From positions 1,240,001-1,304,000 of the forward strand of contig NZ_JAUSXM010000001.1 of the NCBI RefSeq assembly GCF_030815985.1: DNA of 64,000 nucleotides, read 5' to 3'. Below, one piece after another: positions 1-64,000 of this stretch. Numbering within the stretch: the first letter of the stretch is position 1; each line of letters opens with the position of its first letter. The notes under the pieces are model-generated. The model made no database searches, was not told where the DNA came from, and was given only the letters and a program-made list of their open reading frames with translations. The position numbers were made by a program, and so were the translations under genes. Origin of the DNA: Paenibacillus sp. W2I17 (lineage in GTDB: Bacteria > Bacillota > Bacilli > Paenibacillales > Paenibacillaceae).

Positions 1-113
1 ATTCACCTCACTTGACTTGATCTACTTCAGTCTACGCAATGGGTGGACGACTTGCCTGTGCGAATAACACATCCTTGTGCCGAAAGCAGGAAGATTCTGA
101 CATGGCTCCTGCC

Positions 114-1028
114 TCAGATATGCTCAATATACATCTCATTCAAAATATGACCCATACGATATGTGTGCTCTACCAATTCAGATTTCACATATGATTCAAT
201 ATCACTCTTTTCGATATTGTACAAGACCTCCATTTCTTTAGAAAAAAGAAGGTGTCCCTCATTGATTTTCTGCTCCAACGAGTTTATTTGTTTTGGTTTC
301 AGATCACCACCAAGCACCTGCTGAAGTGCTTGCACATATGTTTCAAGAGAACGCGCTCCGACAATTTTCATACCCTGGTTCTCTTCATTCACAATGATAA
401 TTGATGGGAAACCTCTAACTCCCAAACTAGCGACACTCTCAAAGTCTTCCTCTAATAACTCTTGTGTAGATTGCTGTGCAGCCGCCTCAACCACTTCTTT
501 ACCATTCAAGCCCAGTTGATTAACGATATCCGTCAGCACATCATCTTCTCCAATATTTCGATTAAATGCAAACACAGCTTCACGCGCACGTCTTAAAAAG
601 TCCTGCTCTTTCCCAGGGTGTGTACTCTGAATGACCTTAAATACGCGAGATGGCGGATAGGAAGAAAGTATTGGATTATCATGCCATAAGGAACCGTCGA
701 TGGGCATGCGTGAATGTTCACCCACTTCCTTCCAATGCGCTGCAACGTCCGAAGGTTTCTGAATCCCGTTAGCACCATCCGAAAAACCATTCCAGTTAGC
801 CAGTAGCCCACCCATTTTGATTTGCAGCGTAAAATAATGGCCGTATTCCTCAACAAACCGATGAAGCACAGGCTCAAGCGCCCAGCAGTGAGAGCAGATC
901 GGATCTGTTGCGTAATATAGAGTTATCCTTTTCTCAACGTGATTCAGATTGATTTCTTGCATCGCCTCTTCCTCATTCACACCACATACGCCTGTTTCCA
1001 GATCACACATCATAGATTCGTTACTCAC
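114..1028 (-). CDS. DsbA-family thiol oxidoreductase, SpxH/YjbH-like
   Basis: A 304-aa protein of the thioredoxin-fold DsbA family. Residues 43-52 contain DP-I-CSHC-WALEP with Cys45 and Cys48, the arrangement seen in SpxH (YjbH), the adaptor that delivers Spx to ClpXP in Bacillus. A GFPSII segment near residue 210 fits the cis-proline loop. No signal peptide, so it acts in the cytoplasm. The N-terminus adds Cys8 and Cys15, an extra possible metal or redox pair. The start is GTG at 1028, preceded by GGCGGGATAAT; an ATG pair 15-18 nt inside is an alternative. It is divergent from an HxlR regulator, a common pairing for thiol or quinone stress genes. The exact substrate is not shown by the sequence; it could also be a general FrnE-type isomerase. 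Confidence 0.82.
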   Translation of the reverse strand: MSNESMMCDLETGVCGVNEEEAMQEINLNHVEKRITLYYATDPICSHCWALEPVLHRFVEEYGHYFTLQIKMGGLLANWNGFSDGANGIQKPSDVAAHWKEVGEHSRMPIDGSLWHDNPILSSYPPSRVFKVIQSTHPGKEQDFLRRAREAVFAFNRNIGEDDVLTDIVNQLGLNGKEVVEAAAQQSTQELLEEDFESVASLGVRGFPSIIIVNEENQGMKIVGARSLETYVQALQQVLGGDLKPKQINSLEQKINEGHLLFSKEMEVLYNIEKSDIESYVKSELVEHTYRMGHILNEMYIEHI

Positions 1029-1127
1029 ATTATCCCGCCTTTATATTGTCTTATGAATTGATTTTCTTGTGTTAGTTTGATTATAATGTCTACATTCTTC
1101 TGAACAAGTACGATTCTTTTTCTGACT

Positions 1128-1147
1128 TAGTATCAAAAAGTATACTA
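1128..1147. promoter_or_regulatory. Candidate HxlR operator (inverted repeat)
   Basis: TAGTATcaaaaagtATACTA has 6-bp perfect arms with an 8-nt spacer and lies 14 nt upstream of the HxlR start codon, in the gap between the divergent DsbA-like and HxlR genes. HxlR-family regulators such as YodB bind short dyads of this kind. Autoregulation is inferred. Confidence 0.45.
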
Positions 1148-1161
1148 TTGGAGGGTATCAA

Positions 1162-1509
1162 GTGAAATACGAGTTTAATTTCGATCAGTTATGTCCAGCG
1201 ACTTATGCATTTCAGGTCATTGGAGGCAAGTGGAATCTTCCGATCCTGGCAATCCTCAGTGAAAATGACTGTATACGTTACAATGAATTAAAAAGAAGAT
1301 TGCCTGGCATTACCGGAACGATGCTAACGAACTGTTTGAAGGATTTGATTCATTCCGGCATCGTGCATCGGGAGCAATATAACGAGGTGCCACCGAGAGT
1401 GGAGTATTCGCTCACAGAATCGGGCAAGGAATTGGTTCCTTTAATTGAATCCATGGTAATATGGGGTCAGAAAAATATGACAGCAGGCGTGAAGCAACAA
1501 GATATATAA
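1162..1509 (+). CDS. HxlR-family winged-helix transcriptional regulator
   Basis: 115 aa, the usual HxlR size. The family core is visible: an N-terminal Cys (Cys11) followed by the GGKWNLPIL helix, RYNELKRRLPGIT recognition helix region and the wing PPRVEYSLTESGKEL. HxlR proteins such as HxlR, YodB and CatR sense aldehydes, quinones or diamide, often through the N-terminal cysteine. The start is GTG at 1162 with GGAGGG six nt upstream. It is divergent from the DsbA-like gene, which is the likeliest target together with itself. The inducer is unknown. Confidence 0.88.
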   Translation: MKYEFNFDQLCPATYAFQVIGGKWNLPILAILSENDCIRYNELKRRLPGITGTMLTNCLKDLIHSGIVHREQYNEVPPRVEYSLTESGKELVPLIESMVIWGQKNMTAGVKQQDI

Positions 1510-1582
1510 CTCCTGGCCTAGTGTAACCCCTTATCATAGATGTTCATTTTTGAATCGCTCTGTACACTTTGTTCAACGACAA

Positions 1583-1626
1583 AAAGGCTATTTCACTGGA
1601 TCATCATGTCCTTTGAAATAGCCTTT
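1583..1626. terminator. Bidirectional intrinsic terminator
   Basis: AAAGGCTATTTCA pairs perfectly with TGAAATAGCCTTT over 13 bp around an 18-nt loop. It sits between the converging HxlR and Nudix genes, with T-rich DNA on both exits. Confidence 0.85.
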
Positions 1627-1671
1627 CCTTTATAAATACAAGACGGCCGCTTGTTTACGACGTGTACACAT

Positions 1672-2136
1672 CTAACTATCCAGGTCGTCATCTTCCTCAT
1701 TTCCTAAATACATAACCGTTTTTTCTCCATCAACCAATCTAATGATCTGCTTTCGTAATTTTGCAGGAAATAAAGGTAGTTCATTTATATTTTTAATTTC
1801 GAGCCATTCATATTCCACCTGATTTTCGTCACTTGGCAGAATAGAACTATCTTGGTCCATCAAACCTATGTACTCGCATAAAAAAACAAAATCTACACGA
1901 TGAAGAGCTTCACCGTATACACCTTCAATGACAAATTCCAGTGATAACGGTTCTACATCTATTCCGATTTCTTCCGCAACTTCACGCTTCACAGCATCCG
2001 TCAGGGTTTCACCTGCATTCTGGCTCCCACCAGGCAGGATGTAGATGACTTCATCATTATCATCCTGCTTCATTGCAAGCATTCTCCCGTCTTTAATGAT
2101 CAATGCTTTTGCAGAATTTCTAATCTTTCTCTCCAT
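1672..2136 (-). CDS. Nudix hydrolase
   Basis: A 154-aa protein with a perfect Nudix box near residues 42-64: G-x5-E-x7-REVAEEIGI. It hydrolyses nucleoside diphosphate-X compounds with a divalent metal; the substrate cannot be read from sequence. I place the start at ATG 2136 (MERKIRN) because GGGGGA lies 6 nt before it; the open frame extends 37 codons further upstream without a ribosome site. It follows the LysR gene by 111 nt in the same direction and may be co-transcribed with it. Confidence 0.85.
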   Translation of the reverse strand: MERKIRNSAKALIIKDGRMLAMKQDDNDEVIYILPGGSQNAGETLTDAVKREVAEEIGIDVEPLSLEFVIEGVYGEALHRVDFVFLCEYIGLMDQDSSILPSDENQVEYEWLEIKNINELPLFPAKLRKQIIRLVDGEKTVMYLGNEEDDDLDS

Positions 2137-2247
2137 TGCTAATCCCCCATATATATCTGTATCATGTTGTTGAAGGTTGATTCCATTTAACCTCACGATC
2201 TCCATGAAGAATATTTTAACACATACATCTAAACAAATTCTGAACAA

Positions 2248-3132
2248 TCAAATTAACTCACTCTTGGCGACCTCCATGAAAGCAGCCATGGACGGAGAGA
2301 TCCATTTTTCCCGATGCCAGAGCATTTGCGCAGAAAAGGATACATCTGATAAATCCCACGGCAGAGCAACCACTTCCCCATCGCTCAACTCTTTCTTCAA
2401 AGCCATTTCAGGTAATAAAGCGATCCCTAGACCAGCCACAACACATTGTTTAATGGCTTCTACACTATGAAACTCCAGCTCTGTCAGAGCATCCACACCT
2501 TTCTTTGTTATGGATTGGTCAAAATGAGTGCGATACGAACAGTTCTTTTCGGTCAGTAGAAAATGCTGTTTGTGGAAGTCATCAATGACCAACACGGAAC
2601 GCGATGCTAACATATGATCGGGAGAAACCACCATTTGAAAGGTCTCATCCTTTAAAAACTCTGACTGAAGGTCTTTGGAATTAATTGGCTCATCCAATAC
2701 AAAAACGACATCGGCATGCCCTTCTCTCAGACTCGATTTAAGCTCTTGCCCTGACAAGGGGCGGAACAATAACCGCACACCAGGATAGTCCGCTCGGAAG
2801 CGTTTGAACAAGGCTGGAAGAAGATATGCACACAGCACTTCGTCTGCTCCGATCACAACCGTCCCCGCCAATTCTCCGTGCTGACTGGATATGCACTTTG
2901 CTTCCTCTACATCGTTTAATATCTTAGTGGCATATGGTAGAAACTGTTGGCCAGCATCCGTTAACACGACCTTTTTGCCTAATCGATCCAGCAATTTCAC
3001 CCCAAGCTCTTCTTCCAGCGATTTGATTTGCATGGTTATGGTAGACGGTACATAGCTCAGTAATTCAGCAGTTTGACTAAAGCTGCAGGTCGATGCAAGT
3101 GTCCAAAAGGTTTTTAGCTGGCGTATTTCCAT
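2248..3132 (-). CDS. LysR-family transcriptional regulator
   Basis: 294 aa with an N-terminal winged HTH (residues 1-60, MEIRQLKTFWTLA, then SYVPSTITMQIKSLEEELG) and a periplasmic-binding-like effector domain from about residue 90. GGAGGTG precedes the ATG. It is divergent from an alpha/beta hydrolase at 3257 across a 124-bp gap, the classic layout for a LysR regulator and its target. The effector is unknown. Confidence 0.9.
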   Translation of the reverse strand: MEIRQLKTFWTLASTCSFSQTAELLSYVPSTITMQIKSLEEELGVKLLDRLGKKVVLTDAGQQFLPYATKILNDVEEAKCISSQHGELAGTVVIGADEVLCAYLLPALFKRFRADYPGVRLLFRPLSGQELKSSLREGHADVVFVLDEPINSKDLQSEFLKDETFQMVVSPDHMLASRSVLVIDDFHKQHFLLTEKNCSYRTHFDQSITKKGVDALTELEFHSVEAIKQCVVAGLGIALLPEMALKKELSDGEVVALPWDLSDVSFSAQMLWHREKWISPSMAAFMEVAKSELI

Positions 3133-3256
3133 GAGTCAGGCACCTCCTAAGTTCAAAATAAATGAATGATATGTTCGATAACGTTTCGTTGAATTGATAA
3201 TAGACGTATTGTAGAGTGAAATCAAGTTATTACTATTTTATAAGGAGAATCAATCT

Positions 3257-4267
3257 ATGAACGATTATGAAACATATAACCTTGGAGTTACATTACTTCA
3301 ATCGGGACAACAGCTCCCTCAAGCCTTTATCGCTTACAAAACCTATGGAAACTTAAATGCGGCAAAGGACAATGTTATTGTTGTCCCAACATGGTTTGCT
3401 GGAATTCACACAGATAATGAATGGTTAATTGGAACGGACAAAGCACTGGACCCCAGTCGTTATTTTATCATTGTGCCCAATATGTTGGGTAACGGATTAT
3501 CGTCTTCTCCAAGTAATACCCCTGCCCCATATGATAAGGACAACTTTCCCCTCATCTCCATGTATGACAATGTGCGTGCCCAACATCAACTCATCACTCA
3601 AAAATTCGGTATCTCCAAAATCAAACTTGTTGTGGGCTGGTCTCTGGGAGCCATGCAGGTTTATCAATGGGGAACCAGTTATCCTGAGATGGTCGAGCGT
3701 ATTGCCCCCTTTGGCGGGACGGCAAAGAGCAGACCCCATACACAGTTGGTATTCAAAGCAATGATCGCGGCGTTACAGGCAGATTCGAATTATAAAAATG
3801 GTAGATATGAACACCCTCCGGTTGCCGGTCTCGCAGCGATGGGAAGAGCTTATGCTCCATGGGGGTTCTCGCAGGCGTACTATTTGGAGAAATTGTACCA
3901 ATCTGAGGGTTACGACTCCTTGAAATCTTATGTAGAAGATTACTGGGATCAAGTATTTCTTCCCTTCGATGCTAACGACTTGATTACCATGTTGCGTACA
4001 GGAATCTATGGAGACATTAGCGATAATCCCGTAGATGACGGCAACTTCGAACAGGCGTTAAGCAAGATCACTGCTCCTGCACTCGTTATGCCAGGATCAA
4101 GTGACTTGTTTTTCACGCCAGAAGACAGTTCGTATGATGCTCAGCATATGCCAAACGCGGTGTATCAACCTGTAGAGTCCAAGTGGGGACACTGCTTTGG
4201 AATCGGAGCAAACGAAGAGGATTCACTCGTTATCGATCGTCATCTAAAGCAATTTTTGGAGACATGA
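3257..4267 (+). CDS. Alpha/beta-fold hydrolase, homoserine acetyltransferase-like
   Basis: 336 aa, cytoplasmic. The fold and length resemble the MetX/homoserine O-acetyltransferase-like branch: GWSLGAMQ around Ser129 (nucleophile), Asp283 in MPGSSD and His312 in KWGHCFG complete a triad. MetX enzymes normally carry GGSMGG at the nucleophile, so the variant elbow argues for a hydrolase or acyltransferase of other specificity rather than methionine synthesis. AAGGAG lies 9 nt before ATG. Divergent from the LysR gene, which probably controls it. Confidence 0.8.
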   Translation: MNDYETYNLGVTLLQSGQQLPQAFIAYKTYGNLNAAKDNVIVVPTWFAGIHTDNEWLIGTDKALDPSRYFIIVPNMLGNGLSSSPSNTPAPYDKDNFPLISMYDNVRAQHQLITQKFGISKIKLVVGWSLGAMQVYQWGTSYPEMVERIAPFGGTAKSRPHTQLVFKAMIAALQADSNYKNGRYEHPPVAGLAAMGRAYAPWGFSQAYYLEKLYQSEGYDSLKSYVEDYWDQVFLPFDANDLITMLRTGIYGDISDNPVDDGNFEQALSKITAPALVMPGSSDLFFTPEDSSYDAQHMPNAVYQPVESKWGHCFGIGANEEDSLVIDRHLKQFLET

Positions 4268-4350
4268 GTAAAAAAAGAAGGAGTACAAAGTAAAAAAAGT
4301 GCACAAAGCTCATTTCTCTTTTCTTCGCTACAACTCAAAAGTAAAAAAAG
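4267..4350. repeat. Three copies of AGTAAAAAAAG
   Basis: Copies at 4267-4277, 4289-4299 and 4340-4350. The first two are 22 bp apart start to start, i.e. two helical turns. They lie upstream of the sugar-binding lipoprotein gene. They may be a binding region for the importer's AraC-type response regulator or only curved A-tract DNA. Confidence 0.4.
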
Positions 4351-4412
4351 ATACGGGTTCTCGTCAATAACCTTTATATCACATTCCCCCTTTCTCGTTT
4401 AGAATATTTTCA

Positions 4413-4426
4413 AGTAAGCGTTATTG
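4413..4426 (+). promoter_or_regulatory. Candidate cre (CcpA) site
   Basis: AGTAAGCGTTATTG matches 11 of 14 positions of the consensus TGWAARCGYTWNCW and lies 27 nt upstream of the binding-protein start. It fits carbon catabolite repression of the importer. Confidence 0.45.
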
Positions 4427-4453
4427 AAATACGACTGATAAGGGGGAAAAGAA

Positions 4454-6058
4454 ATGAACAAGAAAACGAAAACCTTAGTCTTGTCTGTGTGCATGTCAAC
4501 CTTATTACTCGCAGCCTGTAGCAATGGAAGCGGTGCTGATAAAGGTTCAACGACGGACACGGATTCCAACGAGGCTGGAACAACAACCATTCATACCGTA
4601 ACATCAGAATACTCTTCTGCAAAATATCCAAAGGGCGACGATATCACCAACAATGTATGGATTAAGCGATACAAAGAGAAGTTTAATATCAACGTCAAAA
4701 CAGACTGGGTTAGCGATGAGTACGATACAAAACTCAATTTGGCTATCGCATCGAACGATCTTCCTGACGTATTCAGAGTTAATCCATCACAACTGAGACA
4801 GTTAGTCGAAGCAGATATGGTCATGGACCTTACCGAGGTATTTGATCAACACGCTTCAGATCGTCTCAAAGGTTACATGGAAGCAGATGCGGACAGTTAC
4901 GAGTCTGGAAAGAAAGACGGTAAGCTATACGGGATACCACAGATGCACTGGGGATTAATTGAACAACCAGACTTCATCTGGATCCGGAACGACTGGAAAG
5001 AAGAATTGGGAGTCCAAGATCCGAAATCTGTGGAAGACATCAAAAATATTGCACTAAAATTCATGGAAAAGCACGGTGGTTATGGTATAGCGGTAGACCA
5101 ATCGTTGGATTACCTCAACCTGCTGGCCATTGCATGGAATGCGCATCCGGATATGTGGATGGAGGATAGCACTGGAAAACTCGTGTACGGCTCCGTGCAG
5201 CCTGAGATGAAAAATGCGCTTGCTGAGTGGTCAGAATGGTACAAGCGAGGTATCATTGATCCTGAATTTGCAATCAAAGACTTTAATGCGATGAACGCTG
5301 ACATTGTAGCCGGCAAAGTAGGCATGCAGCCTTATTACCAGTGGTGGGGTTATAATCCGGGTGTCGATACGGTATCCAATCTGGGTAAGGACGCCATCTT
5401 CTACCCTTATATCATCCCTACTGTTGATGGGAAAGAAGCCAAACAATCCATTTTCTTCGCCAACAACAATTATATCGTTATGAAAAAGGGATTTAAGAGC
5501 CCTGAAGAAGTGATCAAAATTTTGAACGACTATGCTTATATTGTGGATGAAGGCAATGGCAAGGAATCCACAGAAACGTTATCCGCCTTGCTGGACAACG
5601 ATATTGCCCATGTTGTTGGAGCGTTCCGTGTACTTAATCCGAATTCCGATTACGAGCAATTTGAGGCGGTCTCCGCTGCCCTTCAATCCAAGGATACCAG
5701 TGGACTCACGACTTCGGGTATGTGGCAAAAATATAACAACAGTGTGGAATTCCTAGAGAATGCAACCCCAGGAGCAGTTGGTGATTATTTGCAACAAGGA
5801 GCTCCAAAGAACGCGTATGGTCTTGCCAAGAAAGTACTGGACAGCGAGAACTATACAAAGACGGCCTTATGGGGTGTTACGCCAGAAATACTTTCAAGCT
5901 ACGGCACAACCTTGGATGATATCCTGACCGAAGGCTTCACCAAGATCATTATGGGTAGCGAAAGTATCGATTATTTCGATGTTATTGTCCAGAATTGGCG
6001 TGCAGCCGGGGGCGATGACGCAACTCAGGCAGTTAATGAAGCCTACGGGAAGAAATAA
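4454..6058 (+). CDS. Extracellular solute-binding lipoprotein, sugar importer 1
   Basis: 534 aa. A type II signal peptide ends in LLLAAC (lipobox, Cys22), followed by a Ser/Thr/Gly-rich linker and a family 1-like binding fold of the long LplA type typical of Paenibacillus. It captures an oligosaccharide outside the membrane for the two permeases downstream. Start ATG with AAGGGGG 7 nt upstream. The gap to the next gene's start is 90 nt. The sugar is not identifiable; the downstream convergent two-component system (8-11.4 kb) is the natural sensor partner. Confidence 0.9.
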   Translation: MNKKTKTLVLSVCMSTLLLAACSNGSGADKGSTTDTDSNEAGTTTIHTVTSEYSSAKYPKGDDITNNVWIKRYKEKFNINVKTDWVSDEYDTKLNLAIASNDLPDVFRVNPSQLRQLVEADMVMDLTEVFDQHASDRLKGYMEADADSYESGKKDGKLYGIPQMHWGLIEQPDFIWIRNDWKEELGVQDPKSVEDIKNIALKFMEKHGGYGIAVDQSLDYLNLLAIAWNAHPDMWMEDSTGKLVYGSVQPEMKNALAEWSEWYKRGIIDPEFAIKDFNAMNADIVAGKVGMQPYYQWWGYNPGVDTVSNLGKDAIFYPYIIPTVDGKEAKQSIFFANNNYIVMKKGFKSPEEVIKILNDYAYIVDEGNGKESTETLSALLDNDIAHVVGAFRVLNPNSDYEQFEAVSAALQSKDTSGLTTSGMWQKYNNSVEFLENATPGAVGDYLQQGAPKNAYGLAKKVLDSENYTKTALWGVTPEILSSYGTTLDDILTEGFTKIIMGSESIDYFDVIVQNWRAAGGDDATQAVNEAYGKK

Positions 6059-6148
6059 TCTCGTTTGTCACAAAGAGGGGATGAGGGTCATCTCTCCCCT
6101 TTAATTGATAGCGATTACATTTGGCGTACGATGAACGGAGGAATATGT

Positions 6149-7039
6149 ATGTTGAGAAAATGGAAGCAGCAGAGTCCTTACCATCTCATGTTGATTCCAA
6201 GCCTGGTCTTGGTCTTCATCTTTTGTTACATCCCTTTCTACGGACTTATTATTGCGTTTCAGAAGTACAATCCGGGCCTCGGCTTCAACTCGCCATGGGT
6301 TGGATGGGATAATTTTGCCCACATATTTAATCAGCCGAACTTCGTAAGAACGATCTGGAATACATTGTACATGTCTGTCTTTAAGATTATCGGTGGTATA
6401 ATCGTGCCAGTAATTTTCGCATTACTGCTTAACGAGGTACTGCACAGTGGAATTAAACGTACATTTCAAACCCTTGTCTACATCCCGAACTTCCTCTCTT
6501 GGGTCATTATGGCTGGCATCATGCTGGATATCCTTAGCTCCGACGGCATTATCAATACATTTCTAAGTGTATTTGGGATTGCACCGATCTCCTTCCTTGG
6601 CACACCCTCTATTTTTCCTTGGACGATGATTGTGAGTGACATATGGAAAGGCTTCGGATTTGGCACGGTTGTTTATTTGGCAGCTCTGACCAGTATTGAT
6701 CCGGGACTTTATGAGGCCGCAGTGATCGACGGAGCGAAACGGTGGAAGCAGACCGTCTACATCACGTTGCCTCTCCTCATGCCAACCATTGTTTTAATGA
6801 CCGTACTTTCACTTGGGAACGTACTCAATGCTGGCTTTGACCAAATCTATAATCTCTACTCCCCTGTTGTTTATCAGACCGGTGATATTATTGATACCTA
6901 TGTCTACCGTTTAGGAATTCAACAAGCACAGTATTCAATTGGTACCGCTGTCGGGTTATTCAAATCGATCATTTCCAGTGTTCTCGTTGCTGTATCGTAC
7001 ATCCTGGCTTACAGAGTGGCTGGCTATCGCATCTTCTAA
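6149..7039 (+). CDS. ABC sugar permease, LplB family
   Basis: 296 aa with six predicted membrane helices and the EAA loop YEAAVIDGAKRWKQ about 90 residues from the C-terminus, which docks the ATPase. The open frame extends upstream to 6065, but GGAGG at 6137-6141 sits 7 nt before ATG 6149 (MLRKWKQQ), so I use that start. It pairs with the YtcP-type permease 18 nt downstream. No ATPase gene is present; importers of this class share a housekeeping MsmX-type ATPase. Confidence 0.88.
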   Translation: MLRKWKQQSPYHLMLIPSLVLVFIFCYIPFYGLIIAFQKYNPGLGFNSPWVGWDNFAHIFNQPNFVRTIWNTLYMSVFKIIGGIIVPVIFALLLNEVLHSGIKRTFQTLVYIPNFLSWVIMAGIMLDILSSDGIINTFLSVFGIAPISFLGTPSIFPWTMIVSDIWKGFGFGTVVYLAALTSIDPGLYEAAVIDGAKRWKQTVYITLPLLMPTIVLMTVLSLGNVLNAGFDQIYNLYSPVVYQTGDIIDTYVYRLGIQQAQYSIGTAVGLFKSIISSVLVAVSYILAYRVAGYRIF

Positions 7040-7057
7040 GAAGGAGGAACTGACACT

Positions 7058-7948
7058 ATGATCTATGATAAAAGTATGAGCAGGCGTGTATTTCTTATCA
7101 TAAACTACACCATATTGCTTCTAATCTCTCTCCTATGTATCCTGCCGTTTATCAACCTGCTGGCTGTTTCATTCAGCAGCAGCGCAGCTGTATCTGCGGG
7201 GAGTGTTACGTTCTGGCCTGTGGAATTTACAACAAAAGCCTATGAATTTGCGTTAACGGGAGGATCATTTTTCTCCTCTCTCTGGGTGGCCATCCAGCGA
7301 ACCGTTATCGGAACGTTGGTGAATCTGGTTCTGATCGTACTCACGGCTTATCCCCTCTCCAAATCCAAGCAAAAATTAATGGGGCGTAATATCTATATGG
7401 GATTTTTCATCGTAACCATGTTATTCAGTGGAGGACTAATTCCAACCTATCTCGTGGTTGTGAAAATGGGATTAATCGATTCCATTTGGTCTCTGATCCT
7501 GCCTGGAGCCCTCCCCGTATTCAGTATGATTATCCTCATGAATTTCATTAGAGGTTTGCCCGAGGAGATTGAAGAATCAGCCATTATCGATGGTGCTGGG
7601 CCAGTACAGGTATTGCTTCGTATTCTACTCCCACTTCTCAAGCCCGCTCTCGCTACGGTTGGTTTGTTCAGTATCGTTGCTCACTGGAATTCGTGGTTCG
7701 ATGGCATTATCTATATGAACAATCCAGACAATTATCCATTACAAAGCTACCTGCAGACCCTCCTGCAAAGCTTTGAGCAAATCATGCTGAAATCTGGGTC
7801 AGATTATACACAGCTGTTGTCCATGATGAACGCCAGAACGGGGCGCGCCGCTCAGATGTTCCTGGGTGCCATTCCGATTTTACTTGTGTATCCATTCTTG
7901 CAGAAATATTTCACCAAAGGTTTGGTGTTAGGTAGCGTCAAAGGGTGA
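7058..7948 (+). CDS. ABC sugar permease, YtcP family
   Basis: 296 aa with six membrane helices and the EAA motif EESAIIDGAGPVQ; the C-terminus ends in LGSVKG, the usual tail of this family. GGAGGAA precedes ATG. It is the last gene of the three-gene importer operon and is followed at once by a strong terminator. Confidence 0.9.
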   Translation: MIYDKSMSRRVFLIINYTILLLISLLCILPFINLLAVSFSSSAAVSAGSVTFWPVEFTTKAYEFALTGGSFFSSLWVAIQRTVIGTLVNLVLIVLTAYPLSKSKQKLMGRNIYMGFFIVTMLFSGGLIPTYLVVVKMGLIDSIWSLILPGALPVFSMIILMNFIRGLPEEIEESAIIDGAGPVQVLLRILLPLLKPALATVGLFSIVAHWNSWFDGIIYMNNPDNYPLQSYLQTLLQSFEQIMLKSGSDYTQLLSMMNARTGRAAQMFLGAIPILLVYPFLQKYFTKGLVLGSVKG

Positions 7949-7950
7949 AC

Positions 7951-7984
7951 AAAAGGGCTTGCAGTTCATACTGCGAGCCCTTTG
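7951..7984 (+). terminator. Intrinsic terminator of importer 1
   Basis: AAAGGGCTTGCAGT pairs with ACTGCGAGCCCTTT around a TCAT loop (one mismatch) and is followed by TTTGTTTAT. It begins 3 nt after the permease stop codon. Confidence 0.88.
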
Positions 7985-8052
7985 TTTATATCTAAACTTA
8001 TGTTTATGATCGCTGTACCGCATTATGAGATGCTAAGTGAAAGCATGAATGA

Positions 8053-8502
8053 CTATTTGGCTTCTATGATGGCAGGCAGCAGAATGGAGAAAATGGTGCC
8101 TTCACCTATTTTACTCTCCACCTGTATTCCATAGGGTTTCCCAAAATGAAGTTGAATCCGCCGCTGCACATTATGCAATCCAATCCCATTGGTTCCCGTA
8201 CTTGCACTGGACTTTTCTTCCAATAGATTCTGCATCGTATGATGATCCATACCAACGCCATTATCGCAGATTTCGATTACAACTTTATCCACCCGCAGTT
8301 GAATCCGAATGGTAATGATTCCGTCTTCCTCAAGCTCGGCCAGACCATGAAATATCGCATTCTCCACAATGGGCTGCAGGATCATTTTGGGCATGTGATA
8401 ATCCAACACTCTATCCTCAATCTCATACCTCATCTGAATACAATCATAGTACCTGACATTCTGTATCGTTACGTAATTCGTTATATTATTCAAGTTCTTC
8501 AC
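8053..8502 (-). pseudogene. YesM-type sensor histidine kinase, C-terminal piece (frameshifted)
   Basis: This frame holds the end of the transmitter: NYVTIQNVRYYD, the N-box PIVENAIFHG and the G-box DNGVGMD of a HATPase_c domain. It has no ribosome site of its own and its first codon is a GTG inside the preceding gene piece. It continues the 8486-9799 frame exactly if one base is removed at about 8488-8489, where GAA-CTT-GAA is followed by T-AAT-ATA; homologues read EE-L-x-N-I-x-NY. Split as it stands, the kinase lacks its ATP-binding part. Sequencing error, recent mutation or recoding are all possible. Confidence 0.82.
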
Positions 8503-9799
8503 GAATGGTTACGAGGGTTCCATCGGATTTTGTTGCATAGCGGAGCATCGAGATTAAGGCATCGGTCATTTCCACGATTTTGTCAGCCTGTTGCATTGAG
8601 GCGATCCATTTCACTGACCCAAGGGTGTTATACAGAAAATGAGGCTTGATCTGGTCATGGAGCGCACGCATCTCGGCTTTGGCTTTTTCTATCTCTTCCT
8701 GCTGCATCCGTTCGACCAACCGCTTCAATTCATGCGACATTCTGTTAAATCGAATGGATAAATGTCCAATCTCGTCTCTTGATCCAATAGGTTCAACTTG
8801 TTCAAACTGACCTTTCTCGACTAGAGCAATATTCCGTAGCAGTTTTTTAATGGGAGTTGTAATGACATGAGATAGAAAGATGGAAATGACGGCAGCAAAA
8901 AGAACAATGACAATGGCAAGCGTCACCAGATTACGGCCCAATATTTTGCCATCAGCAGTCAGCTCATCCAAAGGCATATATAAGTAAGTTGTCCATTTTT
9001 GCTGACTAAGGGGACTGGTCACCACGACATTGAGTGATTCAGGCGGACGAACGTTGTCCCGGAACAGTGTCCCGATCAATCGTTCGTTCACGTTATAAAC
9101 GATCTTGTCATCCTCATCAACGATCATGAATCTGGAGCGCAGCCCCTCCTGCAAGTTTCGATTGACGATTTCAATGAATTTGATATCAATGCTGACAACA
9201 ATCACGCCAAGCAGTTTTCCACTAGTCACATCATGAATTTTGCGAGCGTGTGACACTGCCAGTATTTTATTCTCCAATTGCTCGTCGATTCGTGTTGTGA
9301 GGGTAATGGTTCGATCCTTATCATGCATGAACTTTTTAAACCACAATTCATTTGCTACTTTGAAGTTTGGATCAATGGGTTGATGTGGACTGACAAAAAG
9401 GTCTTGCCCCCCGTTCATATTGTAGAGGTAGATGGAGAATACGCGATCTTTCATCATGATGTAATTCATCAGAATATTGTATGCGGCAATCTCATGTTGT
9501 TCATCCCCCTCTCGCAGGAAATCCTGGATCGGAAAACTCCCTTCATGAGTCGCAGACAGATTGTCACTAAGCCCATTGCTGGCGAGCAACGAAATTTTCT
9601 CAATCTCCTTGAGGAACTCATCAATGCGAATATTCGTCTGTTTGGCCAGATCGTTTAGCAACGTTGTATAGTTCTGTGCCAACAACCGCTCTGAGGAGTA
9701 ATACGAATTGATTGTCATCACCAATACCGGAAGGATAATGACCGTCATACAGATCACCATAATTTTGTACTTGATTCGGAAGGGCCGAACATGCTTCAT
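8486..9799 (-). pseudogene. YesM-type sensor histidine kinase, N-terminal piece (frameshifted)
   Basis: Two membrane helices (about residues 15-35 and 280-302) flank an extracellular dCache-like sensor; then come HAMP and the His-kinase box IKPHFLYNTLG with the phospho-His. The frame ends in TAA after TIREELE, just before the ATPase domain, which lies in the next frame (8053-8502). I use ATG 9799 with AGAGG 9 nt upstream rather than the GTG at 9808 that overlaps that ribosome site. It follows the response-regulator gene by 28 nt in the same direction. The likely role was sensing the sugar taken up by importer 1. Confidence 0.85.
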
Positions 9800-9827
9800 A
9801 TGCTGCACCTCTATTCACCGATTACAT

Positions 9828-10901
9828 TCATCCCTGCTGTAATTCTCGATATTCCTCAGGAGTGACACCTACCGATTTTTTGAAAATCTTACTGAAGTAC
9901 GTGTAATTATGGTAGCCCACCTTTTCTGCGATTTCATACACTCTCATTCCTCTGCTCAATAGATACGCCTTGGCATGTTCAATTCGAACTCGGGTCAAGT
10001 ACGTGATAAAGTTCTCTCCTCGTTCCTGTTTGAACACACGGCTGAGATACGACGGATTCACACTGATTTGGCTAGCGATACTTTGCAGTGAGATATCTTC
10101 CGCATAATACTTGTCGATCAATTCAGTGGCGAGATCGGTGTAAGTGCTTTCCTGTTTGATTTGGGAATCGGTTTGGAAGTAATACGCAATATGAGCAAGC
10201 ATATCTTGGTGGATATCCTCCCAATACTCCCCCTTTAGAACGATTTCATAGGGCGATTTTTCTGTTAAAGAAGGTGCACCTCTTTCCGTAGCTCGGGATA
10301 GATGGGAATGTATCGTTTCCATTACCATGATATATTGCTTGCGAATGCTATTCTCATCTGCTCGCAGCTGTTCCAGATTGGATCGGATTCCTTCAAGGAA
10401 CTCTTCCGCCTTTTGGTTGTCTTTGCTTACCCATAACTTCAACAAATCTCGTTCTTGTTGCGGGCTTAAAGCCCCCTTAACTTCATGTCGATCTGGGGAT
10501 TGAACCATATCATCGTAATACAGCACCTGGTTGCTTCCTGTGAAGAAACCCTGTTGTAGAGCCGTTTCTGCCTCTTGGCAGGCCTTCCTGATGTGAAGGA
10601 AACCGGAAGTCATTCTACTTACCCCAGCCGTGAGTGATAGATTCATAAAATCCTTGATCGAAGACAGCAATTTATTACATAGTTTATTCAAGTCGGCGTG
10701 TACAGATTGGCTCTCAGGAAGTACATTGACGATCACCCAATATTCAGAGGAACTTTCAACAAAAATCTCTTTCTCCCACTTCGATGGAATGATCTCTTCC
10801 ATAATATTAAGAATCGAAAATCGGAGCAGCTTTTCCCCCTTCTCTACATATTTCCGCTTTGCATCCTCGTAATAGTTCACGATGAATTTCATGACAACCA
10901 A
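9828..10901 (-). pseudogene. YesN-type response regulator, C-terminal piece with AraC domain (frameshifted)
   Basis: This frame carries the linker and an AraC/XylS DNA-binding domain in the last 100 residues (YYAEDISLQSIASQISVNPS, then YEIAEKVGYHNYTYFSKIFK). The frame is open upstream to about 10994 and reads FFQDIVSGFISEED, which is the direct continuation of the receiver piece 10960-11445 if one C of a CC pair (10985-10986 on the plus strand, GG) is removed: DSFL-QDIVSGFI. The listed start is a TTG without a good ribosome site. As read, the DNA-binding half is separated from its receiver. Confidence 0.82.
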
Positions 10902-10959
10902 CTGGTCCGAACGTATACGAAAATGCAGTTCTTCCGCTTTGGTGACGATATCCTCCTCA

Positions 10960-11445
10960 CTAATGAATCCGCTTACAATGTCTTGGAAGAAAACTATCCT
11001 TTAGATATCTTAGGCTCTTGGAATAGTCCTGTGTTATAGAGGGTGTGTTGGTTGGGTGAACATGTTCACTTTGCAGTTTCTGTCCAACAATGCTCAGGAG
11101 GTCAATAAGGGAGGATTCGGTGATCTCACTTTTAATCAAGTAATCTGAAGCGCCAAGTTTTAGCGCCTCTTTCACATAATGAAATTCGTCAAAATTACTC
11201 AGGATGACATACTTACAGGTTTTCAGTACGCAGGAGGCCTCTTGTATAAGCTGCAGCCCATCCATAATCGGCATCTTAATATCTGTAATGATAAGATCAG
11301 GCATCACTTCAAGCGCAAGGCTTAGTGCCTCTTTTCCATTTCCCGCTTCACCAACAACATAGAAATTGTACTCTTCCCAATTCAGCATGGAACGAATTCC
11401 AACCCGCATGAGCAATTCATCATCTACGATCATCAGTTTATACAT
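10960..11445 (-). pseudogene. YesN-type response regulator, receiver piece (frameshifted)
   Basis: Receiver domain starting MYKLMIVDDE, with acidic pair Asp8/Asp9, phospho-acceptor Asp55 in IITDIKMP and a Lys in YLIKSE. GGGGGA lies 5 nt before ATG 11445; the open frame upstream of it has no ribosome site. The frame stops about 25 codons after the linker begins, through a one-base shift at 10985-10986. With the shift repaired the protein would be about 540 aa, normal for YesN regulators of sugar importers. Confidence 0.85.
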
Positions 11446-11632
11446 GCGTATCCCCCAACATGAACCATTTTTAGATATTTTACCATTAAACGAACTCTTG
11501 CAAAGATGTCTAGCGAACCTTATTGCATTGCGGGTATCATAAATAAGACTTTTACAGAACATACGTTCCTGTTATAATGAGATTATCGTATTTGATGTAA
11601 CATAACATGCCCGCCTGGAAAGGATACATATC

Positions 11633-11908
11633 ATGAATTTATACAAGTTTGAATTAACGGTGAACGGATATCTATTACGCGTGCATTTCAGTGCATCTGA
11701 AGAAAGTGGATTGAAATGGTGCAAACGAGTTGCTTCTGAATTCCAGAATAACGTTGCCAATCTGGAGATCAAGGTTGATATACATAAAAAGCAGAAACAA
11801 AAGCATGCACGGGAATATCACGGAAAGCCATATCTGTATGATAGGACACTAAGGAAAAAGCCGCTTACCAAGAAAATTAAAACGGCTGAATCATCTGCTG
11901 TTATGTAA
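11633..11908 (+). CDS. Hypothetical small protein
   Basis: 91 aa, not recognised. The first 45 residues look like a compact alpha/beta unit (MNLYKFELTVNGYLLRVHFS); the rest is very basic, with KKQKQKH and RKKPLTKKIK runs, so nucleic acid binding is possible. AAAGGA lies 9 nt before ATG. It stands alone between the regulator gene and a hairpin at 12005. Codon use is unremarkable. Real gene status is likely but not certain. Confidence 0.55.
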   Translation: MNLYKFELTVNGYLLRVHFSASEESGLKWCKRVASEFQNNVANLEIKVDIHKKQKQKHAREYHGKPYLYDRTLRKKPLTKKIKTAESSAVM

Positions 11909-12004
11909 AGGAGACTAAAAGACTTTAAGATTTTCATCATATAGGCTAACTGGTTAGGGTTCATTTTAATTCAGGTGTTTTCCTTCCTGTCCTTCAAGAC
12001 AAAA

Positions 12005-12041
12005 GATAAAAGCCTGCTCCTATGTGGAACAAGCTTTTATC
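12005..12041. terminator. Probable terminator hairpin
   Basis: GATAAAAGC pairs with GCTTTTATC across a partly paired 19-nt interior, between the convergent 11633 and 12084 genes. T-tracts are weak, so strength is uncertain. Confidence 0.5.
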
Positions 12042-12083
12042 CGTGTCAGTTGTACTATATGCCAAGAAAGATTTTTGTCACCC

Positions 12084-12707
12084 TTAGTATCTCTCTGATT
12101 CCTTGAATATCATATAACGATGGACACCTCTGACAGCATGCATTGCTTCTTGTATTAGCTGAATCGCAGTTTCGCGTTGTCCCGCTTTTAGTTCAATCGC
12201 TGCAAGAAGCGAAGATCTCATCCAGACCTTGTTAATGGATTTCAAGTGTTCCCTCGCCTGCTCACTTCTTCCTTCTTCCATAAGTAAATACGTTTCATAA
12301 TATGTACGATAATCCGATCTACGCATATTCTGCACCGCCGTACGAACAGCTACCAAGTCGTTGCGATAGGAGCCGTAAGCTGCATTATATACTGCTTGTG
12401 TCCTTTTATTGGTGTCCTCATTTCTGATGCGCTCTATTGTGTGTTCCAATTCATCATCAAGTCTGTTTGCAAGAGCGTAATAGATATAAAGCTTTGGGGT
12501 ATTCTCCTGTCTGCGTAGAAAAGCCTCGACGCGGTCCATGCGTGTTTCCCAACCCAGAGGATAAAAAATACGAATGGTTAACATGATCAGAGTAGCGGTG
12601 AGAACGACTCCAAGTATCCAAAACAGAGATTGGTCATTCATCTTCATGTACACAACAAATAAAAATATGGCCAAATAAAAAACAATATCCCACTTATATT
12701 TTCCCAT
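12084..12707 (-). CDS. Membrane protein with TPR-like C-terminal region, unknown function
   Basis: About 207 aa. Two membrane helices near residues 8-24 and 28-50 are followed by a soluble, charged, helical region (residues 60-200) whose repeated Ala/Leu pattern, for example YYETYLLMEEGRSEQAREHL and ELKAGQRETAIQLIQEA, looks like degenerate TPR units. I prefer the second of two adjacent ATGs (12707), 7 nt after AGGAG. It stands alone, with a terminator of the cyd operon on its upstream side. No function can be assigned. Confidence 0.65.
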   Translation of the reverse strand: MGKYKWDIVFYLAIFLFVVYMKMNDQSLFWILGVVLTATLIMLTIRIFYPLGWETRMDRVEAFLRRQENTPKLYIYYALANRLDDELEHTIERIRNEDTNKRTQAVYNAAYGSYRNDLVAVRTAVQNMRRSDYRTYYETYLLMEEGRSEQAREHLKSINKVWMRSSLLAAIELKAGQRETAIQLIQEAMHAVRGVHRYMIFKESERY

Positions 12708-12751
12708 CATCCATCTCCTTTATAGACACAAAAAAACTATTATATCAAAAC

Positions 12752-12790
12752 AAACCCCAAGGAGTCTATGCACTGCATCCTTTGGGGTTT
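12752..12790 (-). terminator. Terminator of the cydABDC operon
   Basis: AAACCCCAAGGA pairs with TCCTTTGGGGTTT (one bulge); on the minus strand it exits into TTTGTTTTG. It lies 84 nt beyond the cydC stop codon. Confidence 0.82.
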
Positions 12791-12873
12791 AGTTAAATTT
12801 ATAAAAATTGATTCATTGAAATTTTCTTTATTAACGACAACCGACAGCATTGTCTACTCAATAGACTAGATTC

Positions 12874-14601
12874 TCACGCCCCGGCGTCTCCAATCATTTG
12901 TCGTTCAATTTGTTTCATCTCATAGAAATAACCTTTTTGCTCCATCAGCTCGGAGAAAGAACCTGATTCTACAATCTTACCTTGGTCCATGACCACAATC
13001 CGATCCATCTCTTCCAATCCCGTCAGCCGATGGCAGATCAGGAGAAGTGTATCTTCGGATGCCTGTGCCAGAAGATGCTGGAGCACACGTTGTTCTGTGA
13101 CGTAATCCAGTGAGGACGTTGGTTCGTCCAAAAGCCATAAGTGTCCTTTGCGCAGCATGGCTCGTGCCAGAGCCAGCCGCTGCTTCTCACCATCGGACAG
13201 GTTCTCCCCTTTTTCATACACCATGTCGGTCAATGATTTATTGGGCAGTTGGACTTTATCCAGCACAGCCGACAGTTGTTCATCTGAATGTTCTTCTCCA
13301 TTCAGCAACAGGTTGTCCCGGATGGTTCCCCGGAAGAAATGGCTTTGCTGCAACACAACATTTGCCCTTTGCCAAATACTCTCCTCATTCAGTTCCTGCA
13401 CCGGAACATCGTTTAACCGTATATCGCCAGACGTTGGTACACGCAGCTTGAGTAACAAATCGATAATCGTTGACTTACCTGACCCGCTCGGCCCGACAAT
13501 CGCTGTTTTGGAGCCTGCTGCAAGTTGCAGGGAGAGCTCCCTCAGCGCCGGTCTCCATTCCCCTTCATATTGAAAGCTAACACCGGATAGTTCAATCGAA
13601 ACCGCCTGATCGGCTGACACTTCACCGCTTGGCTGTACAGGTTGCACATCGGAGGTTGGCACCGTTTCCGCCAGTCGCTGAGCGGCGTGTTCACTGTCCT
13701 GTTTATATAGAGGCAATATAGCCATTGCGGCAGCTTCTTCGAACACGGTCTGCGTGGCCAGGATCAACATGGCGAGAAATACACCAGCAAACGCTCCATT
13801 CACAATTAAGAAGGCGCTGAGTGCTAACACACCCCATGTAACAAGATACGTCACAAAAACGTGCATAGATTGCCCGCGCAGCAGGTGCGAAGCGGCTTGT
13901 TTCTGTTCCGTTGCCAATGCAGCGGAAGCCTGCTGAAGCTGCTGCTCACGCTGTTCCAATTGGCCGTATACTTTCAAATCTCGGAAGCCATACAACACTT
14001 CGGTTACTTCCGTGGACAGCACAGCCCGTTGCTGACGAACACGTCCATGTATTTTTCGCTGACCTAACAAGACAACCCCTGGTACAACAAATGCCGTGAT
14101 CAGCATACCTAGTACTAACAAACACGCAATCCAGATCGAAAAGGCCGAAGTGAACAGCATGGTAGCCAAAAACACCATAACGACCATGATGGGTGGATAC
14201 GCGACCCGCAAAAAGTAATTTTGCAAGCTTTCCACATCACCCACAATCCGCGCAAGCAGATCCCCGCTTCGGTTTTTGTTCAATATACCTGGCGTTACCG
14301 GGATCAGTTTGGCAAAAAAGGACGTCCGCAAGCGGCTCAGCATGGAGAATGTCGCCCTGTGGGAATACAAGCGTTCTCCGTAGCGACTTGCCGCTCGAAG
14401 GAAACCAAGCAGTTTGACCATGGAAGTGAGTACAATTAAGGTATACAGCGGTGGCGCAAATACCGTTTGCGATATCATATACCCACTCGCGGAAAAGAGA
14501 GCTACACCTGCTATGCCGGCGATAAATCCGCCCAATATCGAAAGCAAGATATCCTTGCGCTCCTGAATCATCGCTTTTGACAGAATCGTCAGCTCATTCA
14601 T
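12874..14601 (-). CDS. cydC: Thiol reductant ABC exporter subunit CydC
   Basis: 575 aa, a fused membrane-ATPase half-transporter. The N-terminal 310 residues hold six helices; the ATPase has Walker A GPSGSGKST, signature LSDGEKQ, Walker B LWLLDEPT and the switch His in CHRL. With CydD it exports glutathione or cysteine, which is needed for assembly of cytochrome bd in the membrane. The signature reads LSDGE instead of LSGGE, a tolerated variant. It overlaps cydD by 4 nt and ends the operon. Confidence 0.9.
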   Translation of the reverse strand: MNELTILSKAMIQERKDILLSILGGFIAGIAGVALFSASGYMISQTVFAPPLYTLIVLTSMVKLLGFLRAASRYGERLYSHRATFSMLSRLRTSFFAKLIPVTPGILNKNRSGDLLARIVGDVESLQNYFLRVAYPPIMVVMVFLATMLFTSAFSIWIACLLVLGMLITAFVVPGVVLLGQRKIHGRVRQQRAVLSTEVTEVLYGFRDLKVYGQLEQREQQLQQASAALATEQKQAASHLLRGQSMHVFVTYLVTWGVLALSAFLIVNGAFAGVFLAMLILATQTVFEEAAAMAILPLYKQDSEHAAQRLAETVPTSDVQPVQPSGEVSADQAVSIELSGVSFQYEGEWRPALRELSLQLAAGSKTAIVGPSGSGKSTIIDLLLKLRVPTSGDIRLNDVPVQELNEESIWQRANVVLQQSHFFRGTIRDNLLLNGEEHSDEQLSAVLDKVQLPNKSLTDMVYEKGENLSDGEKQRLALARAMLRKGHLWLLDEPTSSLDYVTEQRVLQHLLAQASEDTLLLICHRLTGLEEMDRIVVMDQGKIVESGSFSELMEQKGYFYEMKQIERQMIGDAGA

Positions 14602-16421
14602 GCTAACCCTCCTTTCCGTTGTACATCCACCATCTCCGCATATTGAGGCAGGCGCGCCAGAAGCGCTTCATGATGTCCTGAATCCACCAACACCCCATTG
14701 TCCATAAACAAAATGTTGTCCGCATGTTGAATTGTATATAAACGGTGTGCCACCGTAATCATCGTTGCTGTTTTGGCTAATGCCGCAATGGATTGTTGCA
14801 TTACCCGCTCGGTGTGCAGATCCAGTCCTACGGTGGGTTCATCGAACAAAATAACAGCTGGTCGCTTCAGAAAAGCACGTGCCAAAGCAAGTCTTTGCTT
14901 TTCCCCACCAGACAGCCCTCTGCCCCCTTCACCAACAAACGTATCCAAGCCCTGCTCCAATTGTGCAACAACGCCAGCAAGCCCTGCTTCTTCTGCTGCC
15001 TGCTCAATTTCAGCTCTGGAGACATTCCGACCCGCGCCAATCGCGATATTTTCGGCAAATGTACCTGCAAAAATATACGGATGCTGTGTAATGTAGCTAA
15101 CACGTTCAAACCAAGCAGCCTCATCATGTTGCGAAGGCTGGCTTCCGTTAACCAAAACCGCTCCCGAATCTGGTTTTAGTAAACCGGCAATGAGATGAAG
15201 CAGCGTGGTTTTACCTGAGCCACTTTTGCCTACAATAGCGATCTGTTCTCCCGGTCCAATCGAGATCTGTCCTGTCTCAAGTCCAAAGGAATCAGGTGTG
15301 TACTGGAATCGGACATCGTTCAGTTCAATGGTTGGTGGCATTGATATCAACTCGGCACGAGCTGTACGAAGCTCTTCCGTCTTTGCAATTGCATCGACAT
15401 CGGTTAATTCGCTTTGATCCGGTCCTTCTTCAGGCTTCGTTTGTGTGCTCTTGACACTAGTGTCCGCGAGCATCTGTTCCACCTTACGAATGGCGCCCAT
15501 ACTGGTTCGCCCGCTGTGAAAAGCCGTTCCTGTATTCTTCAACAGACTGTAAAACTCAGGGACGAGTAACAACACGAGAAAGGCTGTGTGGAAGCTCATC
15601 GATTTGAAAACCAGTAACTGAATAGCCAGTTCAAGCGCGACAATACCGATGCTTAACATCACGATCGATTCCAGCATAAACGTATTTGTAAATGCAATTT
15701 TCAAAATGCCCATGGTGGCATCACGATACCCCAGACTGCTGCGTTCAATTTCCTGTTGCTGACTTTTAGCCCGTCCGAATATTTTCAACGTAACCAGCCC
15801 TTGAAGCGAATCCAGAAATGTACCGGAAAACTCAGCCAATTGCGCGTATTTTTCTTCTGATTTGTTCTTTGTCTGGAGTCCAACCAAGATCATGAACAGC
15901 GGGATAAATGGTGCCGTAAACAGCATAATCCAGCCTGTGTTGGCGTGCTGCGTAAATGTAACAACCAGAATCAGAATCGGGATCATCGCAGCTTCCATCA
16001 TACGCGGCATGTACTGACTGAAATAACTGTCGGCCTCATCCACAGCATCCAAAGCAACACTGACCTTTCCTCCCGTCTGTCCACTCAGGGTTGAAGGCAT
16101 GGAAGCGCGGGTCAGGTTCTGCAACACAGATGCTCGCATATTTGTCTTGGCGCGTGCTGCCATATGCAAGCCCACTTTCCCATTACCATACGACAACAGT
16201 GAACGTGCGGCCATAACAGCCAATAATAGGACAAGTAACAGGATCACTGATGAAAAGGAAGCTTTCTCTACAAAGATTCGCTGGACTGCTTCAGCCACCA
16301 AGGTGGCCTGGCTTATAATAGCTACACCAAGGGCCAGCGAAATGATCGCAAGGAGAAGTCTGTTTTTTCGTTGTAAAGACATTTGCTGCGAGATCAGATT
16401 GGATTTGCCTCTCCTTTTCAT
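14598..16421 (-). CDS. cydD: Thiol reductant ABC exporter subunit CydD
   Basis: 607 aa. Six membrane helices, then an ATPase domain with Walker A GKSGSGKTT, signature LSGGEKQRLALARAF, Walker B VILFDEPT and AHRL. Family features fit the CydD half of the heterodimeric CydDC exporter. It begins 14 nt after cydB, and its last 4 nt overlap the cydC start, showing translational coupling. A 40-residue polar insert precedes the ATPase domain. Confidence 0.9.
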   Translation of the reverse strand: MKRRGKSNLISQQMSLQRKNRLLLAIISLALGVAIISQATLVAEAVQRIFVEKASFSSVILLLVLLLAVMAARSLLSYGNGKVGLHMAARAKTNMRASVLQNLTRASMPSTLSGQTGGKVSVALDAVDEADSYFSQYMPRMMEAAMIPILILVVTFTQHANTGWIMLFTAPFIPLFMILVGLQTKNKSEEKYAQLAEFSGTFLDSLQGLVTLKIFGRAKSQQQEIERSSLGYRDATMGILKIAFTNTFMLESIVMLSIGIVALELAIQLLVFKSMSFHTAFLVLLLVPEFYSLLKNTGTAFHSGRTSMGAIRKVEQMLADTSVKSTQTKPEEGPDQSELTDVDAIAKTEELRTARAELISMPPTIELNDVRFQYTPDSFGLETGQISIGPGEQIAIVGKSGSGKTTLLHLIAGLLKPDSGAVLVNGSQPSQHDEAAWFERVSYITQHPYIFAGTFAENIAIGAGRNVSRAEIEQAAEEAGLAGVVAQLEQGLDTFVGEGGRGLSGGEKQRLALARAFLKRPAVILFDEPTVGLDLHTERVMQQSIAALAKTATMITVAHRLYTIQHADNILFMDNGVLVDSGHHEALLARLPQYAEMVDVQRKGGLA

Positions 16422-16435
16422 TGAACGCTCCTCCT

Positions 16436-17449
16436 TTATTTTTTCCCTTTCACATAATCCGCATCAAACAGGAACAGTTTGAAGACCAGAATCAGAGAAG
16501 GAATTAACAGGCACAGACCACCGATAAACACAACGACGAGTGCAAAGCCCATTGCAGGTGATGTGGCGCTGCTCTGAATGGTGATGTATGGATCAAGAAT
16601 GTAAGGATATTGCCCTATCCCATAAGCAAAAAAGGCTGTGAGAAATTGCAGCATGATGCATATAAAAGCTAATCCGTAACGCCGTCCGTTATATAACAGC
16701 CACATGGCAATCATGAAAAACGCAACAGAAAGCGCCAGCAGCCACCATAAATCCATCATATTTTGAAAATGACGCTCATTGTGTTGACCCAAATATATAA
16801 ATGCAGTCAGCGCGAGAATAATGGTCGGTGTGCTCCAGAACAAAGCATAGTTCCGCATCAGCTTCAATGCCGAATGGTCCTCTGCGCGAGAAGCGTAAAA
16901 TGTGAGAAATGATCCGCTAATGAACAATACGGACACAATGGCTAGTCCAACGATGCTCCACGATAATGGATTCGTAAATAGTGCCCAGTAATCGAGGGAA
17001 ACCGTATCGCCTTGTTTCAAAATAAAGCCACCTTCAGATAATGTCAGTGCCACTGACAATGACGCCGGAATAAGTAGACCCGTAGCTCCGTATAAGAACA
17101 AATACACGATACTTTTTTTGGAACCATAATTTTCGAAAGCATAGAACGACCCACGAATGGCAAGTAGAATGACGGCAATACTTCCTGGAACAAGCAGCGC
17201 GGAGCCATAATAATAGGCCGTGTCCGGGAAAAATCCGACGATACCAATATAGAAAAAGACAAAAAATACATTGGTGATCTCCCAGACCGGTGATAGATAA
17301 CGGGAGATCAGACGATTAATCAGGTGATCCTGCTTTGTCAGGCGTGCGTAAAAGGCGAAGAAACCTGCTCCAAAATCGATGGAAGCTACAATAAGATAGC
17401 CGTATAAGAACAGCCAGAGTACCGAAATACCAATTAATTCATAACTCAT
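16436..17449 (-). CDS. cydB: Cytochrome bd ubiquinol oxidase subunit II
   Basis: 337 aa, eight or nine membrane helices, with the usual N-terminus (LIGISVLWLFLYGYLIVASI) and DFGAGFF close behind. It forms the integral membrane quinol oxidase with CydA, reducing O2 to water with high affinity. Its ATG shares one base with the cydA stop codon (TGATG), so the two are translationally coupled. Confidence 0.93.
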   Translation of the reverse strand: MSYELIGISVLWLFLYGYLIVASIDFGAGFFAFYARLTKQDHLINRLISRYLSPVWEITNVFFVFFYIGIVGFFPDTAYYYGSALLVPGSIAVILLAIRGSFYAFENYGSKKSIVYLFLYGATGLLIPASLSVALTLSEGGFILKQGDTVSLDYWALFTNPLSWSIVGLAIVSVLFISGSFLTFYASRAEDHSALKLMRNYALFWSTPTIILALTAFIYLGQHNERHFQNMMDLWWLLALSVAFFMIAMWLLYNGRRYGLAFICIMLQFLTAFFAYGIGQYPYILDPYITIQSSATSPAMGFALVVVFIGGLCLLIPSLILVFKLFLFDADYVKGKK

Positions 17450-18813
17450 CAGGCCTGATCCCCTTTCTTGGCTGATTGATCATGCTTCTCCTTCAACCAT
17501 TTCTCCATCTCGAGTTCAGCAGGATTATTATTGAACAACCGTCTCAGTACGACGACACACATAACGCCTAACAGGATGTAGAGAAGCAAGAAGACGAAAA
17601 ATAAAATTCTCACACTCGGTGAAGAAGTAGCGGCCTCTTCTACCCGCATATAACCTCGGATGATCCATGGCTGCCGCCCGATCTCTGCATAGAACCAGCC
17701 CATCTCAACAGCCAGAAAAGCAAGCGGTGCACTGAGTGCAACCATACGAAGCATCCACTTGTTAAACTGATTACGTTTCTTCCAGAATACAAACAGGAAG
17801 TACAGACTTGATATAGCAAGCAGAGCGAATCCAATACCAGCCATTAGATCAAACAAATAATGCACAAGTAAGGGCGGGTGTTCATCTGGTGGAAATTCGT
17901 TCAGCCCGGTTACCTCGGCGTTAAAGTCTCCAAAGGCAAGGAAACTGAGCAGTTTCGGCAAATGAAGAGCGCCTATAATTTCATGTTCTGCATTCAACCA
18001 TCCCAAAAAAATCAAATCCGCTCCGCTTTCCGTCTCGAAATGCCACTCGGCAGCTGCGAGCTTCTCCGGCTGATGCTCAGCCAAAAACTTGGCAGACACA
18101 TCTCCAGCTAAAGAATTTAATAAACTGAATACCAGCACAACGGCCATCATGAGATTCAAGCCTTTTTTGTGGTAGGCCGACACTCCTTTTCTCAGCATCG
18201 CAAAGGCTGCTATTCCTGCTAACAGAGCAGCTCCTGTCAGATAAGCCGAGCTTAATACATGGAACACTTTGGAGAACGTCGCTGTATTCATCATCGCTTG
18301 CACGGGGTTCACTGCCATGAATTGACCTGCTTCCATGACAAAACCTTCAGGCTGGTTCATGAATCCGTTCACTGTTGTAATAAAAACAGCTGACATGCCT
18401 GCCCCGGCGACAATCGGAATAGTCAGCAACCAGTGGATATACGGATTTTTGAACCGATCCCACGTGTACAGATAAATGCCCAGGAATATTGCTTCAAAAA
18501 AGAATGCAAATACTTCCATAAATAGTGGCAGTGCAATGACATTCCCGGCAAGTTTCATAAAATTCGGCCATACCAAGGCCAACTGTAGTGAGATCGCTGT
18601 GCCTGTCACGACACCCACCGCGACAGAAATGACAAACCCTCTGGACCACCTCTTTGCCATAAGTATGTAATGGTGATCCTTCTTCCGAATGCCGATGAAC
18701 TCTGCAATAGCAATCATCAAAGGTACGCCGACACCAAGCGTTGCAAAAATCACGTGGAACCCGAGCGTCAAACCAGTCACTAGCCTGCTCCATAAAACCG
18801 TATCAATAGCCAT
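17449..18813 (-). CDS. cydA: Cytochrome bd ubiquinol oxidase subunit I
   Basis: 454 aa with nine membrane helices. Haem ligands are in place: His20 in LGFHVIFA (proximal haem ligand), a His in KVFHVLSS, and Met in AVEMGWFYAEIGRQPW, which carries the family GRQPW motif. The short Q-loop is of the Bacillus type. AGGAGG precedes the ATG. It is first in cydA-cydB-cydD-cydC, under a Rex-like operator 78 nt upstream. Confidence 0.95.
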   Translation of the reverse strand: MAIDTVLWSRLVTGLTLGFHVIFATLGVGVPLMIAIAEFIGIRKKDHHYILMAKRWSRGFVISVAVGVVTGTAISLQLALVWPNFMKLAGNVIALPLFMEVFAFFFEAIFLGIYLYTWDRFKNPYIHWLLTIPIVAGAGMSAVFITTVNGFMNQPEGFVMEAGQFMAVNPVQAMMNTATFSKVFHVLSSAYLTGAALLAGIAAFAMLRKGVSAYHKKGLNLMMAVVLVFSLLNSLAGDVSAKFLAEHQPEKLAAAEWHFETESGADLIFLGWLNAEHEIIGALHLPKLLSFLAFGDFNAEVTGLNEFPPDEHPPLLVHYLFDLMAGIGFALLAISSLYFLFVFWKKRNQFNKWMLRMVALSAPLAFLAVEMGWFYAEIGRQPWIIRGYMRVEEAATSSPSVRILFFVFLLLYILLGVMCVVVLRRLFNNNPAELEMEKWLKEKHDQSAKKGDQA

Positions 18814-18890
18814 TCTTTGTGTTGCCTCCTTTCAATCTCTGTTCAATTTAGAAACATTCAATATCAGCTTTGGCCAAGCTCAATGCAGAG

Positions 18891-18908
18891 TTGCGAAAAA
18901 TTTCACAA
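18891..18908. promoter_or_regulatory. Rex (redox repressor) operator of cydABDC
   Basis: TTGCGAAAAATTTCACAA matches the Rex consensus TTGTGAAATATTTCACAA at 16 of 18 positions and is near-palindromic. It lies 78-95 nt before cydA. Rex represses cyd genes at low NADH/NAD+ in Bacillus, so the site makes this operon oxygen/redox controlled. Confidence 0.85.
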
Positions 18909-18938
18909 AGTTAGGTATGACGATATCTTGCCACACCT

Positions 18939-18952
18939 ATAATGCGTTTACT
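18939..18952 (-). promoter_or_regulatory. Possible cre site upstream of cydA
   Basis: On the minus strand AGTAAACGCATTAT fits 11 of 14 cre positions, 30 bp upstream of the Rex box. CcpA is known to be needed for cyd expression in B. subtilis; this match is only suggestive. The rest of 18814-19149 shows no gene. Confidence 0.3.
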
Positions 18953-19149
18953 CCTGTTGGCCCCCGATTATAAGAAGCATTGGATGCCTATTAAAATCTG
19001 ATATTGATGCACTTAATGTACTAACCAAGCCTATTAATCAAAATTATTATATCTTTATTTTTACCTAATTCAATCAAAGACACGGCTTCTACCCTAAACG
19101 TTCAAGAAAGGATCAACTCTTTCTGACAACTTGGTGAAAAACAAAAAAT

Positions 19150-19181
19150 ACACCCAATGGAGCTATTGATTCATTGGGTGT
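19150..19181 (-). terminator. Terminator of the MFS gene
   Basis: ACACCCAATG pairs perfectly with CATTGGGTGT; on the minus strand it exits into ATTTTTTGTTTTT. It lies 32 nt beyond the MFS stop. Confidence 0.88.
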
Positions 19182-19212
19182 AAACGTGTTATTGCACGGC
19201 AGATTCGCTATT

Positions 19213-20607
19213 TTACTTGCTTACTTGCTCCGGACTCACCGTACCTGCCTCACGACGTACGCTCATGATGATCAGTGATGCAGCTAATACCGTAAGGATG
19301 ATTCCAAGCATCTGAAATCCTGTCACATTAAATGTATCTCCCATAACAATTCCAATCAATAACGACGATAAAATGGTCCCCAGGTAGCGTGATGTATTAA
19401 AAATACCCGATGCGACTCCGATCATTTCTTTGGGTGTGCTTTTGAACAGAGCAGCTTGCATGCCGACCGCGTTTAAGCCGTTACTTATGCCAAATAAAGC
19501 TAAGGCAACAATGATTATGAAGATTGGAGAAGTTTCATTCATAACAAGGATCAATATAGAGCCAAATGTCATTAAAGAAGCGGATACGATCAGAGCTGGC
19601 CGTGATCCTGATCTGTCAATCCAGCGCCCTGCGATCGGAGCAATAATGACTGAACATAACCCCAAAGCTAGCATGCTCATTCCTGTATGAACTTCGTTGA
19701 GATGACGTACCTGCTTCAAATACGTAGGAACTCCAAAAAAAAGTGCGTAAAACAGGATGTTCATCAGCATGTATTGCACATTCACCCATGTCATCTCGGG
19801 ATATGAGGCAAACGTTCGCAGAGGGATAAAAGGCGTGGCTACTTTTAATTCATGTCGAATGAACATAACGAGTGCGATTAACCCGATCGCTCCTGTCAGC
19901 AGATGCCATGTTGAAATATCTCCTGTGGAATTTACTGAAAGTAAACCGATGAGCAGAGTTACCAAGGCTACCGTAAACATCAGGATGCCTGGTGCGTCAA
20001 TTAACGCGAGCCATTGCCGAATGGACATGTGACCAGAGATAGACGGAGATTGCTCGTCCTTCGGGATTGTTTTCCAGGCGAACCAAAAGCTTGCCAAGAC
20101 AAACGGAATATTAACGAAGAATATGCTGTGCCAGTCCCACCAATGAATCAATACTCCACCAATAAAAGGTCCAATTGCAGCCGCTCCAGAAAGGAATATA
20201 GCCAAGGTGGACAAGGCGGAGGCTTGCTTGTCAGTCACGTTAATTCTGACAATCGCCATTCCGACGGCCACCATCATGCTTGTGCCAATCGATTGAACGA
20301 TCCGGAATACGATAAGCCACGAAAAACTGGGAGACCACGGAGCTAACATGGACGATACAAAAACAATAACAAGACCCATGAGGAATATCTTCCTGCGGCC
20401 AAACAAATCACTACACTTGCCCATGACGGGTTGAGCGACAGCACTGGCAATGTAAAATGATAAAATAATCCACGAAACGGCTGTAAAATTAAGTTGATAC
20501 ACTTGTTGTAGCCTGGAGATTGCCACCGAAATCATGGAGGAATTCAACGGATTCAACATGATTCCGAGTCCAACAGCTAACATCAATCCTTTATTTCGAA
20601 CGTTCAT
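19213..20607 (-). CDS. MFS multidrug-type transporter (DHA family)
   Basis: 464 aa, 12-14 membrane helices. Motif A is present as GKCSDLFGRRK and the antiporter motif C as GAAAIGPFIGG, so it is probably a proton-driven exporter of small toxic compounds. GGAG precedes ATG by 10 nt. It is divergent from a LysR regulator 103 bp away, which likely controls it. The substrate is unknown. Confidence 0.87.
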   Translation of the reverse strand: MNVRNKGLMLAVGLGIMLNPLNSSMISVAISRLQQVYQLNFTAVSWIILSFYIASAVAQPVMGKCSDLFGRRKIFLMGLVIVFVSSMLAPWSPSFSWLIVFRIVQSIGTSMMVAVGMAIVRINVTDKQASALSTLAIFLSGAAAIGPFIGGVLIHWWDWHSIFFVNIPFVLASFWFAWKTIPKDEQSPSISGHMSIRQWLALIDAPGILMFTVALVTLLIGLLSVNSTGDISTWHLLTGAIGLIALVMFIRHELKVATPFIPLRTFASYPEMTWVNVQYMLMNILFYALFFGVPTYLKQVRHLNEVHTGMSMLALGLCSVIIAPIAGRWIDRSGSRPALIVSASLMTFGSILILVMNETSPIFIIIVALALFGISNGLNAVGMQAALFKSTPKEMIGVASGIFNTSRYLGTILSSLLIGIVMGDTFNVTGFQMLGIILTVLAASLIIMSVRREAGTVSPEQVSK

Positions 20608-20710
20608 CGGTGCATCACTCCTTCTTCTTCTGCTGTCATCTTACTTGAAAGCATTCATTTATTCCAACGCATTATATGTTATGATTTGATGAACTAGAAG
20701 GAATGAAGGG

Positions 20711-21601
20711 ATGGTGCAAATGGAGCTTCTTCAACTAAAATATTTCCTGACAGTGGCCCGATGCGAACATGTTACGGAAGCTGCGGGAAAGCTGCATGTC
20801 ACGCAATCCTCCCTGAGCAAAACGATACAACGATTAGAGGACGACCTGGGAGTCCCTTTATTTGATCGAATCGGGAGAAAGCTGCGACTAAACGACTTTG
20901 GAAGAACATTTCTTCAGCGAACTGAAAAAGCCCTATTTGAATTGGAACAAGGAAAGCGGGAAATCGCTGACCTCTCCAACCCGGATCAGGGTACGTTGCA
21001 ATTGGCAGTGACTACGGCAAGCACATTGCCCGGCATACTGCGGGAATTCCGGAAAAACAAGCCGGATATTCAGTTCCATGTGCAAATGGTTTCGTTAGAA
21101 AACATGTCCAGACTTCTACATCGGGGCGAGGTGGACTTTTGTCTCTCCTCCCCTCCGATTCAAGGTGACGATATCGAATGTCAGATATTATATGACGACC
21201 CGATTGTAGTCGCTGTTCCTATGGGTCATCGATATGCAGACCGAAGCAGCATTCAATTAACCGAGCTTAAGGACGAGTGGTTTGTTGGGGTGAAGCAAGG
21301 GTATGGGGTTCGTGATATGGTAGATTCCGTATGTCATTCCGCTGGTTTCCTACCGAAGTATGTATATGAAGGGGATGAGCCTGCAAGATTAACAGCCCTT
21401 GTGGAGGCGGAGATCGGTCTCGCGTTTATACCTAGCACAGCCAGAAACCCGCATGAGCGCATTAGATATCTTCAGGTAGAGGAACACCAACTCGTTCGGG
21501 AAATCGCTCTACTTTCGCACAAAAACAGGTATATTTCCAAAGCCGCTTTAGAGTTTCGCAGCGTAGTTATGGACTATTTCAATGCTGTGCCACCAGCATA
21601 A
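20711..21601 (+). CDS. LysR-family transcriptional regulator
   Basis: 296 aa. N-terminal winged HTH (LKYFLTVARCEHVTEAAGKL, VTQSSLSKTIQRLEDDLG) and a LysR substrate-binding domain, close to the GltC/CynR group. Two ATGs (20711 and 20720) are both plausible; AAGGA supports the first. It is divergent from the MFS gene and followed 24 nt later by an acetyltransferase, so it may regulate export and be co-transcribed with the acetyltransferase. Confidence 0.9.
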   Translation: MVQMELLQLKYFLTVARCEHVTEAAGKLHVTQSSLSKTIQRLEDDLGVPLFDRIGRKLRLNDFGRTFLQRTEKALFELEQGKREIADLSNPDQGTLQLAVTTASTLPGILREFRKNKPDIQFHVQMVSLENMSRLLHRGEVDFCLSSPPIQGDDIECQILYDDPIVVAVPMGHRYADRSSIQLTELKDEWFVGVKQGYGVRDMVDSVCHSAGFLPKYVYEGDEPARLTALVEAEIGLAFIPSTARNPHERIRYLQVEEHQLVREIALLSHKNRYISKAALEFRSVVMDYFNAVPPA

Positions 21602-21625
21602 ATTCAATCCAGAGGAGATGTCATT

Positions 21626-22192
21626 TTGATATTAAAACCAGAAAAATTTGATCATATTTCAGAGACAGAACGGCTAGTCATCCGACCATTACAGAAAGAC
21701 GACTATGAAAATTGGTTGAATGAGTTTGAAAACCGCTTGCCCTCCCAACACCGTCATGATAAAGGAAAAATGGATATGAGTGAATGTACGCTGGATTGGT
21801 TTCATGATCTGGTAGATCGACACCAGGAGTTAGCGCGTACAGATGCGGTTTATGTTTTTGGAGTATTTAGAAAGCAAGATGGTACACATCTGGGTATGAT
21901 TGATATTGCAACCTTGGCGAGAGATCATTTTCAATGGGGAAGTTTCGGATACACGATCCATAATCAGTATTGGCGAAAAGGTTATGGGAAAGAAGCAGTG
22001 AATGAAGCACTTCATATTGCATTCGAACATCTGAAATTTCACCGCATAGAAGCTCATATCAATGTGGATAATACCCCTTCCATGAAACTGGCAGAGAGTG
22101 TTGGTATGGAATTTGAATGTCTACGTAAAGGGTTTATACACGAAAATAATGAATGGACCGATCACTTGGTGTATTACAAAAATTCTAATTAA
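21626..22192 (+). CDS. GNAT acetyltransferase, RimJ/RimL type
   Basis: 188 aa. The acetyl-CoA-binding region is seen in FGYTIHNQYWRKGYGKEA and in NTPSMKLAESVGMEFE. Such enzymes acetylate protein N-termini or small amines. It starts with TTG at 21626: GAGGAG lies 8 nt upstream, and the nearby ATG at 21618 is out of frame. It follows the LysR gene closely. Confidence 0.85.
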   Translation: MILKPEKFDHISETERLVIRPLQKDDYENWLNEFENRLPSQHRHDKGKMDMSECTLDWFHDLVDRHQELARTDAVYVFGVFRKQDGTHLGMIDIATLARDHFQWGSFGYTIHNQYWRKGYGKEAVNEALHIAFEHLKFHRIEAHINVDNTPSMKLAESVGMEFECLRKGFIHENNEWTDHLVYYKNSN

Positions 22193-22216
22193 TCTAATCT
22201 CACCGATAATCAAAAA

Positions 22217-22248
22217 AGCGAACAAAGCACTTGCTTGCCCTGTTCGCT
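22217..22248. terminator. Terminator between GNAT and anti-sigma genes
   Basis: AGCGAACA pairs perfectly with TGTTCGCT; the minus strand exit is TTTTTTGATT. It serves the sigma/anti-sigma operon and possibly the GNAT gene. Confidence 0.8.
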
Positions 22249-22280
22249 CTTCTTGGTGCAGCCATATTACTGTCTTCGCC

Positions 22281-23252
22281 TTACTCGCCCAAGCTGTTCC
22301 AGAATGATTGGAACGCGCCTTTCTCCACTTCCAGGAATGCCGGAACATTACCATAACGAACCAGACCTTCACCAAACAGAACCAGTGGGACCTGCGTTTT
22401 GTCTTCCAGCGTGAGATAGATGATCTTGCGATCTTCCTTGCCGTAGAGGTTCTCTTCCAGTTCCGGGCTCGTTGCGATTGGTTTGGCAGCATTTAGCGAT
22501 AAGATGAAGCTTTCCAACGATTCGTCCGCTGCTAACGGCTGAAGCTGCTGCAATCCGTTGTTCCAGCTATTAAACGTCTCCCATTGCGCCGAGGCGATGT
22601 TGCCTTCGAGATAAAGCTTGCCGATCAGGTCGGCACCAATACCAATGGTGATCCCGTTGTTCTTGTCGAATAGCTGGGCATACACCTGACCATCGATCTC
22701 GGTGTAGGACATGATGCGGAAGTCCTTATCGTAGCCATTAACAGCATAGATGTCAGCTTCGCCAATGTTGGAAGCAAGCTCCGTATATTTATCCTGGCCG
22801 CTCAGCTCATCAATGCCACCAGTGGTGGTACCCAGTTTATCCCCCCGCAGGTTGAGTGCATTTGCGCCTTCAAGCAATGTTGGGGACTGCGTATATACGT
22901 TTCCTCCATATACAACCAGTTGCATCATATCAGCCATCGCGCCTTTGCCCTGTGAACTCGGCAACTCCATCTTCGGAATCACTATCGGGTCAAACGATAC
23001 GCCTGGAGTCACCGCTGCCACCTGTGGTGTTGGTGCAGCTGGCCCATTGAATTGTTGCCATACACTTGGCGCAGCCAATCCAATGCTGGCAGCGATAACA
23101 ACACTTGCAGCAATGTATAGTGGTTTACGTCGATGTTTTGGTCCCTGATGTTGCGTGTTTAAGGATTGCTCTACCCGTTTTTTCAATTGCTCGTTTGTTT
23201 TCATTTGATCCACCGCTTTCTTGTAGTTTTGTTTAAATTGTTCTTCGTTCAT
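22281..23252 (-). CDS. Putative membrane-anchored anti-sigma factor
   Basis: 323 aa. A basic cytoplasmic N-terminus (about 42 residues, with EEQFKQNYKKAVDQMK) is followed by one membrane helix (residues 45-65) and an extracytoplasmic domain of about 255 residues that I do not recognise. The start shares one base with the sigma-factor stop (TAATG). Position and topology indicate an anti-sigma factor that holds the upstream ECF sigma factor and whose outer domain senses a cell-envelope signal. No zinc-binding HxxxCxxC is seen, so it is not a ZAS-type anti-sigma. Confidence 0.7.
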   Translation of the reverse strand: MNEEQFKQNYKKAVDQMKTNEQLKKRVEQSLNTQHQGPKHRRKPLYIAASVVIAASIGLAAPSVWQQFNGPAAPTPQVAAVTPGVSFDPIVIPKMELPSSQGKGAMADMMQLVVYGGNVYTQSPTLLEGANALNLRGDKLGTTTGGIDELSGQDKYTELASNIGEADIYAVNGYDKDFRIMSYTEIDGQVYAQLFDKNNGITIGIGADLIGKLYLEGNIASAQWETFNSWNNGLQQLQPLAADESLESFILSLNAAKPIATSPELEENLYGKEDRKIIYLTLEDKTQVPLVLFGEGLVRYGNVPAFLEVEKGAFQSFWNSLGE

Positions 23253-23743
23253 TACAGTTCCTCTCCTTCCAGCTCCAGTTTTAACAGCTGTCTTCCTCGT
23301 TTTAATCTCATTTTCACTGCTGATTCGCTAATCTCCAGGATCTCGCTGATTTCTCGGATCGGATAATCTTCGTAATAATACAGATGAACCACCGATCTAT
23401 ACTTGACGGGCAGTGACAGTACAAGTTCGATCAGCGCGTGATCTTCAGCGTTGTCTGTTGTAAGAGGATCGACTCCCTCCAGTTTGACCTCCCGTTTGCG
23501 CCAGCCTCTGCCTAATAAGGATTTGCAATGATTGGTGATGACCCGAATCAACCATGCTTTTTGATGCTCCGCATCGTTGAACGTAGGGGCTTTTTCTATT
23601 AGTTTGATGAAGGTATCCTGAGTGGCTTCCTCCGCGTCTTCTCGTCTGCCGAGGTGCACCATGGCAATCCGGAACAGCGTATCCGCGTATGTCTCATAGA
23701 CTTTCATCACATGATCGCCCAGCTGGGGCACTGATCGCTGCAT
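23252..23743 (-). CDS. ECF RNA polymerase sigma factor
   Basis: 163 aa. Region 2 (TLFRIAMVHLGRREDAEEATQ and FNDAEHQKAWLIRVITN) and region 4 (LPVKYRSVVHLYYYEDYPIR, ISESAVKMRLKRGR) are clear. GGAGGG precedes ATG. It is co-transcribed and translationally coupled with the membrane protein downstream. Its target promoters were not identified; a TGTGACC/CGTC pair upstream has the wrong spacing for a standard ECF promoter. Confidence 0.9.
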   Translation of the reverse strand: MQRSVPQLGDHVMKVYETYADTLFRIAMVHLGRREDAEEATQDTFIKLIEKAPTFNDAEHQKAWLIRVITNHCKSLLGRGWRKREVKLEGVDPLTTDNAEDHALIELVLSLPVKYRSVVHLYYYEDYPIREISEILEISESAVKMRLKRGRQLLKLELEGEEL

Positions 23744-23851
23744 GGTTGTTATGCCCTCCTTTATACCTCTAACACTCTTACGGACGGCATTTGGTCACAT
23801 TTTGTTTTAGGATTTTTTTATTGGTCCATTTCATTCAAAATGCAAAAAAAA

Positions 23852-23880
23852 AAAGCAGCTCCATGGAGAGGAGTTGCTTT
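23852..23880 (-). terminator. Terminator of the phosphatase gene
   Basis: AAAGCAGCTCC pairs with GGAGTTGCTTT (one G-U); on the minus strand it runs into eleven T residues. Confidence 0.88.
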
Positions 23881-23894
23881 CTTCATCCAACCAA

Positions 23895-25475
23895 TTAGAA
23901 ATTCTTCTGTAAAAGCTCGATGTTGTCTTCCAAACTGCTGTCCAAGCTTACGCCTACCTTCTGCAGTTTGTTTTGGTAATATGCTTTTACATCTTCCCAC
24001 TTATAGTATGGATAGGTCTTTGTTTCGATCGGGAAGGCGATCTCTTCTTCATTTCTAAGCATTTTCACGAGAACATCCTTACCATTGGAATACAGAATCC
24101 ATTGAATATTTGCTCCCATTGGTGAGATAACCGAGCCATTCCAGTTTTGGGTCACGTCCTGCGGTTTGTCGATACTCACATTAGCTCCGGCGATATCCAG
24201 GAATGAAGATAGTGGAATGATGGTTTCTGCGTGAGCAAAACGAAATATACCAGCCGTGTCTTTCTGCTGAATGGACTGGTCGGTAGACACAATCAATTCT
24301 TTGACCAGAGGTGCAATGATATTCTGCGGCAGATCCGTTGACGTTAAAGATGGACCTTTTTCATAGAAATCATTGATATTGTCAATACTCTCGTACCATT
24401 TCAATTGATTAGCCGTGAAATACCGCCCGAATTCGAAGTCACCTTCTCCTTTAATATTCGAAGAAATGATGTACAGTTCGTATAAATTAGAAGCAGCCTC
24501 GGTTGGGTTGCTGAGCTTCACTTTTCCCTTCTCATCCTTCAGTTCAAACTCTCCAGCGTTCAGCCGTCGATAGAAGTCTTCAGAGAAAAATTGCAAAAGG
24601 ACCTCTTTTGCATAACGCGTTCCAGTGCTCTGTGTGACATAATCCTCGTATAACTTAACCCAGTCTCCATCTTCTACGTACTCATTATACTTTGTCGCTA
24701 GGTCGTAGGGCCGTAGATAGGGGTCTTTCCCTTCTTCAAAAGCTGAAGCCAGAATGTCTACCTTGTTATCACCCAAGCTTTCCTTTAACCCGTCAATAAA
24801 CTGATCTCTGCTCTGCGGCGTTCGATCTTTGAAGGTTGCTTGTGCAATCACTTTTTTATCAGATGTAAAAAGTTCTTTGAAATTCTGCCCAACTCTGGCC
24901 CCTATTCCTTTCAGTTCTTCTCCACCCGTAGTGGATAACAATCCATAATGATCTTTTTCAACCTTCATCAGATTGCCAATTTCCTTCTTCAGCTCTTTGC
25001 CCAGATTAGTGATCTGCCCGTCCTTTTCAGCGATGTCGAGCAGTTCAAATAACGTCTTGTCGTACTTGGAACTGGATAGATGCCTGGAACCATGTCTCCC
25101 TATGTAGTTAATAAATATGGGTTCATATCCAATAGGAGCTTTTGTGTAACTTGTTTCCTTAAAAGGATATGGCGTTTTGGTACCGCGGTATCCCTGCTGA
25201 TCGTTAATATTAGCTCCAACAAATACCGATTGGGTGTTGTTATCCCAGTCTACCTCTTGCCCCAAGGCTTCACCAATCGCTCTTGCAGGTACATAAGTGA
25301 CCCCATTGTAGAGAAATGATTCGCCTTCCACCCTTTGACCGTTCACAACCACATTAGCCGATTGTTCAGACACTTCGATCATGCTCTTTGAACCTGCACC
25401 ATATGCGTCAAATACACTTACAGACGTTAAGAGGGCGAGTGATGCTACTGAAATCCCGATTTTTTTGATCATCAT
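23895..25475 (-). CDS. Secreted histidine-type phosphatase (MINPP-like) with N-terminal stalk domain
   Basis: About 526 aa. Signal peptide residues 1-28, then a copper-amine-oxidase-N (stalk) domain at 38-90 (VNGQRV, YNGVTYVPARAIGEALG), then a histidine phosphatase domain. The nucleophile motif is RHGSRH at 127-132 and the proton-donor motif is HAE at 415-417, which marks the multiple inositol polyphosphate phosphatase branch rather than acid phosphatases with HD. It may remove phosphate from phytate outside the cell. The start at ATG 25475 is a choice (GGAG is 13 nt upstream); the frame is open to 25562. Confidence 0.78.
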   Translation of the reverse strand: MMIKKIGISVASLALLTSVSVFDAYGAGSKSMIEVSEQSANVVVNGQRVEGESFLYNGVTYVPARAIGEALGQEVDWDNNTQSVFVGANINDQQGYRGTKTPYPFKETSYTKAPIGYEPIFINYIGRHGSRHLSSSKYDKTLFELLDIAEKDGQITNLGKELKKEIGNLMKVEKDHYGLLSTTGGEELKGIGARVGQNFKELFTSDKKVIAQATFKDRTPQSRDQFIDGLKESLGDNKVDILASAFEEGKDPYLRPYDLATKYNEYVEDGDWVKLYEDYVTQSTGTRYAKEVLLQFFSEDFYRRLNAGEFELKDEKGKVKLSNPTEAASNLYELYIISSNIKGEGDFEFGRYFTANQLKWYESIDNINDFYEKGPSLTSTDLPQNIIAPLVKELIVSTDQSIQQKDTAGIFRFAHAETIIPLSSFLDIAGANVSIDKPQDVTQNWNGSVISPMGANIQWILYSNGKDVLVKMLRNEEEIAFPIETKTYPYYKWEDVKAYYQNKLQKVGVSLDSSLEDNIELLQKNF

Positions 25476-25625
25476 ATTGATTAGTTTTCTCCTTATTCCG
25501 CCTGATATTGGTTTATTTTCGCTCATCATACTATAGGTGAGAAGTGTCTGCGCCGTATCCATCCTATGTTAATTAATTGTAAAAGAGTACATATAAATAT
25601 TGACGTAAAGTCTCATACGACAAAA

Positions 25626-25647
25626 AGAGCCGCTCCTTAGCGACTCT
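25626..25647 (-). terminator. Terminator of the DUF3237-like gene
   Basis: AGAGCCGCT pairs with AGCGACTCT (one mismatch) and exits on the minus strand into TTTTTGTCG. Confidence 0.75.
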
Positions 25648-25715
25648 GAATCAGCATAACAGGCTATCTTGCTCCGAGACACATGAACAAAATAGTTATC
25701 ACATGTCTCGCATTA

Positions 25716-26135
25716 TCATAGCGCCCTATATATTTTTATATCAATCCCTGACTCCGTCGGATGACCTTCTCCAACAAGTGTCTCACGGTTCAAGAAGGAT
25801 AAGGCTTTGCTGTCTGTAATCATTTTGGGGGAAGTACGAAATAAAGCAGTTTTCAGCGTTTTATCAATATTTCCGTTATTTTCGATATAAATTTTGCAGG
25901 AATGACCTGTGTTGTCGGTCCCTTGGAGCATGTATCTTGCCGATAGCGTATGCGGGTCACCATTCTTCCCTATGATCTGCGTATCCACTCCTCCACCCAG
26001 CACAATTCCCTCAAAGTACTTTCCGGTTACGCTGCCTGTAAAAGTAATCATGACAACCGAATCATCTTCGCTATTCTGTAAATCAAATGATTCTTCGATG
26101 TTCACATGTACTGTGAACAATTCTTCTAATTTCAA
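25716..26135 (-). CDS. DUF3237-like protein
   Basis: About 139 aa beta-rich protein. The start KLEELFTVHVNI and the segment GKYFEGIVLGGGVDTQI with HTLSARYMLQGTD resemble the DUF3237 family, whose function is unknown. I place the start at TTG 26135 because GGAGGTGG lies 7-8 nt before it and family members begin at this point; the frame is open 14 codons upstream without a ribosome site. No signal peptide. It stands alone, divergent from an MFS gene. Confidence 0.72.
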   Translation of the reverse strand: MKLEELFTVHVNIEESFDLQNSEDDSVVMITFTGSVTGKYFEGIVLGGGVDTQIIGKNGDPHTLSARYMLQGTDNTGHSCKIYIENNGNIDKTLKTALFRTSPKMITDSKALSFLNRETLVGEGHPTESGIDIKIYRAL

Positions 26136-26201
26136 GTGTTCCCACCTCCATATGGGTTCAATTATAACTCTACTCACTAGACTGCTTCACTAAAAAAAAG
26201 A

Positions 26202-26231
26202 TTTACATATTTCCTTCAAATCATTTAAAAT
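26202..26231 (+). promoter_or_regulatory. Candidate sigma-A promoter of the MFS/TetR operon
   Basis: -35 TTTACA (26202-26207), 18-bp spacer, -10 TAAAAT (26226-26231), 46 nt before the MFS start. Confidence 0.5.
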
Positions 26232-26232
26232 G

Positions 26233-26266
26233 GTTTACACAATGTAAAGGTTAACAAGTTGTAAAC
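26233..26266. promoter_or_regulatory. Candidate TetR operator
   Basis: GTTTACA (26233-26239) and TGTAAAC (26260-26266) form an inverted repeat; inside it TTTACA-CAA-TGTAAA (26234-26248) is itself a perfect dyad. It directly follows the -10 box, where a repressor would block transcription. The TetR gene is second in the operon. Confidence 0.5.
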
Positions 26267-26276
26267 GAAGGGGTTA

Positions 26277-27488
26277 ATGACGTACATGAGTACATTACCA
26301 AAATCAGTTCGCTTTCCACTGTTCATTCTGATGTTAAATCTGTTTATTGCTTTATTGGGGCAAGGGATGCTCATTCCCATATTGCCGGAGTATTTGAAGC
26401 TTTTTCATGCGGGAGGCACAGTAGCAGGATTTTTAGTTGCAGCCTTCGGTGCCGCTCAATTCTTCTTTTCACCTCTTGGGGGACAACTGTCTGATCGATT
26501 TGGACGCAAAAAGTTGATCATCGCAGGTATGTTTCTGTCTGTCATTTCAGATATCATATTTGCGCTGTCGACGTCATTACCGTTCCTCTATGTCGCACGG
26601 TTTATCGGTGGAATCAGTCTTGGTTTAATGGTTCCTGCCAACCTCGCATATGTCGCCGATATTACAACGCCAGAGACACGTGCGAAAGGCATGGGCTATT
26701 TCGGCGCAGCTATGAACTTGGGGATGGTTCTCGGACCTGGTCTGGGCGGTCTCATCGCCGAGATGGGCATTCGCATGCCCTATTTCTTCGCAGCGGGTCT
26801 GGGACTGATTGCGGCCCTAATGACGCTGCTATTGCCTGAGACACTTCCCCCCGAGAAAAGAACGGTCTCCATCCGTCTTCAAAAAGGAGATCACTTGGGC
26901 AAGAAAATCTGGAGTTCTTTTAAAGTCCCCTATTTCAAATACTTGATTGTGTTGCTTGTCATGACCTTTGGTCTCATGAGTTATGAGACAGTATTCGCTC
27001 TTTTTGCAGAGCAAAAATACGGATTCGACGCTGCAACAATCTCCATTATTATTACTTTGGGCGCGATTATCGGTATTATTGTGCAGATCTGGCTTTTGGA
27101 TTGGTTTGTACAGAGAATCGGTGAAGTTAAGTTGATCCGTCTATCTTTAATAATCACCCCCATAGCTTTATTGTTAATGTTAATTAAGGTCAACCTTGTG
27201 TTTCTGTTGTTCGCTTCTGCGTTATTCTTTGCATTCAATTCGTTTTTGCGACCTTCGGTCAGCACGTTAATATCCAAAAATGCAGGAGATCGGCAAGGTT
27301 ATGCATCCGGTCTGAATACTACATTTTCCAGTCTCGGAACGGTGATTGGGCCGCTGATCGCAGGACTATTGTTTGACAAAAACATAAACTTCCCGTATAT
27401 TTTTGGTGCAATTATGCTGCTCGCTTCTCTCGGACTGACCTTGAACGCATTTCGTTCGAAGAAAGGACAATTGTATACAAGTGAATGA
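26277..27488 (+). CDS. MFS drug-efflux transporter (DHA1 family)
   Basis: 403 aa with 12 helices. Motif A GGQLSDRFGRKK and motif C NLGMVLGPGLGG are typical of 12-helix drug/proton antiporters such as NorA or TetA-like proteins. AAGGGG is only 3 nt from ATG 26277; ATG 26286 is also possible. It overlaps the TetR gene by 8 nt, so expression is coupled to its own repressor. Specificity unknown. Confidence 0.87.
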   Translation: MTYMSTLPKSVRFPLFILMLNLFIALLGQGMLIPILPEYLKLFHAGGTVAGFLVAAFGAAQFFFSPLGGQLSDRFGRKKLIIAGMFLSVISDIIFALSTSLPFLYVARFIGGISLGLMVPANLAYVADITTPETRAKGMGYFGAAMNLGMVLGPGLGGLIAEMGIRMPYFFAAGLGLIAALMTLLLPETLPPEKRTVSIRLQKGDHLGKKIWSSFKVPYFKYLIVLLVMTFGLMSYETVFALFAEQKYGFDAATISIIITLGAIIGIIVQIWLLDWFVQRIGEVKLIRLSLIITPIALLLMLIKVNLVFLLFASALFFAFNSFLRPSVSTLISKNAGDRQGYASGLNTTFSSLGTVIGPLIAGLLFDKNINFPYIFGAIMLLASLGLTLNAFRSKKGQLYTSE

Positions 27489-28125
27489 AAACTGGCATCA
27501 ACAATTGGGAAATAAACATCGTGATGATTTGATTGCAGCAGGTAAGGAGCTTTTTTTGAAATATGGTTTGCTCCAGGTGAAGATTAAGGATGTATGTACA
27601 AAAGCTGAACTTAGTAGAGTGACCTTTTATAAACATTTTCAGTCTATGGATGAGCTTCTTCTAGCCATTCAGATGCAACTGATCGAACATTTAACGGATG
27701 AGGTTAGCCGTGCATCAACGAAGGACTTGAATGGACGAGAACAACTCAAGGTCATGTTGAATGCATGGGTTGTTTATGCCCAGGATCATCCAGACTACAT
27801 CCGGTTTATTCAATTGTTTGATATCAACTATGAGATGTATGATTTTAGTCCTGAATTAAGAGAAGAGTATGATAAGTTCAACCAGAACGGGAAAGAAAAA
27901 CATTTCCTGATGGGCGCTTTATCCCAAGGCGTTGTTGACGGAAGTATTAAGAATCCGTCCCCTCCGTTGGGTCTGGCTCAGTTTATCTTCACAACGATGA
28001 TGGGCATGCTCCAGCGCATGGTAACTATTCGTGCTGCTCATGATAATTCATTGGATATGCGGATGACGGAGCAATTTGTGAAGATGCTGCTTCATTTTGT
28101 TTGTAGCGAGGATATACCCGAGTGA
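27481..28125 (+). CDS. TetR/AcrR-family transcriptional regulator
   Basis: 214 aa. HTH at residues 15-60 (LIAAGKELFLKYGLLQVKIK, AELSRVTFYKHFQSMDELL) and an unconserved helical ligand domain. GTG start inside the end of the MFS gene. It probably represses the operon through the dyad at 26233-26266 and is released by the exported drug. Confidence 0.88.
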   Translation: MNENWHQQLGNKHRDDLIAAGKELFLKYGLLQVKIKDVCTKAELSRVTFYKHFQSMDELLLAIQMQLIEHLTDEVSRASTKDLNGREQLKVMLNAWVVYAQDHPDYIRFIQLFDINYEMYDFSPELREEYDKFNQNGKEKHFLMGALSQGVVDGSIKNPSPPLGLAQFIFTTMMGMLQRMVTIRAAHDNSLDMRMTEQFVKMLLHFVCSEDIPE

Positions 28126-28164
28126 TGGCATGGTAGATGGATCGATAAAACAAAAGTTTGAAAT

Positions 28165-28200
28165 AAAAAACGGATTCCGTATATTGGAATCCGTTTTTTT
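28165..28200. terminator. Bidirectional terminator
   Basis: ACGGATTCC pairs with GGAATCCGT around a 7-nt loop, with A/T runs on both sides. It separates the convergent TetR and SLH-GH3 genes. Confidence 0.9.
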
Positions 28201-28216
28201 CTTCATTAATTAAGCG

Positions 28217-30478
28217 TTAATCCGTTAGCACGGGCAACTGTCCTCCAGCTTTTAGTTGACCAAGCAATACTTTGATCCCGGCAGACGTATTTGGCTCCTG
28301 CTTTCCATACACAGCAATTCCTGAGCGCACGTTTTGCAAATAGATCGTTTCGTAAGGGTTACCGAGTGAGAACAGCGTGTATCGCTGATTACTCTTGTTC
28401 ATCGCATTAATCAAGGTTTGATACTCACTCCAACCGAATTGGCTGGCCACATTACGAAATTGGTAAGAAGCAAGAATCACATAATTGGCTTTGCCAATCG
28501 CCTGAAGTGTTTCATTCATTTTGCCTTGACCAACAAGTGATATTTCAGTCTTTAACGACAGGTTATTAGCGGCTTGCAACAATTGTTTCTCAAGCTGTTT
28601 CGCCTGTTCCAGCTCGGCTGCGACAATAACAACCCGGTCGCCTTGCTTCATTGGATCAGGAAGCACACCTTCGCGACTGCTGAGTACAGTGACCGCTCGC
28701 TCTGCGATTGTCTGCTCCACTGCTCGGTGCGCCTTCGATCCGATGATACCGTTAAGCTGAGTTAGCTTTTGCGCAAGAGTTTGACTGCGTTCAAATAAAC
28801 CATATTTCGCTTTCATCTCCAAGATTCGTTTCACAGATGCATGTATGGTTTCATCCTTGATCGTTCCATTGTTCACCGCGTTCACCAGCGTTTGATGGGC
28901 CGCTGCTGAATCTTTTGGCATAAGGATGATATCAACACCTGCGGAAACGGCGCGTTCCACCGATTGATTCTCCCCAAAATGCTCCGCAATTGCATTCATG
29001 GTAAAGGCATCCGACACAATGAGACCTTCATATCCCAGCTCTCCGCGCAGAAGTCCTGTCAGTACCTTTTTCGATAAGGTGGCAGGAATCGGCACATGTT
29101 CACCGTCTTTGAGAGAAATGACTTGTTCGTTGTCTATGGCAGGGAAAGCAATATGTGCGGTCATAATCATCTCTACACCATTTTTGATTGCAGCCCGAAA
29201 CGGTTTTAATTCGACCGCATCAAGCCGTTCTCGGTTATGGGCAAGCACAGGCATACCAAGATGGGAATCTACCGTTGTATCTCCATGTCCCGGAAAATGC
29301 TTAACTGCCGCCATCACCCCTGATTGCTGTAGCCCTTTTATCGTTGCCAGACCAAGCCGTGTCACCATATCCGCATCCGAGCCAAACGACCGTATACCAA
29401 TGATGGGGTTATCTGGATTGCTGTTGATGTCCAGTACTGGCGCAAAATTGATCTGCAATCCCAGTGCCTTCAGCTCCTCCCCTGTCAGCTGACCGGCTGC
29501 TTCGGCTAGTGTTGCATCTCCAGTTGCGCCAAGCGCCATCTGCCCGGGAAGGTTCGTGCCTCCTGGTATTCGCTTAATAACGCCTCCTTCTTGGTCGATG
29601 CTAAGAAATAGAGGAATGTCACCTGCTTCTCTTTGTATATCATGTGTGAACGTTGTAAGCTGCGTCACGTCTACAATATTTTTGTCAAAAAGAATAAGTC
29701 CGCCCAAGTCCTGATCATGGATAGTTCGTTTCAGCCCCTCATTAACGGTCGTTGTCGCTTTACCATTCCATTGCCTAATGTCAGGCATAAGCATCTGACC
29801 AACTTGCTCGCTCACCGTCATATAGGATATCAGTTTGTCCCAATCTTGTGTCCGAATGGCCACTTCACGTTCGAAGCGAATTACTCTCGCCATAAATACG
29901 GCATATTCAGCGCGCGTGACAGCTTGATTCGGACGGAAGGTGGCATCTGAATAACCGCCAACCAAGCCGTTTGAACTCATAATAAGAATGGGTGCCGCTG
30001 CCCAATGCCTGTCCGTATCTGTCCATTTTGCAGAATTCTTACCTTCCGCTAGTGAATATGCCCGTGTAAGGAAGGCCGCAGTCTCTGCGCGGCTAAGCGG
30101 TGTGTCCGGACGGAAGGTTCCGTTAGGAAAACCACTCGCAAGTCCATTTTTAGCAGCTATCATGATTTCTCGATGGAAAGGGTGTGTAGTTGGAACATCC
30201 GAATAGGTTGTGCCTTCCACTGCTCTTTGAAGCTGATCTGGATAAAGCTCGCGCACCATAAAAGTGACGGCTTGTGCCCTTGTCACAAGTGCCTCTGGCT
30301 TGAAGATCCCATTGCCATATCCGGCTACTGTTCCCCGTTTCGCCATATACGTGATGCCAACCTCTGCCCACTTGGAATACTTTAGATCAACAAACGTTTC
30401 TTCCGCAGCTGCCGTTCCCACCCCTATAAGCATAGAGCCAACAACGGCACCAATAATCGTCATCCATTTTACATGCAT
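28217..30478 (-). CDS. SLH-anchored GH3 beta-N-acetylhexosaminidase-like glycosidase
   Basis: 753 aa. A signal peptide is followed by three S-layer homology domains (about residues 28-205; FVDLKYSKWAEVGI, TYSDVPTTHPFHREI and WTDTDRHWAAAPI) that bind the pyruvylated cell-wall polymer, then a GH3 catalytic domain with LFLSIDQEGGVIKR and KHFPGHGDTTVDSH, the His/Asp motif of the NagZ group, and a C-terminal GH3 sandwich domain. It probably trims N-acetylglucosamine from wall fragments at the cell surface. Start ATG 30478, 8 nt after GGAG; the GTG three codons upstream overlaps that ribosome site. It lies 95 nt beyond importer 2 and may be read with it. Confidence 0.88.
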   Translation of the reverse strand: MHVKWMTIIGAVVGSMLIGVGTAAAEETFVDLKYSKWAEVGITYMAKRGTVAGYGNGIFKPEALVTRAQAVTFMVRELYPDQLQRAVEGTTYSDVPTTHPFHREIMIAAKNGLASGFPNGTFRPDTPLSRAETAAFLTRAYSLAEGKNSAKWTDTDRHWAAAPILIMSSNGLVGGYSDATFRPNQAVTRAEYAVFMARVIRFEREVAIRTQDWDKLISYMTVSEQVGQMLMPDIRQWNGKATTTVNEGLKRTIHDQDLGGLILFDKNIVDVTQLTTFTHDIQREAGDIPLFLSIDQEGGVIKRIPGGTNLPGQMALGATGDATLAEAAGQLTGEELKALGLQINFAPVLDINSNPDNPIIGIRSFGSDADMVTRLGLATIKGLQQSGVMAAVKHFPGHGDTTVDSHLGMPVLAHNRERLDAVELKPFRAAIKNGVEMIMTAHIAFPAIDNEQVISLKDGEHVPIPATLSKKVLTGLLRGELGYEGLIVSDAFTMNAIAEHFGENQSVERAVSAGVDIILMPKDSAAAHQTLVNAVNNGTIKDETIHASVKRILEMKAKYGLFERSQTLAQKLTQLNGIIGSKAHRAVEQTIAERAVTVLSSREGVLPDPMKQGDRVVIVAAELEQAKQLEKQLLQAANNLSLKTEISLVGQGKMNETLQAIGKANYVILASYQFRNVASQFGWSEYQTLINAMNKSNQRYTLFSLGNPYETIYLQNVRSGIAVYGKQEPNTSAGIKVLLGQLKAGGQLPVLTD

Positions 30479-30573
30479 TTGTTTCACTCCTGTTGTATTC
30501 TATGGATGAATAGACGCTACTATGGTACAGTTTGTTGCGTTTTCATACTTCTATGAAATTATTCAGGTCATGA

Positions 30574-31494
30574 CTAACCCTTTACACCGCCAATCGTCAT
30601 ACCCTGTACAAAGTATTTCTGTAAGAACGGATACACCATCAGAATAGGAACACTTGCAATAATGGTCATGGTCGCTCGAATCGAGGTTGGTGTGACCGCC
30701 GTTGCATTGCTCTCGGCAGACTGATAAGCATCACTTGCTGATGAAGTCGCTGAGGTCGTCGAAGTTTGCAAAATCTTCATCAACTCATATTGCAGTGTGC
30801 TTAATTCTTTATTGGAAGAGTTGTACAGGAATACATCGAACCAGGAATTCCATTGTCCCACAGCTACAAAGAGTGATACGGTTGCCATTGCGGGAATCGT
30901 TAGCGGCAGGACAACGCGGATAAATGTCGTGAACTCCCCTGCCCCGTCAATACGGGCTGACTCCAGAATGCCTTCAGGAAGACCTTCAATAAATGAACGG
31001 ATGACAATCATATTGAAGACTCCAATTACACCCGGAATGATATATACCCAGAAGGAACCAATCAATCCAAGGTCTCGAATCAGCAGATAACCGGGGATCA
31101 ACCCCCCGCTGAAATACATGGTGAATACAAAAAACATCGTAACAAACTTGCGAAGCACAAATTCCTGACGACTAACCGTATACGCGAGCATGGCTGTACA
31201 GAAGACGGACACCACGGTTCCAATGACCGTACGCAGCGCCGAGATCAGAGTTGCGTGATATATATCGGATTCGCCAAAAATGTATTTGTAGTTGTCCAGT
31301 GTCCATACACGAGGCCATAGATATATTCCACCCCGAATGGCATCATTTGCATTATTGAAGGATACGGCAATCATATTAACAAAGGGATAGATCGTCACAA
31401 TCATCAGACATACCATGAAGATGATGTTAATGGTGTCAAACGCTCGATCCCCGGTGCTGCTATTCCGAAAGCGGGATGTGTTTCCTTTACGCAT
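30574..31494 (-). CDS. ABC sugar permease, YtcP family (importer 2)
   Basis: 306 aa, six helices, EAA motif ESARIDGAGEFTTF, family tail MTIGGVKG. A Ser/Thr/Ala-rich loop (TSTTSATSSASDAYQSAES) near the C-terminus is longer than in importer 1. GGAGG precedes ATG. It follows the LplB-type gene by 15 nt and ends the importer part of the operon. Confidence 0.9.
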   Translation of the reverse strand: MRKGNTSRFRNSSTGDRAFDTINIIFMVCLMIVTIYPFVNMIAVSFNNANDAIRGGIYLWPRVWTLDNYKYIFGESDIYHATLISALRTVIGTVVSVFCTAMLAYTVSRQEFVLRKFVTMFFVFTMYFSGGLIPGYLLIRDLGLIGSFWVYIIPGVIGVFNMIVIRSFIEGLPEGILESARIDGAGEFTTFIRVVLPLTIPAMATVSLFVAVGQWNSWFDVFLYNSSNKELSTLQYELMKILQTSTTSATSSASDAYQSAESNATAVTPTSIRATMTIIASVPILMVYPFLQKYFVQGMTIGGVKG

Positions 31495-31509
31495 GGCATA
31501 GGCCTCCTT

Positions 31510-32481
31510 TTAGAATAGTCTGCTCTCTCCCATTTTTTTCGCTATATAGTTCGCGGAGAAAAGGAAGATGAAGCTGACCACAGTTTTGAATATGCCGGCT
31601 GCTGTACCTAAGGAAAAGTTCCCCATCCCTAATCCATATTTCAGTACAAAGATGTCCAGATTCTCCGAATAGTCCATATTCATCCCGTTACCCAGCAGAT
31701 ATTGTGGTTCGAATCCGGATTCAAGAATACTTCCCATGTTCATGATCAACAAGATCACAATAACTGGTTTCAAGCCAGGCAGGGTGATATATAACATCCG
31801 TTTGAAGCGACTAGCTCCATCAATCTCGGCAGCCTCATATTGCGCAGGATCAATTGCCGTAATCGCTGCCAGATAGATAATGGTGTTCCAACCGACATCT
31901 TTCCAGACCTCCGTTGCCCCTAGAATACCCCAGAAGTATTCACCTTTCCCCATCCATAATACCGGACTGTCAATCAGGTGAAGCTTCATCAGCAGCAGAT
32001 TGATAATTCCGTCTGGTGAGAGGACTGTTAATACAATGCTGGAAGCAACAACCCACGAGATAAAGTGAGGCAGATAACTGACGGTTTGCACAAAACGTTT
32101 AAATATGACATTTTTCAGCTCATTCAACAAGAGGGCCAGTGTAATTGCTGTCACAAATCCCAACACCAGTTTAATGGAACTCATAACGAGTGTATTTCTC
32201 AGCACCCGGTAGAAGGTATTGTCCTCAAACAAGATACTAAAATGATGCCAGCCTACCCACTGCTGATCGGAGAAGGACCTCGCCGGTTTGAAATTCTGAA
32301 AAGCCATGGTCCATCCCCATAACGGCAGGTACTTGAAGATAAAAGCCCAGATGACAAAAGGAATACACATCCAGGCAAGTGTTCGTTGCTGCACAAGTCG
32401 CTTAAAGAACGAGTGTGCTCTGGTTCCCTTCGGACTCGAGGCTGGAGGCATCGAATTAAGGGAGACATTAGGTTTCTCCAC
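31510..32481 (-). CDS. ABC sugar permease, LplB family (importer 2)
   Basis: 323 aa, six helices, EAA motif YEAAEIDGASRFKRM. GTG start at 32481 with GGAG 10 nt upstream. It sits 106 nt downstream of the second of two tandem binding proteins. No ATPase gene is in the operon. Confidence 0.9.
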   Translation of the reverse strand: MEKPNVSLNSMPPASSPKGTRAHSFFKRLVQQRTLAWMCIPFVIWAFIFKYLPLWGWTMAFQNFKPARSFSDQQWVGWHHFSILFEDNTFYRVLRNTLVMSSIKLVLGFVTAITLALLLNELKNVIFKRFVQTVSYLPHFISWVVASSIVLTVLSPDGIINLLLMKLHLIDSPVLWMGKGEYFWGILGATEVWKDVGWNTIIYLAAITAIDPAQYEAAEIDGASRFKRMLYITLPGLKPVIVILLIMNMGSILESGFEPQYLLGNGMNMDYSENLDIFVLKYGLGMGNFSLGTAAGIFKTVVSFIFLFSANYIAKKMGESRLF

Positions 32482-32587
32482 GGTGAACCTGCTCCTTTCC
32501 TGTGCTGTTATTTATGCGAGGAGAAGCCGGAGTTATGCTCTTTCGTCTTCTCCTGCGCATGTAACAGTTTGTTTTAAAGTGTTCGTA

Positions 32588-34261
32588 TTACCATTTTCCT
32601 GCTACACGATCCTTCACAACTTTGGTAATGGTCGCTTCATAACCAGCTTTGTCCAATTTGTTCAATTCAGCCATGTAGGCATCCCACAGCTTATCAAAAT
32701 TCGATGGTGCTCCCAAGATCATTTCCGGTAAGTATTTACGTTGCAGATCATCCGATTTGGTGGTGAAGATCTGTTCAGGTGATCCTTGCTCAAGGGCGAT
32801 GGACCATGCGGGGAACCATGGCCGCTCTTCCGGTTTGTTAAATAATTCACTAAAGGTTTGGATACCGTAGGCTTCAAGGAACTTGTTGTCTCCCTCGGTG
32901 TAAGATGCAGCGGCTACTTCTGGCTGGTTGCCAGGGCTATAAGCATTACCATCGGTAAGTGTAGATTCACCGCCATATCGCGGCCAGTCTGATCCGAAGT
33001 AAGTGAACCCGAATTTACGGCTCAGCTCCAGATCATCATGGGCTTTGCGTTGATCCTCATTTGCAAAATAAAATCTGCCCTTATCATCCACACTGTACGT
33101 CTCGTCCTTGATTCCCCATTGCACCAGAACCTGATTCTCTTCCTTCAGCAAATTATCGAAATATTTAATGATACGAACAGGGTCTTTGGCATTCACCGAG
33201 ATACCTGTTGCATAGTTGTTGACAAAGCCCGGAGGATCAACATACTGATCCTTAATTCCTTCATCAAACACAATCGGAAGTGGTGTATAACGTTTCTCAT
33301 CAATGCCTGCCGAGAGCAGGTTTTTCGACGCATCTCCAACCTGCCAGCCATAATTGAAGTATCCTAACACACGACCCGAAGTCAGCTTGGCCAAATACTG
33401 GTCTTTGTTCATCGTAAAGGATTCCGGATCAAGCATGCCTTGAGCATTGATTTCATTCAACTTCTGAATCCATTTTTTCTGAGCATCTGTTCCGGCGACA
33501 ACTTTTGCCTCATGGGTAGTCATGTCGACCATGACACTGCCATCGTTCGGATAACCGGCAAGATGCATCGCTGGATTTTGCAGTGTGAAGAAGTTATTAG
33601 CCACACCCGCAAGTGACACAAATCCGATTGTGTCTGCACCGTCGACAGTTGGATGTTTTTCCTTATAATCCTGAATCAGATCAAAATATTCATCCAGTGT
33701 AGTGATCTTGGGATAATCAAACTCTTTGAGCACAGATCGTTGAATCCAGAAAGCTCCTCCGCCAACATTTGGACTACCTGAATACTCACCCTGATTAGCC
33801 GTATAAGGCAGCGCATAGATTTTTCCGTCTTCGGCATTTTTCATTTTATCGAAGTATGGTCCATACACCCTTTTGATATTAGGGCCGTATTCCTCAATCA
33901 GATCATCCAGCGGAATATAGGCCCCGGCATCCAGTAACTTGGACATCTCACCACTGGAGCTAATGACATCAGGATAGTCTCCACTGGCAATCATGACACC
34001 GGCTTTTGTAGCACTATCACCTACCAGATATTCCATCTTCCAGTCCACACCCGTCTGCTCTTGCAACGCTTTACCGATTGTTGTTTCGCTTGCCAGAGCA
34101 TCCTTCTTGCCTGGAGAGAACATGTAATATGAGAACGTGACTGGACTGTTCTCATCATCACCTGTGGCTGAAGGTGATGATGACGAACTGTTCTGACACC
34201 CAGCCAGCAAAACTGTTAGTAATACAGCTAAACCCGCTGTTCTAAATTTTGGTTTTAACAT
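32588..34261 (-). CDS. Extracellular solute-binding lipoprotein, importer 2, copy B
   Basis: 557 aa. Lipobox LLAGC (Cys22), Ser-rich linker, then the long LplA-type binding fold. It is a close paralogue of the adjacent 34304-35965 product: stretches such as QEQTGVDWKMEYLVGD, KAGVMIASGDYP and SPEQIF, and the end VKDRVAGKW are shared almost unchanged. The intergenic gap is 42 nt. The two proteins probably bind related sugars for one permease pair. Confidence 0.92.
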   Translation of the reverse strand: MLKPKFRTAGLAVLLTVLLAGCQNSSSSSPSATGDDENSPVTFSYYMFSPGKKDALASETTIGKALQEQTGVDWKMEYLVGDSATKAGVMIASGDYPDVISSSGEMSKLLDAGAYIPLDDLIEEYGPNIKRVYGPYFDKMKNAEDGKIYALPYTANQGEYSGSPNVGGGAFWIQRSVLKEFDYPKITTLDEYFDLIQDYKEKHPTVDGADTIGFVSLAGVANNFFTLQNPAMHLAGYPNDGSVMVDMTTHEAKVVAGTDAQKKWIQKLNEINAQGMLDPESFTMNKDQYLAKLTSGRVLGYFNYGWQVGDASKNLLSAGIDEKRYTPLPIVFDEGIKDQYVDPPGFVNNYATGISVNAKDPVRIIKYFDNLLKEENQVLVQWGIKDETYSVDDKGRFYFANEDQRKAHDDLELSRKFGFTYFGSDWPRYGGESTLTDGNAYSPGNQPEVAAASYTEGDNKFLEAYGIQTFSELFNKPEERPWFPAWSIALEQGSPEQIFTTKSDDLQRKYLPEMILGAPSNFDKLWDAYMAELNKLDKAGYEATITKVVKDRVAGKW

Positions 34262-34303
34262 GTGAATATTCCCCCGTTCCGTGTGTTCTCTTATGGATTA
34301 CAC

Positions 34304-35965
34304 TCACCATTTGCCAGCTACACGATCCTTAACTGCCTGCGTTATCGTAGCTTCGTATGTTTTCTTGTCGAGTTGATTCAATTGACTCATATATTCATTC
34401 CATGTGTTCTCGAAAGTGGAAGGCGAATCCATAATCATTTTGGGTAAATATTTCTTCTGGAGATCTTCTGCCTTGGTGATGAAAATCTGTTCAGGAGAGC
34501 CCTGCTCCAGTGCAATGGACCAAGCAGGAGACCAAGGACGCTCATCCGGTGTGCTGAATAGTTCTGTGAATGTCTCCACACCATATTTCTCTAACAACAG
34601 CTTGTCACCGTCCGTGTAACTAAAAGTGGCCACTTCTGGTTGATTGCCCGGCCCATAGGCGTTGCCATCCTCCAGCACGGAGTTATTGCTGTAACGAGGC
34701 CAGCTGTAATTAAAATAGTCAAAGCCGAACTTACGACTTAATTCCGGATCTTCATGTGCCTTGCGTTGGTCATCATTTTCAAAGTAAAAGCGGCCCTCAT
34801 CATTCACACTATACGTCTCGTTCTCAATCCCCCATTGAACCAGAATCTGGTTTTCTTCCTTGAGCAAATTATCAAAATATTTAATAATTCGCACGGGATC
34901 TTTGGCATTTACGGTAATTCCGATACCATAGTTGTTCACAAAACCTGGCGGGTCCACATACTGGTCTTTGACACTGTCATCAAATACGATTGGTAGAGAT
35001 ACGTATCGTTTATCGTCAATACCAGCCTTCTTGAGATTGTTCGTTGCGTCTCCAACCTGCCAGGAGTAACTGAAATATCCCAGCACCCGACCGGAGGTTA
35101 ACTTGGCGAGATACTGATCCTGGTTCATTGTGAAGGATTCTGGATCAAACATCCCCTGTGCGTTAACCTCGCTTAACTTCTGAATCCATTGTTTCTGATA
35201 ATCAGATCCGGCTACCAGTTTGGCTTCATGGCTCTGCATATCCACCATCACACTGCCATCGTTTGGATAACCTGCCAGATGCATAGCCGGATTTAGCAGG
35301 GTGAAGAAGCTGCCCGATTCACCCGCAAGTGTGGCGAAGCCGATGGTTTCTTTTCCATCGATCTGCGGATGCTTTTGCTTGTATTGCTCAATCAAGTCAA
35401 AATATTCGTCCAACGTTTTGATCTTGGGGTAGTTGAACTCTTTTAACACAGCACGCTGAATATAAAAGCCGGTCTGGAAGTTAGGCTCTGACACATAACC
35501 GATGTTGGCAGTGTATGGCAAGAAATAGATCTTTCCATCCTCCTGTCTGAATTTGTCCATATAAGGCCCGTATACCCGCTTAATGTTAGGCCCGTATTGA
35601 TCGATCAGTTCATCCAGCGGGATAAAAGATCCTGCATCCATCAATTTGGCCATTTCACCACTGGAGTCGATGATGTCGGGGTAATCCCCACTCGCAATCA
35701 TTACACCTGCCTTGGTTGCACCGTCACCGACCAGATATTCCATCTTCCAGTCAACGCCTGTTTGTTCCTGTAGCTTCTTGCCAATGGTCGTGCTGCTTGC
35801 CAGAATGTCCTTCTTGCCACCGCCAAACGTGAAATATTTAAAGGTGACCGGGGTATTGTCATTACTGTCAGGATAAGAGGCTTCCGGGTTGGCTTTATTA
35901 CAACCTGCCAGGGTTACAGCCAGTAAAATGGCCAGACCTGTTATAATGTTTCTTTTTCTAAACAT
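34304..35965 (-). CDS. Extracellular solute-binding lipoprotein, importer 2, copy A
   Basis: 553 aa. Lipobox TLAGC (Cys22). Same architecture as the next gene and clearly a tandem duplicate; differences cluster in the linker and in the segment near residues 150-165 (TANIGYVSEPNFQTG versus the other copy's Gly/Ser-rich stretch), where ligand contacts or lid motion could differ. A perfect cre site lies 57 nt upstream, so this is where sugar control of the transporter genes enters. Confidence 0.92.
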   Translation of the reverse strand: MFRKRNIITGLAILLAVTLAGCNKANPEASYPDSNDNTPVTFKYFTFGGGKKDILASSTTIGKKLQEQTGVDWKMEYLVGDGATKAGVMIASGDYPDIIDSSGEMAKLMDAGSFIPLDELIDQYGPNIKRVYGPYMDKFRQEDGKIYFLPYTANIGYVSEPNFQTGFYIQRAVLKEFNYPKIKTLDEYFDLIEQYKQKHPQIDGKETIGFATLAGESGSFFTLLNPAMHLAGYPNDGSVMVDMQSHEAKLVAGSDYQKQWIQKLSEVNAQGMFDPESFTMNQDQYLAKLTSGRVLGYFSYSWQVGDATNNLKKAGIDDKRYVSLPIVFDDSVKDQYVDPPGFVNNYGIGITVNAKDPVRIIKYFDNLLKEENQILVQWGIENETYSVNDEGRFYFENDDQRKAHEDPELSRKFGFDYFNYSWPRYSNNSVLEDGNAYGPGNQPEVATFSYTDGDKLLLEKYGVETFTELFSTPDERPWSPAWSIALEQGSPEQIFITKAEDLQKKYLPKMIMDSPSTFENTWNEYMSQLNQLDKKTYEATITQAVKDRVAGKW

Positions 35966-36021
35966 GTAGCAAATGCCCCCTTAAAGTATGGTTTGTGTCT
36001 TTAAGCCTTCTCAATATATCA

Positions 36022-36035
36022 AGATAGCGCTTTCA
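36022..36035 (-). promoter_or_regulatory. cre (CcpA) site of importer 2
   Basis: On the minus strand TGAAAGCGCTATCT matches all 14 positions of TGWAARCGYTWNCW. It is 57-70 nt before the first binding-protein start. Confidence 0.8.
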
Positions 36036-36086
36036 AAGTTACCCATGAAAGTGTACCTCCTACTTTGAAAAGTATATCCCTCATAT

Positions 36087-37826
36087 TTAGTCGCCTGGCA
36101 TGGCTGATGGATCAAGTGGAAGCTTAATTTGGATACGCGTTCCTTCTCCTTCCCATGTCTGGATGTCGAATGAAAAGTGATTTTTATAACAAAGTTTTAA
36201 GCGACTATACGCATTTTTCATGCCAACATGCTCTCCCATATCGGTGTTTTGATCCAGGTAACTTAGCAACTCTTCCAATTTTGCTTGTGACATCCCTATA
36301 CCGTTATCCGTTAGTCTGATATGGAGCTGGTCATTTTCCATTGAAACGAAGAGTTGAATGATACCTACACCCGGAGAGGACTCAATACCATGAATACTTG
36401 CATTCTCAACAAAGGGAAGGATAACCATCTTGGGGATTCGATACATCAGTACCGCAGGATCTGCCTCAATGGTATATTGGAGTTTTTCTCCAAAGCGGTA
36501 TTTTTGAATTTGTAAAAAACTTTCGATGAGTTCCAATTCTTCTTTTACTGTCACATCATTCTGATTCCAACTAATCGACTTGCGAAACATCTTGGCCATG
36601 TTATGCACGATTTTGGCAGTCTCTTTCTCGCCTTTGATGAGGCTCCGCATACGTACCGACTCCAGCGTATTAAACAAAAAATGTGGGTTGATCTGACTAT
36701 GGAGCGCATGAAGTTGTGCTTCCTGCTGCTTCAACTCCAGGTCTTTCTTTTGGATGTCGGCGAGATATACCTCATGAATCAGGTTATGGATCGTCTCGGT
36801 CATTCGATTAAATTCCATCGTGAGTTGACCTATTTCATCTCTTGCATCTTCAGGCGGAATCGTCTGGAAATTTTGTGTTTTTACTTTTTTCATATGTTTT
36901 AGAATACGCACCAGCCTGACATGGATGGATCTGGACATCGCCGCGATGATAATAGAAGGCAGGACAAAATTAATGCAAGCCAGCCATACGACGAAGGAAC
37001 GGGACTTCCGCACCTCCTTCAACACAATTTCTTCATCCATCACTCCATGTAGGGACCACCCTTCCAGATAGTTAATGCCTGTATACGTAAGTTCAAAGGG
37101 AATCATTTTGGTCGGAAACTGGATCTCGCTGTAACGTTTCCCTATCTGAGCTTCTTCTGCTGTAGGATCATTTGAAAATTGGATGTGTCCCCCCGGATCA
37201 AGAAGATACACTTTTCCATCAAATCCACTGTTGTGGAAATACTGCTTGATCATATCCATATTCAGGTCAATTTTAAGTAACTGCTCTCTCCCCCCAGTGT
37301 CCAGATTGTCGAGCCTCTGAACCAGACTTAACATCTGATCCGATGAGATCAATGCCGGATAAGGGGCGGAGTATGCCTGAAATTGAACGTACCAGTCCGA
37401 GTTGCGGACATCGTCAGTTAAACGATCAATATAACCGGAAGATAAAATGGTAGAATTATCGGTATACACTTGATACCAGCGAATCCCCTGATTCATTTGC
37501 CCGGAGAATTGCCCTTTTAGATAGGAATTATAAGCGTCAATGTACTCAAAATGACTTTGAAATGAACGGGAGATGGTGTCGTTGAATACAGGGTCAGTAT
37601 ATAACGAATAAGAGAGGCCGACGCCCTGATCAATGGTTACCCGCAGGTCGTTCTTCAGATTGTTCAGTGCCATGCCGGCATCACGAGTTTTCTGACTACG
37701 AATATTGGCGGATGTAACATTGTAGAACACCACATTGGTAACAACGATGGGAATAAATACGGACAGGACATACATCAGCAGTAGTTTATCTCGAAGCTTC
37801 ATGTAATTCAGGTTCCATCTTGGCAT
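36087..37826 (-). CDS. YesM-type sensor histidine kinase (importer 2)
   Basis: 579 aa. Membrane helices near 11-32 and 285-305 flank an extracellular sensor; HAMP, His-kinase box INPHFLFNTLES, N-box PFVENASIHG, G-box DNGIGM. It would sense the sugar and phosphorylate the regulator encoded just upstream, whose end it overlaps by 19 nt. GAGGTG lies 6 nt before ATG 37826. Confidence 0.92.
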   Translation of the reverse strand: MPRWNLNYMKLRDKLLLMYVLSVFIPIVVTNVVFYNVTSANIRSQKTRDAGMALNNLKNDLRVTIDQGVGLSYSLYTDPVFNDTISRSFQSHFEYIDAYNSYLKGQFSGQMNQGIRWYQVYTDNSTILSSGYIDRLTDDVRNSDWYVQFQAYSAPYPALISSDQMLSLVQRLDNLDTGGREQLLKIDLNMDMIKQYFHNSGFDGKVYLLDPGGHIQFSNDPTAEEAQIGKRYSEIQFPTKMIPFELTYTGINYLEGWSLHGVMDEEIVLKEVRKSRSFVVWLACINFVLPSIIIAAMSRSIHVRLVRILKHMKKVKTQNFQTIPPEDARDEIGQLTMEFNRMTETIHNLIHEVYLADIQKKDLELKQQEAQLHALHSQINPHFLFNTLESVRMRSLIKGEKETAKIVHNMAKMFRKSISWNQNDVTVKEELELIESFLQIQKYRFGEKLQYTIEADPAVLMYRIPKMVILPFVENASIHGIESSPGVGIIQLFVSMENDQLHIRLTDNGIGMSQAKLEELLSYLDQNTDMGEHVGMKNAYSRLKLCYKNHFSFDIQTWEGEGTRIQIKLPLDPSAMPGD

Positions 37827-39394
37827 TGTGCACCTCGCTGCTCATTTCCCATAAGAAAATTGCGATATTCTGTAGGCGATAACTTAACAAGTTTCTCAAA
37901 CTGTGTTACAAAATAATCCGCATTCTGAAATCCTACACGTGCAGCAACCTCGTACATTCTCAGATCCGTCTGGCGCAATAACTTCTTCGCCTCATGAATA
38001 CGCAGGTTCAGCAGATAGTCATTGAAATATTGATTGTAGCTTTTGCGGAATAATCGCCCAAGATAAACGGGATTCATATAGAAGAGCGCAGCAATGCTTT
38101 TGAGATTGATGTTCTCAGTATAATTTGCATCAATATATCGTTTGATCTTGCTGATATCTCCTTTGGATCGCTCCATTCGTAAATGAGAGACATAATCCTC
38201 GGCTTCCTCCAACGCGATGAGAAATGCATTCTTCAATAGTCGTAAATTCCAACCTTCATGATTTTGTTGTGCCAGCTCCTTTAGCTGCTGCAACCCTTCA
38301 TCATTACCACCCATTTCGTGGACTACAGCAAGAATACCCGTTATATAACGCAAAAGAGAACCCGATACAGCCTGAGGAGAAAATCGATTCATATGAAACA
38401 ATTTGAATTTCTCTTCTACAATCTCGTGATAAGCTGACCTATTCCCCTCTTCCAGGCTCAAAATTAATTGATCCACCTCGTCTTGATATACATTGAAAAC
38501 AAACAGCGGTTTGTCCTTGATCTCCGTATAACGTACGATACCTCCAGTTTCAGCATACTTATGCTTGGCTGCTTCTTCAGCCGCCATAAGGGATTGTGGG
38601 ACATCACCAATTTCTTTGACGAGTGTTCCTGCGTAAAGACCGATATCCAAGTTAAACCTTTTGCTCAGTGTTATATGAATATTATGCAGTTTATCCTGTA
38701 ACGCCGAGCCCCCTTGATGATGATCAGGCCACAACAGTAATAAAGCAAACATGCCGCGTTGTTGCTCACTGATGAACATTTTGCATAAATTACTCTCCAG
38801 AGAATGTACTGCTTCACGTAGCTCTTCAATGGTAATTTTAATTTCATCTAATCCGGTCTGAAGTTCAATCAAAGTCATGAGCAGACTTGAACTACGATTG
38901 ATCCCAAGCATCTCGGCATATCGATGTTCATCTTCCTTCTGTACATGGCCTTTGATCACATCCTCCAGCATGATGTTACTCGCCTGCCCCTCAGCCAAAA
39001 GAATATGTTTTCTTTTATTGCAAATCAGATTAGCCGACTTCTGCAACGTCACCGTCAGTTCTTCATCATCAATAGGCTTCAGGATATAGTCATGAACACC
39101 GTACCTGATTGCCTGCTGTGCATATTTGAAGTCATGATAACCACTGATGATAATGAACACAGGTTCCAGATGTGGCATTTTCTCTACGGCACGTATCAGT
39201 TCCAGTCCATCCAGGATTGGCATGCGGATATCTGTTATAATCACGTCTGGTTGCAGGCTTTCAATCAGATTTAATGCCTCTGCACCGTTCTCTGCCTCTC
39301 CGATAATCTCCATATTAAGATACATCCAATTTATGAGTTCATACAGCCCCTTTCGTACATACATCTCGTCATCTACCAGTAATACTTTTAACAT
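37808..39394 (-). CDS. YesN-type response regulator with AraC domain (importer 2)
   Basis: 528 aa. Receiver with Asp8/Asp9 and phospho-acceptor Asp55 (IITDIRMP), Lys in YILKPI; long linker; AraC/XylS domain at the end (YTENINLKSIAALFYMNPVY, YEVAARVGFQNADYFVTQFE). I start at ATG 39394 (MLKVLLVDDE), 9 nt after AAAGGGG; the frame is open 15 codons further. It probably activates the tandem binding proteins and permeases downstream. Confidence 0.92.
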   Translation of the reverse strand: MLKVLLVDDEMYVRKGLYELINWMYLNMEIIGEAENGAEALNLIESLQPDVIITDIRMPILDGLELIRAVEKMPHLEPVFIIISGYHDFKYAQQAIRYGVHDYILKPIDDEELTVTLQKSANLICNKRKHILLAEGQASNIMLEDVIKGHVQKEDEHRYAEMLGINRSSSLLMTLIELQTGLDEIKITIEELREAVHSLESNLCKMFISEQQRGMFALLLLWPDHHQGGSALQDKLHNIHITLSKRFNLDIGLYAGTLVKEIGDVPQSLMAAEEAAKHKYAETGGIVRYTEIKDKPLFVFNVYQDEVDQLILSLEEGNRSAYHEIVEEKFKLFHMNRFSPQAVSGSLLRYITGILAVVHEMGGNDEGLQQLKELAQQNHEGWNLRLLKNAFLIALEEAEDYVSHLRMERSKGDISKIKRYIDANYTENINLKSIAALFYMNPVYLGRLFRKSYNQYFNDYLLNLRIHEAKKLLRQTDLRMYEVAARVGFQNADYFVTQFEKLVKLSPTEYRNFLMGNEQRGAQCQDGT

Positions 39395-39425
39395 CCGTGT
39401 GTCCCCTTTCCTCCAACGAAAATAA

Positions 39426-39456
39426 ACCGCCGGTAGCATGTCTCCCTATCGGCGGT
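39426..39456 (-). terminator. Terminator between the remnant and the regulator gene
   Basis: ACCGCCG pairs with CGGCGGT, extended by TAG/CTA, and exits on the minus strand into TTTATTTTCG. It follows the remnant's stop codon by 2 nt. Confidence 0.72.
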
Positions 39457-39458
39457 AT

Positions 39459-39671
39459 CTAATATGGTGACTGTTGTAGTTCGATGATTGATCCACTGGC
39501 CCATGGCATCAGGCAAAACCAGGTGCTGGCTGGCGTACCATCCGCATATTTTTCAGTGACCAGTCCTTCCGAATGACAGAAGCGTTCAGACATCCATCCT
39601 TTTTTGCCATAGCCGAATTCTTGATCATAACGATTATAGGTCTGACACCCCCACCCGATGGTATCCATCAT
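39459..39671 (-). pseudogene. C-terminal remnant of a larger protein, unidentified
   Basis: A 70-residue reading frame with protein-like composition (DTIGWGCQTYNRYDQEFGYG, WMSERFCHSEG, STWFCLMPWASGSI) that looks like the end of an enzyme, not a free-standing small protein. There is no ribosome site before its ATG; the frame is open upstream for some codons and a neighbouring frame reads CNEIADVNL before a stop, which suggests decay by frameshift and deletion. Its own terminator is intact. Between GH95 and a sugar sensor operon, a lost glycosidase is the best guess. 39672-39864 holds nothing else I can name. Confidence 0.5.
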
Positions 39672-39864
39672 GCTAGGATGGTTACATTTTATAGGTTCAC
39701 GTCTGCAATTTCATTGCACAAACGGCTATATTTATTGCGCGAAACGACAAGGAGGTCATATATCTGATATGAATGAGACTTCAGAATACCTGTTTAATAA
39801 ATTTTATTTGCATTGAGCAAAAACACGCCAACTCTTGCCTATATCTTATCTCAGCAAATAAAAA

Positions 39865-39905
39865 GAGCGAATTCGCACGGCAATTTATTCAGCCGGCATT
39901 CGCTC
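39865..39905 (-). terminator. Terminator of the GH95 gene
   Basis: GAGCGAAT pairs with ATTCGCTC, with an inner GGC/GCC pair; minus-strand exit is TTTTTATTT. It lies 18 nt past the GH95 stop. Confidence 0.82.
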
Positions 39906-39922
39906 AGGTAATCGGTAAGTTC

Positions 39923-42241
39923 TTATTTGTTATTCCATTTATCCCCTTTTAATTCAATCATAGCATTGGGGCCAGGGAAGGTTAATTCTATCTTTTGGTC
40001 CAGATAGGATACGGTTACTCTTGATTCTGCAATAGAGCGAATTCTGGTATTTAACAGACGACCATTTTCCCATTCCAGATCTATTTCAAATCCGCCACGA
40101 GCCCGAATACCACGAATATATCCTTTTGACCAAGCTGATGGCAAAGCAGGTAACAATCTGATTACTTCGTTATGACTCTGGAGAAGCATCTCTGCTATCC
40201 CTGCAGTACCTCCAAAGTTCCCATCAATTTGAAATGGAGGATGGTCACAGAACAGATTGGGTAACGTGGAGGAACGAAGAAGTTCCACGATGTTATCGTG
40301 TGCAAGTTCCGACTCCTCCAATCGTGCCCACATGTTGAGAATCCACGCCCGGCTCCATCCAGTGTGTCCACCACCGTGTTCCAGTCTTCTGTCGAGTGTT
40401 ACACGAGCTGCCTTGGCCAGGTCAGGCGTTGATTGCAACGTAATTTGCGTTCCAGGATGCAAAGCGAATAAATGGGAAATATGTCTGTGACCCGGTTCCA
40501 ATTCATCATAATCGTTACTCCACTCTTGGATCTGGCCATGTTTTCCAATGGAGGTCTCCGGTATTTTGGTTAAAGCACTACGGAGTAATTCTCCAAATTC
40601 CTGATCTTCTTGCAATATACGAGTACTCTCAATGCAACGCGTGAAGAGTTCTCTAATAATCTGATTATCCATTGAAGCACCAAAACATAAAGCCCCCGAC
40701 TCTCCATTATCTAATATATAGCGATTTTCCGGTGAGGACGAAGGACATATCACCCAATTGCCGGAAGGATCCTCTATTAGATAATCCAGAATAAACATAG
40801 CCGCATCTTTCATCGTGGCGTAAACTTTTTTAAGAAATTGAACATCTTTATTATATTCGTAGTGGTCCCATAGATGTAATGAAAGCCATGCTCCTCCCAT
40901 AGTCCAAAACGTCGATGTCATGCATACATCCTGCGGAGCAGCGTCTGCCCAGATATCCGAATTGTGATGAGCAACGAACCCCTTGCATCCATACATGGTT
41001 CTAGCGGTTTCCTTTCCCCGGACTTGCAGTCGATCTATAAAATCAAACAATGGAACGTGACATTCAGACAGATTGCAGCTTTCTGCAGGCCAGTAGTTCA
41101 TCTGTGTATTAATATTAATTGTATATTTGCTATCCCATACAGGAAGCATGTCTTTATTCCATATCCCTTGAAGGTTTGCAGGTAAAGAACCTGGACGACT
41201 GCTTGAGATAAGCAGATAACGACCAAATTGAAAGTATAGACTCATCAGTTCCGGATCATGCTTTCCAGCTCTAAGCCGCTCAAGGCGCTGATCGATTGGA
41301 AGTTCGGAATATACAACATCTTTATTTTCATCTTCGAGATGTATATCCATCTTTTTGAATAAGGATTGATAGTCCGAGACATGATCAGCGAGCAGTTCGC
41401 TATATGGTTTTGCGGAAGCAGCATCAATTCTGCGGAGGCACTCCACTTCGAGTTGTTCCTTGGGTACTCGGAAATCCGTGCAAGCCGTGATTAGAATAGT
41501 CGCTGAATTACCATTCTTCAAAGAAAGCTGACCGCTTGAATAATGAACCTGCCCCCCTTCAGATATAAGGCGAATCGCACAAGAAAATCGGATTCCTTCT
41601 TCTCCCCCACTTCTTCCCCGGATGATCAAGTCATTCGTTCCACGCCTCTCGATCCGGTCCAGATAGGATTGGAAACCAACAGGATGCTTAAGAATATCGG
41701 AATAGGCTGTTGATTCCAGAACGGTTCCCCTGCCAAAAACAGTGGAGAAAGATAACTTTCCAGGCACACTAGATTTGAGATGAACAACGAGCACTTGATC
41801 CGGGTAGCTAGCAAAATATTCTCGGCTGTAAATGGATTGATCTGCGGTATAATTCACGTTTACCTTGCCTTGTTTCAGATCGAGATGTCTTTGATATCCA
41901 TTTGGTTCATGTTCACTGTGATCCATAGCGATATAGAAGTCCCCTAATGGCTCATAATGCCTTTGCCCGTCAGGAACACCTACCAGAGTATCTGCTGCGA
42001 ATTCTTCTGCTTCCCTAATCTTACCGTCAAAAATCAGGCTTCTGATCTGAGATAAAGATTCAAGTGCTTGAGGATTATTCCGCTGCATCGGACCACCATA
42101 CCACAGACTATCTTCATTAAGCTGAATTCTCTCGATCTGTGTTTTTCCAAAAATCATGCCTCCAAGAGTTCCATTTCCGATAGGCAATGCCTCTTCCCAT
42201 GTTCCAGCAGGTTGATTAAACCAGATATTTTTGGTCTTCAC
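39923..42241 (-). CDS. GH95 family glycoside hydrolase (alpha-L-fucosidase/galactosidase type)
   Basis: 772 aa, cytoplasmic (no signal peptide). GH95 hallmarks: N-terminal [18 protein letters not shown] and [12 protein letters not shown], the Asn-containing [14 protein letters not shown] segment that activates water, PSSSPENRY with an acidic residue, [12 protein letters not shown], and [11 protein letters not shown] with the catalytic Asp. It probably cleaves fucose or L-galactose from plant xyloglucan-type oligosaccharides after import. GTG start at 42241 with GGAGG 7 nt upstream. Alone in its transcript, in the same direction as importer 2. Confidence 0.9.
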
Positions 42242-42465
42242 GTTAAAACCTCCAACGAATTATAATTCCTCACATTTTCATGTTTAGTGTGTTCCGTTTG
42301 TATGTTCTTTCAGTGTACTGTAATCTCTTAAGCATCTAAATGAACAAAATTAACTTGAATTATCACAATCTTATCCCAGCATTAGAGGTGTAATCGTGAA
42401 TTCCGAAACTGACAGTACAAATTCTTTGTTCTGGACAAGGAAGTATAGCTATTGGCAATAAAAAA

Positions 42466-42484
42466 AGCCGCTATAATAGCGGCT
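42466..42484 (-). terminator. Terminator of the MarR gene
   Basis: AGCCGCTAT-A-ATAGCGGCT, nine perfect pairs, exits on the minus strand into TTTTTTTATT. The rest of 42242-42465 shows no gene or clear site. Confidence 0.85.
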
Positions 42485-42527
42485 CTGTTTCGTTCATTTA
42501 TTTAGATTACGTGAATCTTGGCATAAG

Positions 42528-42953
42528 TTATAAGATATTTCGCTCCATTTGTTGCATGAATTGTCTCAATATCAACCGATCTTCCGAAGAAATGGATTGA
42601 AGTAGTTTCTCTTGCTGCTCTCTCCATTTATGCTCAACCGGTTTTTCTAATTCTTTGCCCTTATCGGTTAGAAAGATACGCATAATCCTTGCATCCTGTA
42701 CATCACGCTTGCGATATATAAATCCGTTCTGTTCCAGTGATTTGACCATGTTTGTAACCGTTGGTGGTTCGCATTTCATATGTTCACTTAGTTGCATCTG
42801 TGTTACCCCATCACCCAACCACAGCCGATACAACAAATTATCTTGTCCTACATAGAGATTAAGTTCCCGAAGAGATTCACTATAATTTCGTCGCATTTGG
42901 GAGGAAATTCGATCTAAAGACTGTCGAATTTCACAATCTACTGTATTTGTCAT
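42528..42953 (-). CDS. MarR-family transcriptional regulator
   Basis: 141 aa. Winged HTH (VTQMQLSEHMKCEPPTVTNM, VKSLEQNGFIYRKRDVQDAR with the DxR wing) between N- and C-terminal dimer helices. GGGAGGG precedes ATG by 7 nt. A perfect dyad ATTTAG-CAGA-CTAAAT lies 30 nt upstream and overlaps the promoter spacer, so autorepression is likely; related dyads sit before the LLM and Gfo/Idh genes nearby. The ligand is unknown, perhaps a reactive aromatic or thiol compound given the oxidoreductases. Confidence 0.9.
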   Translation of the reverse strand: MTNTVDCEIRQSLDRISSQMRRNYSESLRELNLYVGQDNLLYRLWLGDGVTQMQLSEHMKCEPPTVTNMVKSLEQNGFIYRKRDVQDARIMRIFLTDKGKELEKPVEHKWREQQEKLLQSISSEDRLILRQFMQQMERNIL

Positions 42954-42982
42954 GAACGATCCCTCCCTAACATCCGAATTAT

Positions 42983-42998
42983 ATTTAGCAGACTAAAT
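42983..42998. promoter_or_regulatory. MarR operator 1 (marR promoter)
   Basis: ATTTAG-CAGA-CTAAAT, 6-bp perfect arms. On the minus strand it lies just before TATAAT, i.e. within the spacer of the marR promoter. It shares TTTAGC and CTAA with operators 2 and 3. Confidence 0.65.
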
Positions 42999-43091
42999 GT
43001 ATCATGGGGATATATAGGTGTCAATTCTCCTTAGTTTCGTCTTTAAGGGCCTTTTCCTATCCAAGTTTCACCCGAAAGATTGGTTTAGTCC

Positions 43092-43832
43092 TTATTTTTT
43101 GGCAAAACCTTGTTTGTTCAAATAGGCCATCATTTGCGGTTGAATACTTCTCTCGAGGTGATCCTGGATATGGTCACTCCATCCTTTTACTTTTTTTACG
43201 GTGAAAGGAGCTCTCGTCGGACGATTTTCATAATACTTCAGCATGGTCTCATCATAAATTGCTAATTTCTCTTGATCCATTGGTTGGTATTGATTATCAA
43301 GCAATACCATGGATTGAGGGAGCCGAGGTTTCAGTTCCGGCTTATCTCCAGCTGGATTACCGATACATAATCCCACCAGAGGGATAACATATTTCGGTAA
43401 ATTCAATACGCCAGATAGTTCGCTAATATTGGCTCTGACCCCACCAATGAAAACTCCGCCAAGTCCCAGCGATTCAGCCGCGGTTAACGCATTTTGTGCC
43501 ATCAGGCCAGCATCGAATGAACCAATCAACAGAAATTCAATATATTCAATATCCACATCCGGAGCGATTTCATGATTTCGGTTGAAATCAGCACAGAAGA
43601 TCCAGAATTCTGCCGCTTCTTCAATATAGGGTTGATCGACACACAGATGTCTGAGTTTTTTTCGAAGTACTGGATCTGTGATGCGTATAATGGATACCGC
43701 CTGCAGAAGACTGAACGATGAAGTTTGATTTGCTGCCTGAAATATTGCATCTATTTGTTCCTCAGTTAGGGGTTGAGATGTGTAAGAACGAAACGATGTA
43801 TGGTTATGAAGCAATTCGAGTGTGTTATTCAT
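43092..43832 (-). CDS. NADPH-dependent nitroreductase, NfsA/FRP type
   Basis: 246 aa FMN enzyme. FMN contacts are seen in LLHNHTSFRSYTSQPLTEEQ near the N-terminus and in GGVFIGGVRANISEL, with the NfsA-type IPLVGLCIGNPAG and a basic C-terminus. It reduces nitro compounds, quinones or flavins with NADPH. AAAGGAGAG is 9 nt before ATG. The upstream LLM monooxygenase, if read in its repaired frame, ends 14 nt before it, so the two form an operon where this enzyme may supply reduced FMN. Confidence 0.88.
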   Translation of the reverse strand: MNNTLELLHNHTSFRSYTSQPLTEEQIDAIFQAANQTSSFSLLQAVSIIRITDPVLRKKLRHLCVDQPYIEEAAEFWIFCADFNRNHEIAPDVDIEYIEFLLIGSFDAGLMAQNALTAAESLGLGGVFIGGVRANISELSGVLNLPKYVIPLVGLCIGNPAGDKPELKPRLPQSMVLLDNQYQPMDQEKLAIYDETMLKYYENRPTRAPFTVKKVKGWSDHIQDHLERSIQPQMMAYLNKQGFAKK

Positions 43833-43971
43833 TAAAAAGCTCTCCTTTATTCGTTGATTCCATTTTCCTGCAATCCGTATTCGTAAGGAACACCCATATT
43901 CTCGCGTAGTGTTTTTCCTTCATATTCCTTATGGAACAAACCGCGTTCCTGCAAGATAGGTACTACCTGAT

Positions 43972-45192
43972 TCACAAAATCTGCAACGCCATCAAAAGTA
44001 CATCGGGCACAACTGAGAATCCGTCACATGCTTCAGCCAAAAACCATTCTTCCAAGAAGTCAGCAACCTGTGTCGGAGTGCCTGCAACGACCGGATGATA
44101 GTTGATGACCCCGTGAGCTAGAACATCCCTTACAGAGAGTCCTTCTTTTAATAACTTTAAGGCTCTCGGAGAACGTGGGTCCATGGGGTTGGCATAAGCA
44201 TTTTTTAACAAGTCTGCCGCTAAAGGTTGATCTATATCTACGGAGTTTACCGATAATGGTAAACCAACCATGGATCCGAGGTAACTTACCCTGCTGGGGA
44301 TTTCCTGAGGATTGAAGCTCATAAGCTGTTTCCGACGATCCAGAGCTTCTTCCTCCGTTGAAGCCAGAGAAAACATAAAACCTGCAAACATTTTGATATC
44401 ATCGGGGTTTCGACCAAAACGTACAGCGCTTTGCCTTATCGCTTGTCTGTGTTCACGGGCAGACGTAATATCATAAGGATTGGCGTACACTCCCGAAGCA
44501 TATTTCCCAGCTAATTCTAATCCTTCACTTCCTCCCCCTGCCTGGAAAATCACTGGCTGCCCTTGCTCAGAGGGCGGAATGGGCAAAGGACCACGAGATG
44601 CATAATATTGACCCTGAAGGTTTATAGGCTGTATTTTGTCCATATCAGCAAATTCCCCTCCTTCTACATCTAACGTCCAAGCGTCTGGTTCCCAACTCCC
44701 CCACAAGGCCTGAACAATTTGTATGCTTTCATGTGCCTTGTCATAGCGCTCTTGGCGATTTTCAACCCGGGCACCGAAATTAGCCGCCGCTAGGGGGTCG
44801 GATGTGGTAACCGCATTCCATCCCACACGTCCATGACTGATAACATCCAGTGCTTTGAACTGACGTGCAATGTTGTAGGGATAGTTAAATGTTGTAGAGA
44901 GGGTAGCCACAAGCCCGATGTGTTGTGTCTCTCTTGCTACTGCCATCAGTGCCAACATGGGGTCCATAGGGAACATAGGCGTCTGTGGGCCTAAATTATT
45001 GGATAATGCTGGAGTGTCAGCGATGAAAATCATTTGAAATTTTCCTTGTTCAGCTAATTTAGCCCGTTCTACATAACTATCCATATTGGTGTAAGCTGCA
45101 GGATCCGTGCCAGGCATTCTCCATGCGCTAAATTCGGCTCCATAACCCGAAACCATCTGTAAAGCCAGTTGCATATCACTTCTTTTTTTCAT
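43972..45192 (-). CDS. LLM-class flavin-dependent monooxygenase, NtaA/DszA type, frameshifted near the end
   Basis: 406 aa as read. Features of the NtaA/SnaA/DszA group: [67 protein letters not shown]. Uses reduced FMN and O2 on sulfur- or nitrogen-containing compounds. The end is abnormal: after DGFSVVPDV the frame runs into LLMALQIL and stops, while the next frame continues [12 protein letters not shown], then [13 protein letters not shown] to a TAA at 43847-43849. One missing base near 43999 explains this; the intact enzyme would be about 448 aa, the family norm. Confidence 0.88.
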
Positions 45193-45255
45193 AACGATTT
45201 TCTCCTTCGTTCTGGACAGGCACAGATATGTGTGCCCTTACTATAGCGCGAATAT

Positions 45256-45271
45256 ATTTAGCATGCTAAGT
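45256..45271. promoter_or_regulatory. MarR operator 2 (LLM-nitroreductase promoter)
   Basis: ATTTAGCATGCTAAGT with a perfect 12-bp palindrome TTAGCATGCTAA at 45258-45269. On the minus strand it overlaps a weak -35 (TTAGCA) placed 18 bp before TATAGT. It lies 66 nt before the LLM start. Confidence 0.65.
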
Positions 45272-45308
45272 ATATGGATGAATCAGATTTTGTTCCGTTT
45301 AGTGAGGG

Positions 45309-46412
45309 TTATAGATATTGACGTTCACCGGTCTGGGCTGATTTCTCGACGGCATCCAGTAACTGATGTAGTTTCACCGCATCCGCGAAAGTAGGTGCTA
45401 AGGTAGTCCCTTCTTGAATATCTTTGGCGAACTTACGATAAGCCTGAGCCATGTTCAGAACAATTCCGGAGTCGTTATATAGAGAATGTGGAGCCGAGTA
45501 ATAGGCATCGGGAATGGTTAGTTCACGAAGCTCGTTGTCCGTAGATCCTGCACCGCTTAATTGATGTGATCCGAATTGAATGGATGCAGGGGCGCTCAGA
45601 ACAATCGTGCCGTTGTCTCCGAAAATTTCAAGTGTGAGTCCTGTCTGATGTTTGACTCCGCCTTGAATATGAACGCTGGCTGCCGCACCATTAGTCAATT
45701 TTCCTGTAATCATGATCTGATCATCCGTTGTTTTCTTGATGACTTTCTGAATATCTACCAATTCAACTTCTGAAAACTGTTGAGCTGTGGTGGCAGACAA
45801 TTCTGTAAAGTCCCCAAGCATATAGGTAAATGCATCCAGATTGTGTCCACCTACAATGGTCAGCAAATTCCCTCCAACTTTCCGGTCAAACAAGTACGCA
45901 GTAGACTTGTCACCAACGCCCCCCATGCCATCTATAGCAATCTTCAGGTTGGCAGATAACACTTTACCGACATAACCTTCTGCCAATAAATCTTTTACAT
46001 ATTGAACGGCCGGGGCTTGTCTAGCCTGTAATCCAATCGCATTTGGCAGTTGTGCGGACGCTATCCATTCCTGCATTTCAAGCGCTTCCTCTGTATTCGA
46101 CCCCAGTGGCCATTCACAATAAATTGGTTTGCCAGCAGGCACGACGGCTTTAACGGCGTTATAATGTTCCTTGACATTAATACTGACAACGACCATATCC
46201 ACATCAGGATGCTGAGCCAACTCCTCCATATTATCAAAGCCGTGATCTGCATAGAAAGCTTCTGCGCTTTTCTTTGCACTCACCATATTACTTGTCCCAA
46301 CCGCTGTAAGCTCGAACTCATCCAAATGCTGAATAGCTGGAATATGTGTTCCACTCGCCCACCCGTTATTAATGGATGCCCCTATGATACCTGTACGGAT
46401 TTTTTTACTCAT
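45309..46412 (-). CDS. Gfo/Idh/MocA-family NAD(P)-dependent oxidoreductase
   Basis: 367 aa. Rossmann N-terminus (RTGIIGASINNGWASGTHIP, where the usual GxGxxG is changed to GASINNG), conserved YCEWPLG (EKP variant, Lys replaced by Trp) and GGNLLTIVGGHNLDAFTYML. Family members act on sugars, inositols or bile pigments. The EKP lysine is missing: the motif reads CEWPLG, which casts doubt on classic sugar dehydrogenase chemistry; this variant occurs in fungal galactose-dehydrogenase-like proteins. Start with GGGAG about 10 nt upstream. A MarR-type dyad lies about 95 nt upstream. Confidence 0.86.
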   Translation of the reverse strand: MSKKIRTGIIGASINNGWASGTHIPAIQHLDEFELTAVGTSNMVSAKKSAEAFYADHGFDNMEELAQHPDVDMVVVSINVKEHYNAVKAVVPAGKPIYCEWPLGSNTEEALEMQEWIASAQLPNAIGLQARQAPAVQYVKDLLAEGYVGKVLSANLKIAIDGMGGVGDKSTAYLFDRKVGGNLLTIVGGHNLDAFTYMLGDFTELSATTAQQFSEVELVDIQKVIKKTTDDQIMITGKLTNGAAASVHIQGGVKHQTGLTLEIFGDNGTIVLSAPASIQFGSHQLSGAGSTDNELRELTIPDAYYSAPHSLYNDSGIVLNMAQAYRKFAKDIQEGTTLAPTFADAVKLHQLLDAVEKSAQTGERQYL

Positions 46413-46503
46413 TGTTAAACATCTCCCTTGTTAAAATTTACAGTATGATCGAATATCGGTTTGCCTCCAGCCCTTATCAGTCACTCATTTCTATGATATA
46501 TTT

Positions 46504-46519
46504 ATTTAGCTTGCTAACT
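46504..46519. promoter_or_regulatory. MarR operator 3 (Gfo/Idh promoter)
   Basis: ATTTAGCTTGCTAACT with arms TTAGC/GCTAA at 46506-46517. It sits just downstream of a possible minus-strand -35 TTGGAT, about 95 nt before the Gfo/Idh start and 160 nt before the HxlR start on the other strand. Confidence 0.6.
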
Positions 46520-46576
46520 ATCCAATCGAGATAACATTAATTATTCTTTCACATTTTAGGTAAACTAAAATTGTTT

Positions 46577-46611
46577 TGGTGTTGACACCATCATAGATGT
46601 ATTTGTTTTAT
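46577..46611 (+). promoter_or_regulatory. Promoter and dyad of the HxlR gene
   Basis: -35 TTGACA (46582-46587), 18-bp spacer, -10 TTTTAT (46606-46611). The -35 lies inside a perfect 14-bp palindrome TGGTGTTGACACCA (46577-46590). A second dyad, GTACATCTTTTTGTAC, lies at about 46640-46655 next to the ribosome site, in the position of the dyad before the first HxlR gene. Confidence 0.5.
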
Positions 46612-46678
46612 TAGCAAAGAGGGCAATTTAAATGAACATAGTACATCTTTTTGTACCTTTGGATCAGGAGTGATATGA

Positions 46679-47023
46679 ATGAGAGTTTGCAACGAAGGAT
46701 TTGAACAAGAGTTTATAGATGGAAAAAGTGACATGTACGCCATAGCTTTTACTCAGAATGTCCTTTCTGGGCGTTGGAAATATTTTATCTTATGGTACCT
46801 AAAAGACGAAACACGGCGATATACGGATATCAAAAAATTCCTTGGAGATCTGTCTCAAGGCTCCCTTACAAAGCAGCTTAAAGAGTTGGAGAATGATGGT
46901 GTTATTCAACGTGATGTATATCCGGAAGTTCCTCCGCGAGTTGAGTATTCGTTAACAGACAAGGGAATGAAGTTACTACCGATCCTTGAAAAGATGGAGG
47001 ACTTTGGCAAAGAATACGGCTAA
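46679..47023 (+). CDS. HxlR-family winged-helix transcriptional regulator
   Basis: 114 aa. Family core: LSGRWKYFILWYLKDETRRY, SQGSLTKQLKELENDGVI and the wing PEVPPRVEYSLTDKG. Cys4 is near the N-terminus and could be a redox sensor. CAGGAG lies 8 nt before ATG. Divergent from the Gfo/Idh gene, which it may control together with the MarR protein. Confidence 0.88.
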   Translation: MRVCNEGFEQEFIDGKSDMYAIAFTQNVLSGRWKYFILWYLKDETRRYTDIKKFLGDLSQGSLTKQLKELENDGVIQRDVYPEVPPRVEYSLTDKGMKLLPILEKMEDFGKEYG

Positions 47024-47155
47024 GCAACTTAAACTAGGCTTCCATATTACTTATCTTTGTTAAAGGGGGGATGATATGTTTTTCTTCTTTTTTTCTCCTT
47101 GCTTTTGGTGCTGTTCTGACTATCGCCTCTGTTCGACTTCTCCTTATAGACAAAT

Positions 47156-47178
47156 AAAGTTGCTATTGTAGCAACTTT
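47156..47178. terminator. Bidirectional terminator
   Basis: AAAGTTGCTA-TTG-TAGCAACTTT, ten perfect pairs, between the convergent HxlR and diguanylate cyclase genes. Confidence 0.82.
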
Positions 47179-47201
47179 ATTAAAAGACATTTTTAGATTT
47201 C

Positions 47202-48164
47202 TTAAACATTTTCAGGCTCATAAATTCCGTAACCATTCTTGCCATTCTTTTTAATCTTATACATGGCTCCATCCGCATGTCTCAGAAGTTCGGAAGGCTC
47301 CTGTCCATGCTTGGGAAATAGGCTGATACCAATACTCATCGAAAGGTTGATATAGTTTCCGGCAATTTTGAAATGGGTACTGAATGCAGCTTCCAATCTT
47401 TTGGCGATGACTTCAGCTTCGTAATCATCTTTCAGATGGCTTAAAATGATGAATTCGTCCCCGCCAAGCCGAGCTACAGTGTCCGCACTTGGAATTGTTT
47501 CGCTTAATCGCTTTGCCATCTCCAGCAACACTTGATCGCCAACATGGTGTCCATATGTATCATTCACTTGTTTAAACCCATCAGCATCCACAAACATGAC
47601 GGCTAGTTTGTTATGGTTTCTTTGGGCATTACTGATGGCCCAGGCAAGACGGTCATTATAAGCAAGACGATTAGGCAGACCTGTAAGTGGATCATGCAAA
47701 GACAAATGCTTGCTGATTTTCTCGGAGATTTTGATTTTGGCGTACTCCGTCTCCAGTTCTTTGATCAGATTTTTAAGTTTATATACCCTGGTATTGGTGT
47801 TAGTCATGTCAGTAATCTGAATAAGGGCATAACTGCGATCTTCATGATAGAGCGGTTCAACATGCATATTTTGTCTGAATAATTGTTCATCCTCTCCTTC
47901 ATTAGGAAGAATGAATGCCTTATGTAAAGCGCTTGAGCAAAATCTGCTCTGTCCATGATACAGCGCATTTTGCAAAATATTTAGATACATATTTGACTTA
48001 AACCGTGGGCAGACCTCAAGCAGATTTAAGCCTACTACCTCTTCTACGTTCTTGCCAGTAAAGCGCTCCAACCAGGCATTCCAGACAACAATTTTTAAAT
48101 GCCTGTCCACGATCATTATTCCCATATGGGCTTTGTTCAAAGCTTGTGAAATAAGATTATCCAT
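47202..48164 (-). CDS. PAS-GGDEF diguanylate cyclase
   Basis: 320 aa, soluble. An N-terminal PAS domain (residues 5-120, IMIVDRHLKIVVWNAWLERF) and a short coiled-coil lead to a GGDEF domain with an intact RLGGDEF (234-238) and FVDADGFKQVND. It makes cyclic di-GMP from GTP. The autoinhibitory RxxD site five residues before GGDEF is absent (PSAD instead), so product inhibition is probably lost. The start overlaps the CheC gene by 8 nt; GGAGGCGG precedes it. Confidence 0.92.
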   Translation of the reverse strand: MDNLISQALNKAHMGIMIVDRHLKIVVWNAWLERFTGKNVEEVVGLNLLEVCPRFKSNMYLNILQNALYHGQSRFCSSALHKAFILPNEGEDEQLFRQNMHVEPLYHEDRSYALIQITDMTNTNTRVYKLKNLIKELETEYAKIKISEKISKHLSLHDPLTGLPNRLAYNDRLAWAISNAQRNHNKLAVMFVDADGFKQVNDTYGHHVGDQVLLEMAKRLSETIPSADTVARLGGDEFIILSHLKDDYEAEVIAKRLEAAFSTHFKIAGNYINLSMSIGISLFPKHGQEPSELLRHADGAMYKIKKNGKNGYGIYEPENV

Positions 48165-48792
48165 TGTCCGCCTCCAACAAAGCGTCCATTTTTGCCAGCA
48201 GGCTCGATATGGAGTTCATGCTCAATGCTATGACAATGATACCTGTCACATCCGTATCGGCAAGTAAAAACGAGGTATGTAAAACCAGGACATAGACTTC
48301 ATTCTGAAGCAATATTTGTTGATCGGAATTGGTGACATAGATCAGTTCAATATCAGGCAGGACGTATTCCAGTTTGATCTCCAGGAAATTACCGAATTCT
48401 CCAATAATGGCGTTAAGCAGGACATTGCTAACTTCCTTCAAAACGTCCAAATCCGTATCCATCAGGTTCGGATCGTTCGGTATAACGCTCTCACCCAGTT
48501 CTCCAAGACAGATGTTTGCCAATACTTTAGCCTGCTCAACAGGAAACATCAGAAATGCTTTTCCCTGAAATTCGTATCCAAACTGTAAGGATGACCTAAA
48601 CAGGTGACCTTCACTAAAGAAAATGTTGTATCTTCGATCTCCAGGATCAACATCGGATATGGAGATTAGTTCCACTTCCGGTATATTCAAAACGATACGC
48701 TTGTCTACAATCTCTGACAACATGTTAGCCGCTTGTCCCACGTAAACGTTCACTAGTTCAGTAAGCAAATCCTTCTGTAAATCATTCAGCAT
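48157..48792 (-). CDS. CheC-family phosphatase-like protein
   Basis: 211 aa. Two copies of the CheC/FliY signature are recognisable: DLLTELVNVYVGQAANML near the N-terminus and DVLKEVSNVLLNAIIGEFGN at about 115-135, each with the E-x2-N-x7-N spacing of the phosphatase site. CheC removes phosphate from CheY-P. It overlaps the CheY-like gene by 11 nt and the cyclase by 8 nt, so the three are translated together. No flagellar or chemoreceptor genes are nearby, so it probably tunes this local regulator. Confidence 0.87.
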   Translation of the reverse strand: MLNDLQKDLLTELVNVYVGQAANMLSEIVDKRIVLNIPEVELISISDVDPGDRRYNIFFSEGHLFRSSLQFGYEFQGKAFLMFPVEQAKVLANICLGELGESVIPNDPNLMDTDLDVLKEVSNVLLNAIIGEFGNFLEIKLEYVLPDIELIYVTNSDQQILLQNEVYVLVLHTSFLLADTDVTGIIVIALSMNSISSLLAKMDALLEADNG

Positions 48793-49156
48793 GATAGGCC
48801 GCCTGAATCAGTTGAATCATGGTAGTTGCCTTCTCTGCAGTTAACGGTTTATTCAAAAAACCAGAAATGCCTAACATTTCAACTTCATCCCTAGTTGTCT
48901 TCTGAATATCTGCAGATAAGATAATAATTTTGACATTGCTATCCGTTTCTCGAATCATTCGAAGCATTTCTTGTCCGTTCAAACCAGGCATCAGCAGGTC
49001 GGTGGTTATAAAATCAGGTTGAAATTCCTTAAATAGGTTGTATCCTTGCTCTCCATTATTAGCAATCTGAATCTCGCATGCTGGAATATGATCAACAATC
49101 AGCTTTGTAAGCAATTTCTGTACGAAAATGGAGTCTTCCACAATTAATACTTTCAT
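48782..49156 (-). CDS. CheY-like single-domain response regulator
   Basis: 124 aa, receiver only. Asp8 (VEDS), phospho-acceptor Asp53 (TTDLLMPG), Ser81 and Lys103 (LNKPL) are all present. It has no output domain, so it acts by protein contact, as CheY does. AAGGAG is 14 nt upstream of the ATG, inside a leader that could hide it. A strong promoter lies 130 nt upstream. The kinase is not in the window's vicinity. Confidence 0.92.
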   Translation of the reverse strand: MKVLIVEDSIFVQKLLTKLIVDHIPACEIQIANNGEQGYNLFKEFQPDFITTDLLMPGLNGQEMLRMIRETDSNVKIIILSADIQKTTRDEVEMLGISGFLNKPLTAEKATTMIQLIQAAYHAE

Positions 49157-49281
49157 TTTCTCTTCAGTCTCCTTGATAAAATGGTAAGAGCTCGGGATGG
49201 TCAGGCGCTGTGGACAGTTCTTGATATAGGGCTTTCGCGCGCAGTGGCACCCTGAAAAGAGACTGACTGGTGAATCAAGTA
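49157..49281 (-). ncRNA. Structured 5-prime leader of the CheY/CheC/GGDEF operon (candidate riboregulator)
   Basis: From the predicted start site to the ATG is about 125 nt. On the transcript, CAGTCTCTTT (plus strand 49256-49265) can pair over 10 bp with AAGGAGACTG (49165-49174), which contains the Shine-Dalgarno sequence. A competing fold is possible: CTTGAT/ATCAAG close a domain that includes AGGG/CCCT, and GTCAG can pair with CTGAC further down. The GTCAG strand overlaps the anti-SD strand by three bases, so the folds exclude each other. I do not recognise a known riboswitch class; the GEMM consensus is absent. Confidence 0.4.
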
Positions 49282-49288
49282 AATATAA

Positions 49289-49316
49289 ATTATAGTAACT
49301 TTAATTTAATTGTCAA
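49289..49316 (-). promoter_or_regulatory. Strong sigma-A promoter of the CheY operon
   Basis: On the minus strand TTGACA (49311-49316), 16-bp A/T-rich spacer, TATAAT (49289-49294); both boxes match consensus exactly. Confidence 0.8.
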
Positions 49317-49386
49317 CAACATTATTGAATAAGTTAGATTCGTGTGCAATTGACATACTACGGCCGCCGTTTAAAAAAACATAAAA

Positions 49387-49414
49387 AAAACGGTCACTCT
49401 AGTGACCGTTTTTG
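49387..49414. terminator. Terminator of importer 3
   Basis: AAAACGGTCACT pairs with AGTGACCGTTTT; minus-strand exit is eight T residues. It lies 27 nt past the permease stop and separates it from the CheY operon. Confidence 0.88.
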
Positions 49415-49440
49415 ATCGGTTATCTGGAACTGCATTAAGT

Positions 49441-50343
49441 TTACTCTTTTACCCCTCCAAGCTGCAAGCCATGAACGAAATACTTCTGCAAAAATGGGTA
49501 TACAACTAAGATGGGTAATGCGGCAACAATCGTAATCGCTGCCCGAATAGATACAGGTGTGACCATGTTACGCGCAGCACCAAGATCTGCACCATTGGCA
49601 ACGGCTGCACTGCTGTTGGAATTCATAGAAGATGATAATAGTTTCATCAACTCATATTGCAGCGTGCTCAGGTTTTGTTTGGAAGATGCATACAGAAACG
49701 TATCAAACCAAGAATTCCATTGACCGACTGCAATGAACAGTGCAACAGTAGCGAGAACCGGTTGGCACAGCGGTAGAATAATGGAAATGAATGTTCTGAA
49801 ATCTCCAGCACCATCAATTTTGGCGGATTCGATCAATCCCTCCGGTAGTGTCTGAATATAGGTTCGAATAACAATCATATTAAAGGCACTGATCAGCCCA
49901 GGAATAATGTACACCAGGAAGTTGTTTAACAAATGTAAATCTTTCATTAGGAAGTAAGTTGGAATAAGACCTGCACTAAAATACATCGTAAGAACAACTG
50001 TAATGGTAATGGGCTTTCGTAATATATAATCTTTTCGGCTTAGTGTGTAAGCCAGCATGGAGGTTAAGAATAGACTTAGAACTGTCCCCAAAACCGTTCT
50101 CGCCACAGATATACCAAAGGCGCTGAAGATGGTCCCTCCTGCAAATACTGCTCTGTAGTTTTGATCTGTCCATACCCGAGGCCACAGATAAATCCCACCT
50201 CGGATGGTGTCATTACCGGCATTGAATGATACGGCGAGTGTATTCACAAACGGATACAGGGTAACAATCGCGATTGCGATCATCAGTATACCATTTAACG
50301 TATGGAAGACAATCGGTTCAAGCCGAGATTTATTGATTCCCAT
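49441..50343 (-). CDS. ABC sugar permease, YtcP family (importer 3)
   Basis: 300 aa, six helices, EAA motif ESAKIDGAGDFRTF, C-terminal LQLGGVKE. Very similar to the importer 2 permease, including the Ser/Asn-rich loop (SSSMNSNSSAAVANGADL). AAGGGGG precedes ATG. It follows the LplB gene by 12 nt. Confidence 0.9.
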   Translation of the reverse strand: MGINKSRLEPIVFHTLNGILMIAIAIVTLYPFVNTLAVSFNAGNDTIRGGIYLWPRVWTDQNYRAVFAGGTIFSAFGISVARTVLGTVLSLFLTSMLAYTLSRKDYILRKPITITVVLTMYFSAGLIPTYFLMKDLHLLNNFLVYIIPGLISAFNMIVIRTYIQTLPEGLIESAKIDGAGDFRTFISIILPLCQPVLATVALFIAVGQWNSWFDTFLYASSKQNLSTLQYELMKLLSSSMNSNSSAAVANGADLGAARNMVTPVSIRAAITIVAALPILVVYPFLQKYFVHGLQLGGVKE

Positions 50344-50355
50344 CTCTAGTCCCCC

Positions 50356-51321
50356 TTATATTAATCGGTCTTCCCCGAGCCGTTTGGAAATTGAATTCGC
50401 CGCAAAGATCAGCGTGATACTAACTACTGTTTTGAAGATACCTGCCGCAGTAGCCAAAGAATAATTCCCGATCTGTAGTCCGTATTTCAGGACAAATATA
50501 TCTATCGTCTGTGACCAGTCGACAACCACACCATTACCTAACAGATACTGAACCTCGAATCCAGCTTCCAAAATCCAGCCCATATTCATGATCAGCAAAA
50601 TGATAACAATGGATTTGATTCCGGGTAAGGTCACATACAGCATTTTCTTATATCGGTTCGCACCATCAATCTCTGCCGCTTCATAGAGGGAAGGATCGAT
50701 AGACGTGATGGCCGCCAAATAAATAATGGCATTCCAGCCAACTTCTTTCCATACATGGGATGCGCCTACAATGCCCCAGAAGTATTCCGGAACGCTAAGC
50801 CACATGATAGGTTCTTGAATGATATGCAGCTTCATGAGTACCACATTCACAATCCCACCATCTACAGATAGTGAACTTGCTACGATACCTGTCACAATAA
50901 TCCATGAGAGAAAGTGAGGTAAATACGATATTGTTTGAATGGTTCGTTTATATAACTTATGTTTGATCTCATTAAGTAAAATGGCAAATATAATCGCTGT
51001 CGCAAATCCGAGCACCATATTGATGACGCTCATCGCAATGGTATTACGAAGCACGTTAAGAAATGCATCGTCTGTTAGCAAAAACTTAAAGTGTTTGAGC
51101 CCGACCCATTCCTGCTGCGTGAAACTCTTCGCAGGACTGTAATTCTGAAAGGCCATAACCCAGCCCCAAATGGGATAATACGAGAATACAAGAATGTACG
51201 CAACGATGGGCAATGACATGAACATGAGTTGTCTTTGTCCGCGCAATCGTTTTAACAGTGGTGCTTTGGGAACGACTGTACGGGTGGTTTGCTCTGGTAT
51301 GGCTCCAGGCGTGTTCGCCAT
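50356..51321 (-). CDS. ABC sugar permease, LplB family (importer 3)
   Basis: 321 aa, six helices, EAA motif YEAAEIDGANRYKKM. GGAGGAG precedes ATG. It sits 111 nt downstream of the binding-protein gene. The ATPase must come from elsewhere in the genome. Confidence 0.9.
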   Translation of the reverse strand: MANTPGAIPEQTTRTVVPKAPLLKRLRGQRQLMFMSLPIVAYILVFSYYPIWGWVMAFQNYSPAKSFTQQEWVGLKHFKFLLTDDAFLNVLRNTIAMSVINMVLGFATAIIFAILLNEIKHKLYKRTIQTISYLPHFLSWIIVTGIVASSLSVDGGIVNVVLMKLHIIQEPIMWLSVPEYFWGIVGASHVWKEVGWNAIIYLAAITSIDPSLYEAAEIDGANRYKKMLYVTLPGIKSIVIILLIMNMGWILEAGFEVQYLLGNGVVVDWSQTIDIFVLKYGLQIGNYSLATAAGIFKTVVSITLIFAANSISKRLGEDRLI

Positions 51322-51432
51322 CTTTCACTCCTCCTATTGGCTTGCAACGACTTTAAGCATGATGTCTCGGAAGGCACTCACCTGAGTAATCCTTTGGTTG
51401 ATACCTTCCAAGAGAATCATTGCCGCATTTTT

Positions 51433-53088
51433 TTATTTAACAGACCAGTTCTCAATTCTCCATTTAAGTTGTTCATTAATCCGGTCTTCATAGGATTTGA
51501 CATTGATTTTCTTGTAAGCGTCTACATATTCAGTCCAAATGTTATCGAACTCATCCGGTTTTGACATGATTGCTTTAGGCAAGAATTTCAATGAAGTGTC
51601 TGTCATTTGTTTGTTCGCTACTGCAGCATCAGAGCCTTCTTTCAGATCGACCTGCCATGCTGGATAGTACACTGGATTTTCTGGTGCAGGAGAGAAGAAG
51701 TCACTCCACGTTTTGAAGCCATATGCATCCAGAAGTTCTTTATCTTCCGGTTTGAGGTTGTCATAGAATTCCTCAGGTTGGTTGATCGCTCCAATTGCAT
51801 TGCCATCTTCAAATGTTCCTTCGAGCTTTGGTGCCGCAGCATAAAAACCTTCTGCTTTGTTAACCAATCTCCATGCCGGATCATCCTGCTCTGTCCGTTG
51901 CTCCGGTGTACGATAGAATCTTCCCTCTTCATTCACCTGATAGTCTACACCCTCTTCACCCCATGACAAGAGCTTCTGGTACTTCTCGTCCATAAGCTTA
52001 TCGAGGAATTTGATAAGTGCAACAGGGTCTTCAGCATCTTTACTGATACCAAAACCATTGTTCAAGTTAATGACCGGACGATCCAGATAATGATCTGTGA
52101 TACTTGTATCATAGACAAGCGGGAAGCCTACGTATGTCTGGCCAATTTTCCCCTGTGCTACGAGTGGGTCTTCTCCGGCTTGGAAATTCCAGTGCTGGTC
52201 GAACATACTAAGCACACGTCCCGAAGAAATTTTGGCCAGATATTGATCGTAGTTCTGAACAAAGGCTTCTTTATCCAGCAATCCCTCGTTATACAGATTG
52301 TTTAGTTCTTTATAATACCGTTTGGAGATATCTTTGTCGGCAAAAACGGTTGCGACTCCACTATCATCTACGACTACGCCCCCGTCATTGGGGTGACCCG
52401 TAAGATGTTCAGGTGGGTTAAGCAAAGGGAACGTCCGCCAGTCTGAAGCCAATGTAGTGAAACCAATCGTCGGTTGACCATCAATCGTTGGATTCTTGGC
52501 TGCATAATCACGGATCAACTTTGTGAAATCATCCAACGTTTTAGGAGTCGGGTACCCGGCATCCTTCAGTATGGACTTTTGAATCCAGAATGCAGGACCA
52601 GAATAATAGTTACTAATGAACTCCCCTGTATACACTCCATAGTTAGGCAACCAGTAAATATGTCCATCACTGGAGTCTTTCATCCGGTTCCAGTCTTTAC
52701 CGAAATGTTTCTTCAGATTAGGTGCATGCTCTTCAATGAGATCTTCGAGCGGAATAACCGCACCCGCTGAGACCAACTTGGTGTCTGCTGTGATCAGATC
52801 CGGGAAATCGCCCCCGGCAATCATAACGCCCAACTTCTGTTGAAGATCACCTACTAGAAACTCCATCTCAAGATTAACGCCGAGTTCATCCTGGATCTTC
52901 TTGTAGATTCGGTTATCTTTAGCTGGCGCCTGATTTGGCGTTCCGATAAAGGCCGTGATGTTCAGTACCTCTTTCCCATCCTTTGTAGTCGCTTTCTCAT
53001 TGTCACCGCTGCATCCTGCCAGTGCCAAACTCAAAGCCAGAACGAGTGATACGGAACCCCAAAGCTTCTTTTTCTTAAGTCCCCCCAT
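51433..53088 (-). CDS. Extracellular solute-binding lipoprotein, importer 3
   Basis: 551 aa. Signal peptide GGLKKKKLWGSVSLVLALS with lipobox LALAGC (Cys26), then the LplA-type fold. Start ATG 53088, 7 nt after GGAGGG; the frame is open 26 codons upstream without a ribosome site. It follows the second response regulator after a 139-nt gap holding a cre-like site, so it may have its own promoter. The nearby xylan genes suggest a xylo-oligosaccharide ligand; this is inference. Confidence 0.9.
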   Translation of the reverse strand: MGGLKKKKLWGSVSLVLALSLALAGCSGDNEKATTKDGKEVLNITAFIGTPNQAPAKDNRIYKKIQDELGVNLEMEFLVGDLQQKLGVMIAGGDFPDLITADTKLVSAGAVIPLEDLIEEHAPNLKKHFGKDWNRMKDSSDGHIYWLPNYGVYTGEFISNYYSGPAFWIQKSILKDAGYPTPKTLDDFTKLIRDYAAKNPTIDGQPTIGFTTLASDWRTFPLLNPPEHLTGHPNDGGVVVDDSGVATVFADKDISKRYYKELNNLYNEGLLDKEAFVQNYDQYLAKISSGRVLSMFDQHWNFQAGEDPLVAQGKIGQTYVGFPLVYDTSITDHYLDRPVINLNNGFGISKDAEDPVALIKFLDKLMDEKYQKLLSWGEEGVDYQVNEEGRFYRTPEQRTEQDDPAWRLVNKAEGFYAAAPKLEGTFEDGNAIGAINQPEEFYDNLKPEDKELLDAYGFKTWSDFFSPAPENPVYYPAWQVDLKEGSDAAVANKQMTDTSLKFLPKAIMSKPDEFDNIWTEYVDAYKKINVKSYEDRINEQLKWRIENWSVK

Positions 53089-53140
53089 GTACTTGCCCTC
53101 CTTGGAAGTGGTATGTCTTACTGTTTTTAGTATGAAGAAA

Positions 53141-53154
53141 TGTATGCGGTTACA
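53141..53154 (+). promoter_or_regulatory. Candidate cre site of importer 3
   Basis: TGTATGCGGTTACA fits 12 of 14 cre positions (also 12 of 14 on the other strand) and lies 53 nt before the binding-protein start. Confidence 0.45.
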
Positions 53155-53227
53155 GAATATATACATTTAAGGTCTACCCCCCTGTAATTGTAGGTCTTAT
53201 TCAGGAGGGGTTCTTCTTTTTCATGGA

Positions 53228-54769
53228 TCAATTCGCATACTTTTGCCTGTATTCTACTGGTTTCATGGCTGTTCGTTTTTCGAAGTGTCTGAGAAAATGC
53301 TGGTAACTGCGGTACCCAACCTGTTCTGCAATCGCACTTGATGTTTGATTCGTCTGCTGGAGCAGACGCTTCGCTTCTTCCATTCTTAGATCATGTACTA
53401 CCTCAATTACACCCTTACCATACTTTCGCAAAAAGGATTGCCCTAAATGGACAGGATTCACGTAGAATCGTTCTGCGAGCTCCTGGATCGTAAATGTCTC
53501 CCTGTAATGCATCTGCACATATTCAGCAACCGTCGCCTGGATGCCACCCATTTGCCTCTCCCGGAAAACAGCCAGTTCTGACTTGCATTGCAAACAGAAA
53601 TGTTCCAGATTGTTAGCAACCTCTTCTATATTTCGATGGCCCTTCTCCAGAATTCCGCTCGCCAATTCATTCATTAGAGCATTAGGTTCTCCTCCTAATT
53701 CTCTACACAGGGACAATCCGCGGAATATAATATGAGTAGAGAAAATATGTACAATCTCTGGCGCAGCCTTCATCTGTACAAACAGTTCAAAAGCACTCCG
53801 AATCGCAGACGAGAGTTCCTCTACAGAACCGTTTTCAAGCAAATCGCAAATATGGTCCACCTCTGACAGCGTTTCCGGATCAAACTGCCAATTCTCCAGC
53901 TGAATATCTTCGGCAAACAAAAGACGCTCTTGGTTAAAAAACAAATACCGCCCAACTTCCTGAGCGGAGCGGAAGGATTCAGATAAATGCTCCAGTTTGT
54001 TAACCGTTAATCCAACCGCGATATGAATTTCTTCGCAGCCGTTATGTTGCATATTGTTTATCAAACGCTGGGTAAAAGCTTTAATTGCTTCAAATGTCTC
54101 ATTTCTATCATTCGTTTCCTCCCCCCATACAAGTCCCAATGAGTCTCTTGTTCTGTCTATTACATAACAGCAAATTGTTTCTTCAGCCGTTTGTTCGACT
54201 ACTGAACAGACTTCCTGAATATCTCCCTGAAAGGCTATCCGCAGGTATGCCCAATGGGACTTGTTTAAACGAGGAAGGATCTCTGACATCTCCTCCTCCG
54301 ATATATTTTGCTTATCCTTAATCAGTGCAGACAAAAACGCTTTGATCCTTTGCTCGTTTGCATGTTCCCTTATACGCTCCTGGTTTTCACGCTCCTGCAA
54401 TTGCATACGGAGACGGACCAACATATCCTCTGCTTCTGTACTATCAACCGGTTTGGTTAAATAGTTGGAGACACCTAATCGAATAGCTTGTCTGGCATAA
54501 TTAAAGTCACTGTATCCACTCGTGATGACAAACAGCACAGACTCATGTTCCAATCGTCGTGCTTCTTCTACAAGTTCCAGCCCATTCATCACAGGCATAC
54601 GAATATCTGTCACCACGAGATCAGGTCGATCTTGTTCCATCATCCGAATGGCTTCCTCACCGTTGGCGCACACGCCTCTGATTTCGAAACCATACTTTTC
54701 CCAATTGATCAGAAGCTGTAACCCTTCAATGGCATAAGGTTCATCATCGACTAACAATACTTTATACAT
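53228..54769 (-). CDS. YesN-type response regulator with AraC domain, second of two (importer 3)
   Basis: 513 aa. Receiver with Asp8/Asp9, Asp55 (VVTDIRMP) and Lys in YLTKPV; long helical linker; AraC domain with YRETFTIQELAERFYVNPVH and IAEQVGYRSYQHFLRHFEKR. GGAGG precedes ATG. It is 13 nt downstream of the kinase gene and directly upstream of the importer 3 binding protein, the likeliest target. It differs from the other regulator of this operon in length and linker. Confidence 0.92.
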   Translation of the reverse strand: MYKVLLVDDEPYAIEGLQLLINWEKYGFEIRGVCANGEEAIRMMEQDRPDLVVTDIRMPVMNGLELVEEARRLEHESVLFVITSGYSDFNYARQAIRLGVSNYLTKPVDSTEAEDMLVRLRMQLQERENQERIREHANEQRIKAFLSALIKDKQNISEEEMSEILPRLNKSHWAYLRIAFQGDIQEVCSVVEQTAEETICCYVIDRTRDSLGLVWGEETNDRNETFEAIKAFTQRLINNMQHNGCEEIHIAVGLTVNKLEHLSESFRSAQEVGRYLFFNQERLLFAEDIQLENWQFDPETLSEVDHICDLLENGSVEELSSAIRSAFELFVQMKAAPEIVHIFSTHIIFRGLSLCRELGGEPNALMNELASGILEKGHRNIEEVANNLEHFCLQCKSELAVFRERQMGGIQATVAEYVQMHYRETFTIQELAERFYVNPVHLGQSFLRKYGKGVIEVVHDLRMEEAKRLLQQTNQTSSAIAEQVGYRSYQHFLRHFEKRTAMKPVEYRQKYAN

Positions 54770-54782
54770 GAGAGTTTACCTC

Positions 54783-56564
54783 CTATTTCCTCTGTTCCAG
54801 CTTGGAGATCGGTATACGGTACCCTGCAATGGTTTCCTTTCCAGGTACACTGCTTAGATCAAATATCGCATTTCCTTCATAAAAGAGTTCCAACCTGCGG
54901 TAGACATTGCGGAGTCCTACATGCTCGCCGTTCCTGGGTCTTTCAGAACGAATATCTCGCAGGAGCTCGGTTAGTCTCCCTGCATCCATACCGATTCCAT
55001 TATCGATCACCTGAATAACCAGTTCAGAAGCGTTTCGTCTCGCCGTTATCTTGATCTCTCTTCCATTTTTTCGCGCCTGCAAGCCGTGTTTGCAGGCATT
55101 TTCGACGAGCGGTTGAATACTCATTCGGGGAATGAGCAACGAAGCTGTATCAGGATCAACCTCGAAGGTGTAATCAAACAGCTCACCAAAGCGAAACTTC
55201 TCAATCTGGAGATAAAGATTCGTAAATTGCAGCTCTTCTTGCAAAGGAATCAGATTGTCAGAATGACTGAGCAACTGTCTCATCAGCTTGGAAAGACTTT
55301 TAATAATCTCAATTACTTCCGTATATCCATTCTTTGTACTAACGACCAGCAAAGCATTCAATGTGTTAAATAAAAAATGGGGATTCATCTGACTCTGGAG
55401 CATGGACAATTCAGTCCTCACTTGATCCAGCTCCAAATCTTTTTGACGGATTTCCAGTTTATATACGTCATTAATCAGCGTATGAATTTTACCAATCATG
55501 ATGTTAAATGTACGAATAAGCCCGCCAATTTCGTCGCGGCCTTCGTGAATTTCAATCAGATCGAATCGTTCGTTACGAACCTTCTCCATATGTCTGGATA
55601 ACTTGCGAATCCGATAGTGGTAGGAACGCAAAATAATGTAGATCAATACAGAGGGGACCACGATACTTAATGCGAGCAACCCCAGAATTGATTTAAAGGC
55701 TTCTTGCAAAAGGTGGTCAAGGTGACGCGTATCGGCAACTCCAATCAATTTCCAACCCTTTAGGTAGGCTAGATTCCCCAACGATTTTTCGAGTGTGTAA
55801 GCAGAATCTCCAGATTCCTTGAGCATTGATTCATTATCAAGGGGGGATAAGTCGGTTTCGCTGAATTCCCCACTTGAAACGACGGTTCGATTGTTGCTGT
55901 CCACCAGACGCAGCTGAAGACTGTCTGATTCACGATTTAAAATGCTATACACCCGGCTAAGTTCCAGATCAATCTTGGAATACTTGTTGTAATTGGCATA
56001 GGAAGTATAGGTATCCATTTTGCCAATCACACTGATTCTTCTTCCCGCGTTAAATCCGGATGGCTCAATATAATCAACGACAAGAATGCCTCCACTGGTG
56101 GATTTCAGCTGTTTCAATCCAGGGAGTACATTCTTGTCTTTCATCACGATATAATGACTGCCCGTCTGAATGGTATCGTTATCCGTATAGATACGCACCT
56201 CCAGAATATTCGCTGACATGTACCGTGTTAATTTATCTCGCAGGAATGCATGGTAGACGTTGTAATAATCCACGGGGGAGTGATAGGTCCGATCCAGTGC
56301 CTCATAGAGCGAATCGTCTGCTGCAATAATTCGGCTCAGGGCAACGCTCTCATCAATCATGCCTAGCAGTTCCCCCGCAGCCCTGTCGATGGATTTACGC
56401 AGATTTTCCTGTTCTCTAATCTTGATATCCGCAGAGGTTCGTTCATAAAAGAAGATATTAATCGTTATTACAGGAAGGAGAATACTAAGTACATAAATAA
56501 GCAGAAATTTGGATCGGAGAGGAATATCATTAACCTTACTGAACATCCAGAATTTATGACGCAT
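54783..56564 (-). CDS. YesM-type sensor histidine kinase (importer 3)
   Basis: 593 aa. Helices near 20-42 and 300-325 flank an extracellular sensor; HAMP; His box MNPHFLFNTLNAL; N-box PLVENACKHG; G-box DNGIGMD. I start at ATG 56564 (MRHKFW), 6 nt after AGGGTGA and 4 nt after the upstream regulator's stop; the frame is open 29 codons more. It is flanked on both sides by YesN-type regulators, so it may phosphorylate both. Confidence 0.92.
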   Translation of the reverse strand: MRHKFWMFSKVNDIPLRSKFLLIYVLSILLPVITINIFFYERTSADIKIREQENLRKSIDRAAGELLGMIDESVALSRIIAADDSLYEALDRTYHSPVDYYNVYHAFLRDKLTRYMSANILEVRIYTDNDTIQTGSHYIVMKDKNVLPGLKQLKSTSGGILVVDYIEPSGFNAGRRISVIGKMDTYTSYANYNKYSKIDLELSRVYSILNRESDSLQLRLVDSNNRTVVSSGEFSETDLSPLDNESMLKESGDSAYTLEKSLGNLAYLKGWKLIGVADTRHLDHLLQEAFKSILGLLALSIVVPSVLIYIILRSYHYRIRKLSRHMEKVRNERFDLIEIHEGRDEIGGLIRTFNIMIGKIHTLINDVYKLEIRQKDLELDQVRTELSMLQSQMNPHFLFNTLNALLVVSTKNGYTEVIEIIKSLSKLMRQLLSHSDNLIPLQEELQFTNLYLQIEKFRFGELFDYTFEVDPDTASLLIPRMSIQPLVENACKHGLQARKNGREIKITARRNASELVIQVIDNGIGMDAGRLTELLRDIRSERPRNGEHVGLRNVYRRLELFYEGNAIFDLSSVPGKETIAGYRIPISKLEQRK

Positions 56565-56568
56565 ATAA

Positions 56569-57684
56569 TCACCCTTGGTTTTTGTTTTTATAGACTGACG
56601 GAAGCTCCCCTGTATGCGCTCTGAACTTTTGGGTGAAATATTCAGCATCATGATATCCTAGCCTGAATGCAATGTCAGTGATCTTCATATTGGTACGTCG
56701 CAGGAGTTTACGGGCCTCCTCAACACGAAGCTGGTGCACATAGTCACTGAAACTGACCCCCATCTCCCGCTTGAACTGTTGACCCAGGTAGGCAGAATTC
56801 ACGTGAATACGATTAGCTACATCTTGTAATTTAATTTTACTTCGATAGTGTTGCTTCAATTCATTCACTGCTTCTGCAACCAGCCCTCCCGTACCCGTCT
56901 TTTGCTTCAATTCAGACTGGGAAAGTTGCTTGGACAGTCGAACACACAGGTCTTGCAATGTGCCGGAAGACCAACTCGCAGCTTCATGCCATTCTTTTTC
57001 ACATAGTATTTCTCTGCAACCCTCTCTTTTTCCATATTTTCGTAGCAACTCCCCATGGATATACCGGATGACATGATGTATCCATTCCAACGAAACCTCT
57101 GCTTTCTCACTTTTCTCTAACAGTGCACTCACTGCAATATCGATGGAATACGTGTTTTCTGCTTCAATCAACGCCAAGATCTCTTTGGAGATGTTCATCA
57201 TTTGCTCTAAATCATATTCTTCGCTTATTCGATATTCATTAAGATGACTCTCATAGGTTTCATCTGTAACCATGACTCCATTTTGCTGTTTTTGCTCATT
57301 TCTGCGTTTGTCCAGAGGTTCAATCATTTCCATAAGGATTTGATGGATCTCCTCGGGAACAAGAGGTTTAAGCACGTACTGATCGACCTGATAACGTATG
57401 GCTTGCTTCGCGTAATTAAAATCGGAGTATCCTGTAACGATAACAATTTTAGAGGTATAGGCGAGATCTTCTCGCAAGGTGTGAATCAAACCAAGACCAT
57501 CCATAACAGGCATTTGAATATCAGTGACGACAAGATCCGGTTCAACCGAGTTGAATAGAGCAAGTGCTTCCTCCCCATCCGTTGCCGTTCCGCAGAGTTC
57601 ATATCCACAAGCTCGCCAGTCAATCATCGTTCTCCATCCTTCTAGCATAAACGGCTCATCATCCGCGACAATGACCTTGTACAT
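56569..57684 (-). CDS. YesN-type response regulator with AraC domain, first of two (importer 3)
   Basis: 371 aa, shorter than usual because the linker is short. Receiver with Asp8/Asp9, Asp55 (VVTDIQMP), Lys in YVLKPL; AraC domain YRSKIKLQDVANRIHVNSAY and ITDIAFRLGYHDAEYFTQKF. GAGGTGA precedes ATG. It is the first gene after a promoter that carries two phased 17-bp direct repeats, the kind of site an AraC dimer occupies; the same element precedes the xylan-esterase operon, so this regulator is my candidate xylan activator. Confidence 0.92.
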   Translation of the reverse strand: MYKVIVADDEPFMLEGWRTMIDWRACGYELCGTATDGEEALALFNSVEPDLVVTDIQMPVMDGLGLIHTLREDLAYTSKIVIVTGYSDFNYAKQAIRYQVDQYVLKPLVPEEIHQILMEMIEPLDKRRNEQKQQNGVMVTDETYESHLNEYRISEEYDLEQMMNISKEILALIEAENTYSIDIAVSALLEKSEKAEVSLEWIHHVIRYIHGELLRKYGKREGCREILCEKEWHEAASWSSGTLQDLCVRLSKQLSQSELKQKTGTGGLVAEAVNELKQHYRSKIKLQDVANRIHVNSAYLGQQFKREMGVSFSDYVHQLRVEEARKLLRRTNMKITDIAFRLGYHDAEYFTQKFRAHTGELPSVYKNKNQG

Positions 57685-57750
57685 TAGCTCACCTCACTTT
57701 TATCCTTGATCAGCTGCATGTAATTTATCTATATCAATAGGTAGATTCCA

Positions 57751-57782
57751 GTTGTTCTGAAAACGCTAAACAGCAGAACAAC
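57751..57782 (-). other. Hairpin in the leader of the regulator operon
   Basis: GTTGTTCTG pairs perfectly with CAGAACAAC around a 14-nt loop, 67 nt before the regulator start. No T-tract follows, so it is not a simple terminator; it may stabilise or regulate the roughly 237-nt leader. Confidence 0.4.
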
Positions 57783-57927
57783 AGCAGGATTGTTGTCTGC
57801 TCGCACAACTTGGAGAACAAAATTTCTACCAATCTCATCGTCATTAATCATTAACATAGAAAATGGTTCCATCGGACCGTACTATAAGAACGCTCCGATT
57901 GTAGCGAAGCGCCGGGATAACAATTCA

Positions 57928-57956
57928 AGTGTAACGCTTACATTTTGGTACAACAA
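57928..57956 (-). promoter_or_regulatory. Promoter of the importer 3 sensor operon with overlapping cre
   Basis: On the minus strand -35 TTGTTG (57951-57956), 17-bp spacer, -10 TACACT (57928-57933). A cre-like TGTAAGCGTTACAC (12 of 14 consensus positions, plus coordinates 57929-57942) covers the -10 and part of the spacer. The same boxes and spacing recur at 61917-61945. Confidence 0.6.
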
Positions 57957-57994
57957 CCTGTTAAACTATAGGTTTTCACCCGACAAAGTATAGG
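57956..57994 (-). repeat. Two phased direct repeats, probable regulator-binding site
   Basis: Plus-strand copies ACCTGTTAAACTATAGG (57956-57972) and ACCCGACAAAGTATAGG (57978-57994) agree at 13 of 17 positions and start 22 bp apart, two helical turns. The inner copy abuts the -35. This is how AraC-type activators bind. A third copy is at 61945-61961. Confidence 0.6.
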
Positions 57995-58033
57995 TTTAGC
58001 TCAGAAGTAATCTATTGCCAGGAAAAAGAGTTT

Positions 58034-58873
58034 TCATTCTCCACGCACAATACGGAATCCTTGATCGGGACCAAAACCATTTGCATCAAATTTGCCTCGA
58101 AATGATATTTCATTGTTATTGACACCGCCGATCCAGCCTCCGCCTTTCACAACTCGCCAAGTTTGATTTGGACTCTCCGAATCGCTGTACCAGTCCCAGC
58201 ACCATTCTCTCACATTCCCAGACATATCATAGATTCCTAACTCATTCGCCTTCTGAGTTCCAACTTTTTTGGTTTGATTACGATTGCTCTCAATAGCGGG
58301 CCAGCTCCAGTCACCCGTCAGAATGTTCTCGCCGGCATTTACCCAGTACCAAGCAACTTCATCAGGATTGTTACTTCCGCTGTATGTGTAATTTAAGCTC
58401 TTTTGACCTCCGCTTGCAGCGTATTCCCATTCTGCCTCTGTGGGTAAACGGTAACCGTTGGCGTCCTCGTTGATCGTTACATTCCATTTTATAGTGTCGT
58501 TTTCATTGTGATTATTCGTGTCCTGGTTGTCTTTATCTATATTGTAATAAGGTTTCAGGTTTTCTTTTATACTTTTTTGATTACAGTATTCCACTGCGTC
58601 ATACCAGCTGACCATTTCAACAGGCAGGTCATCTCCCTTGAAGCCAGAAGGGTTTTCCCCCATAACCTCCATCCATTCTTTTTGAGTTACTTCGTATTTG
58701 CCAATATAGAAGGAATCCAGCGTTTCATTCCTATCAATCTGACTCGGCTTACTGCTCTTGAAGGCTCCTCCTTCGACGAATACCAAGTCATCGCTTAATT
58801 TCGTATTACTTGCTGAACAAGCACTTAGACTAACAACTATAGCGATTAAAGTTAACCATACCAGCTTCTTCAT
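58034..58873 (-). CDS. SUMF1/FGE-fold lipoprotein, probably non-catalytic
   Basis: 279 aa. Lipobox SLSAC (Cys19), then the formylglycine-generating-enzyme fold: FVEGGAFKSSK, IGKYEVTQKEWMEVMGENPS, PVEMVSWYDAVEYCN, GYRLPTEAEWEYAASGG, YDMSGNVREWCWDW, RVVKGGGW and GFRIVRGE. The C-terminal region lacks the Cys pair that true FGE uses. No sulfatase gene is near. It is a surface protein next to the xylanase gene and may bind carbohydrate or protein. A 40-residue Asn/Asp-rich insert (NIDKDNQDTNNHNENDT) is unusual. Confidence 0.85.
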   Translation of the reverse strand: MKKLVWLTLIAIVVSLSACSASNTKLSDDLVFVEGGAFKSSKPSQIDRNETLDSFYIGKYEVTQKEWMEVMGENPSGFKGDDLPVEMVSWYDAVEYCNQKSIKENLKPYYNIDKDNQDTNNHNENDTIKWNVTINEDANGYRLPTEAEWEYAASGGQKSLNYTYSGSNNPDEVAWYWVNAGENILTGDWSWPAIESNRNQTKKVGTQKANELGIYDMSGNVREWCWDWYSDSESPNQTWRVVKGGGWIGGVNNNEISFRGKFDANGFGPDQGFRIVRGE

Positions 58874-59006
58874 TCAATTATTCTCCTTTACTAGCTTAAA
58901 TCCGGCAACGTCGAGGTCCGTTAGTCTGGAGAATAACGTTACTCAACGCTACCGGAAAATTGAATTTCAAATGCAGGTGCAGAAGTTGAACTGCATCACA
59001 TCATTT

Positions 59007-59642
59007 TTACCAAACCGTCACGTTTGCGCTTCCGCTGCTTTGATAACCTTCGGTTGCCATCACCTGATAGGACCAGCTGTTGCCTAAGTACATCCCTTTG
59101 CTCGCCCATGCATTCACATGATTACTGAACGTGATGGTAGAATTGACTCCGATCGGTCTCTTGGACTGTCTAACACTCCAATATTGAGGGAAAGTCTGAG
59201 TACCATCAATGGAAGGTGCATTGTATCTCATCGTTGTATAGATGTCATATGTGCCACCATCACTAGTCATTGAGCCCTTGTACGTGCCAGTCGGACGATA
59301 TGTTCCCCAGCTATCCACCACGTAGTATTCAATGAGTGCGCCTCTTGTCCAGCCATAGAAGGTCAGATATCCGTTACCTGATGGAGAAAATACACCAGCA
59401 TTATAATTGACCACTCGATTAGGCGTACCGTATGTCCACCCTTTCCCGACAACAAAGTTCCCGGTATTTTGCCAATTCACGCTGTAATTCCCGCCCGATC
59501 CATTCACGGCGTTGACCGTTCCTCCGCCATCTGTCCAATTTTGCCAATAATCTGTTGCTGCGCTCGATGTGGCTGCGAAGACACCAAAACTCATGGCAGA
59601 TGCGAGAACAACGGTTAACAATTTTTTGCTAAATTTGAACAT
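59007..59642 (-). CDS. xynA: Secreted GH11 endo-1,4-beta-xylanase
   Basis: 211 aa. Signal peptide residues 1-28, mature GH11 jelly-roll of about 183 aa without a carbohydrate-binding module. Catalytic Glu105 in [11 protein letters not shown] (nucleophile) and Glu198 in [10 protein letters not shown] (acid/base); thumb loop [20 protein letters not shown] intact. It cuts the xylan backbone outside the cell. It follows the CE1-like esterase by 71 nt in the same direction, probably as part of one transcript from 61.9 kb. Confidence 0.96.
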
Positions 59643-59713
59643 GGATTATACCTCCTGATATTTTAATAGATTTGGTTGATGCTACAATCCGATATGAATG
59701 TTCTTCAGCAAAT

Positions 59714-60514
<801 letters not shown>

Positions 60515-60528
60515 CTATCAGTCTTCAG

Positions 60529-61812
60529 TTAATCCACATAGCCAAAACCCAGAATAGTGAAGCATTTATGTTCATGACCTTCCGCCATTTCGATCTCGAT
60601 GGAGTGTTCCCCCACATGCTCTTCGTTAAGCAGAAGTGTGGCATGGCAATGGGTCCAGTTCACTTGACGCGGATCGACTTTTTGGACAAATACCCCATCT
60701 ACCTTGATATCTGCAGTTCCGAATTCGTCGTTACCCGAATCCTTGAAGATCAGAATGAGGCGTTTGCACTGCAAACTTATCCGAAAGCTGCTCTGATCCT
60801 CTTTCCCCTCTGCTGTACGCATCCAGTTGTTGGGAAACTGAGGTGTACCATAGTCATGAGCATCCATCTCAGCCATCTGCAGATCCGTGTCCGTTTTGCA
60901 AAAAGAGCCTGCATCGATTCGAGCAATGTTATTGCCGTTTTTCCGATCCAACAGCTTCACATTAACAAATTCATTTCCAATTAGCGGAGCTTTTTCAATA
61001 TCATGATCTTGCTCATCCCATTCAGAACGATTCGTCACATCGAACAAATATTCCAAACAATCGGCCATAACCCGATGCCCCGTGTTAGTCGGATGATATA
61101 TATCATGGAAAAATTGCTTTTTGGAAATAATGTTGCCCTCATCTTTTGTTTTGCCGAACTGATCTACGACAGCATCTTTCACACTTACCATTGGCAGATC
61201 ATAGTGCCAGCCTACCGGAGCGAGACGATCCTGCAGATTCCAGTCATTTTCGAATACACTGAATAACAAGATGACTGCTGGCTTGTTATCGGCAGCAAGT
61301 GCTTTGAGCACCAGACTCTCGTAACATTTACCTTGGGTTTCATCATCTGCGTCATTGACTGCGAATTCGATTATGACAATATCCGGCTGAACGGCACCTC
61401 CCCTCAGAACATCACGATCATAACGTACAATCCCCAGTTCTGAAGGAGTTCCACCCACACCTGCTTTAATCAGATGAATCGGACTATCTTTTGAAAGCGC
61501 AAACATAAACTTGAACGACTCATACGACCGATAAGCGTAACTTTGGAGATGAATAGGTACTGCACCAGCACCATGGGTAATGGAGCCTCCAATATAAGCG
61601 ATAACGACAGGTTCGCCGTTTTTTGCCTTCTCAATGGCTCGTTTTAATCTGACATTATTTCCTTTGTTCAGAAGAGATCGGCCAATCATGTCGCGATATC
61701 CATGTGATTCAAAATCAATTGCGGGCTTGACTGCCGACGCTGTCACTCCAACTGGATCGCGCGGTGCAGTGAATTCCGTGTTTTCACCTGCATCTCCTGA
61801 ATCCTGGAGCAT
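60529..61812 (-). CDS. SGNH/GDSL hydrolase, probable xylo-oligosaccharide acetylesterase
   Basis: 427 aa, cytoplasmic. Block I GGSIT with Ser77, Gly in KAGVGG, Asn153 in AVND, and Asp237/His240 in DIYHPTNTGH complete the SGNH set. The C-terminal 130 residues form a beta-rich accessory domain. Such enzymes deacetylate sugars. An in-frame stop just upstream fixes ATG 61812 as the earliest start; its ribosome site is weak. First gene of the esterase-esterase-xylanase operon, 98-100 nt from the predicted transcription start. Confidence 0.85.
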   Translation of the reverse strand: MLQDSGDAGENTEFTAPRDPVGVTASAVKPAIDFESHGYRDMIGRSLLNKGNNVRLKRAIEKAKNGEPVVIAYIGGSITHGAGAVPIHLQSYAYRSYESFKFMFALSKDSPIHLIKAGVGGTPSELGIVRYDRDVLRGGAVQPDIVIIEFAVNDADDETQGKCYESLVLKALAADNKPAVILLFSVFENDWNLQDRLAPVGWHYDLPMVSVKDAVVDQFGKTKDEGNIISKKQFFHDIYHPTNTGHRVMADCLEYLFDVTNRSEWDEQDHDIEKAPLIGNEFVNVKLLDRKNGNNIARIDAGSFCKTDTDLQMAEMDAHDYGTPQFPNNWMRTAEGKEDQSSFRISLQCKRLILIFKDSGNDEFGTADIKVDGVFVQKVDPRQVNWTHCHATLLLNEEHVGEHSIEIEMAEGHEHKCFTILGFGYVD

Positions 61813-61866
61813 AAATCATCATCACATCCTTCCGGTTAGATTCTGACCATCCTCAAACAACATTTA

Positions 61867-61909
61867 AAGGATCACAGCTTGTATTATTATTAGATCAGAT
61901 GTGATCCTT
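61867..61909 (-). other. Stem-loop at the predicted 5-prime end of the xylan operon mRNA
   Basis: AAGGATCACA (61867-61876) pairs perfectly over 10 bp with TGTGATCCTT (61900-61909). The promoter at 61917-61945 predicts transcription starting near 61910, so the hairpin would be the extreme 5-prime end, a position that often protects mRNA from decay. It could instead be an operator dyad. Confidence 0.5.
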
Positions 61910-61916
61910 CTCCCAA

Positions 61917-61961
61917 AGTGTAGCGCTTACATAATTTTACAACAACCTGACAAAGTATAGG
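61917..61961 (-). promoter_or_regulatory. Promoter of the xylan operon with cre and regulator element
   Basis: On the minus strand: element CCTATACTTTGTCAGGT (61945-61961), -35 TTGTTG (61940-61945), 17-bp spacer, -10 TACACT (61917-61922). A cre-like TGTAAGCGCTACAC (61918-61931, 12 of 14) overlaps the -10. Architecture is identical to 57928-57994 apart from having one clear element copy. Confidence 0.62.
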
Positions 61962-62015
61962 ATTTTAACCAATATATCATTTTAAGTTGAGTACAATCAC
62001 ATGCAGATCAGAACA

Positions 62016-62069
62016 CCTATAATTTTTCATGTAAACGCTTTAATTTGTATACTATTTCCATGTTATAAT
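62016..62069 (+). promoter_or_regulatory. Promoter region of GH8 with element copy and cre
   Basis: Plus-strand CCTATAATTTTTCATGT (62016-62032) matches the minus-strand xylan element at 14 of 17 positions, in the orientation of GH8 transcription. A cre site TGTAAACGCTTTAA (62030-62043, 13 of 14) follows at once, then -10 TATAAT (62064-62069). No good -35 is seen, as in activator-dependent promoters. Confidence 0.55.
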
Positions 62070-62102
62070 TTTGAAAAACCGCATTGATGAAGGAGGATAC
62101 TC

Positions 62103-63245
62103 ATGAATATCACGGGTCAAGGCGCGTGGGATACGGGTACATATACAAATCTTTTCTTGAAGCTAGGCTACGATGAGAATGAGATCACCAACAGATTGGA
62201 AGAAACATGGAACGAGCTGTTTTATGGCGATGAAAATACTCGAATATATTACCCCATGGGTGAGGATAAAGGTTATTTGCTGGACACTGGTAATCTCGAT
62301 GTTCGCTCCGAGGGCATGTCCTATGGCATGATGATGGCTGTTCAGATGGACAAAAAGGAAGAATTTGATCGACTCTGGAATTTCTCACACACGTTTATGC
62401 AACATAAAGCGGGACGTTATAAAGATTATTTTGCCTGGCATTGCAAGCCTGACGGAACCCGACTCTCACAAGGTCCTGCTCCTGATGGTGAGGAGTTTTT
62501 TGCCATGGCACTTTTTTTTGCCTCCAACCGCTGGGGCGATGGCGCTGAACCTTATGATTACAAGGCACAAGCCCGCAAGATCCTTCATGCATGTATACAT
62601 CAGGGCGAAGACGGCGAAGGCGATCCCATGTGGGATCCGGAAACAAAACTGATCAAATTCATACCAGAAACACCGTTTAGCGACCCATCCTACCATCTGC
62701 CTCATTTTTATGAACTATTCGCGAAATATGCGGATGAAGAAGATCAGAGCTTCTGGAAAGAAGCGGCGACCGCTAGTCGGGCCTACCTTCATACAGCCTG
62801 CCATCCCGTAACCGGGCTATCACCTGAATATGCGAACTATGATGGCTCTCCGGCTCCAATACAGCCGCATGGTGATTTCAGACATTTCTACAGTGATGCC
62901 TACCGTGTTGCTGCGAATATAGCGCTGGACTGGGAATGGTTCCGCAAGGATCACTGGCAGATCGAACAATCCAATCGCATTCAATCCTTCTTCAGTGATA
63001 TTGAAATGTCCGATTATCGTCGTTATACAATAGAAGGGGAACCTTTCGACGAACCTTCACTGCATCCTGTAGGTTTGCTGGCTACCAATGCCATGGCTTC
63101 ACTGGCTGCGGACGGTCCACATGCTGACACATTCGTTCGCAAGTTCTGGAACACACCTCTGCGTCAGGGAGAGCGACGTTATTACGACAATTGCCTGTAT
63201 TTTTTCAGCATGCTGGCTCTAAGCGGAAGATATCGCATGTACTAA
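62103..63245 (+). CDS. GH8 reducing-end xylose-releasing exo-oligoxylanase
   Basis: 380 aa, cytoplasmic. Closely fits the Bacillus halodurans Rex enzyme: Glu70 in SEGMSYG (acid), Asp128 in PAPDGEEFF and Asp265 in FYSDAYR at the expected places. It removes xylose from the reducing end of short xylo-oligosaccharides after uptake. AAGGAGG lies 7 nt before ATG. Monocistronic, divergent from the esterase/xylanase operon. Confidence 0.92.
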   Translation: MNITGQGAWDTGTYTNLFLKLGYDENEITNRLEETWNELFYGDENTRIYYPMGEDKGYLLDTGNLDVRSEGMSYGMMMAVQMDKKEEFDRLWNFSHTFMQHKAGRYKDYFAWHCKPDGTRLSQGPAPDGEEFFAMALFFASNRWGDGAEPYDYKAQARKILHACIHQGEDGEGDPMWDPETKLIKFIPETPFSDPSYHLPHFYELFAKYADEEDQSFWKEAATASRAYLHTACHPVTGLSPEYANYDGSPAPIQPHGDFRHFYSDAYRVAANIALDWEWFRKDHWQIEQSNRIQSFFSDIEMSDYRRYTIEGEPFDEPSLHPVGLLATNAMASLAADGPHADTFVRKFWNTPLRQGERRYYDNCLYFFSMLALSGRYRMY

Positions 63246-63265
63246 GGGAATGTGTACGAGCCGTT

Positions 63266-63304
63266 GAACCTGTCCTGTGAACGTTTGGCTTGCAGGACAG
63301 GTTC
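63266..63304 (+). terminator. Hairpin after GH8
   Basis: GAACCTGTCCTG pairs perfectly with CAGGACAGGTTC (12 bp), 20 nt after the stop. The following T-tract is weak. Confidence 0.65.
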
Positions 63305-63362
63305 AATCTCAGAATTTTAAGAAGGATGCACTGATATTACGATTTAATCTATATCAATAAAA

Positions 63363-63402
63363 AACGTTCCCGGCTCGCAAGTGCTGACTGCGAACCGGAA
63401 AC
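63363..63402 (-). terminator. Probable terminator of the fourth binding protein
   Basis: CGTTCCCGGCTCGCA pairs with TGCGAACCGGAAACG (a few mismatches); minus-strand exit is TTTTTTATTG. Otherwise 63305-63523 shows nothing. Confidence 0.6.
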
Positions 63403-63523
63403 GCGTTTGGGTGTGCAAATACAGGCAGTAACTTTCCCCACTCTGTACTCCAATGCTTCTTTATGACCTGGATGCCTCTTCATCATCTGAATTGTTACAC
63501 GGGATATGATTCAGATACTTTAA

Positions 63524-64000
63524 TTATTTGGAAACAGAAGAAGTATCATAGGAAGATTGCATAATCTCCAGATATCGATTAATGTTCAGTCCCTCCAGGC
63601 CTTTCACATATTCATCCCAATCCTTATCCAGACTTTTGGCGCCTGTAATAAATTGCAGGGCGTTCTGATCGATGTAATCCTTGAGATTGGTCTGCATCAT
63701 GCTGGCTTCATCAGCTTGGGACGGATCTACCCACAATGCCCAATGAGGGAAAATCTCTTTCGGTTCCTTGCCCTCCATTAACAATGTCGCCTCATAGAGA
63801 CGTCGCTCACCACCATCATTGGCATAGATGTCTGTCCCCTGTACTTCGGAGTCCCGATATGCCTGATAATGATTGTACTGACTCAATGCAGCCCAACTGT
63901 CATTACGAGGTTCTTCTCCAGAAGGAAGCGGAATGGCTTTATATAACGGTTCAATCTGATCATTGAGCGCCACTTCTCCTTCTTGTGGTTTGCGCCAGCT
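63524..64000 (-). CDS. Extracellular solute-binding protein, C-terminal part (runs off the window)
   Basis: The last 159 residues of a larger protein; the frame stays open to the window edge (SWRKPQEGEVALNDQIEP). Ends typical of long LplA/LipO-type sugar-binding lipoproteins: HWALWVDPSQADEASMMQTN and DKDWDEYVKGLEGLNINRYL. A GTG at 63973 is internal, not a start. Beside the xylan genes it may belong to another xylo-oligosaccharide importer. Confidence 0.82.
   Translation of the reverse strand, partial: SWRKPQEGEVALNDQIEPLYKAIPLPSGEEPRNDSWAALSQYNHYQAYRDSEVQGTDIYANDGGERRLYEATLLMEGKEPKEIFPHWALWVDPSQADEASMMQTNLKDYIDQNALQFITGAKSLDKDWDEYVKGLEGLNINRYLEIMQSSYDTSSVSK

Follow-up and report, generated by a model that had tools for sequence, protein, structure and literature searches.

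XynDC/XynEFG of Geobacillus stearothermophilus resembles the locus described here in placing a kinase and an AraC-type regulator beside a sugar-binding protein and two permeases. A footprint study in Geobacillus reportedly found GAAA-like direct repeats, which are not the element of the present locus. A homologous xynDCEFG operon is described for Paenibacillus sp. LS1 in the accessible part of the report (PMC10269863). In Clostridium (Ruminiclostridium) cellulolyticum, the XydS/XydR system shares with our locus an AraC-type response regulator, of 532 aa, that controls hemicellulase genes, but it has one regulator and, in the accessible text, its tabulated common sequences do not include CTATAnTTT (PMC3572039). 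XuaS/XuaR of the same species is likewise a two-component system with an importer and hydrolases/esterases for arabinoxylo-oligosaccharides, yet with a single regulator and, in the text at hand, with no operator given (PMC9675976). In Paenibacillus sp. JDR-2, an aldouronate cluster with an importer and GH67, GH10 and GH43 genes is co-regulated with a distal secreted GH10 gene; the available portion of that paper mentions no regulator binding site, two-component system, AraC or YesN (PMC4765114). A layout related to that of JDR-2, with GH67, is found in Bacillus sp. PS06, where the element discussed below stands before the transporter gene. A literature search largely confined to papers outside subscription retrieved no description of this element or of an operator for Paenibacillus xylan AraC-type regulators.

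The locus lies in a stretch of 64,000 nucleotides of Paenibacillus sp. W2I17, referred to as the window. It shows the traits of the YesM/YesN type: the kinase domains, receiver-plus-AraC-HTH regulators, and an adjoining binding protein with two permeases. The pairing of one kinase with one regulator, as in XynDC, is not found, and the system is filed as a variant of XynDC-like control because two regulators flank one kinase. Unlike XynDC, the system has a second regulator (RR1, or RR508 in some relatives) ahead of the kinase, and its element also stands before unlinked genes of secreted xylanases. The element system is therefore a variant of XynDC/YesMN-type control with two regulators per kinase and a fixed-geometry operator. 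The genes behind the two promoters are the following.

60529-61812, minus strand: SGNH/GDSL esterase gene (PF13472), the first behind the element, present in 55 of 75 congeneric genomes at E 1e-60
59714-60487, minus strand: feruloyl-esterase-like (CE1-type) esterase gene (PF00756; far below the cut-off of the NCBIfam xylanase/feruloyl esterase model)
59007-59642, minus strand: GH11 xylanase gene (PF00457)
58034-58873, minus strand: gene of an FGE-sulfatase-domain (SUMF1-like) lipoprotein (PF03781), the last of the presumed operon
56569-57684, minus strand: RR1, first response regulator (371 aa; receiver PF00072 and AraC-type HTH PF12833; tree)
54783-56651, minus strand: sensor histidine kinase (HAMP PF00672, His_kinase PF06580, HATPase_c PF02518)
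53228-54769, minus strand: RR2, second response regulator (513 aa; receiver PF00072 and AraC-type HTH PF12833; tree)
53129-53194, minus strand: predicted RR2-type operator and promoter before the importer, with CCTACAATTACAGGGG at 53194-53179, CCTTAAATGTATATAT at 53172-53157 and CATACT at 53134-53129
51433-53088, minus strand: importer substrate-binding protein (likeness to solved solute-binding proteins, best E 1.6e-75)
50356-51321, minus strand: importer permease (PF00528)
49441-50343, minus strand: importer permease (PF00528)

An ORF that agrees in size and start with the lipoprotein gene also follows the GH11 gene in the genomes G012, G064, G086 and G035. The true start of the kinase is probably later than the listed one, at which the ORF overlaps RR1. 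The substrate-binding protein matched no Pfam family at E 0.001. Its start is likely the ATG at 53088, after a GGAGGG box; the listed start at 53166 appears too early because it falls inside the conserved operator. That operator ends 22 bp from CATACT and is unlike the xylan element. The window contains a second system, made up of RR543 (37808-39439), a kinase (36087-37826), two substrate-binding proteins, permeases and an SLH-GH3 gene. Its kinase-transporter gap (36013-36078, minus strand) carries a variant tandem, GATATACTTTTCAAAGTAGGAGGTACACTTTCATGGG, with half-sites 21 bp apart and 23 bp before TATATT.

The two promoters that head these operons have the following parts.

61946-61961, minus strand: proximal copy of the element, CCTATACTTTGTCAGG, in the esterase/xylanase operon promoter (sequence; orthologous loci)
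61940-61945, minus strand: -35-like hexamer TTGTTG, which abuts the element and is a weak match to TTGACA
61919-61931, minus strand: palindrome TGTAAGCGCTACA over spacer and -10, earlier taken for a cre, with 3 mismatches to the cre consensus
61917-61922, minus strand: -10 hexamer TACACT of the esterase operon, 23 bp past the element, a distance common to five promoters of this genome
57979-57994, minus strand: distal copy of the element, CCTATACTTTGTCGGG, 22 bp upstream of the proximal one, regulator operon (sequence)
57957-57972, minus strand: proximal copy, CCTATAGTTTAACAGG, in the regulator operon promoter (sequence; orthologous loci)
57928-57933, minus strand: -10 hexamer TACACT of the regulator operon, 23 bp past the proximal element (sequence)

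In an ungapped comparison, site B (61917-61961) and site A (57928-57972), both on the minus strand, agree in 37 of 45 positions; no other stretch of the 64-kb window comes closer to site B than 25/45 on the plus strand and 24/45 on the other. The sequence-only reading had proposed a nearly identical promoter module at two places 4 kb apart, and this is borne out. The 12-mer that it saw in both promoters is real as well: TACAACAACCTG starts at 57949 and 61938 (plus strand) and has no other copy on either strand of the window. Taken alone it means little, because 286 different 12-mers recur on the plus strand of the window. A 24-bp composite gives two matches at up to 3 mismatches in the window and none in 100 shuffles; with the next best window match at 25/45, chance resemblance of the two promoters is out.

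On the minus strand, both sites have the same order of element, TTGTTG, 17-bp spacer and TACACT, with TGTAAGCGYTACA overlying spacer and -10. The operator of an AraC-type activator consists of two direct half-sites about two helical turns apart, the proximal one abutting the -35. Two direct copies 22 bp apart are present at the regulator operon, as they are at loci L216 and L228 of other genomes, and only the proximal half-site is clear at the esterase operon; the distal copy at site A had gone unmentioned in the earlier reading. The weak -35 of the esterase promoter, compared with TTGACA, is what would be expected of an activator-dependent promoter. A tandem-repeat finder run on 56000-64000 did not report the element, a sigma-70 consensus scan stayed at shuffle level without listing the two promoters, and Rfam gave nothing at the gathering threshold on 57600-62200. 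For the regulator operon a leader of about 235 nt is predicted (57690-57924, minus strand); it is partly alike in close relatives and has a modest folding z of -1.75.

The genome is a single contig of 7,008,369 bases (7.0 Mb). Exact copies of the 16-bp element CCTATASTTTRWCRGG number four in it: three belong to the two window promoters, and the fourth precedes a GH10 gene (GH10a) that encodes a xylanase with CBM domains. At up to 2 mismatches there are 24 matches, against 81 for a backwards control. The match count was therefore dropped as evidence; since the control is higher, the number alone means nothing, and the argument rests on location and geometry. The DNA around all 24 matches was inspected, and outside the window ORFs were mapped at the two GH10 sites. 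A second GH10 gene (GH10b) is preceded by a site with 2 mismatches, and a model built from 22 promoters adds a copy before a GH30-like xylanase gene (Pfam GH30 barrel at E 1.8e-4, 21.1 bits with a cut-off of 23, plus CBM6). The element thus stands before five sets of genes: the regulator/importer operon, the esterase-GH11 operon, the two GH10 genes and the GH30-like xylanase gene.

A second model, of 15 rows, drew for its training solely on the two window promoters and orthologues of these. It ranks the genome in the order esterase promoter, regulator promoter, L294, GH30, GH10a and GH10b, with E-values of 0.04 for GH30, 0.08 for GH10a and 0.17 for GH10b, each weak singly; L294, in third place, is a match where a short ORF unrelated to xylan begins. 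The distance between the last base of the proximal element and the -10 is exactly 23 bp in each of the five promoters, where the -10 hexamers are TACACT, TACACT, TATAAT, TAAAAT and TAGAAT, and TANNNT has a frequency of 0.0345 per position in these intergenic regions. The -35 hexamers implied by a 17-bp spacer are poor (TTGTTG, TTGTTG, TAAACA, TGTTAA and TTTTCA), which would fit activator dependence. Of the module geometry first proposed, the distance from element to -10 is invariant, whereas TTGTTG as a -35 is absent from the GH10 and GH30 promoters.

Two lower-ranked matches of the two-promoter model, L299 and L298, look real in form. L299 (G000:C1:1324718-1324774) stands before another sugar-binding-protein gene 20 kb past the window, 24 bp from TACACT. 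This gene is divergent from a receiver-like ORF of about 260 aa and has the core promoter CAGGTTGTT...TACACT; a similar core occurs in L311, L312 and L313, from three genomes of other genera, where the upstream half-sites differ. L298 (G000:C1:6533621-6533650) is GCTATAATCTGTCAGG, 23 bp from TAAAAT, intergenic and oriented away from a GH43 gene, with no evident target: in its direction the first longer ORF (145 aa) is more than 500 bp off, and only a 62-aa ORF lies between. The LacI/MHYT neighbourhood that holds GH10a here (L183, upstream of 9414) has in genome G090 a regulator, a kinase and a transporter gene instead (L193, 5049-5103). The two promoters are much alike, and the gene that follows the promoter seems to have been exchanged.

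Conservation of the element in orthologous promoters, the check suggested together with the first reading, was run and passed for the esterase operon. Of the 55 esterase loci the best 30 were read; 29 of these carry it with at most 1 mismatch to NCTATANTTTRNCRGG, the exception being L077, and protein identity falls to about 70% among the loci that keep it. L075 and L083 have a clear copy only at the distal position. In G012 and G064 the element directly precedes an esterase-GH11-lipoprotein series, though the first esterase gene is elsewhere. RR1 is found at E 1e-45 in 32 of 75 genomes, in 17 at 89% identity or more and in 13 at 60-65%. All ten loci read from the group with at least 89% RR1 identity, our own included, have the regulator-operon element, one of them (L034) with 3 mismatches in the proximal copy; the element was seen before RR1 of 61-65% identity in none of the five loci read.

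A 0-mismatch element precedes GH10a in 15 of 30 loci (L115-L129). Of the remaining GH10a loci (L130-L144), 14 of 15 match only from query residue 39-42, in longer or different frames, and their promoters were not properly covered; L131, which matches from residue 5, has no element. Compared with NCTATANTTTRNCRGG, 17 of 30 GH10b loci have 0 mismatches, 12 have only 2-3-mismatch sites and one has none. For GH30, model matches in a similar range occur in at least 13 genomes among the matches listed, the gene having been checked in our own genome. Proximity within one cluster, with only 4 kb between the sites, could speak for two promoters alike by chance or through recent duplication of a promoter segment. 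That 29 of the 30 esterase loci read retain the element, some with proteins only about 70% identical, and that it also stands at distant xylanase genes, contradicts this explanation and leaves it a negligible probability. A regulatory role of the element in a xylan regulon is highly probable.

In 198 sampled genomes of the order, the strong form of the element (E <=1e-5) is confined to the genus of the window. Five weak matches (8.4e-5 to 7.5e-4) lie in other genera; one is inside a long ORF, another has no sugar gene within the DNA inspected, and three precede a sugar-binding-protein gene, identified by Pfam in two cases, with a CAGGTTGTyG...TGTAAGCGYTACACT core. The recurrence of this core before another sugar-binding-protein gene in three genomes outside the genus favours the view that the shared sequence is mainly a core promoter with a site for CcpA or another repressor (TGTAAGCGYTACACT), and not a response-regulator operator. 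The GH10a, GH10b and GH30 promoters, however, keep the element and not the core, and the 22-bp direct repeat is made by the element, not by the core. The palindrome at the -10 is also a poor cre with a poorly conserved centre. With the cre consensus taken as TGWAANCGNTNWCA, the RR1 and esterase promoters each have 3 mismatches, and 761 of 2000 shuffled controls have 3 or fewer; the central CG of the palindrome is kept in 18 of the 29 orthologous esterase loci tabulated. The cre over the -10, claimed in the first reading, is thus not borne out at the two window promoters, a CcpA cre at these sites being unsupported with a match at chance level, and the repressor-site view as a whole is very improbable.

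A different cre-like sequence, TGTAAACGCTTTAA, belongs to the divergent GH8 gene (62103-63245). This gene has its own conserved block, CCTATAATTTTTCATGTAAACGCTTTAATTT, at 62016-62043 on the plus strand, and its cre-like TGTAAACGCTTTAATTT is identical in all 21 loci inspected of 30, distant ones included.

The distribution of the element largely follows that of the two-regulator system. RR1 and a close RR2 (at least 54% identity) occur in the same 32 of 75 genomes; in a further 23 the counterpart of RR2 is RR3, diverged to about 33% identity. Two regulators also flank the kinase in G020, G001, G035, G009, G012 and G086, the last being cut by the stretch. In G035, G009, G012 and G086 the order is RR508, kinase, RR3, binding protein, permeases, GH43 and GH10, with RR508 of G086 cut by the end of the stretch and with the GH43 and GH10 genes identified by Pfam in G035 and G009 and by eye in G012 and G086. 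In G020 and G001, the two relatives with a diverged RR1 operon whose locus was mapped, the regulator directly follows a GH10 gene of the same orientation; this GH10 gene has no evident signal peptide (by eye), and a terminator-like hairpin (by eye) stands between it and the regulator. A xylo-oligosaccharide ligand would fit these GH10 and GH43 genes beside orthologous or counterpart operons. In a tree of 46 receiver-plus-HTH rows, from which RR548_G018 and the duplicate RR541_G090 were left out, a second-regulator clade (99/96) and a first-regulator clade (90/90) each contain parallel lineages, and for this reason the two-regulator system looks old. L206, a single first regulator of Clostridium, falls outside the first-regulator clade.

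When a strong element is defined as a best model match at E <=1e-5 before any gene and the system is called present at a cut-off of 1e-70, the strong element is found in 47 of the 55 congeneric genomes with the two-regulator system and in 0 of the 20 without it, a comparison over 75 genomes that depends on the cut-offs and ignores phylogeny. With the same dependence and the same disregard of phylogeny, genomes that have the esterase gene carry it in 43 of 48 cases with the system and in 0 of 7 without. Eight genomes with the system have no strong element; G005 and G071, without the system at this cut-off, have weak matches of 9.5e-5 and 3.4e-5. The element stays before the esterase operon in genomes with no close RR1 orthologue but with a diverged counterpart, and those with only the RR508/RR3 version attest no more than the presence of a member of the system family. 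The sequence-only reading had tied the two-regulator/importer operon to xylan. The shared element before the GH10 and GH30 genes upholds the link to xylan; the wiring to the regulator at 56569 stays inferential, because the element persists without a close RR1 orthologue.

In view of this distribution, the element probably belongs to the two-regulator system. Ownership by RR543, the single regulator beside importer 2, or by its RR541 relatives draws on several likenesses: the DNA-binding domain of RR543 is 58-69% identical to those of five of nine single regulators linked to the element, its kinase-transporter gap holds a variant tandem operator at the same 23-bp distance, and the GH10a promoter closely resembles that of the RR541 system of G090 in the same LacI/MHYT neighbourhood. 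Against these stands the distribution of the RR541/543 family at E 1e-180, since the strong element is present in 33 of 53 genomes with the family and 14 of 22 without it (Fisher p = 1). This lack of association, with 14 strong-element genomes devoid of the family at that threshold, speaks against RR543 as sole owner and makes any ownership by this family quite unlikely, though cross-talk may occur.

Within the two-regulator system, the question is which regulator binds. RR2 or its counterpart RR3 occurs in all 47 strong-element genomes. The DNA-binding domains of RR2 and RR3 are 40-47% identical across lineages, compared with 34-42% for RR1 and RR508. In Geobacillus, moreover, XynC, the regulator beside the transporter, is said to activate the transporter promoter. 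By this analogy RR2 (53228-54769) would be the XynC-like regulator that binds the element, and RR1 would serve some other role. The gap between RR2 or RR3 and the transporter gene, however, contains a different conserved operator, which in the window is 22 and not 23 bp from the -10. By eye, 18 such gaps of RR2/RR3 systems show this other tandem, partial in L211, L214, L206 and L203, in the forms CCTnnAATTA..GGGG..CTTAAATCT for the RR2 lineage and CCTnAACTTT..GGGG..CTTTAATTC for the RR3 lineage.

The recognition helix of RR2 and RR3 is also unlike that of element-linked regulators. In what we take, from AraC-type proteins, to be the second recognition helix, the motif [DE]YF is present in all nine hand-picked element-linked single regulators, whose transporter promoters carry a CTATAnTTT tandem, in 3/3 RR1 and 3/3 RR508 sequences, and in none of six RR2/RR3 sequences. 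In a test on 80 loci without picking, it occurs in 11 of the 13 parsed loci at matrix score >=13 against 18 of 59 parsed others; one of 14 matches and 7 of 66 non-matches were unparsed, and the two parsed exceptions, L260 and L274, have the match 2-3 kb upstream of the regulator. The helix favours RR1 without proof, as [DE]YF is not specific to element-linked regulators. Whole-domain identity is not decisive as a guide to the binder; the DNA-binding domain of RR1 is 31-36% identical to those of the element-linked single regulators. On balance, RR1 rather than RR2 would bind the element, and binding by RR2 is rather unlikely.

Related operators can be recognised beyond the genus. At least 80 named related-regulator loci among the matches listed, 1.28 Mb in all, were scanned, and the model gave 7 matches at E <1. 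In L210 (Bacillus sp. PS06) and L216 (Paenibacillus sp. HB172176) the match is between kinase and transporter gene, 23 bp from the -10, and in the Lachnospiraceae loci L227, L228 (two matches) and L271 it is between regulator and transporter gene. In L229 it precedes an arabinofuranosidase gene (Pfam), in a cluster with a kinase, a regulator, a transporter and a GH8-like ORF (by eye). When the surroundings of the 80 regulators were scanned with a matrix, the best score reached at least 13 in 14 cases on the plus strand, compared with 9 for the minus strand and 3.7 for shuffles; hairpins that contain the repeat account for part of the excess on the minus strand. In the Lachnospiraceae loci L228 (about 9608-9680) and L271 (about 9590-9665) the distal half-site is, by eye, an arm of a terminator-like hairpin, and terminator and operator overlap there because of it.

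Taken together, the element is probably the operator of an AraC-type regulator in a one-kinase/two-regulator system that would sense xylo-oligosaccharides. In the proposed mechanism, extracellular xylo-oligosaccharides would activate the kinase, and phosphorylated RR1 (56569-57684) would bind the element and recruit RNA polymerase. In this way RR1~P would induce its own operon, in positive feedback, together with the secreted xylanases and esterases, while RR2 would use a separate operator of its own, the one before the substrate-binding protein gene. Such a mechanism would resemble those of XynDC, XydSR and XuaSR. More tentatively, two branches may depart from one kinase, with RR1 acting via CTATAnTTTGTCAGG on its own operon and the scattered xylanase genes, and RR2 acting via CCTnnAATTA..GGGG on the importer. 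The two-regulator arrangement may be of ancient origin, its RR1/RR508 and RR2/RR3 lineages running in parallel, and the wider regulator family may have had as its ancestral operator the CTATAnTTT tandem at a fixed distance from the -10, which extends to Lachnospiraceae.

The enzymes of xylan degradation in Paenibacillus are well studied. A 16-bp operator with fixed geometry makes the xylan regulon predictable in dozens of genomes, and the element offers a direct test of one kinase using two regulators. It also suggests a general way of reading operators in this family, as a direct repeat of 21-22 bp before a sugar-binding-protein gene that ends 22-23 bp from the -10.
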